DNA of 64,000 bases, taken from the NCBI RefSeq assembly GCF_000455205.1, contig NZ_AUWQ01000013.1, positions 1 to 64,000 on the forward strand, given 5' to 3'. The position numbers and the translations under genes are program-made. A model generated the notes under the pieces. That model worked only from the letters and a program-made list of their open reading frames with translations, was not told the origin of the DNA and did not search any database. Below, in pieces: positions 1-64,000 of this stretch. The DNA is from Mycobacterium sp. UM_CSW. GTDB taxonomy: Bacteria; Actinomycetota; Actinomycetes; Mycobacteriales; Mycobacteriaceae. Position 1 is the first letter of the stretch. Each line of letters begins with the position of its first letter.

Positions 1-427
1 TTGCGATCGACGCCTCCGGGAACCCCTCACGTCCCGGAAGCGCCACCAAGCGCCCCGTGTTGTCGTACGTCCACGCGTGGTAGGGACACGTGAACCGCTT
101 CGCCCTGCCGCACCCCGTCGCGACCTGCGATTGACGGTGCAGGCAGACGTTGTCGAACGCCTTGACCGCACCCGCTGACGTGCGCGTCAGCAGGATCGAT
201 CGACCCATCACCGTCTTGGTGCAGTACGCGCCCGGAGCCGGCAGCTCCGAGACGTAGCCGACCAACTGCGGGCTGGCCAGCAGCATGGCCCGATCCCGTT
301 CGTGCCGCTCGACCGACGTGTAATCCCGTGCGTCCACCCGATGCTGCGACGGCGCGAGGTCGGTCGTCTTGTCACGCGCCAGCTTCAACGCACGCCGCGT
401 CAGGTCGACGAGCTGGTCACGCTCCAT
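1..427 (-). CDS. Rieske [2Fe-2S] oxygenase, alpha subunit (N-terminal part, cut by window edge)
   Basis: About 142 N-terminal residues are visible, starting MERDQLVDLTRRALKLARDK. A Rieske cluster motif is present: CLH, sixteen residues, then CPYH, which would bind a [2Fe-2S] centre. This is the hallmark of ring-hydroxylating oxygenase large subunits, which take electrons from a reductase and pass them to a mononuclear iron site; that catalytic domain lies beyond the window. The start is the only in-frame ATG near the divergent promoter, and it sits about 7 bases after the -10 box, so the mRNA is probably leaderless. The substrate cannot be inferred. The divergent MerR gene is the likely regulator. 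Confidence 0.85.
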   Translation of the reverse strand, partial: MERDQLVDLTRRALKLARDKTTDLAPSQHRVDARDYTSVERHERDRAMLLASPQLVGYVSELPAPGAYCTKTVMGRSILLTRTSAGAVKAFDNVCLHRQSQVATGCGRAKRFTCPYHAWTYDNTGRLVALPGREGFPEASIA

Positions 428-433
428 ATGCCC

Positions 434-464
434 AGTACAGACCTTGTGACAGTTGTAAGGTCAA
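434..464 (-). promoter_or_regulatory. MerR-type promoter and operator for the Rieske oxygenase gene
   Basis: On the minus strand TTGACC (464-459) and TGTACT (439-434) are separated by exactly 19 bases. Such overlong spacers are typical of promoters activated by MerR proteins through DNA distortion. The spacer lies in a dyad at 441-461 with arms ACCTT and AAGGT around a central ACAGT. The oxygenase ATG lies about 7 bases after the -10 box. The dyad also overlaps the AAGG ribosome-binding site of the merR gene, so autoregulation is plausible. Confidence 0.7.
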
Positions 465-467
465 GCC

Positions 468-1340
468 GTGGCTGAGCAGTTGCTGATCGGCGACGTTGCG
501 GCCCTGACCGGAATCGCATCGGGCCGCATCCGCCACTACGAGAAAATTGGGTTGCTGCACGCCGAATACCTGAGCAACGGCTACCGCGTCTTCGACGTCG
601 ACCAGGTGCTCGAGCTGCTTCGCATCGACCTGATGAGAAGCCTCGGCGTCGGCATCAACGACATCCAGCGCTTGCTCGACGGGGGCCAGACCACCCTGGC
701 CGAGCTGCTCGACGAGCACCGCACCTTGCTGGTGCGCGAGCGCGATCGGCTCGATCAGCTGATCGCGGCGATCGATGCCGCAACCGATACCGGCCCGTCC
801 GGCCTCAACGAAGACATCCTGCGCAGGCTGGCGACGAGGCATCGCGACAGCATCGGCGTCATCGGCAGGCTCACCGCCCCGCTCTCCCCGTCCGTCACCG
901 AGATGTACGCCCAGCTCTTCGACGGGTGGGAGCTGCCGGTTCCCGCTTTGTTCGGGCAGATGGCGTTGCCCCCGGCGGCCAGCACGCTGCTGGAGCAACT
1001 GGCCGAGACGCCGGGACATCAAGTGCTCTTCGACCGGCTGCGCAAACTCGCCAACGACGTGGTTGCGTTAGACGAAAGCGATTCCGCGGCAACAGAACTC
1101 GCGCGCACCTGGATCGACGCGCAAGTGGCTGATCCGTTGCCCGAAGACGTGGTCGGCGTGCTGCGGCGGGTGCAACCGTTGCTGGTGAACGACCCGGTGA
1201 TGGTGCAGGGGTTCCGGGCCTGGGCCGGATCCATAAGCCCGGCGGCGGCCCATTTCCTTGACGAGATCTCGCGGCAGACCGCCCGCCGGGGCCTGGAGGC
1301 CATCATCGTCATCGTGCTGCCGGGCGATGCGCCGATGTGA
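468..1340 (+). CDS. MerR family transcriptional regulator
   Basis: 290 residues from a GTG start preceded by AAGG. Residues about 5-75 form the MerR winged helix-turn-helix (LIGDVAALTG, then RIRHYEKIGLL and NGYRVFD), followed by a coiled-coil dimerisation helix rich in LLVRERDRL. The C-terminal ~180 residues are helical, without a metal-binding cysteine cluster, and probably bind an organic ligand. The gene is divergent from the Rieske oxygenase gene across 40 bp containing a 19-bp-spacer promoter, so it most likely controls that gene in response to a substrate. Ligand unknown. Confidence 0.88.
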   Translation: MAEQLLIGDVAALTGIASGRIRHYEKIGLLHAEYLSNGYRVFDVDQVLELLRIDLMRSLGVGINDIQRLLDGGQTTLAELLDEHRTLLVRERDRLDQLIAAIDAATDTGPSGLNEDILRRLATRHRDSIGVIGRLTAPLSPSVTEMYAQLFDGWELPVPALFGQMALPPAASTLLEQLAETPGHQVLFDRLRKLANDVVALDESDSAATELARTWIDAQVADPLPEDVVGVLRRVQPLLVNDPVMVQGFRAWAGSISPAAAHFLDEISRQTARRGLEAIIVIVLPGDAPM

Positions 1341-1409
1341 TGCATATGTGATCTCTGATGCTTAAGCGGTTGATGTGACAAGTGATGTTCCTGTCGTACC
1401 CTGTGGCAT

Positions 1410-2129
1410 GTGTCGGTCTCGCGCCGTGACGTGCTCAAATTCGCAGCCGCGGCCCCGGGCCTGGTAGGGCTGTGCGTCGGGGCGGCGTCGTTGCGGGCCG
1501 CGCCGGCCTCAGCGTCATTGGGCACTCTGCTCGATTACGCGGCGGGGGTGATCCCGGCGAGCCAGATCAGGGCCGCCGGAGCGGTCGGATCCATTCGCTA
1601 CGTCTCGGACCGCCGGCCGGGCGGCAACTGGATGCTGGGCAAGCCGATCCAGGTGGGTGAAGCCCGTGACCTGAGCAGCAACGGGCTCAAGATCGTCTCG
1701 TGCTACCAGTACGGCAAGGGGTCCACGGCCGACTGGCTGGGCGGGGCAGCCGCGGGGCTGCAACACGCGCAGCGCGGGATGCAATTGCACGCCGCCGCCG
1801 GCGGTCCGGCGAACGCCCCGATCTATGCGTCGATCGACGACGACCCGTCGTACGAGCAGTACAAGCAGCAGATAGTTCCGTACCTGCGTTCCTGGGAGTC
1901 GGTGATTGGGCACGAGCGCACCGGCGTGTACGCCAATTCGAAAACCATCGACTGGGCACTGCACGACGGCCTCGGCTCGTACTTCTGGCAGCACAACTGG
2001 GGCTCGCCGAAGGGCTTCACCCATCCGGCCGCGAGCCTGCATCAGGTGGAGATCGACAAACGAAGCGTCGGCGGGGTGGGGGTCGACGTCAACGAAATCC
2101 TCAAACCGCAATTCGGTCAGTGGGCCTAG
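1410..2129 (+). CDS. Tat-exported DUF1906 glycoside-hydrolase-like protein (Rv2525c-like)
   Basis: 239 residues from GTG. The N-terminus SVSRRDVLKFAAAAPGLVGL is a twin-arginine signal with an AxA-type cleavage region near residue 33 (APASAS). The mature part matches DUF1906, a TIM-barrel fold related to GH25-type hydrolases (blocks YVSDRRPGG, YASIDDDP, GVYANSKTID, WQHNWG). M. tuberculosis Rv2525c is a Tat substrate next to fas, as here, and has been linked to cell-wall/beta-lactam phenotypes. The enzymatic activity is unproven. An overlapping out-of-frame ATG at 1408 is not the start. Confidence 0.88.
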   Translation: MSVSRRDVLKFAAAAPGLVGLCVGAASLRAAPASASLGTLLDYAAGVIPASQIRAAGAVGSIRYVSDRRPGGNWMLGKPIQVGEARDLSSNGLKIVSCYQYGKGSTADWLGGAAAGLQHAQRGMQLHAAAGGPANAPIYASIDDDPSYEQYKQQIVPYLRSWESVIGHERTGVYANSKTIDWALHDGLGSYFWQHNWGSPKGFTHPAASLHQVEIDKRSVGGVGVDVNEILKPQFGQWA

Positions 2130-2623
2130 CGTCCCCACGGCCCGACTTCCAGCAAACACTCGTTCGCTCATTTTCAGCCGTCGCGGGTCGGGCCGACGGG
2201 ACTGACGCGGCGTCAACGGCAGTTAAGCGAGCCGATTTTTTTAACATAACGATTACATAACAATCGTGCCTTGATCAGCGCAGTTATAGCTACTCGACCG
2301 TAACCACCTGCATGCAGCAGGTTTGTTCGCCGCGCCCGCGCGGGCGGTTAAACCCGGTGTTACCCACGACACGGTTACCCGTGCGTAGAACTCACCAGTA
2401 ACCGATCAACATGCAAAAAGGGCACTGATCCTTATGACACTCTTAGTACAGCCGATGCCGTCCGCCGCCCCGCTCGACCGTTGGGGTGGCCCGCGACAGC
2501 ACACCGGCCAGCCGTCCTCCGGCTGTGATTCGACGGGGAATCGACGTTATGACAACAGGCCCCCACCGTCGGGAACGGCCGAATGACCGAGATGTAAAGA
2601 CGCAAGCAGGGGAGAGATAGAAG
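2130..2623 (+). promoter_or_regulatory. fas upstream regulatory region
   Basis: This 494-bp gap has no convincing gene and is unusually AT-rich around 2225-2290. It holds a perfect dyad ACCTGC-ATGCA-GCAGGT (2306-2322), a second dyad CACGG-TTAC-CCGTG (2370-2383), and four GTTAC/GTAAC cores (2300, 2359, 2374, 2398) within about 105 bp. These are candidate operators for the fas activator FasR or another regulator. AGGGGAG at 2608-2614 is the ribosome-binding site for fas. The regulator assignments are inference. Confidence 0.5.
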
Positions 2624-5600
2624 GTGACGATCCACGAGCACGACCGGGTGTCCGCCGACCGCGACGGGAACAGCCCGCACAGCGCCCATGCTCTGGTCGA
2701 CCGTCTGACGGCCGGTGAGCCGTACGCCATCGCCTTCGGCGGGCAGGGCAGCGCCTGGCTGGAGACCCTCGAAGAGCTGGTGTCGTCGGCGGGGATCGAG
2801 TCCGATCTGGCAACGCTGGTCGGCGAGGTGGAACTGCTGCTCGAGCCGGTGGCCAAAGAGCTGGTTGTAGTGCGTCCGATCGGTTTCGAGCCGCTGAGGT
2901 GGGTGCGCGCGCTGGCCGCCGAGGATCCGGTTCCGTCGGACAAGCACCTGACGTCGGCCGCGGTGTCGATCCCCGGCGTGCTGCTCACCCAGATCGCGGC
3001 GGCGCGTGCGCTGGCCCGGCAGGGCATGGATTGGACCGCGACGCCGCCGGTGGCCGTCGTCGGGCATTCGCAGGGCGTGCTCGCCGTCGAGGCGTTCAAC
3101 GCCGCGGGCGCCCGCGACATCGAGCTACTGGCGCTGGCCCAGCTGATCGGCGCGGCCGGGACGCTGGTCGCCCGCCGCCGCGGGATCTCCGTGCTGGGCG
3201 ACCGCCCGCCGATGGTCTCGGTGACCAACGCCGACCCTGAACGCATTCGCCGGCTGCTCGACGAGTTCGCCCAGGATGTGCGGACCGTGCTGCCCCCGGT
3301 CCTGTCCATCCGCAACGGCCGACGGTCGGTCGTCATCACGGGCACCCCCGAGCAGCTTTCGCGCTTCGAACTGTATTGCCAGCAGATCTCCGATAAGGAA
3401 GAGGCCGACCGCAAGAACAAGATCCGCGGCGGCGACGTGTTCGCGCCGGTCTTCGACCCGGTCCGGGTCGAGGTGGGCTTCCACACGCCGCGGCTGGTCG
3501 ACGGCATCGACATTGTCGGGAGCTGGGCCGAGAAGGTCGGCATCGACGTCGCGCTGGCCCGGAAGCTGACCGAGGCCATCCTGGTGAATGGCGTCGACTG
3601 GGTGGACGAGATCACGAGCGTTCACCAAGCCGGCGCCCGCTGGATTCTCGACCTGGGGCCCGGGGACATCCTGACCCGGCTGACCGCGCCGGTGATCCGC
3701 GGCCTCGGTGTCGGCATCGTGCCCGCCGCCACCCGCGGGGGTCAGCGCAACCTCTTCACCGTCGGGGCCACCCCCGAGGTCGCCCGGGCGTGGTCGACCT
3801 ACGCCCCCGGCGTGGTCCGCCTTCCCGACGGCCGGGTCAAGCTCTCGACGAAGTTCACTCGGCTGACCGGACGCTCGCCGATCCTGCTCGCCGGCATGAC
3901 CCCGACCACCGTCGACGCCAAGATCGTCGCGGCCGCGGCCAACGCCGGGCACTGGGCCGAGCTGGCCGGCGGTGGGCAGGTCACCGAAGAAATCTTCGCC
4001 GACCGCATCGAGGAGCTCTCGGGACTGCTCGAGCCCGGCCGCACCTACCAGTTCAACGCCCTGTTCCTCGATCCCTACCTGTGGAAGCTGCAGGTCGGCG
4101 GCAAGCGGCTGGTGCAGAAGGCGCGTCAGTCCGGCGCCGCGATCGACGGCCTGGTGATCAGCGCCGGCATCCCGGACCTCGAGGAAGCCGTCGAATTGAT
4201 CGACGAGCTCAACGACGTCGGCATCAGCCACGTGGTGTTCAAGCCCGGCACGGTCGAGCAGATCCGCTCGGTCATCCGCATCGCGACCGAGGTGCCCACC
4301 AAGCCGGTGATCATGCACATCGAGGGCGGCCGCGCCGGCGGGCACCACTCCTGGGAGGACCTGGACGACCTGCTGCTGGCGACGTATTCGGAACTGCGGT
4401 CGCGGCCCAACATCACGGTCTGCGTCGGCGGCGGCATCGGCACCCCGGAGCGGGCGGCCGAATACCTGTCCGGGCGCTGGGCCGAGGCCTACGGCTTCCC
4501 GTTGATGCCGATCGACGGCATCCTGGTCGGCACCGCGGCGATGGCGACGCTCGAGTCCACCACCTCGCCGTCGGTCAAGCGGATGCTGGTCGAAACCACG
4601 GGCACCGACCGGTGGATCAGCGCCGGAAAAGCCCAGGGCGGCATGGCTTCTAGCCGTAGCCAGCTCGGCGCCGACATCCACGAGATCGACAACAGCGCCT
4701 CGCGGTGCGGGCGGCTGCTCGACGAGGTCGCCGGCGACGCCGACGCGGTCGCCGAGCGCCGCGACCAGATCATCGCGGCGATGGCCAACACCGCCAAGCC
4801 GTATTTCGGCGACGTGGGGGAGATGACCTACCTGCAGTGGTTGCGGCGCTACGTCGAACTGGCCATCGGCGACGGCGATTCGACCGCCGACACGGCGTCC
4901 CCCGGCAGCCCCTGGCTGGCCGACACCTGGCGCGACCGTTTCCAGCAGATGCTGCAGCGCGCCGAAGCGCGTTTGCACCCAAAGGATTTCGGGCCGATCG
5001 AGACGGCCTTCGCCGACAGCGAGCTGCTGGAGAACCCCGAGGCGGCGATCGAGCTGCTGCTCGCCCGCTACCCGGACGCCGAAACCGTGCAGCTGCACCC
5101 GGCCGATGTGCCGTTCTTCGTCACGCTGTGCAAGACCCTGGGCAAGCCGGTCAACTTCGTGCCGGTCATCGACAAGGACGTGCGGCGCTGGTGGCGCAGC
5201 GACTCGCTGTGGCAGGCCCATGACGCCCGTTACGACGCCGACCAGGTGTGCATCATCCCGGGCACCGCGGCGGTGGCCGGCATCACCCGGATGGACGAGC
5301 CCGTCGGCGAGCTCTTGGACCGCTTCGAGCAAGCTGCCATAGACGAAACGCTGGCCGCGGGGGCGGAGCCCCGGCCGGTCACGTCGCGCCGGCGCGGCCG
5401 CGCGGACGTGACGGGACCGCTGGCCGTCGTGCTCGACGCGCCCGACGTGCAGTGGGCCGGCCGCACCACGACCAACCCTGTTCATCGGATCGCCGACCCG
5501 AACGACTGGCTGGTGCATGACGGACCGGAAAGCCAGCGTGCCACCCACTCCTCCACCGGGGCGCGGCTCGAGGTCAACGGCGACGGCGTCGTGCTGAGCG

Positions 5601-8600
5601 TGCCCGTGTCGGGCGCGTGGGTCGACATCCCATTCCAGTTGCCCGCCAACACCGTTGACGGCGGCACCCCGGTGGTGTCCACCGAGGACGCCACCGCCGC
5701 CATGCGCGCGGTCCTGGCGATCGCCGCGGGCGTCGACGGGCCGGACCTCCTTCCCCCGGTCACCAACGGGACCGCCACCCTGACGGTGGACTGGGATCCC
5801 GAGCGGGTTGCCGATCACACCGGCGTCACGGCCGTCTTCGGCGAGCCGCTGGCGCCGAGCCTCACCACCGTGCCCGACGCGCTCGTCGGCCCTTGCTGGC
5901 CCGCCGTTTTCGCGGCCATCGGCTCGGCGGTCACCGATTCCGGTGTCCCGGTGGTCGAGGGCCTGCTGAGCCTGGTGCATCTGGACCACGCCGCCCACGT
6001 GGTCGGCACGCTGCCGAAGGTGCGGGCCCAATTGACCGTCACCGCAACGGCTTCGGGCGCCCTCGACACGGACATGGGCCGGGTGGTCCCGGTCTCGGTG
6101 TCTATTTCGGATGCGGACGGTGCGGTAATCGCCACGCTCGCGGAGCGTTTCGCGATCCTCGGGCGCACCGGCGCGGCCGAGCTCACCGATCCGGTCCGGG
6201 CCGGCGGGGCGGTGTCGGAGAATGCGACCGACACGCCCCGTCGTCGCCGTCGCGACGTCACGCTGACGGCGCCGGTGGACATGCGCCCGTTCGCGGTGGT
6301 ATCCGGCGACCACAACCCGATTCACACCGACCGGGCGGCCGCGCTGCTGGCCGGGCTGGAATCGCCGATTGTGCACGGTATGTGGCTGTCGGCTGCGGCG
6401 CAGCACGCGGCGACCGCGACCGACGGCAAGGCCCGCCCGCCCGCTCGGCTGGTCGGCTGGACGGCGCGTTTCCTGGGCATGGTGCGCCCCGGTGACGAGG
6501 TCGATTTCCGGGTGGATCGCGTCGGAATCGACCGGGGCGCCGAGGTTTTGGAGGTGGCCGCCCGGGTCGGTTCGGACCTGGTGATGTCGGCCACCGCGCG
6601 GCTGGGCTCCCCGAGGACCGTCTACGCGTTCCCCGGGCAGGGCATCCAGCACAAGGGCATGGGCATGGAGGTCCGGGCCCGGTCCAAGGCGGCGCGCAAG
6701 GTGTGGGACGCCGCCGACAAGTTCACCCGCGACACGCTGGGCTTCTCGGTGCTGCACGTGGTGCGCGACAACCCGACCAGCATCATCGCCAGCGGCGTGC
6801 ACTACAACCACCCTGAGGGCGTGCTGTACCTGACGCAGTTCACCCAGGTGGCGATGGCGACCGTGGCCGCCGCGCAGGTCGCCGAGATGCGTGAGCAGGG
6901 TGCGTTCGTCGAAGGCGCCATCGCGTGCGGCCACTCCGTCGGTGAATACACCGCCCTGGCCTGCGTGACCGGCATCTATGAGCTGGAAGCCTTGCTGGAG
7001 ATGGTGTTTCACCGCGGGTCGAAGATGCACGACATCGTGCCGCGCGACGAGCTGGGTCGCTCCAACTACCGACTCGCGGCGATCCGGCCCTCGCAGATCG
7101 ACCTGCCCGACGAAGAGGTTCCGGCGTTCGTCGCCGGGATCGCCGAGAGCACGGGTGAATTCCTCGAGATCGTGAACTTCAACCTGCGTGGCTCGCAGTA
7201 CGCGATCGCCGGCACCGTGCGCGGCCTGGAGGCACTGGAGGCCGAGGTCGAGCGTCGGCGCGAGCTCACCGGCGGCCGGCGCTCGTTCATCCTGGTGCCG
7301 GGCATCGACGTGCCTTTCCACTCGCGGGTATTGCGGGTCGGCGTGGCCGACTTCCGGCGCGCGCTGGAGCGGGTGATGCCGCGTGATAAGGATCCGGACA
7401 TCATCATCGGTCGCTACATCCCGAACCTGGTGCCGCGACCGTTCACCCTCGATCGCGACTTCGTCCAGGAGATCAGGGATTTGGTGCCCGCCGAGCCGCT
7501 CGACGAGATCCTCGCCGACTACGACACCTGGCGTCGTGAGCGGCCGGCCGAGCTGGCCCGCAAGGTGTTGATCGAGCTGCTGGCCTGGCAGTTCGCCAGC
7601 CCGGTGCGCTGGATCGAGACCCAGGACCTGCTGTTCACCGAGGAGGCCGCGGGTGGTCTCGGTGTGGAGCGGTTCGTCGAGATCGGTGTCAAGTCGGCGC
7701 CGACCGTCGCCGGCCTCGCGACCAACACGCTCAAGCTGCCCGAATACGCGCACAGCACCGTCGAAGTCCTCAACGCCGAGCGTGACGCCGCCGTGCTGTT
7801 CGCCACCGACACCGACCCGGAGCCGGAGCCCGAGGACGAGGTCGACGATTCCGCCGCGGCCACCGCGGACGCGGCGGCGCCGGAAACCGCTGCGGCCGCG
7901 CCGGTTTCCGCACCGGCCGCGCCGTCGGGGGCAGCTCGGCCGGACGACATCACGTTCGACGCCGCCGACGCCACCCTGGCGCTCATCGCGCTGTCGGCCA
8001 AGATGCGCATCGACCAGATCGAACAACTGGACTCCATCGAGTCCATCACCGACGGCGCGTCGTCGCGGCGTAACCAGCTGCTGGTGGACCTGGGTTCGGA
8101 GCTGAACCTGGGGGCCATCGACGGCGCCGCCGAGGCCGATCTGGCCGGTCTGCGCGCGCAGGTGACCAAGCTGGCGCGCACGTACAAGCCTTACGGCCCG
8201 GTGCTTTCCGACGCGATCAACGACCAACTGCGCACGGTGCTGGGGCCGTCGGGCAAGCGGCCGGCCGCGATCGCCGAGCGGGTCAAGAAGACCTGGGAGC
8301 TGGGCGAGGGTTGGGCCAAGCACGTCACGGTGGAAGTGGCGCTGGGCACCCGCGAGGGCACCAGCGTTCGTGGCGGCGCGATGGGCCACCTGCACGAGGG
8401 TGCGCTGGCCGATGCCGCCTCCGTCGACAAGGTCATCGACGCGGCCGTCACGTCGGTCGCCGCGCGACACGGCATTTCGGTGTCGCTGCCCTCGGCGGGC
8501 GGTGGTGGCGGCGCGACCATCGACGCGGCCGCACTCTCCGAATTCACCGACCAGATCACCGGTCGCGACGGCGTGCTGGCCTCGGCGGCCCGCCTGGTGC

Positions 8601-11600
8601 TGGGCCAGCTGGGCCTCGACGACCCAGTGAGCGTGTCGCCGGCGGCCACCGATGCCGAGCTCATCGACTTGGTCACCGCCGAATTGGGCGCGGACTGGCC
8701 ACGTTTGGTGGCTCCGGTGTTCGACGCCAAGAAGGCCGTCGTGTTCGACGACCGCTGGGCCAGTGCCCGCGAGGACCTGGTCAAGTTGTGGCTGACCGAC
8801 GAGGGCGACATCGACGCCGACTGGATGCGGCTGTCCGAGCGGTTCGAGGGCGCGGGCCACGTCGTCGCCACCCAGGCCACCTGGTGGCAGGGCAAGTCGC
8901 TGGCCGCCGGCCGCCAGATCCACGCGTCGCTGTACGGCCGCATCGCCGCCGGCGCCGAGAACCCGCTGCCGGGTCCGTCCAGCAGCGAGGTCGCCGTGGT
9001 GACGGGCGCTTCCAAGGGTTCGATCGCGGCCTCGGTGGTCGCGCGGCTGCTCGACGGCGGCGCCACCGTCATCGCGACGACGTCCAAGCTCGACGACGAG
9101 CGGCTGGCGTTCTACCGCGGGCTCTACCGTGACCACGCCCGTTACGGGGCGGCCCTGTGGGTGGTGGCGGCCAACATGGCGTCCTACTCCGATATCGACG
9201 CCCTGGTCGAGTGGGTCGGCACCGAGCAGACCGAAAGCCTTGGGCCGCAATCCATTCACATCAAGGATGCGCAGACCCCGACGCTGTTGTTCCCGTTCGC
9301 GGCCCCGCGCGTCGCGGGCGACCTGTCCGAGGCCGGTTCGCGCTCCGAGATGGAAATGAAGGTCCTGCTGTGGGCCGTGCAGCGGTTGATCGGCGGTCTG
9401 TCGAAGATCGGCGCGGAACGTGACATCGCGTCGCGCCTGCACGTGGTGCTGCCGGGCTCGCCCAACCGCGGCATGTTCGGCGGCGACGGCGCCTACGGCG
9501 AGGCCAAGTCGGCGCTGGACGCGCTGGTGAGCCGCTGGCACGCGGAGTCGTCGTGGGCGGCCCGAGTCAGCTTGGCGCACGCGCTGATCGGCTGGACGCG
9601 CGGCACCGGGCTGATGGGCCACAACGACGCCATCGTGTCGGCCGTGGAGGAGGCCGGCGTCACCACCTATTCCACCGACGAGATGGCCGCGATGCTGCTC
9701 GGCCTGTGCGATGTGGAGTCCAAGGTGGCCGCGGCCAGCAAGCCGATCGAGGCGGATCTGACCGGCGGCCTCGCCGAGGCCAACCTCGACATGGCCGAAC
9801 TCGCCGCCAAGGCGCGCGAGGAGATGTCGACCGAGGCCGCCAGCGAGGACGACGATGACGCGGCCGCGGGCACCATTCGCGCGCTGCCATCCCCGCCGCG
9901 CGGGTACCGCCCCGCGCCACCGCCGGAGTGGGCCGACCTGGACGTCGACCCGGCCGACCTGGTGGTGATCGTCGGCGGCGCCGAGCTCGGACCGTACGGT
10001 TCGTCGCGCACCCGCTTCGAGATGGAGGTCGACAACGAGCTGTCGGCGGCCGGTGTGCTGGAGCTGGCGTGGACCACCGGGCTGATCCGCTGGGAAGACG
10101 ACCCCCAACCCGGTTGGTACGACACCGAATCCGGTGATCTGGTCGACGAGTCCGAGCTGGTCGAGCGCTACCACGACACCGTGGTGGAACGCTGTGGGAT
10201 TCGCGAGTTCGTCGACGACGGCGCGATCGACCCCGATCACGCGTCCCCGCTGCTGGTGTCGGTGTTCCTGGAGAAGGATTTCGCCTTCGTGGTGTCCTCG
10301 GAGGCCGACGCGCGCGCGTTCGTCGAGTTCGACCCGGAGCACACGATCATCCGGCCGGTGCCCGACTCGAGTGACTGGCAGGTGATCCGCAAGGCGGGCA
10401 CCGAGATCCGGGTGCCGCGCAAGACCAAGCTGTCCCGCGTCGTCGGCGGTCAGGTGCCGACCGGGTTCGACCCGACGGTGTGGGGCATCAGCCCCGACAT
10501 GGCGAGTTCCATTGACCGGCTTGCCGTGTGGAACATCGTGGCGACCGTCGACGCGTTCCTGTCGGCCGGCTTCAGCCCGGCCGAGGTGATGCGCTACGTG
10601 CACCCGAGCATGGTGGCCAACACCATGGGTACCGGCATGGGTGGTGGCACGTCGATGCAGACGATGTACCACGGGAACCTGTTGGGCCGTAACAAGCCGA
10701 ACGACATCTTCCAAGAGGTGCTGCCGAATATCGTTGCCGCACACGTGGTTCAGTCCTACATCGGCAGCTACGGCGCGATGATCCACCCCGTCGCAGCCTG
10801 CGCGACCGCCGCCGTGTCGATGGAGGAGGGCCTCGACAAGATCCGGCTGGGCAAGGCCGAGATGGTGGTGGCCGGTGGCATCGACGACCTGACGCTCGAG
10901 GGCATCATCGGCTTCGGCGACATGGCCGCCACCGCGGACACCGGCATGATGCGCGGCCGGGGAATCCACGACTCGAAGTTCTCCCGGCCCAACGACCGGC
11001 GCCGGCTGGGCTTCGTCGAGGCACAGGGTGGCGGCACGATTCTGCTGGCGCGCGGTGACCTGGCCCTGAAGATGGGCCTGCCGGTGCTCGCGGTGGTCGC
11101 GTTCGCGCAGTCGTTCGGCGACGGCGTGCACACCTCGATTCCGGCCCCGGGACTGGGTGCGCTGGGCGCGGGCCGCGGCGGCAAGGACTCGCCGCTGGCG
11201 CGTGCGCTGAACAAGCTGGGTGTGGGCGCCGACGACATCGCCGTGATCTCCAAGCACGACACGTCGACACTGGCCAACGATCCCAACGAGACCGAGCTGC
11301 ATGAGCGGCTGGCCGACTCGCTGGGCCGCTCGCCGGGCGCCCCGTTGTTCGTGGTGTCGCAGAAGAGCCTCACCGGTCACGCCAAGGGCGGTGCCGCGGT
11401 CTTCCAGACGATGGGCCTGTGCCAGATGCTGCGCGACGGGGTCATCCCGCCCAACCGCAGCTTGGACTGCGTCGACGACGAATTGGCGGGCTCCTCGCAC
11501 TTCGTGTGGGTGCGTGAGACGCTGCGGCTGGGTGAGAAATTCCCGCTCAAGGCGGGAATGTTGACCAGCCTCGGGTTCGGCCACGTGTCCGGGCTCGTCG

Positions 11601-11851
11601 CGCTGGTACACCCGCAGGCGTTCATCGCGGCGCTGGACCCGGATCAGCGCGCCGACTATCAGCGGCGTGCGGACGCGCGCTTGCTGGCCGGTCAGCGCCG
11701 ACTCGTGTCGGCCATCGCCGGCGGCCCGCCGATGTATCAGCGGCCCCCGGACCGTCGCTTCGACCATGACGCGCCGGAGAAGCGGCAGGAGGCGGCGATG
11801 CTGCTGAATCCGGCCGCCCGCCTGGGCGAGGACGAGGCCTACGTCGGGTGA
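2624..11851 (+). CDS. fas: Type I fatty acid synthase (FAS-I)
   Basis: 3075 residues, the usual size of mycobacterial FAS-I, which makes C16-C26 acyl-CoAs de novo in the cytosol. Domains in order: acetyltransferase (GHSQG near residue 146), FMN enoyl reductase (LLAGMTPTTVDA near 420, IEGGRAGGHH near 565), dehydratase (DHNPIHTD near 1230), malonyl/palmitoyl transferase (FPGQGIQHKG near 1335, GHSVGE near 1436), ACP (likely phosphopantetheine Ser in DGASS near 1813), ketoreductase (VTGASKG near 2126, Tyr in DGAYGEAK near 2290) and ketosynthase (Cys about 2726 in VAACATAAV, later KHDTSTLANDPNE and LTGHAKGG). GTG start with a good ribosome-binding site. acpS, needed to charge the ACP, follows 28 bp downstream. 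Confidence 0.98.
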   Translation: MTIHEHDRVSADRDGNSPHSAHALVDRLTAGEPYAIAFGGQGSAWLETLEELVSSAGIESDLATLVGEVELLLEPVAKELVVVRPIGFEPLRWVRALAAEDPVPSDKHLTSAAVSIPGVLLTQIAAARALARQGMDWTATPPVAVVGHSQGVLAVEAFNAAGARDIELLALAQLIGAAGTLVARRRGISVLGDRPPMVSVTNADPERIRRLLDEFAQDVRTVLPPVLSIRNGRRSVVITGTPEQLSRFELYCQQISDKEEADRKNKIRGGDVFAPVFDPVRVEVGFHTPRLVDGIDIVGSWAEKVGIDVALARKLTEAILVNGVDWVDEITSVHQAGARWILDLGPGDILTRLTAPVIRGLGVGIVPAATRGGQRNLFTVGATPEVARAWSTYAPGVVRLPDGRVKLSTKFTRLTGRSPILLAGMTPTTVDAKIVAAAANAGHWAELAGGGQVTEEIFADRIEELSGLLEPGRTYQFNALFLDPYLWKLQVGGKRLVQKARQSGAAIDGLVISAGIPDLEEAVELIDELNDVGISHVVFKPGTVEQIRSVIRIATEVPTKPVIMHIEGGRAGGHHSWEDLDDLLLATYSELRSRPNITVCVGGGIGTPERAAEYLSGRWAEAYGFPLMPIDGILVGTAAMATLESTTSPSVKRMLVETTGTDRWISAGKAQGGMASSRSQLGADIHEIDNSASRCGRLLDEVAGDADAVAERRDQIIAAMANTAKPYFGDVGEMTYLQWLRRYVELAIGDGDSTADTASPGSPWLADTWRDRFQQMLQRAEARLHPKDFGPIETAFADSELLENPEAAIELLLARYPDAETVQLHPADVPFFVTLCKTLGKPVNFVPVIDKDVRRWWRSDSLWQAHDARYDADQVCIIPGTAAVAGITRMDEPVGELLDRFEQAAIDETLAAGAEPRPVTSRRRGRADVTGPLAVVLDAPDVQWAGRTTTNPVHRIADPNDWLVHDGPESQRATHSSTGARLEVNGDGVVLSVPVSGAWVDIPFQLPANTVDGGTPVVSTEDATAAMRAVLAIAAGVDGPDLLPPVTNGTATLTVDWDPERVADHTGVTAVFGEPLAPSLTTVPDALVGPCWPAVFAAIGSAVTDSGVPVVEGLLSLVHLDHAAHVVGTLPKVRAQLTVTATASGALDTDMGRVVPVSVSISDADGAVIATLAERFAILGRTGAAELTDPVRAGGAVSENATDTPRRRRRDVTLTAPVDMRPFAVVSGDHNPIHTDRAAALLAGLESPIVHGMWLSAAAQHAATATDGKARPPARLVGWTARFLGMVRPGDEVDFRVDRVGIDRGAEVLEVAARVGSDLVMSATARLGSPRTVYAFPGQGIQHKGMGMEVRARSKAARKVWDAADKFTRDTLGFSVLHVVRDNPTSIIASGVHYNHPEGVLYLTQFTQVAMATVAAAQVAEMREQGAFVEGAIACGHSVGEYTALACVTGIYELEALLEMVFHRGSKMHDIVPRDELGRSNYRLAAIRPSQIDLPDEEVPAFVAGIAESTGEFLEIVNFNLRGSQYAIAGTVRGLEALEAEVERRRELTGGRRSFILVPGIDVPFHSRVLRVGVADFRRALERVMPRDKDPDIIIGRYIPNLVPRPFTLDRDFVQEIRDLVPAEPLDEILADYDTWRRERPAELARKVLIELLAWQFASPVRWIETQDLLFTEEAAGGLGVERFVEIGVKSAPTVAGLATNTLKLPEYAHSTVEVLNAERDAAVLFATDTDPEPEPEDEVDDSAAATADAAAPETAAAAPVSAPAAPSGAARPDDITFDAADATLALIALSAKMRIDQIEQLDSIESITDGASSRRNQLLVDLGSELNLGAIDGAAEADLAGLRAQVTKLARTYKPYGPVLSDAINDQLRTVLGPSGKRPAAIAERVKKTWELGEGWAKHVTVEVALGTREGTSVRGGAMGHLHEGALADAASVDKVIDAAVTSVAARHGISVSLPSAGGGGGATIDAAALSEFTDQITGRDGVLASAARLVLGQLGLDDPVSVSPAATDAELIDLVTAELGADWPRLVAPVFDAKKAVVFDDRWASAREDLVKLWLTDEGDIDADWMRLSERFEGAGHVVATQATWWQGKSLAAGRQIHASLYGRIAAGAENPLPGPSSSEVAVVTGASKGSIAASVVARLLDGGATVIATTSKLDDERLAFYRGLYRDHARYGAALWVVAANMASYSDIDALVEWVGTEQTESLGPQSIHIKDAQTPTLLFPFAAPRVAGDLSEAGSRSEMEMKVLLWAVQRLIGGLSKIGAERDIASRLHVVLPGSPNRGMFGGDGAYGEAKSALDALVSRWHAESSWAARVSLAHALIGWTRGTGLMGHNDAIVSAVEEAGVTTYSTDEMAAMLLGLCDVESKVAAASKPIEADLTGGLAEANLDMAELAAKAREEMSTEAASEDDDDAAAGTIRALPSPPRGYRPAPPPEWADLDVDPADLVVIVGGAELGPYGSSRTRFEMEVDNELSAAGVLELAWTTGLIRWEDDPQPGWYDTESGDLVDESELVERYHDTVVERCGIREFVDDGAIDPDHASPLLVSVFLEKDFAFVVSSEADARAFVEFDPEHTIIRPVPDSSDWQVIRKAGTEIRVPRKTKLSRVVGGQVPTGFDPTVWGISPDMASSIDRLAVWNIVATVDAFLSAGFSPAEVMRYVHPSMVANTMGTGMGGGTSMQTMYHGNLLGRNKPNDIFQEVLPNIVAAHVVQSYIGSYGAMIHPVAACATAAVSMEEGLDKIRLGKAEMVVAGGIDDLTLEGIIGFGDMAATADTGMMRGRGIHDSKFSRPNDRRRLGFVEAQGGGTILLARGDLALKMGLPVLAVVAFAQSFGDGVHTSIPAPGLGALGAGRGGKDSPLARALNKLGVGADDIAVISKHDTSTLANDPNETELHERLADSLGRSPGAPLFVVSQKSLTGHAKGGAAVFQTMGLCQMLRDGVIPPNRSLDCVDDELAGSSHFVWVRETLRLGEKFPLKAGMLTSLGFGHVSGLVALVHPQAFIAALDPDQRADYQRRADARLLAGQRRLVSAIAGGPPMYQRPPDRRFDHDAPEKRQEAAMLLNPAARLGEDEAYVG

Positions 11852-11879
11852 CTTCGGTTATCCGTTAGCCTGGCCAGCC

Positions 11880-12272
11880 ATGGGCATTGTCGGTGTGGGG
11901 ATTGATCTCGTCTCCATCCCTGATTTCGCCGAGCAGGTCGACCAACCGGGCACGGCTTTCTCCGAAACGTTCACCCCGGGCGAGCGGCGCGACGCGTCGG
12001 ACAAGAGCTCGTCGGCGGCGCGTCACCTGGCGGCCCGCTGGGCGGCGAAGGAGGCGGTGATCAAGGCGTGGTCGGTGTCGCGGTTCGCGCAGCGGCCCGT
12101 GTTGCCGGAGGACATCCACCGCGACATCGAGGTGGTCACCGACATGTGGGGCCGCCCCCGCGTGCGGCTGACCGGCGACATCGCCAAGCATCTGGCCGAC
12201 GTGACGATCCACGTGTCGCTGACGCACGAAGGGGACACCGCCGCCGCGGTCGCCATCCTGGAGACCCCTTGA
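11880..12272 (+). CDS. acpS: Holo-[acyl-carrier-protein] synthase
   Basis: 130 residues. AcpS transfers 4'-phosphopantetheine from CoA to the ACP serine, using Mg2+. Visible motifs are VGVGIDLVSI with the metal-binding Asp9 and the WAAKEAVIKAW helix. In mycobacteria AcpS activates the FAS-I ACP domain and the FAS-II carrier, which fits its position 28 bp after fas. Its TGA stop overlaps the TTG start of the next gene (TTGA), so the three genes are probably co-transcribed. Confidence 0.97.
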   Translation: MGIVGVGIDLVSIPDFAEQVDQPGTAFSETFTPGERRDASDKSSSAARHLAARWAAKEAVIKAWSVSRFAQRPVLPEDIHRDIEVVTDMWGRPRVRLTGDIAKHLADVTIHVSLTHEGDTAAAVAILETP

Positions 12273-13609
12273 GTGCTCGCGGAATAGCGGATCGCGTCCG
12301 CGAGGTGTTGCCGTCGGTGCGCCGCGACCTCGAGGACCTGGTGCGGATCGAATCGGTGTGGGCTGACCCCGCCCGCCGCGACGAGGTGCACCGCAGCGCA
12401 CGGGCCGTCGCGGACCTGTTGTCGCAGGCCGGTTTTGGCGACGTGCGCATTGTCAGCGAGGGCGGGGCGCCGGCCGTCATCGCGCGGCATCCGGCGCCGC
12501 CAGGAGCGCCCACCGTGTTGCTGTACGCCCACCACGACGTGCAGCCCGAAGGTGACCACAGCCAGTGGGCGTCGCCGCCCTTCGAGCCGACGGAACGCAA
12601 CGGGCGGCTGTACGGCCGTGGCAGCGCCGACGACAAGGCCGGTGTCGCAACACATTTGGCGGCGTTTCTGGCCCATGGCGGCCAGCCGCCGGTCGGCGTG
12701 ACGGTCTTCGTCGAGGGCGAGGAGGAATCCGGCTCCCCGTCGCTGGGTCGATTGCTCGCCGCGCAGCGCGACGCGCTGGCCGCCGACGTGATCGTGATCG
12801 CGGACTCGGACAACTGGAGCACGGACACACCCGCGCTGACGGTTTCGTTGCGTGGGCTGGTCGACTGCGTGGTCGAGGTCGCCACGCTCGACCACGGGCT
12901 GCACTCGGGCCTGTGGGGCGGTGTGGTTCCCGACGCGCTGAGTGCCCTGGTGCGGCTGCTGGCCAGTCTGCACGACGACGACGGCAACGTCGCCGTGGCC
13001 GGCCTGTACGAAACCGACATCAGCTCACTCAATTACCCCGACTATCCGCCCGAGCGAGTCCGCGCCGATTCCGGTGTGCTGGACGGGGTGTCCGAGATCG
13101 GCTCGGGTTCGGTGCCCCAGCGGCTCTGGGCAAAACCGGCGATCACGGTGATCGGCATCGACACGACACCCGTTGCCGCAGCGTCGAATACGCTCATCCC
13201 GCGAGCTCGGGCCAAGGTCAGCATGCGGATAGCGCCCGGCGGCGACGCCGAGGCGCACCTGGACGCATTGACCGCGCATCTGCAGCGGCACGCCCCGTGG
13301 GGGGCGCGGGTCAGCGTCACGCGGGGCGACAAGGGCGAGCCCTACGCCATCGACGCCAGCGGCCCCGTTTACGACGCCGCGCGAGCGGCCTTCCGGCAGG
13401 CCTGGGACGCCGAGCCGATCGATATGGGCATGGGCGGCTCGATCCCGTTCATCGCTGAGTTCGCCGCCGCGTTCCCGAAGGCGAAGATCCTCGTCACCGG
13501 CGTCGAAGACCCGGCGACCCAGGCGCACAGCGTCAACGAGAGCGTGCACCTGGGCGTGCTGGAGCGCGCGGCGATCGCCGAGGCGCTGCTGTTAGCCAAC
13601 CTGGGCTAG
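12269..13609 (+). CDS. M20-family metallopeptidase / dipeptidase (Rv2522c-like)
   Basis: 446 residues if translation begins at the TTG that overlaps the acpS stop; this gives the expected N-terminus (SARGIADRVREVLPSVRRDL). A longer in-frame reading upstream lies inside acpS and is rejected. M20 signatures for the two-zinc site are present: LLYAHHDVQPEGD, GRGSADDKAG, EGEEESGSPS and a late HSVNES. The family hydrolyses dipeptides or N-acyl amino acids; the true substrate is unknown. Coupling to fas-acpS is conserved in mycobacteria but does not reveal the role. Confidence 0.9.
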   Translation: MSARGIADRVREVLPSVRRDLEDLVRIESVWADPARRDEVHRSARAVADLLSQAGFGDVRIVSEGGAPAVIARHPAPPGAPTVLLYAHHDVQPEGDHSQWASPPFEPTERNGRLYGRGSADDKAGVATHLAAFLAHGGQPPVGVTVFVEGEEESGSPSLGRLLAAQRDALAADVIVIADSDNWSTDTPALTVSLRGLVDCVVEVATLDHGLHSGLWGGVVPDALSALVRLLASLHDDDGNVAVAGLYETDISSLNYPDYPPERVRADSGVLDGVSEIGSGSVPQRLWAKPAITVIGIDTTPVAAASNTLIPRARAKVSMRIAPGGDAEAHLDALTAHLQRHAPWGARVSVTRGDKGEPYAIDASGPVYDAARAAFRQAWDAEPIDMGMGGSIPFIAEFAAAFPKAKILVTGVEDPATQAHSVNESVHLGVLERAAIAEALLLANLG

Positions 13610-13613
13610 GTTT

Positions 13614-14141
13614 TCAGCGGTTGCGCTGCGAGACGATGTTGTTGCTTCCCGTCCTGTTGATCGTCGGCGCACCGCCCCGGTAGGTCACCAGGTTGTCGTC
13701 GCCGATGATGCCGATGGTGTCGGCGCTGTCGACGGTGACTTTGTTTGCGCTACCTCGGATGTCGAGCCGCAGGCAGTGGCCGGTGACGGTGTAGGTGTTG
13801 TTGCCCCCGTCCAGCTCGAGGTTTCCGTTGTTGCAGTCGATCGTGCCCGTCGTACCGGCGTTGATCATGATGAGGTGCCCGTGCACGGTGTCCTTGTTGT
13901 AGTGAGTCGCCATGTAGCACCCGATGGCGACCAGGGCCGCGGCCCCACAGATGAGGAGAAACCTTTTTCGGGGATTCTTCGCCAGCTCGACCAAGCTAGG
14001 AAGCCGCCGCCGGAAGGTCTCCCCGGGTACCGCCCCACTTCCCGAGTCGGTCGTGAAGGGCTGGGGCGGCGTCACGGGTGGCTGGCCGACGCCGCGCTCC
14101 AGGTCGCGTATGTACTGCTCGGGGTCTTCTCGGTCCCTCAT
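13614..14141 (-). CDS. Membrane-anchored DUF3060 protein
   Basis: 175 residues. The start chosen is the second ATG (14141), because AAGGAG lies six bases upstream of it; the upstream ATG at 14165 has no such site. A cytoplasmic N-terminal stretch (MRDREDPEQYIRDLERGVGQ and on) leads to one transmembrane helix (FLLICGAAALVAIGCYMA). Outside is a DUF3060 domain with short beta repeats rich in Asn, Gly and Thr (NGNLELDGGNNTYTVTG, GSANKVTVDSADTIGIIGDD). Function unknown. It converges on the M20 gene with a 4-bp gap. Confidence 0.8.
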   Translation of the reverse strand: MRDREDPEQYIRDLERGVGQPPVTPPQPFTTDSGSGAVPGETFRRRLPSLVELAKNPRKRFLLICGAAALVAIGCYMATHYNKDTVHGHLIMINAGTTGTIDCNNGNLELDGGNNTYTVTGHCLRLDIRGSANKVTVDSADTIGIIGDDNLVTYRGGAPTINRTGSNNIVSQRNR

Positions 14142-14303
14142 CGTCGGCTCCTTAAGCGTCTCCATCTAGGAACGCGCCATAAGTCTGCCCCATGACGCTT
14201 GCGAGATCCTTGTGCGCGACCGGACCGGCGTTGCGTCTACGAGTTGCTGAAACGCGCGAGCGGGCGCAAAGTACCCGTGAGCGGGGGCGAGAACGGAGAA
14301 CTG

Positions 14304-14663
14304 ATGAAGTCCTTGTTTGCCCTAGCCCTCGCGCTATCGGTCGGGGCGCCGCTGACGATGGCGCCGGTCGCGGCCGGTGCACCGGGCGATGCGGTGGTGT
14401 ACACCGTGACGTCGGATGCCCCGTTGGCGGCGGTGTCGTATTACGACGCAACGGGTGTCCTGCAGATTCTGAACAATCAGCCTGTCCCGTGGTCGGTCTC
14501 GTTCACCAGCAAGGACACCAGCCCACCGGCGGTGCTGAGCGTCGCCGCGAATCCGACAGGTCAGAAGACGACATGCACGATCACCGTCAACGGGACGGTG
14601 AAGGACACTCAGTCCAAGACCGGGTCGGGCGAAGCCAACCTGGTGCAGTGCAGCGTCGTTTGA
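14304..14663 (+). CDS. Free-standing secreted MmpS-like protein
   Basis: 119 residues from ATG 14304 with GGAGAA just upstream; a longer in-frame start at 14199 lacks a ribosome-binding site. A cleavable signal peptide (MKSLFALALALSVGAPLTMA, then APVAAGAPG) is followed by an MmpS-type beta domain: YTVTSDAPLAAVSYYDATG, PVPWSVSF, and CTITVNGTVKDTQSKTGSG ending in a cysteine. True MmpS proteins keep an N-terminal membrane anchor and sit next to mmpL; this one appears soluble and unpaired. Role unknown, perhaps a periplasmic lipid-transport accessory. Confidence 0.75.
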   Translation: MKSLFALALALSVGAPLTMAPVAAGAPGDAVVYTVTSDAPLAAVSYYDATGVLQILNNQPVPWSVSFTSKDTSPPAVLSVAANPTGQKTTCTITVNGTVKDTQSKTGSGEANLVQCSVV

Positions 14664-14690
14664 TCAGGGTCCGGTCAAATTTGCTGCTGC

Positions 14691-15170
14691 CTAGCCAAGC
14701 TGGGCGATGATTTTCGGGATATTCGTCGCCGTGTGTGCCGCCTTGACGTTGTACTGGGCGACGGCGATCTTGCCCTTTTCGTCCACCACGAAGGTTGACC
14801 GGATCACTCCGGTGACGGTCTTGCCGTACATCTGCTTCTCGCCGTAGGCGCCCCACGCCGTCAGCACCTTGCGGTCGGGATCGGACAGCAGCGGGAACGT
14901 CAGCTTCTCGGCGTCGCGAAACTTCGCCAGCTTCTCGGGCTTGTCCGGCGAGATGCCCACGACGTCCAGGCCGGCGTCGTTGAGCTCGCTCAGGTTGTCG
15001 CGAAAGGCGCACGCCTGTTTGGTGCATCCCGGCGTCGAGGCGGCCGGATAGAAGTAGACGATCACTCGGCGTCCCTTGTAGTCGGCCAGCGACACCTTGT
15101 TGCCGTCGGCGTCGAGCAAGCTGAAGGCGGGCGCCTTGTCGCCCGGCGCGAGCCGTGTCGTCTCGGTCAA
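14691..15170 (-). CDS. bcp: Thioredoxin-dependent peroxiredoxin (BCP/PrxQ type)
   Basis: 159 residues. It reduces hydroperoxides through peroxidatic Cys49 in the motif STPGCTKQAC; Cys54, five residues on, is the probable resolving cysteine of the atypical 2-Cys PrxQ class. The thioredoxin fold is complete (VIVYFYPAAS, DVVGISPDKPEKLAKF, STFVVDEKGKI). No signal peptide, so it is cytosolic. It corresponds to M. tuberculosis Rv2521 in sequence type and position beside the DUF3618 gene, which is divergent from it. Confidence 0.96.
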   Translation of the reverse strand: MTETTRLAPGDKAPAFSLLDADGNKVSLADYKGRRVIVYFYPAASTPGCTKQACAFRDNLSELNDAGLDVVGISPDKPEKLAKFRDAEKLTFPLLSDPDRKVLTAWGAYGEKQMYGKTVTGVIRSTFVVDEKGKIAVAQYNVKAAHTATNIPKIIAQLG

Positions 15171-15274
15171 GACGGGTCCTTTCTCTTCACCGGCGCGATG
15201 GGGTTATCGCCGGCTGATCTAGGGTAGTGCGGGCGGGTGTATCACCTGAAGACTGGGACTTGGAGGACAGACAC

Positions 15275-15502
15275 GTGGCGGACCGGGACCCCGAGGCCAT
15301 CAAGCGGGACATCGACCTCGCCCGCGACCAGCTGGCGGCCACCGTCGACTCACTCGCCGAGCGCGCCAACCCCCGCCGTCTCGCCGACGACCTCAAGGCC
15401 CGCGCTGTCGAATTCGTCAAGAAGCCCGTGGTGATCGCGTCGCTCGTGGGGATCTCGTCGGTCGTCGTGATCGTCGTGGTCCGCCGGATCAGGGACCGCT
15501 GA
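15275..15502 (+). CDS. DUF3618 small membrane protein (Rv2520c-like)
   Basis: 75 residues from GTG 15275, chosen because TGGAGGA lies eight bases upstream and the resulting length matches Rv2520c; the longer reading from 15227 is not favoured. A DUF3618 motif (DPEAIKRDIDLARDQLAATV followed by DSLAERANPRRLADDLK) precedes one C-terminal transmembrane helix (VVIASLVGISSVVVIVVV) with a basic tail. Function unknown. Divergent from bcp. Confidence 0.88.
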   Translation: MADRDPEAIKRDIDLARDQLAATVDSLAERANPRRLADDLKARAVEFVKKPVVIASLVGISSVVVIVVVRRIRDR

Positions 15503-15545
15503 CCGTCGCAAAAAGTGGCGAGTCCCGTATTTGGGAAGCCGTTGT

Positions 15546-15764
15546 TTATCGTGCCGCCTTGGCGGCTTCGCGCCGAGCCTTCTCTTTCGCGCGGGTCGAG
15601 CAGCAATGTCCCATGTCGCAATGGAACCGGTCGGCGCATTCATGCGAGCAATAAATTGAGGCGGCCGGAAGCCAGTCCGGATCGGACAGGTCACGCCGTC
15701 GATCGTTCGGATCGAACGTATGGCCGCAATGTACGCAGACCTTGACCTTGGCCTTGGTAGCCAT
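15546..15764 (-). CDS. Small cysteine-rich putative zinc-binding protein
   Basis: 72 residues. Seven cysteines and several histidines are arranged as CVHCGH, CSHECADRFHCD and MGHCC, which suggests one or two zinc sites of a treble-clef/ribbon type. The C-terminus is very basic (TRAKEKARREAAKAAR). It lacks an upstream purine-rich site; a TACGCT -10-like box at 15777-15772 would give a leaderless message. Function unknown; nucleic-acid binding is possible but not shown. Confidence 0.65.
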   Translation of the reverse strand: MATKAKVKVCVHCGHTFDPNDRRRDLSDPDWLPAASIYCSHECADRFHCDMGHCCSTRAKEKARREAAKAAR

Positions 15765-16242
15765 GTCGATCAGCGTACGCGCTATCGCCTTAAATCTGTG
15801 CTGGTTTCAACCCGTGACAACAATCGACGTCTTGTAACGAGTTTGCGCCGGCGAATCGGCTATTTCCGGACACTGATTTTCGGCACGACCGCGCGGCCAT
15901 CCCGATGAGAACGACGGCTGGAGGTCGACAGCACAAATCAGTTCCTCAGTGAAATCGCTTGTAGCGCAAGTTGTTCCACGCCTTCCGCTCCGCGCGGTCG
16001 TGCGTTGCCCTTGTTGAGCGTTGCTTATTGCTGTCCGCGCGCGAGTAGCCCCCTGCCGTTGGGTCGTCGCCCAGCAAACTGGCCAGCTGGAGTACGACGA
16101 GCGGTGCGGTTGCCGTGCGGCTCGGAGGCGACCGCGCACCACGCAGGAATTAACTCGACCGTCATGGCGTTGGCTAGCGATTGCGCGGGCGCCGAGATGC
16201 CGATTCGGCGAACCCGTGGCACATTCCTAGTCGGAGGGGACG
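15765..16242. other. Intergenic region before mmpS, no gene seen
   Basis: 478 bp between the cysteine-rich gene and mmpS. The short reading frames here have neither ribosome-binding sites nor recognisable sequence. The right end holds GGAGGGG (16233-16239), the mmpS ribosome-binding site. I see no clear dyad or promoter, though the length leaves room for one. Confidence 0.5.
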
Positions 16243-16668
16243 GTGTTGAGGCTACTCAAGCGGGCATGGGTTGCGCTGGTCGTTGTCGTGGCAGTGGTCA
16301 TCGGCGGCGTTGCGGTGCAGCGCCTCAGCGGCGTCTTTCCGGGACCCGGCCTACCCAAGCCCGACCCGCGCGACGCGACCCCGCCGTATGCGGCCAAGAC
16401 CGCCATTTACGAAATCCTGGGACCACCAGGGACAACCGGCGTCGTCAACTGGATGGATGCCGACGCGCAACCGCAGAAGGCCAACTTCACCACGTTGCCG
16501 TGGTCGCAGACGATCGTTGCGGAAATGCCCGGCATCTTCGCGTACGTCGTCGCCCAAGGCGACGGCCCCTCGATCGGCTGCCGGATCACCGTCGATGGCA
16601 AATTGGTCGATCAGCAACAGGTCAACACGCGTGATGCGCAGGTCTCCTGCTTGGACAAATCCGCGTGA
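16243..16668 (+). CDS. MmpS family membrane protein
   Basis: 141 residues from GTG. An N-terminal anchor helix (AWVALVVVVAVVIGGVAVQ) is followed by a periplasmic MmpS domain: YEILGPPGTTGVVNWMDADA, LPWSQTIVAEMPG, YVVAQGDGPSIGCRITVDGK and a final Cys. MmpS proteins assist the adjacent MmpL exporter in siderophore, glycopeptidolipid or drug export. The stop overlaps the mmpL start by 4 bp (GTGA), so the two are translationally coupled. Which numbered MmpS it is cannot be decided here. Confidence 0.93.
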   Translation: MLRLLKRAWVALVVVVAVVIGGVAVQRLSGVFPGPGLPKPDPRDATPPYAAKTAIYEILGPPGTTGVVNWMDADAQPQKANFTTLPWSQTIVAEMPGIFAYVVAQGDGPSIGCRITVDGKLVDQQQVNTRDAQVSCLDKSA

Positions 16669-19622
16669 CCGATAACTCGAGCGACACGGACGAGATACCC
16701 GTCGCGCAACGTGCCGAAGTCGAGCACAAGCCGCGTCTGGCCCGCGCCATCCGCGTTCTGGCGTTGCCGATCGTAGTGATCTGGCTGTTGATTGCGGTGG
16801 GCGTCAACGTGTTCGTCCCGCAGTTGGAGAAAGTTGCCGAGGACGTCTCGGTGCCGCTCTCGCCATCCGACGCGCCCTCGGTGACCGGGATGAAGCACAT
16901 CGGGGAGAAGTTCAAGGAGTACGACTCCGACAACCTCGTCCTGGTGACCCTCGTCGGTGACCAGCCGCTCGGCCAGGACGCCCACCGCTATTACGACGAT
17001 CTGGTCAAGAAGCTGAAGCAGGACACCAAGCATGTCGAGCATGCGCTCGACTTCTGGGGACAGCGATTCACCGCCTCGGGTGTCGAGAGCTACGACCACA
17101 AGTCCGCCTACGTCCAGGTCAACCTGCGCGGTGACCAGGGCGGCGCTGTCGGCGACAAGTCGGTCGACGCGGTTCGCAAAATCGTCGCGGACTCGACACC
17201 CCCTCCGGGGGTGAAGGCCTACGTCGCGGGTCAGGGGGCCCTGACCGACGACACGATCGTCGTGGGTAACGCGAGCCTGTTCAAGATGACGATCATCACC
17301 GTCATCATCATCGCGATCATGCTGATGTTCGTCTATCGGTCCATCGGCACTGTGCTGCTGACGATGGTGATTCTGTTCGTCGGACTGGCCACCGGCCGAG
17401 GCGTCGTGGCGCTGCTGGGCGACACCGGCATCATGGGGCTTTCGACGTTTGCCGTCAACTTGCTGACGGCACTGGCGATTGCGGCCGGCACCGACTACGC
17501 GATCTTCATGGTGGGCCGTTACCAGGAAGGTCGCGAGCGGGGACTCGATCGCGAAGCCGCCTACTACGACACCTTCGCCGGGGTCACCAAGGTGGTGCTG
17601 GGCTCGGGTTTGACGATCGTCGGCGCGCTGGCCTGTTTGCATTTCACTCGACTGCCCTACTTCAATTCGCTGGCATACCCGTGCGCAATCGGTCTGTTGG
17701 TCGTTGTGGCCGCCGGGGTGACCCTGACGCCGGCGCTGATCGCAGTCGCAAGCGGCTTCGGCCTTTTCGACCCGAAGCGCAAGTTCAACTACACCCGGTG
17801 GCGCCGCCTGGCGACAGCCATCGTGCGGTGGCCGGCGCCCATCCTCGCGACCTCCGTCATCCTGGCGATTGTCGGCGCCATCGGGCTGATGGGCTTCAAC
17901 CCGCGCTACAACGACCTGTACTACCTACCCAAGAGCGCTTCCTCAGTGCAGGCATACGACGCGGCTGATCGTCACTTCACCCAGGCCCGGCTGAATCCGG
18001 ACCTGCTGATGATCGAATCGGACCACGATCTGCGTAACCCCACCGACATGCTGGTCCTGGACAAGATTGCCGGAGCCATCTTCCGAGTGCCCGGCATCGA
18101 ACGGGTGCAGAGCATCACCAGACCGCTGGGGCCGCCGATCCAGGATGGGTCCGTCCCGTTCCAGCTCAGCGTGCAAACCGCGCCGATCCGCAGCAACCTG
18201 AACTACCTCAAAGACCGCGTCGCCGATATCAAGAAGATCACCGGTTTCCTCGACACTCAGATCGCGCTGTTGGAGCGCCAGTACGCGGTGACCCAGAAGC
18301 TCGCGGCCGCCGCGGAGGACAGCTCGAAAACCACGGGGGAGACAGCGGCGATCACGGACGAGATCCGGGACCACATCGCTGATTTCGACGACTTCTGGAG
18401 ACCGATTCGCAGTTACTTCTACTGGGAGAAGCACTGCTACGACATCCCGATCTGCTGGTCGCTGCGATCGCTGTTCGACGCGCTGGACGGATTCGATCAG
18501 CTGGCCGAAAAGTTCCACGCCCTCACCGGCGATCTGTCCGACACCGCAAAGGCCACCCGTGAGCTGCTGGCGATCATTCCCGAGAATATTGCCGTCAGTA
18601 AGGCGATCCGCGACACGACACTGACCATCTACAGCACGTTCGACAACCTGGTCGATCAATTCGATCGGCTGACCGACACGAACGCCGTAATGGGCAAGTC
18701 CTTCAACGACTCTCAGATCGAGAGCCTGTTCTACCTGCCGCCCGAAATCTTCAAGAACCCGGACTTCCAGTTGGGGTTGAGCTTGATGGTGTCGCCGGAC
18801 GGCAAGGCTGCCCGGTTCATCATCACCCACGCCGTGGATCCGGCGACGACGAAGGGAATCGCGTCGGTCGAGCAGGAGCGCCAGGCGGCCAAGGAGGCGA
18901 TCAAACTCACTTCGCTGCAGAACGCCGACATCTACCTCGGCGGTACGGCGGCGACGTTCAACGACATCGCCCACGGCGCCAAGTTCGACCTGATGATCGC
19001 CGGGGTGGCCTCAATTGTGCTCATCTTCATCATCATGGTGATCGTCACCCGTGCGTTGGTCGCTGCAGGCGTCATCGTCGGCACGATCGTGTTGTCGCTG
19101 GGGGCCGCCTTCGGATTCTCGACGCTCATCTGGCAGCACCTCCTTAATTTCGAGTTACACTGGGTGGCAACCGAATTCGCGTTGATCGTGCTCTTGGCGG
19201 TGGGATCGGACTACAACCTGATGCTGGTGTCGCGAATCGAGGAAGAGATCGGAGCGGGTCTGAAAACGGGTCTCATTCGCGGCATGGGTCTCACCGGCCC
19301 GGTGGTGACCGCCGCCGGTCTGGTGTTTGCCGTCACCATGGCCACGATGATCACCAGCGACCTTCGGGCGATCGGCCAGTTCGGCACCACGATCGGGCTC
19401 GGCCTGATGTTCGACACCTTCGTCGTGCGATCGCTCATCACGCCGTCGATCATGACGGTGATGGGACGTTGGTTCTGGTGGCCGAAACGGGTACGCGTCC
19501 GCCCCGCCAGCCAGATGCTGCGGTCCGTCGGGCCGCGCCCGCTGGTTCGCGCGCTGTTGTACCAGCCGCGGCACGCGGAAGTGCAGAGTAGCGACCGGGA
19601 GGGCACGCCGGTTGCAGGTTGA
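16665..19622 (+). CDS. MmpL family RND transporter (MmpL4/5-type)
   Basis: 985 residues. Two MMPL halves, each with a membrane domain and a large periplasmic loop. The proton-relay Asp-Tyr pairs are Asp277-Tyr278 (GTDYAIFMVGRYQE) and Asp849-Tyr850 (GSDYNLMLVSRIEEE). The second periplasmic region is long and helical, with the KHCYDIPICWSLRSLFDALD segment characteristic of the coiled-coil extension in the MmpL4/5 subgroup. Paired with mmpS immediately upstream. Substrate unknown; relatives export siderophores, glycopeptidolipid precursors or drugs. Confidence 0.95.
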   Translation: MTDNSSDTDEIPVAQRAEVEHKPRLARAIRVLALPIVVIWLLIAVGVNVFVPQLEKVAEDVSVPLSPSDAPSVTGMKHIGEKFKEYDSDNLVLVTLVGDQPLGQDAHRYYDDLVKKLKQDTKHVEHALDFWGQRFTASGVESYDHKSAYVQVNLRGDQGGAVGDKSVDAVRKIVADSTPPPGVKAYVAGQGALTDDTIVVGNASLFKMTIITVIIIAIMLMFVYRSIGTVLLTMVILFVGLATGRGVVALLGDTGIMGLSTFAVNLLTALAIAAGTDYAIFMVGRYQEGRERGLDREAAYYDTFAGVTKVVLGSGLTIVGALACLHFTRLPYFNSLAYPCAIGLLVVVAAGVTLTPALIAVASGFGLFDPKRKFNYTRWRRLATAIVRWPAPILATSVILAIVGAIGLMGFNPRYNDLYYLPKSASSVQAYDAADRHFTQARLNPDLLMIESDHDLRNPTDMLVLDKIAGAIFRVPGIERVQSITRPLGPPIQDGSVPFQLSVQTAPIRSNLNYLKDRVADIKKITGFLDTQIALLERQYAVTQKLAAAAEDSSKTTGETAAITDEIRDHIADFDDFWRPIRSYFYWEKHCYDIPICWSLRSLFDALDGFDQLAEKFHALTGDLSDTAKATRELLAIIPENIAVSKAIRDTTLTIYSTFDNLVDQFDRLTDTNAVMGKSFNDSQIESLFYLPPEIFKNPDFQLGLSLMVSPDGKAARFIITHAVDPATTKGIASVEQERQAAKEAIKLTSLQNADIYLGGTAATFNDIAHGAKFDLMIAGVASIVLIFIIMVIVTRALVAAGVIVGTIVLSLGAAFGFSTLIWQHLLNFELHWVATEFALIVLLAVGSDYNLMLVSRIEEEIGAGLKTGLIRGMGLTGPVVTAAGLVFAVTMATMITSDLRAIGQFGTTIGLGLMFDTFVVRSLITPSIMTVMGRWFWWPKRVRVRPASQMLRSVGPRPLVRALLYQPRHAEVQSSDREGTPVAG

Positions 19623-19650
19623 GGCGTCGTTGAGACGCGTCTGTTCAAAG

Positions 19651-19723
<73 letters not shown>

Positions 19724-19869
19724 CGTCTACGGCCGAGACCGCGTAGGCGACAATAACAGGCGTGCTGCCGCCAAGCGAAATCCCGATGTCCCCCCAGGAT
19801 AGCGGTTGAGCGGCGAGGCGGGGGTCCGCCGCCCGGTGGCGTAGGAAAGGTCTTGTTCGCCAAGAACTA

Positions 19870-21108
19870 TCAAAACAGCGTCCCGCAGTAGGGCGCCCGC
19901 TCGGTGCTGAACGCGGCGTCCAGTTCGCGGATGGCACCCGGGCGCAGTTCGGTGAGGCGGTCCGCTCGCGCCAGTTCGGAGGCGCGATGCGCCCCCATGT
20001 AGATGGTCGACAATTCGGCCAGGCCGATTTCGACGTCCGCCGGCCCCTCGTGCGGCGTGCATTTGCCTGCGCCGTCACGGGTCTGCAGCTGGAATCGTCC
20101 GCCGGCGAGGTTGAGCGGGTCTGTGACCTCCAGCACGAGGCCGGTGTCGGCGGAGTACTCGCGTGCGCCAAGCACTTCGGGCACGTCGTTGATCCGCACC
20201 CACAGAAAATCGCTCATCCCCGTAGTTTGGGCGGTGCGCTGGTCGCGCAGTTTGAGCCGAAGCGGATCATCGACCGGCACGTCGATCTCGATGTTGTCGA
20301 ACATCTCCAACACCAACAGCGTCTGCAGCAGCTCGGTGTGAGCTTCGTCCGTGACGGGGCAGAAGTCTTCGACGAGCACGGAGCCGAACGGCGGCCGAAA
20401 GGCATGTTTGCCCGCACCGACGACGCGATATGCCAGGAAGCCGTCCGGGTGAACGGTGAAGTTCAGCGCTGACCCGTTGCCCCGCTGGGTGGGCCTGTCC
20501 TCCAAAAAGTCGGCCCACCATGCGTCGTCGCGCTCAACCGCGCCATTCGTGACCGCGCACCACCGTTCGTAGATTCCGGGCAGTAGTTCCTTCGCCTCGT
20601 CGGCGTTGACCTCGCGCGCCCGGTTGCCGCTTGGTGTGTTACGCAATTTCGCGAAGCGGCGGTCGATGGAGTAGCAGTGGGCGTAGCTCGCCACGCCGGC
20701 GCCAAAACCGTCGTACATCGCGGTCTGAGTGGGAACTCCGCAGACGATCGGGTAACCGCGCTCGAGAAGCTTTCCCAGACCCTGCGCGCTGAGCTGCGCC
20801 CAAATCCCCGTTCCCTGGTGCGTCGACGCGACCGCGATCATGGTCAGCCACGCGGCCCGCAGGCTGCCGCCACCGGGCACGGTGAGCCGGGCGCGATAGA
20901 TGATCGATGTCCCCACCACGGTCGGATGCTCGGGATCCGAGACATCCTCGGCTACCAGGATGTCTTCGAGTTCGACGCGGCGTTTCCATGCTTCCACGGC
21001 GCGCGGGTCCACCGGATCCCCGAAAGTGCGAGCCTGATTCTCATAGACCGCCTGCCAGTCATTTTCGGTCGGATGCCTAATTATGATCGCGTCGTCGGTC
21101 GTGTTCAT
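19870..21108 (-). CDS. Eis-family GNAT N-acetyltransferase
   Basis: 412 residues with Eis architecture: N-terminal GNAT domain (RHPTENDWQAVYENQARTF), a second GNAT-like domain with YERWCAVTNGAVERDD, and a C-terminal sterol-carrier-like domain (LSTIYMGAHRASELARADRL), ending in Phe, the carboxylate Eis uses in catalysis. The Tyr of AMYDGFGAG matches the general-acid Tyr region. The acetyl-CoA loop reads HQGTGIWAQL rather than the usual THRRRG-LL pattern, so it looks like a divergent Eis paralogue. Eis proteins acetylate aminoglycosides or host proteins; the substrate here is unknown. Divergent from the MMPL gene. Confidence 0.82.
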   Translation of the reverse strand: MNTTDDAIIIRHPTENDWQAVYENQARTFGDPVDPRAVEAWKRRVELEDILVAEDVSDPEHPTVVGTSIIYRARLTVPGGGSLRAAWLTMIAVASTHQGTGIWAQLSAQGLGKLLERGYPIVCGVPTQTAMYDGFGAGVASYAHCYSIDRRFAKLRNTPSGNRAREVNADEAKELLPGIYERWCAVTNGAVERDDAWWADFLEDRPTQRGNGSALNFTVHPDGFLAYRVVGAGKHAFRPPFGSVLVEDFCPVTDEAHTELLQTLLVLEMFDNIEIDVPVDDPLRLKLRDQRTAQTTGMSDFLWVRINDVPEVLGAREYSADTGLVLEVTDPLNLAGGRFQLQTRDGAGKCTPHEGPADVEIGLAELSTIYMGAHRASELARADRLTELRPGAIRELDAAFSTERAPYCGTLF

Positions 21109-21282
21109 CGGTGGTCCAATCCGCTTCTAGCCCAGCCGAATCGGCGCTCCGGACGCCGAATCCTTATACCGGGGGCCCGCTCTCGTTCGATACCCGGGTG
21201 TCGGACCGTCAAACGTCAATTGACGCGAGCAACCCACCGCGGGGTGGGTCGGACGGCCCTGGTCTGGGTATAGCCATACCCC
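21109..21282. promoter_or_regulatory. Divergent Eis-family/MMPL control region with three dyads
   Basis: 174 bp holding CGTCAATTGACG (21214-21225, a perfect palindrome), ACCCACC-GCGG-GGTGGGT (21232-21249) and GGGTAT-AGCC-ATACCC (21266-21281), the last ending one base before the MMPL start codon. The MMPL start lacks a Shine-Dalgarno site, suggesting a leaderless message. TATAAG on the minus strand (21168-21163) is a possible -10 for the Eis-family gene. No regulator gene is adjacent. Confidence 0.6.
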
Positions 21283-23643
21283 ATGCTGCAAGGAATCACG
21301 CGGCTCGCCATTGCCGCGCCGCGTCGCATCATCGCGGCTACCCTCTTGATCCTGATAGGCGCCGCCATCTTCGGAATACCGGTGGTCGACCGCCTGTCGG
21401 GCGGCGGCTTCCAGGACCCGACGTCGGAATCCGCGCGGGCGACCGCCCTGCTCAGGGACCGATTCAACCAAACCGATCAGCAGATGCTGATCGCCGTGAC
21501 CGACCCCGCCGGCGCCCAAAGCGGCCCGGCGCGCCAGGTCGCCACCGACATCGTCGACCATCTGGAACGGTCGCCGTGGGTGCTGAATGTGTCCTCGGCA
21601 TGGACGTCGCCGCCGCAGGTCGCTACCCAGCTGGTCAGCAAGGACCGGTCGTCCGGCCTGATCGTGGCCGGGCTGAAAGGCGGCGAGAACGACGCGCAGG
21701 ATTACGCCAGCATCCTCGCCCGCGAGCTGGTGCACGACCGCGACGGCGTCACCGTGCGCGCCGGCGGCATGGCGGTGGCGTATGCCCAGATCAATGACCA
21801 AAACGCGCGCGACCTGCTGTTGATGGAGTCCATTGCGATCCCGCTGAGCTTCGCGGTGCTGGTCTGGGTGCTGGGCGGGGTGGTGGCCGCAGCGCTGCCG
21901 ATCGGCGTGGGCGGGCTGGTCATCGTCTGCACGATGTCGGTGTTACGGCTGATCAGCTTCGCGACCGACGTATCGACGTACGCCCTGGACCTGAGCATCG
22001 CGATGGGTCTTGCCCTGGCGATCGACTACAACCTGCTGATCATCAGCCGCTACCGCGAGGAGTTGGCACGCTCCGGCGAACGGGATCGAGCGCTGTTTCG
22101 GACGATGGCCACCGCCGGCCGCACCGTGCTGTTCTCGGCCACCACCGTCGGGTTGTCGATGGCCGTGATGGCGCTGTTCCCGATGTACTTCTTGAAATCG
22201 TCCGCCTACACCATCGTGGCCACCGCCGTGATCGTGGCGATCGCCACCGTGGTGGTGACGCCGGCGGCGATCGCGCTGCTGGGTCCCCGGCTGGACGCGC
22301 TCGACGTCCGTCGGTGGTTCGCGCGCCGGGTGCCGCCGCGGTCGAAGTCGTGGCGCGACCATGCCCACAAGCCGGTCTATTCGCTGTTCTGGTACCGGTC
22401 GACCAAGTTCGTGCTGCGCCACGCCCTGCCGGTCGGCCTGGCCGTCGTCGCGCTGCTGCTGTTGCTGGGCGCCCCATTCCTGGGGGTGAAGTGGGGCTTC
22501 CCGGACGAGCGCGTGCTGCCCCGCTCGGCGTCGGCGCGCCAGGTGGCCGACATGCTCGACAACGATTTCGGCAACGGATTAGGAACCTCGATATCCGTCG
22601 TCCTCCCCGATGCCCGCGGGGTGACAACCGCCGACCTAGAGCGTTACGCCGCCGCGCTGTCGCGCGTACCCGACGTGTCCGCCGTCACGGCGCCCACCGG
22701 GATGTTCGTGGCCGGATCCCTGGCCGGGCCGCCCGCCGCGGCCACCGGCATGGCCAACGGCAGCGCGTTCCTCACCGTGGCCACCACCGCGCCGCTGTAT
22801 TCGCAAGCGTCGAACACCCAGCTCGACCGGTTGCACGCGGTCAGCGGGCCGGGCGGGCGGTCGGTGGAGATGACCGGGCTGGCGCAGATCAACCGCGACA
22901 GCGTCGACGCGATCACCCTGCGGCTGCCGGCAGTGCTGGCGCTCATCGCCGTCATCACGTTCATGCTGCTGTTCCTGCTAACCGGCAGCGCCGTGCTACC
23001 GCTGCAGGCGCTCGTGTGCAATGTGTTGTCGTTGACGGCGGCGTTCGGCGCGATGGTATGGATCTTCCAGAACGGGCACCTCGGCGCATTCGGGACCACA
23101 CCGAACGGGACGTTGAACGCCAACATCCCAGTGTTGTTGTTCTGCATCGCATTTGGGCTCGCCATGGACTACGAGGTGTTCCTGGTCTCGCGGATCCACG
23201 AGTACTGGCTGGCCTCTCCCGTCGCCCGCGAGGAGCGACCGAATCCCGCTGAGGCGCATGCGGTCACGGACGAAAGCACGGCGCTGGGCCTGGCCGGCAT
23301 CGGCCGGGTCGTCACCACCGCCGCGCTGGTGATGTCGATCTCATTCGCCGCGCTGATCCCCGCGCACGTCTCGTTCATGCGAATGCTCGGTGTCGGCCTG
23401 ACGCTTGCCGTGCTGGCCGATGCCACCCTGGTGCGGATGGTCCTGGTACCCGCGTTCATCCACCTGCTCGGCCGGTGGACGTGGTGGGCGCCCCGGCCGT
23501 TGGTTCGGCTGCGCGAACGGTTGGCGACGGGGGAGGCCGACGCCGCCAAGGTTGGCCGGCGCCGTTGGGCTGACGACGCCCACGCGCCGCGGCAGCCCCG
23601 GATCAGGAGGTGGCCCACGCGGGCGGTGACAGAGCGTGGTTAG
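21283..23643 (+). CDS. MMPL/RND superfamily lipid transporter
   Basis: 786 residues with two MMPL repeats and about 11-12 transmembrane helices. Proton-relay pairs are Asp248-Tyr249 (LAIDYNLLIISRYREE) and Asp629-Tyr630 (AMDYEVFLVSRIHEYW). Periplasmic loops are short compared with the MmpL4/5 class, so this resembles the MmpL3/MmpL13-like or YdfJ-like branch. No mmpS partner adjoins it. Its end overlaps the next gene by 8 bp, implying joint expression with a DMT permease. Substrate unknown. Confidence 0.9.
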   Translation: MLQGITRLAIAAPRRIIAATLLILIGAAIFGIPVVDRLSGGGFQDPTSESARATALLRDRFNQTDQQMLIAVTDPAGAQSGPARQVATDIVDHLERSPWVLNVSSAWTSPPQVATQLVSKDRSSGLIVAGLKGGENDAQDYASILARELVHDRDGVTVRAGGMAVAYAQINDQNARDLLLMESIAIPLSFAVLVWVLGGVVAAALPIGVGGLVIVCTMSVLRLISFATDVSTYALDLSIAMGLALAIDYNLLIISRYREELARSGERDRALFRTMATAGRTVLFSATTVGLSMAVMALFPMYFLKSSAYTIVATAVIVAIATVVVTPAAIALLGPRLDALDVRRWFARRVPPRSKSWRDHAHKPVYSLFWYRSTKFVLRHALPVGLAVVALLLLLGAPFLGVKWGFPDERVLPRSASARQVADMLDNDFGNGLGTSISVVLPDARGVTTADLERYAAALSRVPDVSAVTAPTGMFVAGSLAGPPAAATGMANGSAFLTVATTAPLYSQASNTQLDRLHAVSGPGGRSVEMTGLAQINRDSVDAITLRLPAVLALIAVITFMLLFLLTGSAVLPLQALVCNVLSLTAAFGAMVWIFQNGHLGAFGTTPNGTLNANIPVLLFCIAFGLAMDYEVFLVSRIHEYWLASPVAREERPNPAEAHAVTDESTALGLAGIGRVVTTAALVMSISFAALIPAHVSFMRMLGVGLTLAVLADATLVRMVLVPAFIHLLGRWTWWAPRPLVRLRERLATGEADAAKVGRRRWADDAHAPRQPRIRRWPTRAVTERG

Positions 23644-24529
23644 CGCCGCCGTCCTGGCGTTGAGCTCCGCGTTTTGCATCGCCATCGGCGACGTGCTGCA
23701 GCAACGGGCGGCGCACTGCATCGATGACAGGTCGATCGGCCACATCGCATTGCTCGCCACCCTGCTGCGCAACCGGCGGTGGTGGTGGGGCGCGCTGTTC
23801 CTCATCGCGAGCATCGCGTTGCAGGCGGCAGCCCTGGGCAAGGGGTCGGTGCTGCTGGTGCAGGCGCTGCTCATGCTTTCGCTGCTGTTTGCGCTGCCCA
23901 TCAACGCGCGCGCGTGGCATCGCAGGGTGACCGGCGGCGAGTGGATCTGGGGTGGCTTGCTGACCGCCGCGGTGGTCGTGGTCGTGGTGGTCGGCAACCC
24001 AGGAGCCGGTCGCTCGAGTGCCCCGCTGGGAACCTGGCTGGCGGTGGGTGTCGTGCTTGCGCCGCTGCTGGTGGCGTGCGTCGTGGCTGGCCGGATTCGG
24101 GGTGGTGCCATGGCCGCCGCGCTGTTCGCGTTCGTGTCGGGGTCGCTGTGGGGTGTTTTCGGGGTGCTCACCAAGGAGGTCGTCGCCCGGCTCGGCGATG
24201 GCGGGTGGGCGGTGGCCCGAACCCCAGAGCTGTACGCCTGCGTGCTGGCCGCGGCGGGGGGCGTGGTCTGGAGTCAGGCGGCGTTCCGGGCCGGGCCCCT
24301 GACCGCTTCGATGCCCACGCTGCAGATGTCGCAGCCGGTGGTGGCGGCGGTGCTGGGCGTCGTCGTCCTCGGCGAGACGCTGAACGCGGGCCGCGCCGGC
24401 ATAGCCGCCCTGGTGGTCGCGGCGCTGGTCATGACGGCAGCGATTTTCAAGCTCGCCCGTGTCGAGGCCGTCGTGACCCGCGATGGCGTCGAGGCCGGCC
24501 ACCGGCGCCAGGTCAGCCAACCGGCCTAA
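23636..24529 (+). CDS. DMT/EamA-like permease
   Basis: 297 residues with about ten hydrophobic helices and two EamA-like halves (GDVLQQRAAHCIDD in helix 1; QPVVAAVLGVVVLGETLNAG near the end, the usual late signature). The GTG start lies inside the last codons of the MMPL gene (8-bp overlap), indicating translational coupling. DMT permeases move small metabolites or flip lipids. A shared pathway with the MMPL exporter is inference. Confidence 0.85.
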   Translation: MVSAAVLALSSAFCIAIGDVLQQRAAHCIDDRSIGHIALLATLLRNRRWWWGALFLIASIALQAAALGKGSVLLVQALLMLSLLFALPINARAWHRRVTGGEWIWGGLLTAAVVVVVVVGNPGAGRSSAPLGTWLAVGVVLAPLLVACVVAGRIRGGAMAAALFAFVSGSLWGVFGVLTKEVVARLGDGGWAVARTPELYACVLAAAGGVVWSQAAFRAGPLTASMPTLQMSQPVVAAVLGVVVLGETLNAGRAGIAALVVAALVMTAAIFKLARVEAVVTRDGVEAGHRRQVSQPA

Positions 24530-24590
24530 TCGCATGCCCGGCGGTCCGCGGGTTTCCCAGGCGGAGTGCGCAATCCGTTCGCATGGCGCA

Positions 24591-24618
24591 TTGTGAGCGG
24601 CCAAAAACCCATTACAAT
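24591..24618 (+). promoter_or_regulatory. Probable ldtB promoter
   Basis: TTGTGA (24591-24596), a 16-base spacer and TACAAT (24613-24618) form a good housekeeping-type promoter. Transcription would start near 24625, giving a leader of about 50 bases with GGAAGG (24661-24666 region) before the ATG at 24675. Confidence 0.6.
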
Positions 24619-24674
24619 GCTTCCACTCTGGTCAGCGGTGACCGAATATGCCGATCGAATTGGAAGGTCGCTCG

Positions 24675-25871
24675 ATGACGCCTTTGCGCAGACGTCGATC
24701 ATGGGTGGCTGTCGCCATGGTCGTGTTTGCTGTCGTCGCCGTTGCCTGCAGCAGCAGTCACACCGCGGCGCCGGCGAAGGTCATCTTCGACAAGGGCACC
24801 CCGTTCGCCGACCTGCTGGTCCCCAAGCTCACCACCTCGGTGACGGACGGCGCCGTCGGCGTCACGGTGGACGCGCCGGTGACGGTCAGCGTTGCCGACG
24901 GTGTCATCGGGTCGGTCACGATGGTCAACGAGAACGGCAAGACGGTCAATGGGCAGCTGAGCCCCGACGGGCTGCGCTGGTCGACGACCGACCAACTGGG
25001 CTACAACCGGCGCTACACGCTGAACGTGAAGGCGCTGGGCCTCGGTGGGGCCGCGACCCGGCAGATGACCTTCCAGACGAGTTCACCGGCCCACCTGACG
25101 ATGCCCTACGTGGCGCCGGGCGACGGTGAGGTGGTCGGCATCGGTGAGCCGGTGGCGATCCGCTTCGACGAGAACATCACCAACCGAGCCGCGGCGCAGA
25201 AGGCGATCGTCATCACCACCAACCCGCCTGTCGAGGGAGCGTTCTACTGGCTGAACAACCGCGAGGTGCGTTGGCGCCCAGAGCATTTCTGGAAGTCGGG
25301 CACCGCCATCGACGTGGCGGTCAACACGTACGGCGTCGATCTGGGCGACGGGATGTTCGGCGAGGACAACGTCAAGACGCACTTCACCATCGGCGACGAG
25401 GTGATCTCGACGGCCGACGACAACACCAAGATGGTGACCGTGCGCGTCAACGGCGAAGTCGTCAAGACGATGCCGACCTCGATGGGCAAGGACAGCACGC
25501 CCACGGCAAACGGCTTTTACATCGTCGGCGGCCGGTACAAGCACATCATCATGGACTCCTCGACCTACGGCGTGCCGGTCAACTCGCCCAACGGGTATCG
25601 CACCGATGTCGAGTGGGCCACGCAGATTTCGTATAGCGGCGTCTTCGTGCATTCCGCCCCCTGGTCGGTCGGCGCCCAGGGCCACACGAACACGAGCCAC
25701 GGCTGTCTGAACGTGAGCCCGAGCAACGCCGAGTGGTTTTACGACCACAGCAAGAGCGGCGACATCGTCGAGGTGGTCCACACCGTGGGATCGACGCTGC
25801 CGGGCACCGAGGGACTGGGCGACTGGAACGTCCCGTGGCCGGTGTGGCAGGCCGGTAACGCCAATACCTAA
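24675..25871 (+). CDS. ldtB: L,D-transpeptidase lipoprotein (LdtMt2 type)
   Basis: 398 residues from ATG 24675, preferred over 24648 because GGAAGG lies nine bases upstream. Lipoprotein signal with lipobox AVAC. Two bacterial Ig-like domains (about residues 45-235) precede the YkuD catalytic domain, where Cys344 lies in the motif SHGCLNVS with His342; [12 protein letters not shown] and GVFVHSAPW line the active site. It makes 3-3 peptidoglycan cross-links outside the membrane and is the carbapenem target in M. tuberculosis. Orthologue of Rv2518c by sequence type and position. Confidence 0.96.
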
Positions 25872-25958
25872 CCTGGCGACCCGTTCCGGCGGCTCGGCAA
25901 TGCGTCTTTCACGTTTCATTCATTCGTCCGCGACCTGAACGTTGTAGGGTGCCGGGCC

Positions 25959-26249
25959 ATGAGCACCCCTTCTCCCGGGCCCGGTTGGTGGCTGGCGTCG
26001 GACGGCAATTGGTACCCGCAGCGTTGGGAGACCACCTTCGTCCATTACACGAACGAGTCTTTGGACGCCGTGATCGAAGAGGCGGCCCGCCAGTCCAAGG
26101 TCTACGGAGAACAGGGCTGGGAGATCGTCGGCTCCTCGGTGCAACGGGTCCAGGTCGCCCGCCACTTCAGCGACTACGACAAGGGCGGCGACCACTATTT
26201 CGAGTGGAGCATCGTCTGCACGCTGAAACGGCCGCTGGCGCCGGGATAA
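25959..26249 (+). CDS. Small Trp-rich protein with PGWW..DG.WYP motif
   Basis: 96 residues. The N-terminus PGPGWWLASDGNWYP resembles the DUF2510-like short motif found at the start of many actinobacterial membrane or secreted proteins. The rest is a compact alpha/beta sequence (ESLDAVIEEAARQSKVYGEQ, then WEIVGSSVQ and HYFEWSIVCTLKRP). No signal peptide or membrane helix. Function unknown. It converges on the orphaned tRNA-His terminator. Confidence 0.7.
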   Translation: MSTPSPGPGWWLASDGNWYPQRWETTFVHYTNESLDAVIEEAARQSKVYGEQGWEIVGSSVQRVQVARHFSDYDKGGDHYFEWSIVCTLKRPLAPG

Positions 26250-26262
26250 CCGCACCCTTGCC

Positions 26263-26296
26263 AAAAAAGGCCGGAGGACGAGACGCCCTCCGGCCT
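26263..26296 (-). terminator. Intrinsic terminator, originally of tRNA-His
   Basis: On the minus strand a perfect 10-bp stem (AGGCCGGAGG/CCTCCGGCCT) with a 9-base loop is followed by a run of six T. It lies directly downstream of the tRNA 3'-end copy at 26299-26322, where the tRNA-His transcript would have ended before the element inserted. It now stands about 3.9 kb from the intact tRNA. Confidence 0.8.
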
Positions 26297-26298
26297 GT

Positions 26299-26322
26299 TG
26301 GGGTGGCTGACGGGACTCGAAC
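26299..26322. repeat. Left attachment-site copy (3' end of tRNA-His)
   Basis: These 24 bases are identical to 30167-30190, which encode the CCA end, acceptor strand and part of the T arm of tRNA-His. Identity stops sharply at 26323. This is the typical signature of site-specific integration into a tRNA gene, where the displaced 3' end marks the far junction. Confidence 0.9.
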
Positions 26323-26678
26323 TCCCCTACGCGGTTGCGCCAGATACGTTGCAGTGCATAAAGCACCAGCAACGGTGCAGCACCATCAATGCATCGCGGT
26401 GCTTGCTGAGACATCCTCATGCACGTCGGCGTTGCATCGTTCGTTGGATGAACGAGCAATGCTTACTGGTTGACCCCCCGCCCACAAGATGTGAAGTGGG
26501 GCTTCGAGCCCGAGGCCGGGAGAGTCCTGCCATTCTTACCGGCGATGAACCCCTAGCCGATTCCTAACCGAGAACGGGAATTTCGGCACGGGCGGGTCGC
26601 TATGGTGCTGCCTGTGACTTCAGCGCGAGGGTGGTACCCGAGGCTATGGGCAGAATTTAGCTGCGGCTCGGCAGGAAA
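26323..26678. other. Left arm of the tRNA-His element, noncoding
   Basis: 356 bp without a convincing gene. It carries GTTGCA at 26348 and 26431, and an inverted AGCACC/GGTGCT pair around 26380-26405. The same GTTGCA core recurs at the right end (30100, 30111), so these may be recombinase arm or excisionase sites. Possible promoter of the exonuclease gene lies in 26560-26660 but no confident boxes are seen. Confidence 0.4.
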
Positions 26679-28253
26679 TTGCGAACCTTGAGACAACTTC
26701 CGCCGCCCGGCTGGTATCAGGACCCGTCTAATCAGCGCATGTGGCGATGGTGGGACGGCCGCGCCTGGACAGCGCATACAGCGCCGATTTCCCCTCCGGT
26801 TGCTTATCCACCGTCGAGGAAACGTCGTCCGGCTCCCCAGATCACGACAGCGCGGCTCACGCGCAAGGCAACGGGCTTTCCGGCCGCTCGCACCATTTAC
26901 ACAGCAGTTGACGTTGAGACCACCGGGCTGGACCCGGCCGCGGACAGAATCCTTGAGATCGGCCTAGTCAAGTTCACGGCCGATGGTGTTGTGCTCGATG
27001 AGTTCGCGACTCTGGTCGCGTCGCCATTTGTCAAAGACGACGCCGCGGCGATCAATCACATAACCGAGTCTGATCTCCAGGGAGCACCGCGTATTCAAGA
27101 CGTCCTCTGTGAGGCTTTCGCGTTTATCTCTGGGACGGTGCTCGTCTCCCATAATTTTCAGTTCGAAGGAGGCTTTCTATCGGAGGCGGCCGCGCAAGCG
27201 GGAATCACATTGCCTGACGTAATCGGTGTGTGCACCCTGGACGCCTGCCGGCGCCTGCTCGAAGGCAGGTCGTTCAGTCTCGTCGCAATGCACAAGACCG
27301 CGACCGGAGAGTTCACGAACTTCAGGCATACAGCACTCGGCGACGCGCGTGCGGTAAAAGAGGTGTTTCACTGGCTAGTCCGCACCGCCCCCACACCGCT
27401 GTACCTCAGTTTGCTTCCCCGCGGCGCACCTTCTGATGTCTTCGATATCTGCCAGATCAAATGCCGGCCCGTTGATCTCGCCAGGGCTTCGATGGCCGAA
27501 CTACTTGCCGCCTATCCGCAATCGCCAAGGCACCGTGCCGGGGATCCGTTTGCGACGACAACTTATGAACGCCTGCTCAGCGGGTGCCTCCTAGACGGCT
27601 TGCTCACGATGCAGGAGGTACGCCAGCTAAGCGCCGCGGCTACCTCGACCGGACTCACCGGCACCCAGTTGCGAGAGTTGCACCGCGAGGCGTGGGATGC
27701 GACGTTTGCCAACGAGAGGAACACTGCGCTCAAAGATTTGACGCGCTCGAAGCGTCGGGAAATGTACCTGCTGGCCGAGGCTCTTGGGCTTGATGTGCTC
27801 GCCGCTGAGATTAGCGAAGTCATCACCCAGCTAGCCGACCCCGAGCCCGCGCCCAACGCCCGATACCTGCGCGGGTTCCGGGTCGCGATCATCGGGGAAG
27901 ACGCCGTGATGGTCGCCTTGCGCGAACAGGCGGAAGCGTACGGGGCGAAGCTCGCCGTGAACATCACGAAGACCGTGCAGTGGCTCGCAACCTCAACACC
28001 CGATGCGACTGATTCTCGACACGTCACAGCGCGTCGCCTCGGCATCCCGATACTCGACGCAGACGGCGCTTCAGTCCGGCTTAACGAAGCGATTCGCGAC
28101 GCCGAACTTGCTGCGTTCGAACGCCAAAGGGAAATAGACGAATACGCCGAAGTTCGGCGCCGCCGTGCAGCGGAGTCGGATGCCTATTGGCGGCCCACTT
28201 GGCGCAGGTCAGAACTCGCTCAACCTGAACTCGCGCGGGGCTTCGAAGGCTGA
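26679..28253 (+). CDS. DUF2510 - DEDDh exonuclease - TerB-like - BRCT protein
   Basis: 524 residues from a TTG with AGGAAA close upstream (a TTG at 26688 is an alternative). Residues about 8-35 are DUF2510 (PPPGWYQDPSNQRMWRWWDG). A DnaQ-like exonuclease follows: ExoI Asp78/Glu80 (DVETTG), ExoII HNFQFEGGFL at 158-167, and ExoIII His217/Asp222 (HTALGDA). In ExoII the usual Asp is Glu163. Residues about 300-375 have the LLDGLLTMQEVRQL...LGLD pattern of TerB-like helical domains; about 398-470 resemble BRCT. Likely acts on DNA ends. Cargo of the tRNA-His element; a phage-defence role is possible but unproven. Confidence 0.82.
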   Translation: MRTLRQLPPPGWYQDPSNQRMWRWWDGRAWTAHTAPISPPVAYPPSRKRRPAPQITTARLTRKATGFPAARTIYTAVDVETTGLDPAADRILEIGLVKFTADGVVLDEFATLVASPFVKDDAAAINHITESDLQGAPRIQDVLCEAFAFISGTVLVSHNFQFEGGFLSEAAAQAGITLPDVIGVCTLDACRRLLEGRSFSLVAMHKTATGEFTNFRHTALGDARAVKEVFHWLVRTAPTPLYLSLLPRGAPSDVFDICQIKCRPVDLARASMAELLAAYPQSPRHRAGDPFATTTYERLLSGCLLDGLLTMQEVRQLSAAATSTGLTGTQLRELHREAWDATFANERNTALKDLTRSKRREMYLLAEALGLDVLAAEISEVITQLADPEPAPNARYLRGFRVAIIGEDAVMVALREQAEAYGAKLAVNITKTVQWLATSTPDATDSRHVTARRLGIPILDADGASVRLNEAIRDAELAAFERQREIDEYAEVRRRRAAESDAYWRPTWRRSELAQPELARGFEG

Positions 28254-28256
28254 ATC

Positions 28257-28515
28257 ATTCCGGGCTGACGCGTACGTGTTCGGCTCGCTCGACGGGTTAT
28301 CGCGCAACCCGAACGCGCTCTCGCAGATGCTCACGCGGAGGGCGACGAAGGCGCGCAAGGCGCTCGGGGCAGATTCGTTGCCGGAGATCACGTTGCACGG
28401 CCTCCGCCACACTCACGCAACGGTGTTGCTCGAAGCGGAGAGAACCCCAAAGTGGTCCAGGAGCGCCTAGGCCACGCCTCGAGCACGAACACGCCCGCGC
28501 GATGCATAGCTGCCA
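28257..28515 (+). pseudogene. C-terminal remnant of a tyrosine-recombinase integrase, frameshifted
   Basis: One frame encodes ADAYVFGSLDGLSRNPNALS and then HGLRHTHATVLLEA (the HxxR box), where it breaks off. The neighbouring frame continues GENPKVVQERLGHASSTNT (the LGHxS box). A single-base loss near 28438 separates them. The catalytic N-terminal half and the C-terminal Tyr are absent. It overlaps the 3' end of the exonuclease gene, consistent with a deletion that fused the two. This is probably what is left of the integrase that inserted the element. Confidence 0.8.
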
Positions 28516-28527
28516 AGAAGGGCATTC

Positions 28528-29505
28528 TTAGGCGCTGGGCGTGGCTTCGTCGTTGTAGTGCCCATTCATGGTGTCGACAAAGGCGTCACGCTTAGCAAAC
28601 GCGGCATTTTCGAATCTCTTGCACTTGATGGCGGTGTGCTTTCCCTGTGGAATGGGGCGCCCTCCCGGCAGCATCGCTGCTAAATAGTCGCCCCTCCAGC
28701 GCGTGGCACTTTGAACGTATTTGTTCAAGGACTCCCGGTACTCGATAAGTGAGGCTTTGGCTGTAGGGGGCACTATCAAGAGAAACGTTTCGTATGCTAT
28801 GTGCCAGTCTCGAACCACGGGATCGAGCTTCGAGAGGCTCGCTTCTATTTCGTCGCGTGGCGCCTTGTTGGCGCAGAGGATCCACGTTTTCCGCGTCTCC
28901 ATAGCTACCAGCCGACCAGCCGCGAGAACTTCCGCGCAACGTTTGAGGGTGTTGGCCCTGATCTCTTGCTGACGGAGTTCGTTGCGGTCTTCGACCGCTT
29001 GCTGACGGAGTTCGTTGCGGTCTTCGACCGCTTGCCGACGGAGTTCGTTGCGGTCTTCGACCGCGTGTTCGCGGGCTCTGTTGGCCGCATCTTGATCTTG
29101 CTTGTTCTTTCGGCTGGTCGCGGCATAGGTCAGTACGGCAGCGGTCAACGCGCCGATTAATGCAGAAGCCCCGGGCCAGACATGCTCGACAATCTTCGCT
29201 ATACCGCTGTCGCTGGGCGGTCCCAACTTGTCGATGATGTGCTGAGGAATTGCGACGCTTACGGTGCGGCTATCTGCATTGCTCGGCGGAAGTGTGACAG
29301 CGACTGTTTGATCGGAAGGCGTAGTGCTCGTCGTTGCTGAGGCTTTTGTCGTTGTCGCAGGAGTTGAAACCCTTGGCAGGGTAGGCGACACTGAGAAGCC
29401 CGACGCCGCGTTGACCACGAACAACGTCGCTGTAACGCAGATCGCGCCAAACCCGACTGCGAGGAGAATATATTTCCAATGGAAAAGTGGTGGCCCGTCT
29501 GACAT
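28528..29505 (-). CDS. Two-helix membrane protein with repeated charged coiled coil
   Basis: 325 residues. Transmembrane helix 1 is near residues 12-34 (YILLAVGFGAICVTATLFVV); a Thr/Ser/Pro-rich extracytoplasmic loop follows; helix 2 is near 110-130 (GASALIGALTAAVLTYAATS). Next come three 11-residue repeats of the type AVEDRNELRQQ forming a highly charged helix, then a helical cytoplasmic domain (LKRCAEVLAAGRLVAMETRK). No match to a known family that I can name. It is cargo of the tRNA-His element and convergent with the integrase remnant. Confidence 0.75.
   Translation of the reverse strand: MSDGPPLFHWKYILLAVGFGAICVTATLFVVNAASGFSVSPTLPRVSTPATTTKASATTSTTPSDQTVAVTLPPSNADSRTVSVAIPQHIIDKLGPPSDSGIAKIVEHVWPGASALIGALTAAVLTYAATSRKNKQDQDAANRAREHAVEDRNELRRQAVEDRNELRQQAVEDRNELRQQEIRANTLKRCAEVLAAGRLVAMETRKTWILCANKAPRDEIEASLSKLDPVVRDWHIAYETFLLIVPPTAKASLIEYRESLNKYVQSATRWRGDYLAAMLPGGRPIPQGKHTAIKCKRFENAAFAKRDAFVDTMNGHYNDEATPSA
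28965..29063. repeat. Three 33-bp tandem repeats within the membrane-protein gene
   Basis: Units begin at 28965, 28998 and 29031; the third differs by one base (cttgcc for cttgct). Each encodes eleven residues (minus strand AVEDRNELRQQ-type). In-frame units of this kind change copy number by slippage, which would lengthen or shorten the coiled coil. Confidence 0.92.
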
Positions 29506-30166
29506 CCGCGACCCTATCGACCAGTTGACGAGAATGGTAGTTAATCAGCAAGACTAACGCAGGCCCGATTGAAGTTGCCGATTCCTATTAGGACGTTTCA
29601 ATCCTATTCACTCTTGTTACAACGTCTTCACGATGGGGTTGCCGGCAACGGGACAACCATCGGCACAGTTCTGCGCGAGGCACACCGGAAACGTCACGCC
29701 GCACAATTTGGCTGCGTTGGTGAGGCTGCACCGGGTGCAGCTGGATTGTGGACGCGGCCCGCATGACTCGATGCGGGGGGAGGTTCAGCGTGAGTCCAAA
29801 GAAGGCCTGGCTACTCGCCGGATTCTCGGATGTTGGCATGTCTTCGCCCAACGATTTCCGAACTGCCATCGACCGCCAGACCTCTCGCTATCGCGACCCC
29901 TTATTGCTCGCGCTCCACATCGTTCGCGGACGACAATAGGAACTGTCGGTGGGCACGACCCGTGCATGGTGCTTCCGCTGGCGTACACCTGATGCCCTCG
30001 GGGATTTAGCATGTTCTGAGCCTTGATGGCAGGCCTGGGCCGCATCGTCACTGACTGAGGGAACAGACACGGATTTGTTGACACCTTAGTGCGACCAAGG
30101 TTGCAATAGCGTTGCAAAGTGCCCTGGCAAAGTAAGAAGCCGAGGGCGGAAAAACCCCCTGACCAG
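29506..30166. other. Right arm of the tRNA-His element, mostly noncoding
   Basis: About 660 bp with no clear gene except a possible 49-residue frame at 29790. Near the tRNA it holds GTTGCAA at 30100 and 30111, an 11-bp period that suits a protein binding one face of the helix. Just past the tRNA 3' end the minus strand reads CCCC-loop-GGGGG followed by five T, a possible replacement terminator supplied by the element. Confidence 0.45.
29790..29939 (+). CDS. Possible 49-residue element protein
   Basis: A GTG at 29790 is preceded by a strong GGGGGGAGG five to six bases upstream. The product begins MSPKKAWLLAGFSDVG and ends LLLALHIVRGRQ. It is moderately basic with no recognisable domain. Size and place near the attachment site would suit an excisionase-like protein, but nothing in the sequence proves that, and it may not be a gene. 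Confidence 0.3.
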   Translation: MSPKKAWLLAGFSDVGMSSPNDFRTAIDRQTSRYRDPLLLALHIVRGRQ

Positions 30167-30190
30167 TGGGGTGGCTGACGGGACTCGAAC
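30167..30190. repeat. Right attachment-site copy, within intact tRNA-His
   Basis: Identical to 26299-26322. These bases form the 3' part of the functional tRNA-His, so the element brought a sequence that restored the tRNA when it integrated. Confidence 0.9.
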
Positions 30191-30243
30191 CCGCGACACC
30201 CAGGATCACAACCTGGTGCTCTACCAGCTGAACTACAGCCACC
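30167..30243 (-). tRNA. tRNA-His (GTG), intact
   Basis: Complete tRNA with acceptor GTGGCTG/CAGCCAC, anticodon stem CCAGG/CCTGG and loop TTGTGAT (anticodon GTG). An extra 5' G (30243) faces discriminator C (30170), the hallmark of tRNA-His. CCA (30169-30167) is encoded. Its 3' end falls within the attachment core. Confidence 0.97.
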
Positions 30244-30295
30244 ATTGCCGCGAGCCGGCACCCATCATTGGGCCAACGAGCGGCGACCATCGATA

Positions 30296-30943
30296 CTAGC
30301 CGCTCGGTGGCTCGGTCTCCGAATCGATCGTTTGAGTTGGATTCTCTCCGTCCTGGAGATCGGCGACCACCATCTCGATTTCGCTGGTAGACGGCCCCGG
30401 CAGGGGCACGAATGCGGTCCGCCGGTAGTACTGCAGTTCGCGGATGGATTCGTGGATGTCGGCCAGGGCTCGGTGCGTGAGCCCCTTGGCGGGCTGTCCG
30501 TAGTAGATGCGCGGATACCAGCGCCGGCAGAGCTCCTTGATGGAGCTGACGTCGATCATCCGGTAGTGCAGGTAGGAGTCCAGCTTCGGCATGTCGCGGG
30601 CGATGAACGAGCGGTCCGTGGCGATCGAGTTGCCCGCCAGCGGCGCCGTCTTGGGTTGCTTGACGTGCGTGGTGATGTAGTCCAACACCATCGCCTCGGC
30701 GGTCGCCAGGTCGACGGTGGACGCTTTCACCTCGTCGATGAGCCCCGAGCGCGAATGCATTTCGGCGACCACGTCGATCATCGACGACAGCGCGGCGTCG
30801 TCGGCGTGGATCACCACATCGACCCCGTCGCCTAGGACGTTCAGCTCGGCGTCGGTGACCAGCACCGCGATCTCGATCAGCTTGTCCGAGGCCAGGTCCA
30901 GCCCCGTCATCTCGCAGTCGATCCACACCAATTCGTCGCGCAC
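30296..30943 (-). CDS. orn: Oligoribonuclease
   Basis: 215 residues from GTG. DEDDh 3'-5' exoribonuclease that degrades 2-5-nt RNA and pGpG. Visible: Exo[11 protein letters not shown] (Asp9, Glu11), Exo[21 protein letters not shown], and Exo[14 protein letters not shown] with the catalytic His and Asp. The acidic C-terminal tail ([15 protein letters not shown]) is normal for mycobacterial Orn. It sits beside tRNA-His as in M. tuberculosis (Rv2511). Confidence 0.97.
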
Positions 30944-31048
30944 AGCGCTCAGCGTATGCGCATTTGAGCTCTGCCTCTGCCGGGGCCTGGGAAGTAGTGT
31001 GAGTGTGCCGGACCGGACGGGCGCGACTCGGAAAGAGGGGCGAGCACG

Positions 31049-32605
31049 ATGACCACCGAATCAGCGGCGACACCCGCGCAGCGGATCGCCAGCGGCTACG
31101 CCGTCCAAGGCCAGGCTTTGGAATTGGGCACGGTCGTCGTCGACGGTGCGGCGGACCCGACCGCGCAGATTCGCATCCCAATGGTCACCGTCAACCGCCA
31201 CGGGCTGGTGGCCGGGGCGACGGGAACCGGCAAAACCAAGACGCTGCAGCTGATCGCCGAACAGCTCAGCGCCGCGGGCGTGCCCGTGCTGATGGCCGAT
31301 GTGAAGGGCGACCTGTCCGGGCTGTCCCGGCCCGGAGAAGCCAACGACAAGACCGCCGCGCGTGCGAAAGACACCGGCGACGACTGGACGGGGACGGCGT
31401 TCCCGGTGGAGTTCCTTTCGTTGGGCACCAAGGGAATCGGCGTGCCGATACGAGCGACGGTCGACAGCTTCGGGCCCGTTCTGCTGTCAAAGGTATTGGG
31501 GCTCAACGCGACCCAGGAGTCGACCCTCGGGTTGATCTTCCATTGGGCGAAGGGTCGAGACTGGCGGCTGGTCACCACCGACGATCTGCGCGGCGCCATC
31601 AGCTACCTGACCAGCGACGCGGGCAAGGAAGACCTGAAGTCCCTGGGCGGCGTGTCGGCGACGACGGCGGGCGTCATCCTGCGGGCGCTGGTGAACCTAG
31701 ACGCCGAGGGTGGCGACACGTTCTTCGGCGAGCCCAAGCTCGACCCGAACGATCTGCTGCGCGCCGACGGCCAGGGCCAGGGCATCATCTCGCTGCTGGA
31801 ATTCACCGGTCAGTCGGTGCGTCCCGTCATCTTCTCCACCTTCCTCATGTGGTTGCTCGCCGACCTGTACGCCAAACTCCCTGAGATCGGCGACGTGGAC
31901 CGGCCCAAGCTCGTCTTCTTCTTCGACGAGGCGCACCTGTTGTTCGCCGACGCGTCCAAGGCGTTCCTCGAGCAGGTCGAACAGACCGTCAAGCTGATCC
32001 GCTCCAAGGGTGTCGGTGTCTTTTTCTGCACCCAGCTACCCACCGACATACCCAATGACGTGCTGTCTCAGCTGGGCGCTCGGGTGCAGCACGCGTTGCG
32101 GGCGTTCACGCCCGACGATCAGCAGGCTCTGTCCAAGACCGTGCGCACCTATCCGAAAACCGATGTCTACGACCTGGAGTCGGCGCTGACGTCGCTGGGG
32201 ATCGGCGAGGCCGTCGTGACCGTGCTGTCCGAAAAGGGCGCACCGACCCCCGTCGCGTGGACACGCATGCGGGTACCCCGTTCGTTGATGGCCTCGATCG
32301 GCACCGACGCGATCGCCGCCGCGGCCAAAGACAGTGCGCTGCAGGGCAAGTACGGGCAAACGGTTCAACAACCGGCGCAGCACCAGGCCGGTCCGCAAGT
32401 TCCGCAAGCCCAGTCCGACTACCCGCCGGTCCCACCGAACGAGCCGATTCCGCCGATGCCGGCTCCCGTGGAGCCGGGGGAACCAAAGGGTCCGGCCATG
32501 TGGGAGGAAGTCCTGAAGAACCCGACGGTGAAAAGCGGCATCAACACCGCGATCCGCGAAGCGGTGAAAGCGATCTTCGGCACCGGCGGACGCCGCCGGA
32601 AGTAG
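31049..32605 (+). CDS. HerA/DUF853-like P-loop ATPase (Rv2510c-like)
   Basis: 518 residues. Walker A is [10 protein letters not shown] near residue 55 and Walker B is [13 protein letters not shown] near 290; [19 protein letters not shown] contains a sensor-like Gln. This is the DUF853 branch of the HerA/FtsK superfamily, proposed to act on DNA or in envelope-linked processes; the true role is unknown. A Pro/Gln-rich linker (about 445-485) leads to a short basic C-terminus ([10 protein letters not shown]). Convergent with the methyltransferase gene, 3 bp apart. Confidence 0.88.
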
Positions 32606-32608
32606 CGC

Positions 32609-33544
32609 CTACGGCAAATTCGGCGTTTTATCAGCTGAGGGCGTGACGGCCCCCGGCTTGAGGTGGCTGACCAAAATGCAGTCCAACATCTCCTCGGAGA
32701 AGTAATGTTCGCAACCGCGCAGGTACTTCACGTACTGGTTGTAGGTCTCTTCGGAGGTGACCTCAACGGCCTTCTCCTTGTTGGACTCCAGCGCGTCACC
32801 CCAGAGATGCAGCGTCCGGATGTAGTGCCGACGCAACGAAACCGGTTCTGGCACAAAAAATCCCGCCTTTTCGGCGTGTTCGACCATCATCGACGTTGAC
32901 GGCAGCCGCGCACCGGGGAAGATATCGGTGATCATGAACCTGATGAATCGCATCGTCTCGAAGGTCAGCTTCTTGCCGCGGGCGGCCAAGTCGTAGGGGT
33001 GGTAGCTGACGTTGCTCTGGATCGTCATCCGACCGTCGTCCGGCATGATGTCGAAGCACCGCTTGAAGAAGTCGCCGTAGTTCTCGTGCCCGAAGTGCTC
33101 GAAGGCCTCGATCGATACGATCCGGTCGACGGGCTCGAAAAAGTCTTCCCAATGCTGCAGCCGAACCTCGCGCGACCGAGTGCTGTCGATGGCGCTGAGG
33201 GCCTGTTCACAGTGGGCGTGCTGATTGTGGGACAGCGTTAAGCCGATGACGTTGACGTCGAACCTTTCGACGGCGCGCTTCATGGTGGTGCCCCAGCCGC
33301 AGCCGATGTCCAGCAGCGTCATCCCCGGCTTGAGGTCCAGCTTGTCGAGGTTGAGGTCAATCTTGGCGAACTGCGCCTCTTCGAGGGTGAGATCCGGCGG
33401 CTCGAAGTAGGCGCAGCTATACGTGCGGCTGGGGTCCTGGAACAGCGCGAAGAAGTCGTCTGAGAGGTCGTAGTGTGCCCGGATGTCTTCGGGACGGGTC
33501 CGTGTCTTGGTCGGACCGCGCTGCATCTCGGCGATGTTCGTCAT
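32609..33544 (-). CDS. SAM-dependent mycolic acid methyltransferase (MmaA4-like)
   Basis: 311 residues from ATG 33544; the reading frame extends further upstream but into unlikely sequence. Cyclopropane/mycolate methyltransferase family: [23 protein letters not shown] motif [32 protein letters not shown], and the bicarbonate-site Glu of [17 protein letters not shown]. The short EHFGHENY loop, the [14 protein letters not shown] segment and the C-terminal [16 protein letters not shown] resemble MmaA4/Hma, which makes the hydroxymycolate precursor of oxygenated mycolates. It lies outside the usual mmaA cluster, upstream on the other side of cmrA. Exact modification unknown. Confidence 0.87.
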
Positions 33545-33560
33545 CTCCCCCCGAACGAAA

Positions 33561-33580
33561 TGCACTGTCTGTGCAGAATA
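33561..33580 (-). promoter_or_regulatory. Promoter with dyad upstream of the methyltransferase gene
   Basis: On the minus strand TATTCT (33580-33575) is a good -10 box. Next to it is a perfect dyad TGCAC-TGTCT-GTGCA (33561-33575) that covers the expected start of transcription. A GGGGGGAG ribosome-binding sequence abuts the ATG. The repressor, if any, is unknown. Confidence 0.5.
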
Positions 33581-33796
33581 CCCGCGTCGCTCCCCGTATG
33601 GGGGGAAGTCTAAGGGGTTCGCCGGGCGTGGCCGGTCGTTCGGCGGATACGGCTTCGGTGACCCCGAACACACGCCCGAGACCGGCGCGCCGCACTCGGG
33701 GCGAGAGTTCGGAATGGTTCCGAGCCTGCGCGCCATGGGCGGCGACACAGGGAACCCCTTCGCGACGAACTGGAGAGCCGCCGCCGGAAGTAGCCG

Positions 33797-34603
33797 CTAC
33801 CCACCGCCGAGCTTCTTGTAGAAACTGCCCGCGATCGGCGCGACGATTGCGCGAGGGGCGTACCCGCTGGCCACCGACATGGCCTTCGACGTCAGGCCGG
33901 GCACCACGCGCATCTTGTTGCGCTCCAACGCATCCAAGGAAATCTGTGCGGTGTGCTCCGTCGAGATCCACAGAAAGTCGGGTACCAGCTTCTCCACCAG
34001 GGACCGTTCGGCCTCATCGGGGAGGTCGGTGCGAACCGGCCCCGGCGCCAACAGCGTGACGTGCACACCGGAGTTGCGCAGTTCGCCGCGCAACGATTCG
34101 CTGAACGTATTGGCGAACGCCTTGGTGGCCGCATAGGTGGCGTTGTAGGGGATCGGCGAATTGCCCGCCGCCGAACCGGAGATCAGAATGCCGCCGGCCT
34201 TGCGCTCGACCATGCCCGGCAGCACCGCCAACGTAAGGTCATGCACGGCAATGGCATTCAGCTGCACCTGCGCCTTTTCGCCCGCGGGGTCGAGGCCCGC
34301 AACCGGACCGAACGTCGCCGTGCCCGCGTTGGCGCACAGGATCGAGATGGGCCGGCCGGCGAGCTCGTCGCAAAGTTTCGCCCGTTCCGTCGGATCGGCC
34401 AGGTCGGCGGGGCGCACCTCGACGACGACTCCGTACTTGTCGGTCAGCCGGGTGGCCAAGTCGTTGAGCAGGTCCTCGCGGCGCGCGGTCACGATCAGGT
34501 TGTGCCCGCGGGCGGCGAGTTCGGTGGCCAGCGCCGCGCCGATGTTTTGCGAAGCCCCGGTGACAACGGCGCGCGCGTCGGGACTGGGAGCTGGGACCGG
34601 CAT
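33797..34603 (-). CDS. cmrA: Mycolate beta-keto ester reductase, SDR family
   Basis: 268 residues from ATG 34603, a length that matches Rv2509. Short-chain dehydrogenase with NADP site VVTGASQNIGAALA, NANAG-type CANAGT, catalytic Ser in SGSAAG and YxxxK in YAATKAF. Rv2509 and its corynebacterial homologue CmrA reduce the 3-keto intermediate that Pks13 makes, giving mature mycolate. Its genomic neighbour is another mycolate enzyme gene. Divergent from the MFS gene across 43 bp. Confidence 0.88.
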   Translation of the reverse strand: MPVPAPSPDARAVVTGASQNIGAALATELAARGHNLIVTARREDLLNDLATRLTDKYGVVVEVRPADLADPTERAKLCDELAGRPISILCANAGTATFGPVAGLDPAGEKAQVQLNAIAVHDLTLAVLPGMVERKAGGILISGSAAGNSPIPYNATYAATKAFANTFSESLRGELRNSGVHVTLLAPGPVRTDLPDEAERSLVEKLVPDFLWISTEHTAQISLDALERNKMRVVPGLTSKAMSVASGYAPRAIVAPIAGSFYKKLGGG

Positions 34604-34646
34604 GCGGCCCATGGTAGACAGCCTCGCACCCAATAGAGTGCCGAGC

Positions 34647-35966
34647 ATGAGTCAGCGAGGGCCGGACGTCGTCGGGCCCGTGCCATCGCAGGTGGTGGCG
34701 TGGGCGCTGTACGACTGCGGCTCCCTCGGCATGAACGCGATCGTGGCGACCTTCGTCTTCTCGGTCTACCTGACCGGCAGCGTCGGGGCCGGAATGTCCG
34801 GTGGCACCTCGCCGGCGAGTTGGCTCGGTCGGTCGCTCGCGGTCGCGGGGTTGACCATCGCGGTGCTGGCGCCGGTCGTGGGGGTGTGGGTGGAGGCCCC
34901 GCACCGTCGGCGGGTGGTGCTGACGGTCTTGAGCGGTCTCGCCGTCGCGTCGACCAGTTCGATGTTCTTGATCCGGGACGATCCCAGCTATCTGTGGGCG
35001 GGCTTGGTGCTGCTGTCGGCCACGGCCGCGTGCGGTGATCTCGCCGGGGTTCCCTACAACGCCATGCTGCGTCAGGTCTCGACGCCGCAGACGGCGGGGC
35101 GCATCTCCGGCTTCGGCGCGGCGTCGGGGTTTACCGGCAGCGTGGTCCTGCTGCTACTGGTCTACTTCGGGTTCATCGCCGGAACCGGCCCGGAGCGCGG
35201 GCTGCTGCACCTGCCCGTCCACGACGGGCTCTATGTCCGGGCGGCGATGCTGCTGACCGCGGCGTGGTTCGCCGTGCTGGCGCTACCGCTGCTGTTCGTC
35301 GCCCACCGGCTGCCGGACTCCGGCGAAACGTCGCGCCCGGCCAGCGTGCTGGGCGGCTATCGCAAGCTGTGGGCAGAGGTGCGCGCAGAGTGGCGCCGCG
35401 ACCGCAACCTGGTCTATTTCCTGGGGGCCAGCGCGCTGTTCCGGGACGGGCTGGCGGCCATCTTCGGCTTCGGCGCGGTGCTCGGCGTCAACGTGTACGG
35501 CCTGTCCCAGGCCGACGTGCTGGTGTTCGGCGTGGCGGCCAGCGTGGTGGCCGCGATCGGCGCGATGACCGGCGGGTTCGTCGACCACCGGATCGGATCC
35601 AAACCGGTGATCGTCGGGTCGCTGGTCGCGCTCATCGCCGTGTCGGCCACCATGATGGCGGTGTCCGGTCCGCACGCGTTCTGGCTCTGCGGACTGCTGC
35701 TGGCCATGTTCGTCGGTCCTTCCCTGGCGTCGTCGCGCGCCCTGCTGCTGCAGTTGGCGAAGGACGGCGGGGAGGGCGTCGCCTTCGGCCTCTACACGAT
35801 GACGGGACGTGCCGTCGCGTTCGTGGCGCCATGGCTGTTCTCCGTCTTCGTCGACGTCTTCGGCGCCGTGCGTGCCGGGATTGCCGGGATCTGTCTGGTG
35901 CTGACCGCCGGACTGGTGGCGATGCTGGTGGTTCGGGTTCCGGCGCGCGCCGGCCAGCCCGCGTAG
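34647..35966 (+). CDS. Atg22/UMF1-type MFS permease (Rv2508c-like)
   Basis: 439 residues from ATG 34647; a longer frame upstream lies across the cmrA gene and is rejected. About twelve transmembrane helices. The first helix AWALYDCGSLGMNAIVATFV is typical of the UMF1/Atg22 branch of the MFS. The A-loop motif is degenerate (EAPHRRRVV), and GDLAGVPYNAMLRQV follows helix 4. Relatives export amino acids from fungal vacuoles; bacterial substrates are unknown. Confidence 0.85.
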   Translation: MSQRGPDVVGPVPSQVVAWALYDCGSLGMNAIVATFVFSVYLTGSVGAGMSGGTSPASWLGRSLAVAGLTIAVLAPVVGVWVEAPHRRRVVLTVLSGLAVASTSSMFLIRDDPSYLWAGLVLLSATAACGDLAGVPYNAMLRQVSTPQTAGRISGFGAASGFTGSVVLLLLVYFGFIAGTGPERGLLHLPVHDGLYVRAAMLLTAAWFAVLALPLLFVAHRLPDSGETSRPASVLGGYRKLWAEVRAEWRRDRNLVYFLGASALFRDGLAAIFGFGAVLGVNVYGLSQADVLVFGVAASVVAAIGAMTGGFVDHRIGSKPVIVGSLVALIAVSATMMAVSGPHAFWLCGLLLAMFVGPSLASSRALLLQLAKDGGEGVAFGLYTMTGRAVAFVAPWLFSVFVDVFGAVRAGIAGICLVLTAGLVAMLVVRVPARAGQPA

Positions 35967-35968
35967 GC

Positions 35969-36757
35969 CTAGCCGCGCGCGTCGCAGACCGTCAGGCCCA
36001 CCCCTTCGCGCTGGCTCACCTGAACCCCGGCGACGGTCAGCGAGCAGGTGACGTTGTGGCCGAAGTTGACGACCGTGACGTTCGGCGGGTGCGCCGCCGA
36101 CTTGGACAGGCTGACCTCTTTGCTCCACGGCAGCGCGACGTTGAACTCGGTCTGCAACATGTCGCCGGTGCCGATGTAGACGATGCTGAGCGCGCGGCCC
36201 TCGCCGGTGACGTTATAGACGACGTCTTGCATCTCCACCGGGCCGGTCGTCTCGGGCGGCGCGCCCGACGCCGTCGGCGGCGGCAACGGCCGGAAGGTGC
36301 GCGACGGCGGGGTCGTCCGGGTCGACGGGCTCGGCGTCGGCGTTTCCGAGGTCGAACCGGGCATGGCTGGCAGCGGCGGAACAACGGTCTGATTCCTGAT
36401 CGCGTCGTTGACCAGCACCAGCGCTATCACCAGCGCGACCGCCAACAGCACCGCCACACCGGCGCCGATCCACAACCAGCGCGGCGGCTTCCGGCCCCCC
36501 GGCGCCGGGGGCGCGGCCCCCTCGGGCGGTGCCTCACCCGACGGCGGCAGCTCCTGCTGCCAGTAGCCGGGCAACTGTTTGGTGTCGTTCACACCGGAGG
36601 TCCATTGCGAGCCATACCCGCCGTAGGTGGGCGCGTAGGGCCCCGCCTGGTCGGCATATGCGGGGTCGACGGGCGGATACGGGTAACCCTGCCGCCCGGC
36701 CGGTCCTGACCCCGATAGAGGGGGACTAAACCGCTCGGGTCGACGTGGATCGTTCAT
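35969..36757 (-). CDS. Pro-rich membrane protein with MmpS-like outer domain (Rv2507-like)
   Basis: 262 residues from ATG 36757 with GAGGTGG upstream. A Pro/Gly/Tyr-rich cytoplasmic region leads to one transmembrane helix (WLWIGAGVAVLLAVALVIAL), a Pro/Thr/Ser stalk, and an outer beta domain (VVYNVTGEGRALSIVYIGTG, LPWSKEVSLS, NVTCSLTVAGVQVSQREGVG ending in Cys) that resembles MmpS. No mmpL adjoins. Function unknown; ends 2 bp from the convergent MFS gene. Confidence 0.85.
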   Translation of the reverse strand: MNDPRRPERFSPPLSGSGPAGRQGYPYPPVDPAYADQAGPYAPTYGGYGSQWTSGVNDTKQLPGYWQQELPPSGEAPPEGAAPPAPGGRKPPRWLWIGAGVAVLLAVALVIALVLVNDAIRNQTVVPPLPAMPGSTSETPTPSPSTRTTPPSRTFRPLPPPTASGAPPETTGPVEMQDVVYNVTGEGRALSIVYIGTGDMLQTEFNVALPWSKEVSLSKSAAHPPNVTVVNFGHNVTCSLTVAGVQVSQREGVGLTVCDARG

Positions 36758-36824
36758 GTCCACCTCATGGCTTGCAGGGTACCTGGGCCGGGCGGTTCGG
36801 CGGTGAGACTCCGAAGTACGCGAC

Positions 36825-37472
36825 TCAGGGGCAGGAATTGCCAGCACTGAGCGCCGCAACCGTCATCGCCCGCATGACCGCGCGTGACCGCGTCGCGCGA
36901 GCCGGTCGCGACCGCGTATCGTCCGCCGACTTCATGCTGTGCGGTGTCGAGTTCAGCAGGCCGAACACCGCGTGGGCCGTCAGCCGGGCGTCAGCCTCGG
37001 CCAGCTTGGGATTGAGCTCACGCAGTACACCCACCCAAACCTCGACATATTGACGCTGCGCCTTGCGGACCTGCTTTTCGGCGGCCTCGGGCAGGTGGGC
37101 CAGGTCCCGATCCTGGATCCGGATCAGGTCGGGTTCACCGAGGGCGAAGTCGAGGTGGAAGTCGATGAGCTCGTCCAACGCGGCCGTCGCGTCGGCATTG
37201 CGGGCTCGCGCGCTGCGGGCGCCGGCGAGCAAGCGGGTGCTGATCCCCACCAGCAACTCGACCAGCATCGACTCCTTGTTGGGGAAGTGGCGATAGATCG
37301 CCGGGCCACTGACCCCGGCGGCCGCCCCGATGTCTTCCAGGCGCACCGCGAGGAAGCCGCGCTCGGCGAAGAGCCGTTCGGCGGCCGACAGGAGTTGCAA
37401 GCGCCGGTCGGACTTCAACTGGCTCCGGCGATTTGGGGCGTCGGCCTGGCCCTCTGGCGCGGATGCAGTCAC
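36825..37472 (-). CDS. bkaR: TetR repressor of branched-chain keto-acid genes
   Basis: 215 residues from GTG, with GGAGG six bases upstream. N-terminal TetR helix-turn-helix ([20 protein letters not shown] then [20 protein letters not shown]). The C-terminal ligand domain is all helical. It matches Rv2506/BkaR in position: divergent from fadD35 at the head of the branched-chain catabolic genes. BkaR represses this regulon; two similar palindromes (37491 and 39242) are its likely sites. The ligand is unknown here. Confidence 0.88.
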
Positions 37473-37490
37473 GGCGGGCCTCCGTCCGTT

Positions 37491-37510
37491 CGGTTAATCG
37501 TCACTAACTT
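37491..37510. promoter_or_regulatory. Probable BkaR operator between bkaR and fadD35
   Basis: CGGTTAATCGTCACTAACTT is an imperfect palindrome (GTTA...TAAC arms) matching the stronger scoA site at 39242 in 13 of the 16 arm bases. It lies 19 bp upstream of bkaR and could control both divergent genes. Confidence 0.7.
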
Positions 37511-37580
37511 AGCACGAGCGGCCCGGTTACAGATGTCCGAGAAGGGTTTACGGTTGGTAACCGAACAAGCCGGAGGCGCC

Positions 37581-39200
37581 GTGGCACACCTTTCATACGA
37601 CCGGGGGCCGAGCGATCCACCGTTGCTCGAAACGACGATCGGGGCCAACCTCGCCGCCACGGCCGCCGAGCATCCGCAATGCGACGCACTCGTCGACATG
37701 GCCGCGGGGCAACGCTGGAGCTACGCCGAGTTGCTGGCCTCCGTGCGCAGGTTGGCAACGGGATTGGTGGGTGCCGGAATTCGCCGGGGCGATCGCGTCG
37801 GGATCTGGGCGCCCAACCGGTGGGAGTGGGTGCTCGTCCAGTACGCGACCGCCGAGATCGGCGCGACGCTGGTCACCATCAACCCGGCCTACCAGGAACG
37901 CGAATTGCACTATGCGCTAAGGCAATCCGGGGTCGCGATGGTGATCGCCGCCCGCGATTTCAAGACTACCGACTATGCCGCCATGCTGCGCGAGGTGGCT
38001 CAGCACTGCCCGGACCTGAGCGACGTGGTGCTCCTGGACGGCGAGCGCTGGGCCGAGCTGGCCGCCACCGATGCCGACCCGACAAGGCTGGCGGACATCG
38101 CGGCCGGCCTGGTTTGCCGCGACCCGGTCAACATCCAATACACCTCCGGCACAACGGGATACCCGAAGGCGGCGACGCTGACCCACCGCAGCATCCTGAA
38201 CAACGGCTACCTGGTCGGCGAGTTGCTCGGGTACACCGCGCGGGATCGGATCTGCATCCCGGTGCCCTTCTATCACTGCTTCGGCATGGTGATGGGCAAC
38301 CTGGCGGCAACCAGCCACGGCGCGTGCATGGTGATTCCGGCGCCGGGTTTCGACCCCGCCGCTACGCTGCGGGCGGTGCAGGCCGAACGCTGTACCAGCC
38401 TCTACGGCGTTCCGACGATGTTCATCGCCGAGCTCGGCCTGCCAGATTTCGACGACTACGAATTGGGCAGCCTGCGCACCGGGATCATGGCCGGCTCGCC
38501 GTGCCCGGTCGAGGTGATGCGCAAGGTGATCGAGCGCATGCACATGCCGGGCGTCTCCATCTGCTACGGCATGACCGAAACATCGCCGGTATCAACCCAG
38601 ACTCGCATCGACGACTCACTGGAACGGCGGGTCGCGACGGTCGGCCGGGTGGGCCCGCATCTGGAGGTCAAGGTGGTGGACGCGACGGGCGGGCACACCG
38701 TGCCGCGCGGGGTGGCGGGCGAGTTCTGCACGCGGGGCTATTCGGTGATGGCCGGGTATTGGAACGACCCGGAGCGGACCGCCGAGGTTATCGACGCGGA
38801 CGGCTGGATGCACACGGGGGACCTGGCCGTGATGGACGAATGCGGCTATGTCCAGATCACCGGTCGCATCAAGGACCTCATCGTCCGCGGCGGGGAGAAC
38901 ATCTCACCGCGCGAGATCGAAGAGTTCCTGTACACCCACCCCGACGTCGTCGACGCCCAGGTCATCGGGGTGCCCGACGAACGGTATGGCGAGGAGGTCA
39001 TGGCGGTGGTGATGCTGCGCCCTGGAGCGCCGGCGCTGACCATCGAGGGCCTGCGCGACTTCTGCGCCGGGCGGATCGCGCACTTCAAGGTCCCGCGCTA
39101 CCTGCGGGTCGTCGACGAGTTCCCGATGACCGTCACCGGCAAGGTGCGCAAGACCGAGATGCGCGAGCAGGCGATCGAGTACCTGCGTGACCAGGGCTGA
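37581..39200 (+). CDS. fadD35: Acyl-CoA synthetase
   Basis: 539 residues from GTG 37581 with GGAGG four bases before it; this gives the usual family N-terminus ([20 protein letters not shown]). ATG 37533 is an alternative; the frame open back to 36939 lies across bkaR and is not coding. ANL superfamily: P-loop [17 protein letters not shown]5 GMTETSP, A7 [13 protein letters not shown], and A10 Lys in TGKVRKTEM. It activates a carboxylic acid as CoA thioester, most likely a short or branched acid feeding this pathway. A GC-rich hairpin overlaps its stop. Confidence 0.92.
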
Positions 39201-39209
39201 GCGCCCTGG
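39191..39209 (+). terminator. Hairpin at the end of fadD35
   Basis: CCAGGGC-TGAGC-GCCCTGG, a perfect 7-bp stem whose loop contains the fadD35 stop. No T run follows, so it is a weak intrinsic terminator of the kind often proposed in mycobacteria, or an attenuator before scoA. Confidence 0.4.
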
Positions 39210-39230
39210 ACGCCGCGTGCTCGGCGATGG

Positions 39231-39261
39231 TATTCTCACGCCAGTTAATGAGGATTAACTG
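39231..39261 (+). promoter_or_regulatory. scoA promoter with probable BkaR operator
   Basis: TATTCT (39231-39236) is a likely -10. Six bases on lies the perfect palindrome CAGTTAATGAGGATTAACTG (39242-39261, 8-bp arms) over the expected start of transcription. A repressor bound here would block the scoAB-accDA-fadE19 operon. Its similarity to the bkaR/fadD35 site argues for BkaR. Confidence 0.78.
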
Positions 39262-39283
39262 AAATCAGGAGGCTGCTGCGGCG

Positions 39284-40039
39284 ATGGACAAGGTGGTCAC
39301 CTCACCTACGGCGGCTGCCGACGCCGTGGCCGACATAACCGACGGGTCGTCCTTGGCGGTCGGCGGATTCGGGTTCTGCGGCATCCCGGAGGCGCTGATC
39401 TCGGCGCTGGTCGACTCCGGCGTGCGCGACCTGGAGACGGTGTCCAACAATTGCGGCGGTTACGGTGTCGGCCTGGAAGCGCTGTTGCACCACAAGCGAA
39501 TTCGCCGGGCCGTCGCCTCCTACGTCGGCGACAACAGGGAATTCGCCCGCCAGTTCCTCGCCGGCGAGCTCGAGGTCGAGCTCACCCCGCAGGGCACTCT
39601 GGCGGAGCGGCTGCGCGCCGGCGGGATGGGAATCCCGGCCTTCTACACGCCCGCAGGGGTCGGCACCCCGGTCGCCGACGGCGGCTTGCCGTGGCGCTAC
39701 GACGCTTCGGGTGGGGTGGCCGTGATGTCGCCGCCCAAGGAGACTCGCGAGTTCGACGGCGTCACCTACGTTCTCGAGCGGGCGATCCGCACCGACTTCG
39801 CCTTGGTGCACGCGTGGCAGGGCGACCGGCACGGCAACCTCGTCTACCGGGCGGCCGCCGCCAACTTCAATCCCGATTGCGCGACGGCCGGCAGGATCAC
39901 CATCGCCGAGGTCGAACACCTCGTCGAGCCCGGGGAGATCGACCCGGCCGCGGTGCACACCCCGGGCGTCTTCGTGCACCGGGTCGTCCACGTGCCCAAT
40001 CCCGCCAAGCCGATCGAGAAGGTCACGGTGCGCCCGTGA
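39284..40039 (+). CDS. scoA: 3-oxoacid/acyl CoA-transferase, alpha subunit
   Basis: 251 residues, AGGAGG ten bases upstream. Class I CoA-transferase alpha chain with the [13 protein letters not shown] glycine-rich loop. With ScoB it moves CoA between succinyl-CoA and an acid such as acetoacetate, the end product of leucine breakdown; in M. tuberculosis this locus has also been linked to itaconate activation. Stop overlaps the scoB start (GTGA). Confidence 0.93.
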
Positions 40040-40686
40040 GCTGGACGAGGGAGGGCCTGGCCGCGCGGGTGGCCGCCGAATTCGAGGACGGCCAGTACGT
40101 CAACCTCGGCATCGGCCTGCCCACTCTGATCCCGAACCACATCCCCGACGGGGTCACGGTCGTCATCCACTCGGAGAACGGGATACTCGGGGTCGGGCCG
40201 TATCCCAGGCCCGACGACGTCGACGCGGATCTGATCAACGCGGGCAAGGAAACGGTCACCACGATGCCGGGTGCGGCGTTCTTCGGCTCCTCGACCTCGT
40301 TCGGGATCATCCGCGGCGGGCACCTCGACGTCGCGGTGCTCGGCGCCATGCAGGTCTCGGCGACCGGCGACCTGGCCAACTGGATGATTCCGGGAAAGCT
40401 GGTCAAGGGCATGGGCGGCGCGATGGACCTGGTGCACGGCGCCCGCAAGGTGATCGTGATGATGGAGCACACCGCCAAGGACGGCAGCCCGAAAGTCGTT
40501 GAGCGGTGCACCCTTCCGCTGACCGGCGTCGGCTGCGTCGACCGCATCATCACCGACCTCGCCGTCATCGACGTGCACGACGACGGCCTGCACCTCGTCG
40601 AGACCGCCCCCGAGGTCTCGGTCGACGAGGTGATCGCCAAAACCGAACCGCCCCTGACACCGGCGACCACCGGGAGGCCCACATGA
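40036..40686 (+). CDS. scoB: 3-oxoacid/acyl CoA-transferase, beta subunit
   Basis: 216 residues from GTG 40036 overlapping the scoA stop. Carries the catalytic glutamate in the motif SENGILGVG, which forms the covalent CoA intermediate. The longer open frame from 39451 lies across scoA. Works as a heterodimer or heterotetramer with ScoA. Ends in ATGA overlap with accD1. Confidence 0.93.
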
Positions 40687-42269
40687 GCACCGCCGTCACC
40701 ACCGCGCCGTCGTTCGCCGACGAGCACCGGCGGCTGGTCGCCGAATTGAACGCCAAGCTGGCCGCCGCCGCGCTGGGCGGCAACGAACGCGCGCGGGAAC
40801 GCCACGTCAGCCGCGGCAAGCTGCTGCCCCGCGAGCGGGTGGACCGCCTGCTCGACCCCGGCAGCCCGTTTTTGGAGCTGGCCCCGCTGGCGGCCGGCGG
40901 CATGTACGACGACGAGTCCCCTGGAGCCGGGATCATCACCGGGATCGGCCGGGTATCCGAGCGCGAGTGCGTGATCGTCGCCAACGACGCGACCGTCAAG
41001 GGCGGCACCTACTACCCGATGACGGTCAAAAAGCACCTGCGCGCGCAGGAAGTCGCGTTGCAGAATCGGCTGCCGTGCATCTACCTGGTCGACTCCGGCG
41101 GCGCGTTTCTGCCGCGCCAGGACGAGGTCTTTCCCGACCGCGAGCATTTCGGCCGGATCTTCTACAACCAGGCAACCATGAGCGCCAAGGGGATTCCGCA
41201 AGTGGCCGCGGTGTTGGGGTCGTGCACGGCGGGCGGCGCCTATGTGCCGGCGATGAGCGACGAGGCCGTCATCGTGCGTGAGCAGGGCACCATCTTTCTC
41301 GGCGGTCCGCCGTTGGTCAAAGCCGCCACCGGTGAGATCGTCTCGGCCGAGGAACTCGGCGGCGGCGACCTGCACTCGCGCGTCTCCGGCGTCACCGACC
41401 ACCTTGCCGACGACGACGAGGACGCGCTGCGGATCATCCGGTCCATCGCGGCCACCTTCGGGCCGCGCGAGCCCGCCCAGTGGGAGGTGCAACCGTCGGT
41501 CGAGCCCAGGCACCCGCAGACGGAGCTCTACGACGTGGTGCCACCGGATCCCCGCGTGCCCTACGACGTGCACGAGGTCATCGTGCGCCTGGTCGACGGC
41601 AGCGAATTCAGCGAATTCAAGGCGAATTACGGCAAGACGCTGGTGACGGCCTTCGCGCGCATCCAGGGCCATCCCGTGGGCATCGTCGCCAACAACGGCG
41701 TGCTGTTCAGCGAATCGGCTTTGAAGGGCGCGCATTTCATCGAGCTGTGCGACAAGCGCAGGATTCCGCTGCTGTTTCTGCAGAACATCGCCGGGTTCAT
41801 GGTCGGCCGCGACTACGAGGCCGGCGGCATCGCCAAGCACGGCGCCAAGATGGTCACAGCCGTGGCCTGCGCCCGGGTGCCCAAGCTGACCGTCGTCATC
41901 GGCGGCTCCTACGGAGCAGGCAACTACTCGATGTGTGGACGCGCGTATTCACCACGCTTCCTGTGGATGTGGCCCAACGCCCGCATCTCGGTGATGGGCG
42001 GCGAGCAGGCCGCGTCGGTGCTGGCGACCGTACGCGGCGAGCAGCTCAGCGCGGCGGGCAAACCGTGGTCGGCCGACGACGAGGAGGCGTTCAAGGCGCC
42101 CATCCGGGCGCAGTACGAGGACCAGGGCAACCCCTACTACTCGACGGCGCGATTGTGGGACGACGGCATCATCGACCCGGCCGACACCAGAACGGTTCTC
42201 GGGCTTGCCCTTTCGGCGTGCGCCCATGCGCCGCTGGAACCGGTCTCCTACGGCGTATTCCGGATGTGA
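40683..42269 (+). CDS. accD1: Acyl-CoA carboxylase carboxyltransferase (methylcrotonyl-CoA type)
   Basis: 528 residues. Two crotonase-like halves: an N-terminal one with [18 protein letters not shown] and [15 protein letters not shown], and a C-terminal one with [37 protein letters not shown] and [20 protein letters not shown]. These are typical of the beta subunit of methylcrotonyl-CoA carboxylase, and the M. tuberculosis AccA1/AccD1 pair has that activity in leucine breakdown. Overlaps scoB by 4 bp; accA1 follows 4 bp on. Confidence 0.93.
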
Positions 42270-42273
42270 GGCG

Positions 42274-44244
42274 ATGTTCGACACCGTATTAGTGGCCAAC
42301 CGCGGCGAGATCGCGGTGCGGGTGATCCGCACGCTGCGCCGGCTCGGCATCCGATCGGTCGCCGTCTACAGCGACCCCGACGCCGCCGCGCGGCACGTGC
42401 TCGAGGCCGACACCGCCGTGCGCCTCGGGCCCGCCGCGGCGCGGGAAAGCTACCTGGACATCGACAAGGTCGTCGACGCCGCGGTGCGCACCGGGTCCCA
42501 GGCGATCCACCCGGGCTACGGGTTCCTCTCGGAGAACGCGCATTTCGCCGCGGCGTGCGAGCGCGCCGGCGTGGTGTTCCTGGGCCCGCCGCCTCGGGCG
42601 ATCGAGGTGATGGGCGACAAGATCACCGCGAAGAACGCCGTGGCCGCCTTCGACGTCCCGGTGGTGCCCGGGGTGGCCAAGCCGGGCCTGACCGATGACG
42701 ATCTCGTCGCCGCCGCCGACGAGATCGGCTATCCGGTGTTGATCAAGCCGTCGGCCGGCGGCGGTGGCAAGGGCATGCGGCTGGTCGAGGGCCCCGCGCG
42801 GCTGCGTGAGGCGCTGGTGGGTGCGCGACGGGAGGCCGCCTCCTCGTTCGGCGACGACACGCTGTTCCTGGAGCGGTTTGTGTTGCGGCCCAGGCATATC
42901 GAGGTGCAGGTGCTCGCTGACACGCACGGCAACGTGGTTCATCTGGGCGAGCGCGAGTGCAGCCTGCAACGGCGCCACCAGAAGGTCATCGAGGAGGCGC
43001 CCTCGCCGCTGCTCGATCCCGCGACACGCGCGCGCATCGGCGCCGCGGCCTGCAACACCGCCCGCAGCGTGGATTACGTCGGCGCCGGGACGGTGGAGTT
43101 CATCGTCTCCGCGGAGCGTCCCGACGAGTTCTTCTTCATGGAGATGAACACCCGCCTGCAGGTGGAGCATCCGGTCACCGAGGCGGTCACGGGCCTGGAC
43201 CTGGTGGAGTGGCAGCTGCGGGTGGCCGCCGGCGAGAAGCTGGGGTTCGCCCAGGACGACATCGAACTGCGCGGGCACGCGATCGAGGCCCGCGTGTACG
43301 CCGAGGATCCCGCGCGCGGGTTCCTGCCCACCGGCGGCGAGGTGCTCGCGGTGTCCGAACCGTCGGGTGCCGGCGTGCGGGTGGACTCGTCGCTGCTGGC
43401 CGGCACGCGGGTCGGCAGCGACTACGACCCGATGCTGAGCAAGGTCATCGCGCACGGCGACGATCGCGAGGAGGCGCTCGCGAAACTCGATCGGGCACTG
43501 GGGCAAACCGTGATCCTCGGCGTGCAGACGAACGTCGAATTCCTCCGCTTCCTGCTGGCCGACGACCGGGTGCGCGCCGGTGATCTGGACACCGCGCTGC
43601 TCGACGAGCGGCTGACGGACTTCGCGCCGGCGCCGGCGCCCGACGACGTGCTCGCCGCAGGCGGGCTGTACCGCCAGTGGGTTCTGGCGCGCCGCGGCCG
43701 GGGCAACCCGTGGGCGGTGCCGACGGGATGGCGGGTCGGTGGTGGCGCCGCGCCGGTGCGCACCGCGATGCGCACCCCGCTGCGCAGCGAGACGGTGTCG
43801 GTGTGGGGAACGCCCGAGGCCGCCCGGGTTCAGGTCGGCGAGGGCGAGATCGTCTCCGCCAGCGCGGAACTCGACGGCGCACGGATGAGCGCGACGCTGG
43901 GCGGCCGGCGCCGCGACTACTGGTGGGCCGAGGCCGACCGGCACCTGTGGATCGCCGACGAGCGGGGAACCTGGCACCTGCGCGAGGCCGAGGAGCACAA
44001 GATTCACCGCGCGGCGGGCGAGCGGCCGGCCGAGGTCGTCAGCCCCATGCCCGGCAACGTGATCGCCGTGCAGGTCAGCTCCGGCGACGAGGTCTCCGAG
44101 GGCGACGTGATCGTCGTCGTCGAGGCGATGAAGATGGAACATTCTCTGCCCGCACCGGTTTCGGGTCGAGCGGAGCTGCTGGTGTCGGTCGGCGATCAGG
44201 TGAAAGTCGACCAGGTGCTGGCTCGAATTAAGGACGGATCATGA
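42274..44244 (+). CDS. accA1: Biotin carboxylase / biotin carrier subunit (methylcrotonyl-CoA carboxylase alpha)
   Basis: 656 residues from ATG 42274 with TGAGG upstream; the open frame from 42205 is inside accD1. Biotin carboxylase domain ([19 protein letters not shown] grasp [31 protein letters not shown]) spans about 1-450. A middle domain and a C-terminal biotinyl domain follow, with Lys620 in EAMKMEH. It carboxylates biotin for AccD1. Overlaps fadE19 by 4 bp. Confidence 0.95.
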
Positions 44245-45416
44245 CGACAACAATTACTACGATTTCCGGGGGAACGTTACCCAAGGAATACGAGGACCTT
44301 CGCGACACCGTCGCCGACTTCGCGCGGACCGTGGTCGCGCCGGTGTCGGCCAAACACGATGAGGAACACAGCTTCCCGTACGAGGTCGTCGCCAAAATGG
44401 CCGAGATGGGCCTGTTCGGGCTGCCCTTCCCGGAGGAGTACGGCGGCATGGGCGGCGACTACTTCGCGCTGGCGCTCGCGCTAGAAGAACTCGGCAAGGT
44501 CGACCAGTCGGTGGCCATCACGCTGGAGGCCGGCGTCGGGCTCGGCGCGATGCCGATCTACCGGTTCGGCACCGAGGAGCAGAAGCAGAAATGGCTGCCG
44601 GACCTGACCGCCGGCCGGGCGCTGGCGGGTTTCGGGCTGACCGAGCCGGGTGCCGGCTCCGACGCGGGGGCCACCCGCACCACCGCCCGGCTCGACGACG
44701 GTGAGTGGGTGATCAACGGCAGCAAGCAATTCATCACCAACTCCGGCACCGACATCACGTCGCTGGTCACCGTCACCGCGGTCACCGGAACGCTCGCGGG
44801 TGACAAGAAGGAGATCTCGACGATCATCGTGCCCAGCGGCACACCGGGTTTCACCGTCGAACCGGTCTACAACAAGGTCGGCTGGAACGCGTCGGACACC
44901 CACCCGCTGAGCTTCGCCGACGCCCGCGTCCCGGAGGAGAACCTGTTGGGTGCCCGCGGGACCGGCTACGCGAACTTCCTGTCCATTCTGGACGAGGGCC
45001 GCATCGCGATCGCCGCGCTGGCGACCGGGGTCGCGCAGGGCTGCGTCGATGAAAGCGTCAAGTACGCCAAGGAACGCCAGTCGTTCGGCCAACCGATCGG
45101 CTCGTACCAGGCGATCAGCTTCAAGATCGCCCGGATGGAAGCCCGCGCGCATGTGGCCCGCACGGCGTATTACGAGGCCGCCGCGAAGATGTTGGCGGGC
45201 AAGCCCTTCAAGAAGGAGGCGGCGATCGCGAAAATGGTCTCCTCCGAGGCCGCGATGGACAACGCCCGCGACGCCACCCAGATCCACGGCGGCTACGGCT
45301 TCATGAACGAATATCCGGTGGCGCGCCACTACCGCGACAGCAAGATCCTCGAGATCGGTGAAGGCACTACGGAAGTGCAGCTGATGCTGATCGCGCGATC
45401 GTTGGGGCTGTCGTGA
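44241..45416 (+). CDS. fadE19: Acyl-CoA dehydrogenase (isovaleryl-CoA dehydrogenase candidate)
   Basis: 391 residues. FAD-dependent acyl-CoA dehydrogenase: [76 protein letters not shown] and GEGTTEVQ. Its place in the operon between methylcrotonyl-CoA carboxylase and downstream hydratase/lyase genes implies it oxidises isovaleryl-CoA (or 2-methylbutyryl-/isobutyryl-CoA). Translationally coupled to accA1 (ATGA). A MIRU-like repeat separates it from the next gene. Confidence 0.93.
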
Positions 45417-45501
45417 CGCGCGCCGGCGACGATGCAGTGGGGGTGCCCCCAGCCGCGCAGCAGCGAGGGGGACGGAGCGACGAGCAGGAGAGGCGCTCAT
45501 G
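45414..45501. repeat. MIRU-like intercistronic repeat
   Basis: The 82-bp spacer and its flanking stop and start resemble mycobacterial MIRU units: it opens TGACGCGCGCCGGCGACGAT after the fadE19 codons and ends CAGGAGAGGCGCTCATGA at the next start. The centre carries a TGGGGG-TG-CCCCCA hairpin. MIRUs are inserted in operons with their ends forming the stop and start codons, as here. The assignment rests on memory of the consensus. Confidence 0.6.
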
Positions 45502-45993
45502 ACGGAACCCCGGTCGATCATCCAGCGGGGCTTGTGGTTTGAGGAGTTCGAGGTCGGCACGACCTACCTGCACCGGCCCGGCCGCACCGTCACCGAGGCC
45601 GACAACGTGTTGTTCACCACGCTGACGATGAACACCCAGTCGCTGCACCTGGACGCGGCGTGGGCCGCCGAGCAGCCGGGCTTCCGCGGCGAGCGGCTGG
45701 TGAACTCGATGTTCACCCTCTCCACGCTGGTGGGGCTGTCGGTGGCGCAGTTGACGCTCGGCACGATCGTCGCCAACCTCGGCTTCTCCGAGGTGTCGTT
45801 CCCCAAGCCCGTCTTCCACGGCGACACCCTGTACGCCGAGACCGTGTGCACCGACAAGCGCGAGTCGAAGAGCCGGCCCGGCGAGGGCATCGTCACCCTC
45901 GAGCACACGGGCCGCAACCAGCACGGCGACGTCGTGGCGCGGGCGGTGCGGACCACTCTGGTACAAAAGCGGCCAGACACAGAGGAGTCGTGA
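45499..45993 (+). CDS. MaoC-family enoyl-CoA hydratase (Rv2499c-like)
   Basis: 164 residues with AGGAGAGG before the ATG. Single hot-dog fold of the MaoC type: [40 protein letters not shown] (catalytic Asp/His region) and [16 protein letters not shown]. Between fadE19 and citE it probably hydrates 3-methylglutaconyl-CoA or an analogous enoyl-CoA to the substrate of CitE. The M. tuberculosis counterpart has been placed in leucine and itaconate breakdown. Its TGA overlaps the citE ATG by one base. Confidence 0.87.
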
Positions 45994-46814
45994 TGGACCT
46001 GCGCGCCGCCGGGCCGGCCTGGTTGTTCTGCCCGGCCGACCGTCCCGAGCGTTTCGCCAAGGCCGCCGCCGCGGCCGACGTCGTGATCCTCGACCTCGAG
46101 GACGGCGTGGCCGAAGCCGACAAGCCCGCCGCCCGCAAGGCGCTACGGGAAACCCCGCTGAACCCCGAGCGCACCGTGGTGCGGATCAACGCCGCCGGCA
46201 CCGACGAGTACGCCCGCGACCTGGAGGCCCTGGCCGAGACCGCCTACACCACGGTCATGCTCTCCAAGACCGAGTCGGCCGCGCAGGTGACCGCGCTGGC
46301 GCCGCGTCAGGTGGTCGCGCTGATCGAGACGCCGCGCGGCGCGGTGTTCGTCGCCGAGATCGCCGCGGCCGAGGGCACCACCGCCGTGATGTGGGGTGCC
46401 GAGGACCTGGTCGCCACCCCCGGCGGCAACTCCAGCCGGCTGGCCGACGGCACCTATCGCGACGTCGCCCGGCACGTGCGGTCGGCCGCCCTGCTCGCGG
46501 CGTCCGCTTTCGGCCGGATCGCGCTCGACGCCGTCCATTTGGACATCCGCGACATCGACGGCCTGCGGGCCGAGGCCGACGACGCCGTCGCCGTCGGTTT
46601 CGACGCGACCGTCTGCATCCACCCCAGCCAGGTCGCCGTCGTGCGGGAGGCCTACCGCCCCAGCGAGGAGAAGCTGGACTGGGCGCGACGGGTGCTGGCG
46701 GCAGCGCGCTCGGAGCGCGGCGTGTTCGCGTTCGAGGGACAGATGGTCGACTCGCCGGTGCTCAAGCACGCGGAGACGTTGCTGCGGCGGGCGGGCGAGT
46801 CCGCATCGGAGTAA
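45993..46814 (+). CDS. citE: CitE-like beta-hydroxyacyl-CoA lyase (Rv2498c-like)
   Basis: 273 residues, the same length as Rv2498c. HpcH/HpaI/CitE fold: WLFCPADRPERFAKA, DVVILDLEDGV (Asp/Glu metal region), TVVRINAAGTDE, ALIETPRGAV and MWGAEDLVATPGGN. Rv2498c cleaves (R)-3-hydroxy-3-methylglutaryl-CoA and citramalyl-CoA, so this enzyme probably ends leucine breakdown with acetyl-CoA plus acetoacetate and may serve itaconate breakdown. No citrate-lyase partners are present, so the traditional name is misleading. Confidence 0.9.
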   Translation: MDLRAAGPAWLFCPADRPERFAKAAAAADVVILDLEDGVAEADKPAARKALRETPLNPERTVVRINAAGTDEYARDLEALAETAYTTVMLSKTESAAQVTALAPRQVVALIETPRGAVFVAEIAAAEGTTAVMWGAEDLVATPGGNSSRLADGTYRDVARHVRSAALLAASAFGRIALDAVHLDIRDIDGLRAEADDAVAVGFDATVCIHPSQVAVVREAYRPSEEKLDWARRVLAAARSERGVFAFEGQMVDSPVLKHAETLLRRAGESASE

Positions 46815-46870
46815 AGCGCGACACGTTTTCCCCTCAGCCGTGATCAACGAGGTGTCTTCGTATTTGGGCG

Positions 46871-46876
46871 CATAAT
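46871..46876 (+). promoter_or_regulatory. Possible internal promoter (-10) before bkdA
   Basis: CATAAT in the 128-bp gap between citE and bkdA is a plausible -10 box; no good -35 is seen. The gap is the only sizeable break in the operon apart from the MIRU-like spacer, so bkdABC may be partly independent. AAGGAGG precedes the bkdA start. Confidence 0.4.
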
Positions 46877-46942
46877 GGGGGATAAGCCAGTCTCGCGGCG
46901 AGCGCAGGCTCTCGCGTAGCTGGCGATCGCCAAGGAGGCGGT

Positions 46943-48034
46943 ATGACGGAATTCGCGCAGAAGCCGATGACCGTCGACCTCGAGCCGGTCCAACTCATCG
47001 CCGCCGACGGCACGCAGACCGCCGAGCGCCGCTACGGCCGCGACCTTCCGCCGGAGACGCTGTGCTGGCTCTACGAGATGATGATCGTCACCCGCGAGCT
47101 CGACACCGAGTTCGTCAACCTGAAGCGCCAAGGGCAACTGGCGCTGTTCGCGTCGTGCCGCGGCCAGGAAGCCGCCCAGGTCGGCGCCGCGGCGTGTCTG
47201 CGCAAGACCGACTGGCTGTTTCCGCAATACCGTGAGCTCGGCGCGTATCTGGTGCGCGGCATCCCGCCCGGGCACGTGGGGGCGGCGTGGCGGGGAACGT
47301 GGCATGGCGGCCTCGATTTCACCAAGAAATGCTGCGCCCCAATGTCCATCGCGATCGGCACGCAGACGCTGCACGCCGTCGGCGCGGCGATGGCCGCGCA
47401 ACGCCTGGGGGAGGATTCGGTCACGGTGGCCTTCCTCGGCGACGGCGCCACCAGCGAGGGCGACGTGCACGAGGCGTTGAACTTCGCTGCCGTCTTCGCG
47501 ACGCCGTGCGTGTTCTACGTGCAGAACAACCAGTGGGCGATCTCGGTTCCGGTGTCCAAGCAGACGGCCGCACCTTCCATCGCGCACAAGGCAATTGGCT
47601 ACGGAATGCCCGGGATCCGGGTGGACGGCAACGACGTCCTGGCGTGCTACGCGGTGACGGCCGAGGCGGCCGCCCGGGCGCGAGCCGGTAGCGGCCCGAC
47701 GTTGATCGAGGCGGTCACCTACCGGCTCGGCCCGCACACCACCGCCGACGATCCGAGCCGGTACCGGACCCAGGACGAAGTGGACCGGTGGGAGGCTCTG
47801 GACCCGATCCCGCGCTACCGCACGTACTTACAGGGCCAGGGCGTGTGGTCGCAACGCCTGGAGGATCGGGTCGTCGCGCGTGGCAAGCGGATGCGGGCCG
47901 AACTGCGCCAGGCGGTGTTCGACGCACCCGACTTCGACGTCGACGAGGTGTTCACCACGGTGTACGCCGAGATCACGCCCGGGCTGGAGACGCAGCGCCA
48001 ACAGCTGCTGGCCGAACTGGGGAGGCTCGAATGA
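46943..48034 (+). CDS. bkdA: Branched-chain 2-oxoacid dehydrogenase E1 alpha
   Basis: 363 residues. Thiamine-diphosphate site from GDGATSEGDVHEALNFAAVF to QNNQWAISVP (GDG...NN motif) and the phosphorylation-loop-like YRLGPHTTADDPSRYR. With BkdB it decarboxylates the keto acids of Leu, Ile and Val and passes the acyl group to BkdC lipoate. The homologue Rv2497c was once called pdhA, but the surrounding genes fit branched-chain substrates. Overlaps bkdB by 4 bp. Confidence 0.94.
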   Translation: MTEFAQKPMTVDLEPVQLIAADGTQTAERRYGRDLPPETLCWLYEMMIVTRELDTEFVNLKRQGQLALFASCRGQEAAQVGAAACLRKTDWLFPQYRELGAYLVRGIPPGHVGAAWRGTWHGGLDFTKKCCAPMSIAIGTQTLHAVGAAMAAQRLGEDSVTVAFLGDGATSEGDVHEALNFAAVFATPCVFYVQNNQWAISVPVSKQTAAPSIAHKAIGYGMPGIRVDGNDVLACYAVTAEAAARARAGSGPTLIEAVTYRLGPHTTADDPSRYRTQDEVDRWEALDPIPRYRTYLQGQGVWSQRLEDRVVARGKRMRAELRQAVFDAPDFDVDEVFTTVYAEITPGLETQRQQLLAELGRLE

Positions 48035-49065
48035 CCCAGCTCGCCGAGCCTCCGCGCCTGCCTGCCCTTGATGCGGCAACCGGAGCGCAACAGCTGACCA
48101 TGGTGCAGGCGCTGAACCGCGCGCTGCACGACGCGATGGTCGCCGACGATCGCGTCCTGGTGTTCGGCGAGGACGTCTCCGTCGAAGGCGGGGTCTTCCG
48201 GGTGACCGAAGGGCTCGCCGAAACCTTCGGCGAGGAGCGGTGTTTCGACACGCCCCTGGCGGAGTCGGCCATCATCGGCATCGCGGTCGGACTGGCGCTG
48301 CGCGGATTTGTCCCGGTGCCGGAGATCCAGTTCGACGGATTCTCCTACCCAGCCTTCGATCAGGTGGTCAGCCACCTGGCCAAGTACCGCACCCGCACCC
48401 GTGGCGAGATCAACATGCCCGTCACCGTCCGGATCCCGTCATTCGGCGGAATCGGTGCGGCCGAACATCATTCGGACTCCACCGAGTCCTACTGGGCGCA
48501 CACCGCCGGCTTGAAGGTGGTGGTGCCGTCCAGCCCGGCCGACGCCTATTGGCTGCTCCGCCACGCGATCGCCTGCCCCGACCCGGTGATGTACCTGGAG
48601 CCGAAGCGGCGCTACCAGGGCCGGGACTTGGTCGACGTGAGGCGGCCGGAACCGCCGGTCGGGCAGGCGATGGTGCGGCGCCCGGGCCGGGACGTAACCG
48701 TCATAACGTACGGCAGCCTGGTGAGCACCGCCGTGGCCACCGCGGAAGACGCCCAGCGCCAACGTGATTGGAGCCTGGAGGTCATCGATCTGCGGTCACT
48801 GGTCCCGCTGGACTTCGACACGATCGCTGCGTCGATCCATCGGACCGGGCGCTGCGTGGTGTTGCACGAAGGACCGCGCAGCCTGGGCTACGGGGCCGGC
48901 CTGGCCGCCCGCATCCAGGAGGAGATGTTCTACGAGCTGGAGGCACCGGTGCTGCGCGCCTGTGGTTTTGACACGCCCTATCCGCCGGCCCGGTTGGAAA
49001 GGCTGTGGTTACCCGGCCCCGACCGGCTGCTGGACTGCGTCGAGCGCGTGCTGAGCCTGCCGTGA
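48031..49065 (+). CDS. bkdB: Branched-chain 2-oxoacid dehydrogenase E1 beta
   Basis: 344 residues from ATG 48031 within the bkdA stop (ATGA). Transketolase-like pyrimidine-binding domain ([60 protein letters not shown]) and C-terminal domain ([35 protein letters not shown]). Forms the alpha2beta2 E1 with BkdA. Ends in a GTGA overlap with bkdC. Confidence 0.95.
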
Positions 49066-50219
49066 GCACCGACGAGCGCGTCAAGCCGTTCCGGGTTCCC
49101 GACCTCGGCGAGGGGCTGGAAGAGGTGACGGTGTCGTGCTGGTACGTCGCTGCCGGCGACGAGGTCGAGCTGAACCAGGTCTTGTGTTCGGTGGAGACCG
49201 CCAAGGCCGAGGTGGAAATCCCGAGCCCGTACGCCGGGCGAATCGTCGAGACCAATGGGGCCGAGGGCGATGTGCTCAAGGTCGGCGCGGTGCTGGTCCG
49301 CATCGACACCGCGCCCGCCGCCAGCAACGGACAGGCCGCGGCGCCCACGCTGGTCGGCTACGGCGCCGACGCGGCCGTCGACGCGAGCCGACGGGCCGCC
49401 CGGCCGCTCGTCGCCCCACCCGCGCGCAAGCTGGCCAAGGAACTCGCGGTCGACCTCGCGTCGATCCGGCGCGATCCGGGTGAGGTCATCACCCGCGCTG
49501 ATGTGCTGGCGGCCGCCCGCGGGACGGGGCGAGACATTCGGCCGGTCCGCGGCGTGCAGGCCCGGATGGCCGAGAAGATGGCGTTGTCCCACAAGGAAAT
49601 CCCGGCCGCCACGGTCAGCGTCGACGTTGACTGCAGCGCGCTGTTGCGGCTGCGCGACCGTTGTCGCCCCGCTCACCCGGAGATCACGCCGTTCGTGCTG
49701 ACGCTGCGGCTTCTCGTTATCGCCCTGGGCCGCAACCTGATTCTCAACTCGACCTGGGTCGACTCGCCCGAAGGCCCGCAGGTGCAGGTCCATCGAGCCG
49801 TGCATCTGGGGTTCGGCGTGGCCACCGAGCGGGGGCTGCTGGTCCCGGTGATCACCGACGCGCAGAACAAGACGACCCGCGAACTGGCCAGCAGGACAGC
49901 CGAATTGATCGCCGGCGCGCGGGAGGGCAGCCTGACACCCGCGGAGTTGCTCGGCTCGACGTTCACCGTGTCGAACTTCGGAGCGCTGGGCGTGGACGAC
50001 GGCGTGCCGGTGATCAACCATCCGGAGGCGGCGATCCTGGGCATGGGAGCAATCAGGCCACGACCGGTGGTGGTGGGGGATGAGGTTGTTGTCCGGTCGA
50101 CGATGAGCTTGACATGCGTGTTCGATCACCGCATCGCGGACGGGGCCCAGGTGGCGCAATTTATCTGCGCACTCAGGGATCTGATCGAGTCGCCCGAGAC
50201 CGCCCTGCTGGACCTGTAG
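49062..50219 (+). CDS. bkdC: Branched-chain 2-oxoacid dehydrogenase E2 (lipoamide acyltransferase)
   Basis: 385 residues from GTG 49062. One lipoyl domain with Lys48 in ETAKAEVE, a peripheral subunit-binding domain ([20 protein letters not shown]), and a catalytic core ending in [12 protein letters not shown], with the HxxxDG active site. It transfers the acyl group to CoA; the E3 (lipoamide dehydrogenase) is encoded elsewhere. Last gene of the operon; 3 bp from a convergent gene. Confidence 0.95.
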
Positions 50220-50222
50220 GCG

Positions 50223-50657
50223 TCAGGAGGACGCCGGCGTCTGCTTGATTTCTATCTTGTCGGTTTCCGTGTATCCCGCGGGTCGGCCGCAGGCGGGCAG
50301 GACGTAGGTTTGTTGGGCCGTTCCGGTGAGGGTGTTGGGATCCCACGTCATGTGCGAATTCGATCCGTACTGGGTGTAAGAACCGTCCGCGCAACTGATG
50401 TTGTTGAGCGTGTCGAGCACCCATTGGCCGTCGACCAACCGAGCCTGGCTGCCGCCGGCCCCAGCTTTTATCCAGATGCATCCGTCGCCACAGGAGTTGA
50501 CGGTCCAACTGGTGGTCAGGGTTCCGCCGGAAGGCGTGGTCGCGGTCAAGGTGTAACTGCCGTCCATCGTCGGTGTGTCGGCCCACGCGGTACCGGCCGC
50601 GCCGACGACACAACCGGCGAACATAGCGGTTGCTACCAACCCCCGTGCGATTGCCAT
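50223..50657 (-). CDS. Secreted hypothetical protein
   Basis: 144 residues. Signal peptide MAIARGLVATAMFAGCVVGA with cleavage after AWA. The mature part has four cysteines (SCGDGCIWIKAGAG, ISCADGSY, LPACGRPAGY) and resembles mycobacterial secreted proteins of unknown function. Convergent with bkdC. Confidence 0.75.
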   Translation of the reverse strand: MAIARGLVATAMFAGCVVGAAGTAWADTPTMDGSYTLTATTPSGGTLTTSWTVNSCGDGCIWIKAGAGGSQARLVDGQWVLDTLNNISCADGSYTQYGSNSHMTWDPNTLTGTAQQTYVLPACGRPAGYTETDKIEIKQTPASS

Positions 50658-50886
50658 GCTCTCGCTCCCGTCTGCACCCGATCACGCGCGTCGGGCGCTT
50701 TTGATGGTGTATCACAGGTTGCGCGTCACCGCGATTTGAAAGCCGACTGGCGGCGACAAATGCGCAGGTCAGCGCGGTGGTTGCCTGGCTGGTGTCGCGC
50801 CGGAAGCGGCGACGAGGGAGAATCGTCTCCTCGCGTTTACCTGCGCCACTGCGGCGCAGCGCAACGGAAAAGGGGCGGGGAGCGCC

Positions 50887-51264
50887 ATGAAGACACCAGC
50901 AGCGGCCGCGATTGCCATCGGCATGGCATTCGCAGCGACGCCGCTCGCTCATGCCGACGACCCGTGGATCGCCATGGCGATCTCGGACTCCACGGGGAAG
51001 ATCAAGTTCACCACTGGGGGAAGCAGCCAATCCGACGCGGAGAAGACGGTGATGTCGGCATGTCGCAATACGATCAGCGACTGTCGCCTGTTGGCCAGCG
51101 GGCCGGGCGGGTGCGTGGCGATCGCCATGCCCCCGGCGCACACCAGATACTTCGGCGGCTGGGGTGCCACACGTGAGGACGCGGAGGCGGCCGCTGTGGC
51201 GAACTCCGCCGGCGGGACGGTTTTGAAGGACCACACCCATTGCGCGGGGGATCCCACCGGCTAG
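50887..51264 (+). CDS. Secreted DUF4189 protein
   Basis: 125 residues with GGGGAG before the ATG. A cleavable signal peptide (ends ATPLAHA) is followed by a DUF4189 pattern: WIAMAISDSTGKIKF, GGSSQSDAEKTVMSACR, DCRLLASGPGGCVAIA and GWGATREDAEAAAVANS. Family function is unknown, and four cysteines could form disulfides outside the cell. Confidence 0.82.
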   Translation: MKTPAAAAIAIGMAFAATPLAHADDPWIAMAISDSTGKIKFTTGGSSQSDAEKTVMSACRNTISDCRLLASGPGGCVAIAMPPAHTRYFGGWGATREDAEAAAVANSAGGTVLKDHTHCAGDPTG

Positions 51265-51335
51265 TGCTCAACCCGAAACTTAACTGACTGCGATGCCCCT
51301 CGGCATGTCGCACGTCCGCGGGACGTGGTAGGCGG

Positions 51336-52106
51336 CTAACGGCGCCGCGCCGCGGCCAATCTGCTTGCGAATTCCGGCGATTGGATGGAGCCCGCCTGCG
51401 GGCCGAGCTCCGTGCGCATGGCGAGGTCGTGCTGCTCGGTGTCCACCGATCCCGGGTTGATCGTGGCGCGCATGGTCGCCTTGGTCGCCAGCACCACGTC
51501 ACGGGGAGCCGCCGCGGGACCCGCGGCCAGCTCCAGCGCAGCGGCGACGGGATCGTCGGCGACACTGAGCGCCAATCCGTGCCGCACAGCGGATTCGGCG
51601 TCGAAGCGCATCCCGAACAACAGGGCAGCGCGCGCGACCTGGGGACCCACCGCGCGTTGCAGCATCCAGGTCGCGCCCCCTCCGGGGTGGAGGCCGAGCT
51701 TTTGGAAACGGGCGTCGAACAACGCGCCCGGCCCCGCGATGCGCACGTCGGCGGCCAAGGCCAGGTTCAGGCCCGCGCCGACGGCCGCCCCGTTGACGGC
51801 GGCGATTGTGGGCAACCGGCAGTTGCCCACGGCCATGAAGCCGTCGTAGATGCGCCGCAGCCCCGATTCCGCCGCACCCGCACCGGCGGCGCCCAGGGCG
51901 CTGAGGTCGGCGCCGGCGCAAAACGCCTTGCCTGCGCCGGTGACCACGACGGCGTGCACGTCGGCATCGGCCTCGGCCCGCTCCACAGCCTCGCGCAGGA
52001 GCGCCGACATCTCGTCGGTGAAGGCGTTGCGCCGATCGGGGTCATTGACGGTGATGAGCGCGACGCGGGCGTCGACGCTGTACAGGACGGGGTCGGACTG
52101 GCTCAC
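51336..52106 (-). CDS. Enoyl-CoA hydratase/isomerase
   Basis: 256 residues from GTG 52106; the open frame continues upstream to 52490 but that part is unlike the family. Crotonase fold: [20 protein letters not shown], oxyanion-hole [15 protein letters not shown], and [21 protein letters not shown]. At the place of the second catalytic Glu of hydratases it reads [12 protein letters not shown], so Glu is lacking (His/Gly there), and isomerase or another activity is possible. Resembles EchA proteins; the exact member is unclear. Confidence 0.87.
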
Positions 52107-52159
52107 CCGGATAACGGTACTTGGCGCGCTCACCGGCCCAAACGCCCGCCAAGGATCCA

Positions 52160-52174
52160 TTGAGGATCCCTCAA
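52160..52174. promoter_or_regulatory. Dyad between the enoyl-CoA hydratase gene and a small protein gene
   Basis: TTGAGG-ATC-CCTCAA, a perfect 15-bp dyad midway between two divergent genes. It could be an operator for either; no regulator is adjacent. Confidence 0.35.
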
Positions 52175-52238
52175 GCACTCCCGCCGATGCTCGGTTTACG
52201 AGAAACGAGCGATCCGGCGTCAGACGGGAGGAGCACCC

Positions 52239-52487
52239 ATGCACACCACGGCGGAGAAGAAAGCGAACAGGAAACTCGGATTCCTCCGGTTGGCGATGGT
52301 GTCTTCCGCCACCGCGATCATCATCGCGATCGGTATGGCGGTCGCCTACTTCAACCTCCCGGCCGCGGGCCACCCGTGCTCCGTACGGAACGCCACCGCC
52401 CGCGATGCCGCCGGACGCACCATGTGGTGCAACCCGACGATGGCGGCGGGCCACGACGCGGTCTGGCAGTACGCGCCGGGCGCTTAG
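52239..52487 (+). CDS. Small membrane-anchored/secreted hypothetical protein
   Basis: 82 residues with GGGAGGAG before the ATG. A basic start ([17 protein letters not shown]) leads to one hydrophobic helix ([20 protein letters not shown]) and an outer tail with two cysteines ([22 protein letters not shown]). No family recognised. Confidence 0.7.
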
Positions 52488-52490
52488 CAA

Positions 52491-52916
52491 CTAGGTGAAG
52501 TCGATCCGGACGGACACCGGCGTCGTCTCCAACGCCTTTACCATCTTGGCCGCCAGCCGTCCGAACTTGCGGGCGCGCGCGACGACGTCGTCGTCCGGCC
52601 GGAATGTCGCGACCCCGGTGCGCCACTGATTGCCCTGTCGCAGGCGAACATTCGGGTTGTCGGCGATGTTCTTGCCCCAGCCGGACCGGCTGCCGTGCTG
52701 ACAGATAACCCACGCGCCGTCGTCGTCGAATTGGGCCGACACCGGAACCCGACGCGCCTGGCCGGTCTTGCGGCCGATGGTTTCCAGTTCGGTGGCCATG
52801 GCGGTGCGCACCCCGAGCGCGCTCAGCCCCTTCACGGCCGGGTTGAGCAGATAGCGTCCGATCGCACGTTCCCTGCGGAACTTTCGCAGCGTCTTCTGCT
52901 CGTTGGTGCTCGTCAT
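52491..52916 (-). CDS. Deazaflavin-dependent nitroreductase-family protein (DUF385)
   Basis: 141 residues from ATG 52916 (an in-frame ATG at 52952 would cover the TetR promoter). DUF385/Ddn family pattern: LETIGRKTGQARRVPVSAQF, WVICQHGSRSGWGKNIADNP and VRLRQGNQWRTGVATF. Members bind the F420 cofactor and reduce quinones or nitro compounds; the activity here is unknown. Divergent from the TetR gene and probably under its control. Confidence 0.86.
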   Translation of the reverse strand: MTSTNEQKTLRKFRRERAIGRYLLNPAVKGLSALGVRTAMATELETIGRKTGQARRVPVSAQFDDDGAWVICQHGSRSGWGKNIADNPNVRLRQGNQWRTGVATFRPDDDVVARARKFGRLAAKMVKALETTPVSVRIDFT

Positions 52917-52920
52917 GGCG

Positions 52921-52948
52921 TTGAGGCTAGTAGACCGATTGGTATAGT
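52921..52948 (+). promoter_or_regulatory. Promoter with TetR operator
   Basis: TTGAGG (52921-52926), a 16-base spacer and TATAGT (52943-52948) form a promoter toward the TetR gene. Its spacer is filled by the dyad TAGACC-GATT-GGTATA (52931-52946, 5 of 6 arm pairs), resembling operators of the LmrA/YxaF TetR group. A repressor bound here would block both divergent genes. Confidence 0.65.
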
Positions 52949-52981
52949 TCAAGCCTTAGGGGCAACGAAAGGCGGCGAGAT

Positions 52982-53545
52982 ATGTCGGCGCGGGAGGCTC
53001 TCATCGCCAGCGTCACGGGATTGGTGCGACGGCGGGGAGTCGCCGGAACGGGCCTCAACGCGCTGCTGGAGGACAGCGGAGTCGCCCGCAGGACCGTCTA
53101 CCTGAACTTTCCCGGCGGCAAGGCCGAGCTCGTCGCCGAAGCCACCCGCCTGGCGGGGGACGAGTTGACGGCGGTGATCCGGTCGGGAGACGACGGCGGC
53201 GATCCCGCCGAGGCGGTCCAGACCTTCATCGACGCGTGGAAGGCGCAGCTGACGGCGACGCAGCTCCAAGCGGGCTGCCCGATTGTGGCAGCCGTCCTCG
53301 GTCGCTCCGAAGCGCCGGCGGCCGCGGAGGCGGCCCGCGAGGCCTTTGGTGACTGGCAGACGATCCTCGCCGACCGGCTGGTGAGCTCCGGCGCCGATCG
53401 TGACAACGCACGCTCACTGGCGACCCTCACGGTCGCCGCCATCGAAGGCGCCGTCATCCTCGCGATCGCGACGCAGTCGACCGATGCGCTCGACGACGTC
53501 GGACGTCACCTGATCGAGGTCATGAGGCTGCACCTGCCCGCGTAG
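52982..53545 (+). CDS. TetR family regulator (LmrA/YxaF-like)
   Basis: 187 residues. N-terminal helix-turn-helix: [40 protein letters not shown] (the Y-FPGGK variant of this subgroup). The C-terminal ligand domain has [16 protein letters not shown], typical of the YxaF/LmrA branch. It lies between a nitroreductase-like gene and the megasynthase gene, which follows 107 bp downstream on the same strand, so it may control either or both. Confidence 0.88.
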
Positions 53546-53652
53546 CAGCCGGGCGCCGAAGCGAAAACGCACGTGCTCAACCGCGCGCCAGCGGCTTTTC
53601 TGGGCTGGGCGGTTTCGCCGACGCCCCGTGCGTTCATCGGTATCGTCAAGCT

Positions 53653-56600
53653 GTGCTTGAGCATTCCATTCCCGAGGTCCTGCGGGAGCGTGCCAGCTCG
53701 CGGCCCAACGACCTGGCGTTCACCTATGTCGATTACGAGAACGACTGGGAGGGCGTTGCGGAAAGCCTGACGTGGTCACAGCTGTATCGCCGCACGCTGA
53801 ACCTCGCACGTGAGCTCAAAACCTGCGGGTCTACCGGCGACCGCGCCGTCATCCTGGCGCCGCAGGGGCTCGAGTACGTCGTCGGCTTTCTCGGCGCGCT
53901 GCAGGCCGGTCAGATCGCGGTTCCGCTGTCGATGCCGGTGGGTGGCGCCAGCGACGAGCGGGTCAGCGCCGTCCTGCATGACGCGTCGCCTTCGACGATT
54001 CTGACCACATCCGCTGCCGTGGACATCATCGCCGAGTACGCGAAGTCGGAGCCCGGTGCGCCATCGGTCGTCGAGGTCGATCGGCTGGATCTTGACTCTC
54101 GGCAAACGGTCGCCGCGGGCACCGACGGCGCGACGAGCATCGCGCACCTGCAATACACCTCCGGGTCGACCCGCACTCCCGCGGGAGTTGTCGTCTCGCA
54201 CAAGAACATTCAGGTCAACTGCGAGCAGATCATGGCCATGTACTACGAGGCCGAGGGTGGGATGGCCCCGCCAGACACCACCGTGGTGTCGTGGCTGCCG
54301 CTCTTCCATGACATGGGTTTGATCCTGGGTATCGCCTTCCCGGTCCTGTGGGGATTCCCCACCGTGCTCACGAGCCCGCCGTCCTTCCTGCAGCGCCCGG
54401 CGCGGTGGATGCAAATGCTGGCCAGCAATCCGCACGCGTTCTCGGCGGCGCCCAACATCGCGTTCGAATTGGCGACGCGAAAGACGTCGGACGACGACCT
54501 GGCGGGGCTGGACCTCGGGGGCGTGCACACCATCCTCAACGGCGCCGAGCGTGTGAACCCCCCGACGCTGTGGCGCTTTGCGGACCGCTTCGCCCGCTTC
54601 AACTTCCGCCCCGAGGCGTTGCGTCCCTCCTACGGACTCGCGGAGGCCACGCTCGTGGTGGCGACCCGCCAGGCGGGTCACCCCCCGGTGACAGTGTCTT
54701 TCGATTCGGAGCAGATGACCGCCGGCCGTGGCGAGCGGTGCGCGGACGGTGCCGGTATCCCGCTGGTCAGTTATGGCATGCCGAAGTGGCCGATCGTGCG
54801 AATCGTCGACCCCGAGACGAGCATGGAGTGCCCGGAGGGAACGGTCGGCGAGATCTGGACGATCGGCGAGAACGTCTGCTCTGGCTATTGGCAGAAACCC
54901 GAAGAGACAGAACGTGTCTTCGGCAGAGCTATCGTCGGCGCGTCGGACGGCACACCGGAAGGGCCGTGGCTGCGGACGGGGGATCTGGGCTTCTACTCCG
55001 AAGGCGAGATGTTCATCGTCGGCCGGATCAAGGATCTCTTGATCGTCTACGGGCGCAACCATTCTCCCGACGACATCGAGGCGACGATCCAGGAGATCAC
55101 CCGCGGCCGCTGCGTGGCGATCGCGGTTTCGGATGATGACGGTCCCGAGAAACTCGTCACAATCGTCGAACTCAAGCCCGGCGGCGATTCCGAAGAGGAC
55201 GCGCTACGGTTGATCGCCACCCGGCGTGAAATCATCGCAGCGATATCGAGGACGCACGAACTGAGCGTCGCGGATCTCGTTCTGGTGCCCCCACATTCGA
55301 TTCCCCTCACCACAAGCGGCAAGGTGAGGCGACGGGATTGCTCAAAGCTTTATCAGCAGGGCGCATTCACCCGTTTGGACGCGCACATCGGCCCGTCAAA
55401 GCCGCCCGCGGTCGAGGACACCGCCGCGGACGCAGGGGCCGACTCGGGATTGGCCCAACGTGTTCGCACGCTAAGCCAGCAGCAACACGACCTGCTGGTG
55501 GGGATGGTCTGCGCGCAGGCGGCGGCGGTGTTGGGGCGTCCGAGCCCGGACGACATCGACCGCGGGTCGGCGTTTCGCGACCTGGGTCTTGATTCGGTGA
55601 AAGCCACGGAATTGCTCGACCGGCTCAGGACCGAAACCGAGCTGCCGTTGCCGCCGACGCTGGCGTTCGACTATCCCACCCCCGACGAATTGGCCGCCCA
55701 TTTAGCCCAGCTGCTGATCGGGCCGGTCGCGGCGGCCTCGCCGGTGGAGTCGCAGGTTGCGGTGGACGAGCCGATTGCGGTGGTGGGCATGGCGTGTCGG
55801 TTCCCGGGTGGGGTGGATTCGCCGGCGGCGTTGTGGGATTTGGTGGCCAGCGGTACGGATGCCGTCGGGGCGTTTCCGGCCGACCGGGGTTGGAATTTGG
55901 GGGAGTTGTTCGACCCCGACCCGGATGCGGTGGGCAAGACGTATACCCGCGCGGGTGGGTTCTTGGCGGACGCGGCCGGGTTCGACGCGGAGTTCTTCGG
56001 GATCTCGGGGCGTGAGGCCCAAACCATGGATCCCCAGCAGCGGCAGCTGCTGGAGGTGTGCTGGGAAGCGTTGGAAACGGCTCGAATTGATCCGGCCGGG
56101 TTGGTGCGGACCGAGACCGGCGTGTTCGTCGGCGCGTGGTCACAGTCTTACGGCGGGGGCGGCTCGGAGGGCGTGGAGGGCTACGCGCTGACCGGCCTGT
56201 CCCCAAGCGTGGCGTCCGGGCGAATCGCTTATGCGCTGGGCTTGCAGGGCCCCGCGATCACCGTCGACACCGCCTGTTCGTCGTCGTTGGTGGCCACGCA
56301 TTTGGCGTGTCAGTCGCTGCGCAATGGGGAGTCTTCTTTGGCGTTGGCCGGTGGGGTGACGGTGATGACGACGCCGTCGGTGTTCACCGAGTTCGCGCGC
56401 CAGCGTGGGCTGGCCGCCGACGGGCGCTGTAAAGCGTTCTCCGCCAACGCCGATGGCACCGGCTGGGGTGAGGGTGCCGCGGTGCTGGTGTTGGAGCGCT
56501 TGAGTGATGCGCGGCGCAATAACCACCCGGTGCTGGCGGTGATCGCGGGCTCGGCGATCAACCAGGACGGCGCCTCCAACGGATTGACCGCCCCGAACGG

Positions 56601-59600
56601 GCCCTCCCAACAACGCGTCATCACCCAGGCCGCGGCCAACGCGGGCATCGGGCTCGATCAGGTCGATGTGGTCGAGGCGCACGGCACCGGCACCACGTTG
56701 GGCGATCCGATCGAGGCCGGTGCGCTGATCGCCACCTATGGGGCGGCCCGCTCGGCGGATCACCCGTTGTGGGTGGGCTCGATCAAGTCGAATATCGGAC
56801 ACACCCAGGCCGCCGCCGGGGCGGCGGGGTTGATCAAGATGATCGAGGCGCTGCGCCACGACAGTCTGCCGCCGACGCTGAACGTGGATCGGCCCAGCCC
56901 GCATGTGGATTGGTCGGCCGGCACGGTGCGGCTGCTGACCGAGGCGGTGCCCTGGCCGCGGGAAGATCATCCGCGCACCGCGGCGGTGTCCTCGTTCGGG
57001 ATCAGCGGCACCAACGCCCACGTCATCGTGCGGCAAGCCCCCGACGCGCCGGTCGAGCCGGCCGAAGAACCCGAGGGTGTCGACTTCGGGCTGCGGGTGT
57101 GGCCGGTGTCGGCGCGCACGCCCGCGGCGTTGCGCGCGCAGGCCGACCGGCTGCACGACTCCCTGCTCGCTCATCCGGAGCTGGATCTGACCGACGTGGC
57201 CTACAGCCTGGCCACCACCCGCACCCACCACCCATATCGGGCGGTGATCACCGGAGCGGTCGACCGCGCCGATCCCCGCGAAGACTTGCTGGGCGCGCTG
57301 CTAGCCCTGCGCGACGGCCACGCCCACCCGCAGCTCACCCAACACCACTACCTGGCCCAGGTCCGCGGCAAGACCGTGTTCGTGCTGCCCGGCCAGGGCG
57401 GCCAATACCCGGGCATGGGGCGCGAGCTTTACGAGCGCCACCGCGTCTTTGCGGCGATGGTCGATGACTGCGACGAGGCGTTGCGCCCGTTCACCGGCTG
57501 GTCGGTGCGCGAGGTCCTGTTGCAGGAGTCGGGGGCGCCGGCGCTGGATCGTGTCGATGTGGTTCAGCCGGTGCTGTTTACGATGATGGTCTCGTTGGCC
57601 GAGGTGCTCAGCTCTTACGGCATCGTGCCCGACGCGGTGATCGGACACTCGCAGGGCGAGATCGCCGCGGCTTACATCGCCGGGGTGTTTTCCCTGCCCG
57701 AGGCGGCCCAGATTGTGGCGCGGCGCAGCCAGGCGCTGGGCGAACTGTGTGGGGCCGGTGCGATGGCCTCGGTGCTGCTGGGCGCCGAGCAACTCGAGCC
57801 CCTGCTGCGGCCGTGGGGCGCGGCGTTGAGCATTTCGGCGATCAACGGCCCGTCACACACCATCATCAGCGGCGAGCCTTCCGCGATGGAGCAGTTCAGC
57901 GCGGCCTGTGAGCGCGATGGCATCCAGTTCCGGGCGATTGCGGTGGATTACGCCTCGCACTGCGCGCAGGTTGAGGCGGTGCGCGAGCGGCTGCTGGCCG
58001 AGCTGGGCGAAGTCAGCCCGGCCTTGTCCCGCATTCCGTTGTATTCGACGGTGGGACAGGCGGTTTCGGGTGATCCGTTGGACACCACCACGATGGACGC
58101 CGGCTACTGGTATCGCAACCTGCGTGAGCCGGTGCGCTTTTATGACCGGGTGGCCGAGCGGCTGGCCGTGGGGGAGTGCACGTTTGTCGAGCTGTCTCCG
58201 CATCCGGTGTTGGCGCCCGCGCTGGCCGATACGCTGGCGCAGACCCCGGGGCGTGCCCAGTCGACGGTCGTCATCACGCTGCACCGGGAACGTCCGGACC
58301 ACGACAGCCTGGCTATGGCGTTGGCGCAGTTGCACACTCACGGCCACAGCCCCTCATGGCAAGCGCTCTACCCGCACGCCCACAGCGTCGCGCTGCCCAC
58401 CTACCCGTTCGACCACCGCCGCTACTGGCTCGCCCCCACGCCGGTCGATGACGCCGCCGCCCTCGGGCTGGACCGCGCCGAGCACCCCTTACTGGGTGCG
58501 GTCGCCGAATTGGCCGACGAAGACCAGATCATGGTCAGCGGGCGGCTGTCGCCGGCCACCCTGGAGTGGCTGGGCGGACACCGGGTCAACGACACCATCT
58601 TGTTCCCGGCGACGGGATTCATCGAAGTGATCCTGCGGGCCGGGGAGCTGGCCGGTGCCCCGATGATCGACGAGCTGATCCTGCACACCGCCCTGGTGTT
58701 GTCGGAGCAGGCGCCGACCGATCTGCAGGTCCTCGTGCACCCACTCGATGAGCTGGGCCGCCGCCCGTTCAGCGTGCACTCGCGCGCCGGCGGCCAGCTT
58801 CGTGCCGCGTGGACGCTGCACGCCAGCGGCGCGCTCACCGTCCGCCAGCCGGCCGTCGGCTCCCCGCCGCCTGCATTGGGTGCGGAGGCGCTCAACCAGG
58901 ACGACTTCTACGACCGGCTGGCTCAGCAGGGCTACAACTACGGCGGTTCGTTCCGATCGGTCCGGAGCATCGGCACCGATGCGGCCCGACCCGACGTCGT
59001 CTACGCCGAGGTGGCGCTGCCCGCCGGCACGGAGGTCGCCGGTTACGGCATTCACCCGGCCCTGCTTGACGCGGCCCTGCAGCCGTTGGCTTCCGTGCTG
59101 GACGGGAATGACTCGGGATCGCCGCGACTTCCGTACGCGTTCAACGGAATTGCCCTACATGCCACCGCGGCCACCGAGCTGCACGTGCACCTCACCCGGA
59201 CTGGCGAGGACACGTTCACGCTGCACGCCGCCGACCCCACCGGCGCTGCGGTGATCACCATCGGCGCGGTGACGTTGCGCGCGATGTCCGACCAGCTCGG
59301 CCGGCCCGCTTCGACGGCCGGGCTCTCCGAGAGCATGTTCGAGCTGACCTGGCCGTCGCTGCCCGACCTGCCCGGTGTGTCCGCGGACCAACCACCGGCA
59401 TGGGCGGTGTGCACCGATTCACCCGAGCAGTTGCCGAATGGCCTGTCCCGCGCCACAATTCACGACGACCTCGCCACCTTGACCCCATGCCCGGAGCTGG
59501 TCATCTGGGCCCTACCGCAACCCGCCGAAACCGATCCACTTCGCCGGGTGCACGCCCTGACCCGACATGCCTTGGCCCAGCTCCAGGGCTGGCTGACCCG

Positions 59601-62600
59601 TCCCGACAATGCCAACGCCCATTTGGTGATCGTCACCCGCCATGCGGTCAGCATCGGCGCCTATGACGCCGTCCCGGATCTGGCGCACGCCGCGGTCTGG
59701 GCGCTGATACACACCGCTGCAAACGAGCACCCCGGCCGCATCACCCTGATCGACACCGACGACACCCCAGCCACCGCCACTGCCCTGCTGGCCATCGTCT
59801 CGGCGCGACCGGCGGGCGAGCCGGAGTTGGCCCTGCGCAACGGTGTTGCCCACATTCCGAGGGTGGCCCGCATCCCAACCCTGACCCCGCCCGATGCTCC
59901 CGACTGGCAGTTGGGCACCACCGGCAAAGGTGACCTGACCAACCTGACCCTGCTCCCCACCGATGCGCCAAATACCCTGGCGCCGGGGCAGATTCGCGTT
60001 CAGATCCGGGCCGCTGGGCTGAACTTCCGGGACGTGGTCGTCGCCTTGGGCGCGATCGCCGATGACGGAATGGGCAGCGAAGCATCGGGGGTCGTCCTCG
60101 ACGCGGCCCCGGGCGCATCGCTGCGCCCCGGTGATGCGGTGATGGGGCTTTTCCCGCATAACGCGTTCGCGCCCACCGCGATCGCCGACGAGCGCATGGT
60201 GGTGCACGTCCCGGACGGATGGTCGTTCACCCAGGCCGCATCCGCGCCCATCGTATTTCTCACCGCCTATGCCGCGTTGGTCGACATCGCCGGGCTATCG
60301 GCCGGCCAACGCGTGCTCATCCACGCCGGCGCCGGAGGCGTCGGTCAGGCCGCCATCCAGATCGCCCGCCACCTCGGTGCCGAGGTGTTCGCCACCGCCC
60401 ACCCGAACAAACACCACGTGCTGGGCCAGCTGGGGCTCGACCCCGCCCATATCGCGTCGTCGCGCACGCTGGACTTCGTCGACACCTTCAAAGCCGCCAC
60501 CGATGGGCAAGGCATGGACGTCGTGCTCAACAGCCTGGCCGGCGAGTTCATCGACGCGTCGCTGCAATTGCTGCCCCGCGGAGGCAGTTTCGTCGAAATC
60601 GGCAAGACCGACATCCGCCGGGCCGACGACATCGCCGCGTCCCATTCCGGAGTCGACTATCAGGTCTACGACCTGTCCAGCGCACCGGCGCAAGCCCTGC
60701 AGCCCGCATGGGCGGCCCTGACCGAAATGTTCGCCGCCGGCGTGCTCAAGCCGCTGCCCACCACGAGCTACGGCCTGCTGAACGCGCCGCAAGCCTTCCG
60801 CGACATGAGCCAAGCCCGGCACACCGGAAAGATCGTGCTGATCCCGCCCGCGGTATTGGATCCCCAAGGCACCGTGCTGATCACGGGCGGCACCGGGATG
60901 CTGGGCGCGCTGTTCGCCGAACACCTGATCACCCGCTACGGCGTCGAGCATCTATTGCTGTTGTCCCGCAGTGGAATCGACGCGCCCGGGGCCGGCGAAC
61001 TGCAAGAGCGGCTGACCGGGCTCGGCGCCCGAGTCGCGATCGCCGCGTGTGACACCAGCGACCCCGCCGAGGTGGCCGCTGCACTCGACACGATCCCCGC
61101 CGACCACCCGTTGACCGCGGTGATCCACGCCGCGGGCGTCCTCGACGACGCGCTGGTGACCGATTTGAGCGCCGAACAGCTCGATGCGGTCTTGGCCGCT
61201 AAGGCGGACGCGGCCTGGCACCTGCATCACCTCACCGCCGACCGCGACCTGGCCGCGTTCGTCCTGTTCTCCTCCGCCGCGGGCATCCTGGGCAGCGCCG
61301 GGCAGGCCAACTACGCGGCCGCCAACGCGTTCCTGGACGCGCTGGCCCGCCACCGGCATCACACCCAACGCCAGGCCACCAGCCTGGCCTGGGGCTATTG
61401 GCAAACCCCGTCCGGGATGACCGCCCACCTCAGCACCGGCGACCTGACCCGCCTGAGCAGCACCGGGCTCACCCCCATCACCAACGAGCACGGCCTGGCG
61501 CTCTTCGACGCGGCGCTCACCAGTCAGCCGACCAACCTGCTGGCCAGCCCGTTCAACACCGCCGCGCTGGCCCGGCAGGCCCGCAACGGCACGCTGGACC
61601 CGATCCTGTCCGCCCTGACCACCAGCCGCCGCCAGGCCGCCACGGCCAGCCCGCGCACGCTGGCCGCCACGCTCGCCACCCAAACGCCGCGACAACGGCT
61701 GGACACCCTCACCGCGATGGTCACCGCCACCACCGCCGCGGTGCTGGCCCACCCCGACCCGGCCGCCCTCGACCCCGAGATTCCCTTCAAGGAACTCGGC
61801 ATTGACTCCCTGACGGCTCTGGAACTGCGCAACACGGTGAACCAACGCACCGGCCTCGCCCTGCCCGCAACGCTGGCCTTCGACCACCCCACCCCGGCGA
61901 AGCTCGCCGGACACCTCGCGGAGCTGCTGACCGACACCGCCGCGCCCGCCGCGCCGGCGGCTCAGGTCAGCACGCGTGGCGACGAGCCCGTCGACAATCG
62001 ACTCGCATACCTGGATCAGGCGGCGTTCCTGGCGCTGCGAGCGGTGCACGGCGCGCTGATTCAGGTCACCTGGATTTACGACCGCGCCATCGACGTCGAG
62101 GGGCTAAAGCGTTTTCACCGCAACCTTGGCCGCGGGTTGTTGGGACGCCGGATCGAACGGTCCACGTTGCCATTCGCGCGCGATCGCTGGGTGCAGGCAC
62201 CGCCGCCGGAGGAGATCGACTTTGCCGCGACGCCACGTCCGCGTGCCCAGGTGAACGCGTGGGCCGACGAGCGGGCCCGCCTGCCCATCGACCCGGAGTG
62301 GGGCCCGGCCTGGCACCTCGGCGTGCTTCCGCTCGAGGACGGCGGCACCGCGGTAAGCCTGGTGGCCTCGCACACGATCGTCGACGCCATCGCGTTCGGC
62401 CAGGCGATAGAAGACGCCGCCGAGGGCAGGACGCGTGACCTGGGCTATCCCGCCGCGGGATCGCGCACCCTCGGGCGGGCCGTGCGTGAGGATCTCCGGC
62501 AAACCGTCAAAGACCTGCCCGACATAGGGCACGCGTTGGCCGCGGTGGCCCGCCGGGCCCGGCGCGACCGCAAGGAACTCAACTCATCGTTCAAGGCGGC

Positions 62601-63327
62601 ACCGCCGTCGCCGAGGAGGTCCGCCGACGACCAGCCGGTAGAGGTGCCCGCCCTCACGGCATACATCGACCTTGCCGAATGGGATGCCCGCGCGAAAAGC
62701 CTTGGCGCAAGCAGCAACTCACTGGTGGCTGGAATCGCGTGCCGGCTCGCGGTGCGGATGGGTCGGGTTCAGGACGACGGGACCGTCACCCTCCGATTCA
62801 TGGTGACGCTGCGGACCGAAGGCGATACCCGAGGCAACGCGCTCACCAGCGTCGACGTCCCGGTCGACCCGACGCACGCGGCGACGGACCTGGCCGATAT
62901 GCAGGCCAAGATCACGCAAACGATCCTCGAGGCGATGGAGGACCCCGACAACGAGTGGCTGGCGCCGCTGCCGCTCGCCGCGTTGACGCCGGTATGGGCG
63001 GCCAGGAAGGTCGCGGGGATGGCGACCGGTGGCTCCACCCTGCCGGTCACGTGCTCCAACGTCGGTGACCTGTCCCCGTCGGCGAATCGCCCCGACGGCA
63101 CCGACGCCGATTACGCGTACATGAGAAACCTCGAGCCCGATATGAAGCAAAGCACGCTCGAGGCCATGGGCGGACAATTGTTCCTGGGTTCGGGGCGGGG
63201 CCGCGGCAAGATGTTTATCCGAATCTCGGCGTATCTTCTCGGGCGGTCGAACACCAAAGAGGAGCTACGGGAAAGCGTGTCGCGCACGTTCGCCGAATTC
63301 GACCTGAATGCGGAGATCGACTGCTAA
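53653..63327 (+). CDS. FAAL-ACP-KS-AT-DH-ER-KR-ACP-condensation megasynthase
   Basis: 3224 residues from GTG; TATCGT seven bases before it suggests a leaderless message. Order: fatty acyl-AMP ligase 1-590 ([20 protein letters not shown] type); ACP1 Ser648 (DLGLDSVKA); KS Cys875 (DTACSSSLV); AT Ser1333 (GHSQGE) with YASH 1433-1436, the methylmalonyl signature; DH His1643 ([10 protein letters not shown]) and Asp1806; ER with HAGAGGVGQ near 2224; [10 protein letters not shown] near 2411, LDD 2497-2499, Tyr2554; ACP2 Ser2719 (LGIDSLTAL); and a C-terminal domain (about 2780-3224) with HTIVD 2907-2911, the HxxxD of condensation/PapA acyltransferases. It should load a free fatty acid, add reduced methyl-branched unit(s), and esterify or amidate an acceptor. 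Product unknown. Confidence 0.93.
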
Positions 63328-63635
63328 TCGCGGCGCGTCGGGGCCGTTGTAACCGATTGCGTAGCGGCTTTCGGTGTCAACGGAATCTCTGTTGCCTTGT
63401 ACCGCAACGTGTTTGAGCTGATCCGGCTCGGTTCAGAAAATCGGGTATTTACCGCGCAATCGCGGTGATTTATTATGAACGGATTGGTTAACAAAAGATG
63501 AACAAATGGTGAACGGATTCAAGGTATAGCAGCGTTGGCACGTGCGCCGTGAAACCGGAGGGGCGGCGCAAGTGCGTGGTGTACATGGCAATTCGCCCGT
63601 CACGCGACGGCCCGACCAGAACGGAAATCCCTCCT
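63328..63635 (+). promoter_or_regulatory. AT-rich control region before the DUF732 gene
   Basis: 308 bp without a convincing gene. TGAACGGATT occurs at 63476-63485 and 63510-63519, with a third TGAAC at 63499 and GGTTAAC at 63486, just upstream of TATAGC (63525-63530), a possible -10. Such phased direct repeats suggest a regulator site. The gene start has no strong ribosome-binding site. Confidence 0.4.
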
Positions 63636-64000
63636 ATGTTCACCGGCACCACCGGCCGCTCCGGTGCCCTGATTACCGCCGTTGTGGTCCTAACTGGAGC
63701 TGCAATTGTGCGCGGCGGCGCGGCTATCGCCGACCCGAGCCAAGACGACCGGTTCCTGGCACTGCTCGATCAACAAGGCATCCCCGCACTCCGTGGCGTC
63801 CCGAGCCTCATCGAAACGGGCCATGACGTGTGCCGCACGCTCGACGCCGGCATGCCGGCGGCCGGCTTGGTGGACGCGATGGTCAACAATGCGGTTGGCA
63901 TCGACCCGAGCGAGCGCGATTTCGACCTCGGCCGCCTTGCCCGCACCGAGGCGCGCTTCATCACCGCCGCGGTCGGGGCCTACTGTCCCTACGATCGGGG
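63636..64000 (+). CDS. Secreted DUF732 protein (cut by window edge)
   Basis: The visible 121 residues start MFTGTTGRSGALITAVVVLT, a signal peptide cleaved near GAAIA. The mature part follows the DUF732 pattern: DDRFLALLDQQGIPALRG, a cysteine in HDVCRTLDAGMPAAGLVDAM and another in GAYCPYDR. These are small secreted actinobacterial proteins of unknown function. The stop lies beyond the window. Confidence 0.8.
   Translation, partial: MFTGTTGRSGALITAVVVLTGAAIVRGGAAIADPSQDDRFLALLDQQGIPALRGVPSLIETGHDVCRTLDAGMPAAGLVDAMVNNAVGIDPSERDFDLGRLARTEARFITAAVGAYCPYDR

Follow-up and report, generated by a model that had tools for sequence, protein, structure and literature searches.

In related bacteria, activation, extension and acceptor transfer of lipid chains are usually divided among three proteins, and the parts and chemistry concerned (ligases such as FadD23 and FadD28, modular polyketide synthases (PKSs) and PapA5-like transfer) are already known. 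Reducing PKSs of the LovB/MokA type, which are fungal and iterative, carry a C-terminal CON domain and lack a fatty-acid–AMP ligase (FAAL), and WS/DGAT enzymes are members of the condensation/acyltransferase superfamily with an HxxxD motif. The cyanobacterial olefin synthase (OLS) begins with FAAL-ACP-KS-AT-KR-ACP, and the accessible text of a 2025 FAAL review treats it as a FAAL-ACP-PKS system and does not contain the term ‘PapA’ (PMC11837247). Here, we describe a gene in a 64,000-nucleotide stretch of Mycobacterium sp. UM_CSW DNA (contig NZ_AUWQ01000013.1, hereafter the window). Its comparison with these systems suggests that what is new is the joining of known activities in one chain.

Domain organisation of the synthase

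The synthase gene is a single open frame, along which a Pfam scan and motifs gave the order FAAL-ACP-KS-AT-DH-ER-KR-ACP-Ct (Table 1; Ct, C-terminal domain). Pfam, NCBIfam and motifs thus bore out the domain order of the original prediction, with two carriers within 3224 residues, and its full reducing module, since DH, ER and KR were all matched together with their motifs. The Pfam matches were much stronger than chance would give, with E-values ranging from 1.6e-91 to 7.8e-55 for KS, AT, KR and AMP-binding and from 1.6e-28 to 2.4e-20 for PP-binding, two DH models and ADH_zinc_N_2; ADH_N (PF08240) of the ER reached 23.0 bits, slightly below its cut-off of 23.5. PP-binding matched two stretches, the first being the best, and the second carrier was placed by motif. 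The motifs expected of KS, AT, DH, ER, KR and both carriers were all found ([51 protein letters not shown], plus two LGxDS). With KS, AT, DH, ER, KR and ACP and their catalytic motifs in one chain, the protein has the domain content of a modular cis-AT type I PKS. Sulfotransferase and thioesterase domains, which form the C-terminus of olefin synthase, were both absent from the synthase in the Pfam scan (E 0.01).

The AT contains GHSQGE and YASH, a combination that we take to indicate methylmalonyl-CoA specificity, and it was therefore read as methylmalonyl-type, in line with the methyl-branched product that had been predicted. Among 35 distinct proteins containing both KS and Ct, 31 had YASH and 4 had HAFH in the AT; in L103, an AT with HAFH was only 46% like that of the window.

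Table 1. Positions of the synthase, its domains, neighbouring genes and related loci
Feature	Sequence	Residues	Position	Strand	Evidence or content
Single-chain synthase gene, whole	Window	1-3224	53653..63327	+	Uninterrupted frame, GTG start at 53653, 3224 aa
FAAL	Window	1-577	53653..55383	+	NCBIfam PRK05850 (fatty-acid--AMP ligase) 932.3 bits, cut-off 775; Pfam AMP-binding at 11-413; nearest solved chains FadD23 8hd4 (E 8.6e-228) and FadD28 3e53
ACP1	Window	620-684	55510..55704	+	PF00550; LGLDSV
KS	Window	706-1078	55768..56886	+	PF00109 (E 1.6e-91), PF02801; Pfam stretches 706-953 and 961-1078; DTACSS / EAHGTG / SNIGHT
Extender AT	Window	1242-1565	57376..58347	+	PF00698 (E 4.9e-84); GHSQGE, YASH
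DH	Window	1611-1881	58483..59295	+	PF21089, PF14765; [10 protein letters not shown] and HPALLDA
SpnB-type structural Rossmann domain	Window	1969-2071	59557..59865	+	PF22953
ER	Window	2111-2396	59983..60840	+	PF00107, PF13602 above cut-off; NFRD, HAGAGGVG
KR	Window	2406-2584	60868..61404	+	PF08659 (E 1.2e-56); GGTGMLG, LDDA, YAAAN
ACP2	Window	ca. 2675-2760 (borders set by us)	61675..61932	+	Second PF00550 stretch; LGIDSL at 2715
Ct, condensation/acyltransferase-fold domain	Window	2780-3224	61990..63324	+	SHTIVDA (HxxxD histidine at 2907), CSNVG
TetR-type regulator	Window		52982..53545	+	PF21993, PF00440; ends 107 bases upstream of the synthase
Presumed fatty acid synthase I	Window		2624-11851		3075-aa frame, weak KS match near its end
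Same-strand gene run	Window		37623-50219		Starts presumably of acyl-CoA synthetase, CoA-transferase, acyl-CoA carboxylase and branched-chain dehydrogenase parts
Cutinase	L039		1482-2126		Ca. 1.2 kb downstream of the synthase
WS/DGAT, HAD-PlsC-like and GPAT gene run	L039		5825-11432		Starts ca. 5.5 kb downstream of the synthase
Second fused synthase of own genome	L040 (G000 contig 112)		5583-12287		No DH, ER or KR (Pfam)
Glycolipid-type cluster of own genome	L041 (G000 contig 23)		732-19939		Divergent standalone FAAL/Ct pair; PKS at 3998 bits on the Pks2 model (cut-off 2400)
PapA-type gene followed by two standalone Ct genes	L042 (G000 contig 33)		5853-13377		With MmpL
Like module and Ct with FadD22-like loader	L060		2969-12727		HAFH-type AT

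C-terminal domain

The C-terminus had been predicted to be PapA/condensation-like, and only the wider part of this assignment held. The predicted model of Ct has a condensation/BAHD-type two-lobe fold of the condensation/acyltransferase superfamily, with approximately equal comparison scores for PapA5 and plant O-acyltransferases. On this model, the C-terminal 445 residues are assigned to the superfamily by fold rather than by sequence libraries; their falling outside it had been named as the result that would overturn the prediction, and the predicted fold places them inside, which the libraries alone do not. The best Pfam match was PF02458 at E 0.095 (11.8 bits, cut-off 22.7), and a search of PDB sequences returned a single chance match (E 0.078). 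PF00668 (Condensation) did not match Ct, whereas three neighbouring PapA-type proteins passed its cut-off. When profiles were compared, the six local PapA-type proteins gave a Prob of only 0.4, and Ct was therefore not counted by sequence among the PapA or Pfam Condensation members. The WS/DGAT models TIGR02946 and PF03007 likewise gave no match to the window Ct; TIGR02946 weakly matched two of the four Ct-family proteins scanned (23.8 and 18.0 bits, cut-off 309.95; E 1.8e-5 and 0.0011). Sequence comparison places Ct in an acyltransferase-like family that is widespread in mycobacteria and has no Pfam or NCBIfam name.

Distribution and architectural variants

Relatives of Ct were found in 150 of 297 genomes of relatives, in 2 of 50 genera and nearly all in the genus of the window itself. 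A match of at least 59% identity inside an open frame longer than 1000 aa occurred in at least 21 of the 297 genomes, own genome included. In the order as a whole, 65 of 397 genomes had a match; outside the genus, frames reached at most 839 aa among the matches listed. In a capped scan of named genomes built on two short peptide patterns, which kept 80 of 160 relatives, FAAL-ACP-KS-AT-DH-SR-ER-KR-ACP-Ct was complete in one called gene at 14 further loci, or 15 with the window (L068, L069, L072, L073, L077, L078, L080-L083, L090, L092, L096 and L102). These include M. paraense, M. palustre, M. terramassiliense, M. alsense, M. persicum, the second copy of M. interjectum and M. bohemicum, so that the architecture is kept in several named mycobacteria, which supports the original prediction. 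No record among the 80 kept of 160 by these two patterns was titled M. tuberculosis, M. leprae, M. marinum, M. avium, M. abscessus or M. kansasii.

Many of the other kept loci were cut by contig ends or were variants. Reductive domains were absent from the paralogue in the same genome (L040, by Pfam) and from L094 and L106 (by BLAST). A KR alone was present in an asiaticum type (L057 by Pfam; L097 and L099-L101 by BLAST) and a sphagni type (L104 and L105, by BLAST), and a DH alone in L055 (= L095, by Pfam). In M. innocens, M. ostraviense and M. gastri, two modules were distributed over two proteins (L050, L051 and L085-L087). Judged from these domain contents, both ends are constant and the middle varies among relatives, which marks the family as a set of exchangeable parts rather than a one-off. 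Some copies looked broken (L046/L075, L053 and L058).

A like module and Ct were also observed in L060, L061 and L119, with an HAFH-type AT and a loader whose best match was FadD22 at 1032.5, 1014.9 and 880.6 bits, respectively (cut-off 1228; the last score rests on a stretch shortened by our home-made gene caller). Their product is possibly aromatic-capped. The paralogue L040, which lies near genes that clustering assigned to ABC-type transporters, the GT1 type and an AT3-type acyltransferase, is predicted to transfer a beta-keto acyl chain.

Standalone FAAL and Ct genes and the origin of the fused form

Ct also occurs as a standalone gene, with 53%–60% identity to the window Ct. At 22 of 27 loci (L107-L133), standalone FAAL and standalone Ct genes were divergent and adjoining, and two of the other five loci were of the fused type. 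In trees that were unrooted for the question of fusion and built from a sample gathered with a fused query (13 rows classed as fused or standalone by stop-to-stop frame; two contig-edge Ct rows left out), fused rows formed one side of a branch for both Ct (44 fused, 50 standalone; support 100/100) and FAAL (27 fused, 26 standalone; support 98/95). Each tree contains a single change between states, and the data therefore fit a single fusion event in which a module came to lie between FAAL and Ct genes that were already paired, or else a single split. Counted by record prefix, 13 of 16 genomes combined a close synthase with a FAAL-paired type of standalone Ct, which was not taken as evidence because it is confounded by kinship.

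The window genome has its own divergent FAAL/Ct pair in the cluster L041, which, besides the PKS listed in Table 1, contains two GT1-type genes, MmpL, a methyltransferase and a PapA-type protein. The arrangement of L042 recurs in L136, L139 and L140, with an additional FAAL and SfLAP-family protein in L136, and is a further context in which members of this unnamed family occur. The LOS island of M. smegmatis may hold Ct relatives as well. The accessible text on this island names MSMEG_4727-4737 and not the families of its genes (PMC11139207).

Apparent exchange between paralogues and selection

Some paralogues appear to have exchanged stretches of KS/AT and ER. The window KS was 95.5% identical to that of its own paralogue and 90.3%–91.5% identical to those of four orthologues, whereas the pattern was reversed for FAAL (68.5% versus 76.4%–86.8%) and Ct (73.0% versus 84.5%–87.6%). 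Against the sister E796, dS was 0.40 for KS and 0.66 for AT, compared with 0.13–0.27 for the other seven domains; the contrast was weak against the near sister 1245805.9 (KS/AT 0.32 and 0.29 versus 0.16–0.30) and absent or slight against three more distant orthologues. Between the M. interjectum paralogues L075 and L090, three DNA tracts (945, 690 and 690 bases) were identical, as was one protein segment of the ER. L075 is divided over two frames, and the shared tracts are possibly an assembly artefact. In M. paraense, KS identity within the genome (91.7%) was about that between orthologues (91.3%–92.0%), and in P9652 it was lower within the genome (85.4%) than between orthologues (88.7%). By a home-made Nei-Gojobori count, dN/dS was approximately 0.04–0.38 in all nine domains tested across five comparisons, and all nine look to be under purifying selection.

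Genomic neighbourhood

A relative of the upstream TetR-type gene was called in several close loci and not called in others, and this gene possibly regulates the synthase. A DUF732 gene also lies near the window copy; borders of neighbouring genes are approximate, as they were called by a home-made caller. A cutinase-like match lay within ca. 2.7 kb downstream at 12 of 13 close loci, sometimes in two copies, versus none of eight loci of other subfamilies; an ester product may be the substrate of the cutinase, or the arrangement may be plain synteny. No glycosyltransferase, exporter or PapA gene was seen beside the window copy among the called genes, few of which were family-searched, and no adjoining glycosyltransferase or exporter genes were seen at the kansasii-complex copies L083 and L085-L087. 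Other fused relatives adjoin GT1, AT3-SGNH, epimerase and TylF-type methyltransferase genes (L096 and, by clustering, L090), an ABC-2 transporter (L094), or a PapA-type gene and a Pks2/MAS-type PKS (L099 and L101).

Proposed function

With moderate confidence, we read the protein as a single-chain acyl-lipid synthase that loads a fatty acid, extends it by one methylmalonyl unit, reduces it fully and transfers it through Ct to a hydroxyl acceptor. A free fatty acid would be adenylated by FAAL and loaded on ACP1, KS and AT would add one methylmalonyl unit on ACP2, and full reduction by KR, DH and ER would give a 2-methyl-branched acyl-ACP. Ct, with HxxxD as general base, would then pass the chain from ACP2 to a hydroxyl group on another molecule, for which a sugar or polyol in a cell-envelope glycolipid is the likeliest candidate; overall, this would resemble FadD23/28, a modular PKS and PapA5 in a single chain. 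The single extension, full reduction and transfer to a glycolipid hydroxyl are suggested by the module being nearer DEBS and by the glycolipid-type surroundings of other members. The acceptor is probably a glycolipid, although a glycerolipid is also possible because of the WS/DGAT, PlsC-like and GPAT run downstream. Speaking against the glycolipid reading, no glycosyltransferase or exporter genes were seen beside the window and kansasii-complex copies, and by sequence Ct matched none of the PapA, Condensation and WS/DGAT families. A self-contained pathway to a finished ester or amide, as originally predicted, went beyond these data, as the acceptor must come from elsewhere.

A synthase that uses its module several times, as in MAS and Pks2, and whose multi-methyl-branched acid is then released by Ct, appears rather unlikely. 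Iterative use is common among mycobacterial reducing PKSs, and the synthase matched the Pks2 model at 1074.5 bits and, in its KS-AT-DH part, iterative MAS at 928 bits. However, the former score is below the cut-off of 2400, outside the range of MAS-type iterative PKSs, and DEBS modules scored higher than MAS (best 1182 bits). Because this model gave 3998 and 3249 bits for two Pks2/MAS-type PKSs near relatives, the window protein was not assigned to that type. The relatives with two modules and those without reductive domains also argue against iteration and fit a single use per module.

A shared fold is not proof of the reaction, and possible amide formation or hydrolysis by Ct counts against the glycolipid reading. 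Nevertheless, an amine or amino acid acceptor, which would yield an N-acyl lipid, seems quite improbable: PapA5 and plant O-acyltransferases fit the fold about equally well, the weak profile likeness of two of four Ct-family proteins (the window Ct having none) is to O-acyltransferases of the WS/DGAT type, and several relatives have glycolipid-type gene neighbours. The CON domain of LovB-type fungal PKSs is structural or cryptic, and Ct could by analogy be non-catalytic, with release by a separate protein or water. We regard this as very improbable, given that H and D of HxxxD were kept in 96 of 96 alignment rows, that dN/dS of Ct was ca. 0.05–0.16 in five comparisons, and that standalone homologues are maintained as separate genes in many genomes.

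Extending the single-chain acyl-lipid synthase to the whole family, we tentatively propose, as a possibility somewhat short of even, that these proteins are ‘tail makers’ of a single origin, restricted to mycobacteria and each complete in one protein. Natural recombination would have combined their fixed ends (loader-ACP and ACP-Ct) with loaders, AT types and reductive sets of several kinds, and each paralogue would make its own short acyl tail (branched, beta-keto, beta-hydroxy or aromatic-capped) and attach it to undescribed surface glycolipids of nontuberculous mycobacteria. If the proposed function is correct, a single chain carries out all three steps for a mycobacterial lipid (activation, extension and transfer to the acceptor), and purifying one protein could therefore suffice to reconstitute a pathway of the FadD-Pks-PapA type. 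Its relatives, in which loaders and reductive sets vary between constant ends, would amount to a natural series that bears on natural PKS module exchange. The family also points to acylated lipids of nontuberculous mycobacteria for which no structure assigned to synthase genes was found.

Comparison with known systems

No description of FAAL-ACP-PKS-ACP-acyltransferase in one chain was found among the literature matches listed, which is weak evidence of absence as subscription literature lay mostly outside the coverage. The view that the architecture is uncharacterised thus agrees with the literature searched, but it is one of an exchangeable-part set and not a one-off. LovB/MokA-type PKSs differ from the window synthase in lacking a FAAL. 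The FadD22-like loaders of L060, L061 and L119 resemble the phenolic glycolipid loading protein, though below its cut-off, and are fused to a module and Ct, whereas the window copy carries a FAAL. Compared with WS/DGAT enzymes, Ct-family proteins reach 18–24 bits on TIGR02946 (cut-off 310), with no match for the window Ct, and the true WS/DGAT gene downstream matches PF03007 at 253.9 bits, which Ct does not; the donor would be acyl-ACP for Ct instead of acyl-CoA. OLS shares the FAAL-ACP-PKS beginning, but it ends in sulfotransferase and thioesterase and yields a terminal alkene, whereas the window synthase ends in a condensation-fold domain. In the PDIM system of M. tuberculosis, PapA5, MAS and FadD28 are three proteins, whereas the window synthase is one, with a KS-AT nearer DEBS than MAS and a Ct unlike the six local PapA-type proteins by sequence.
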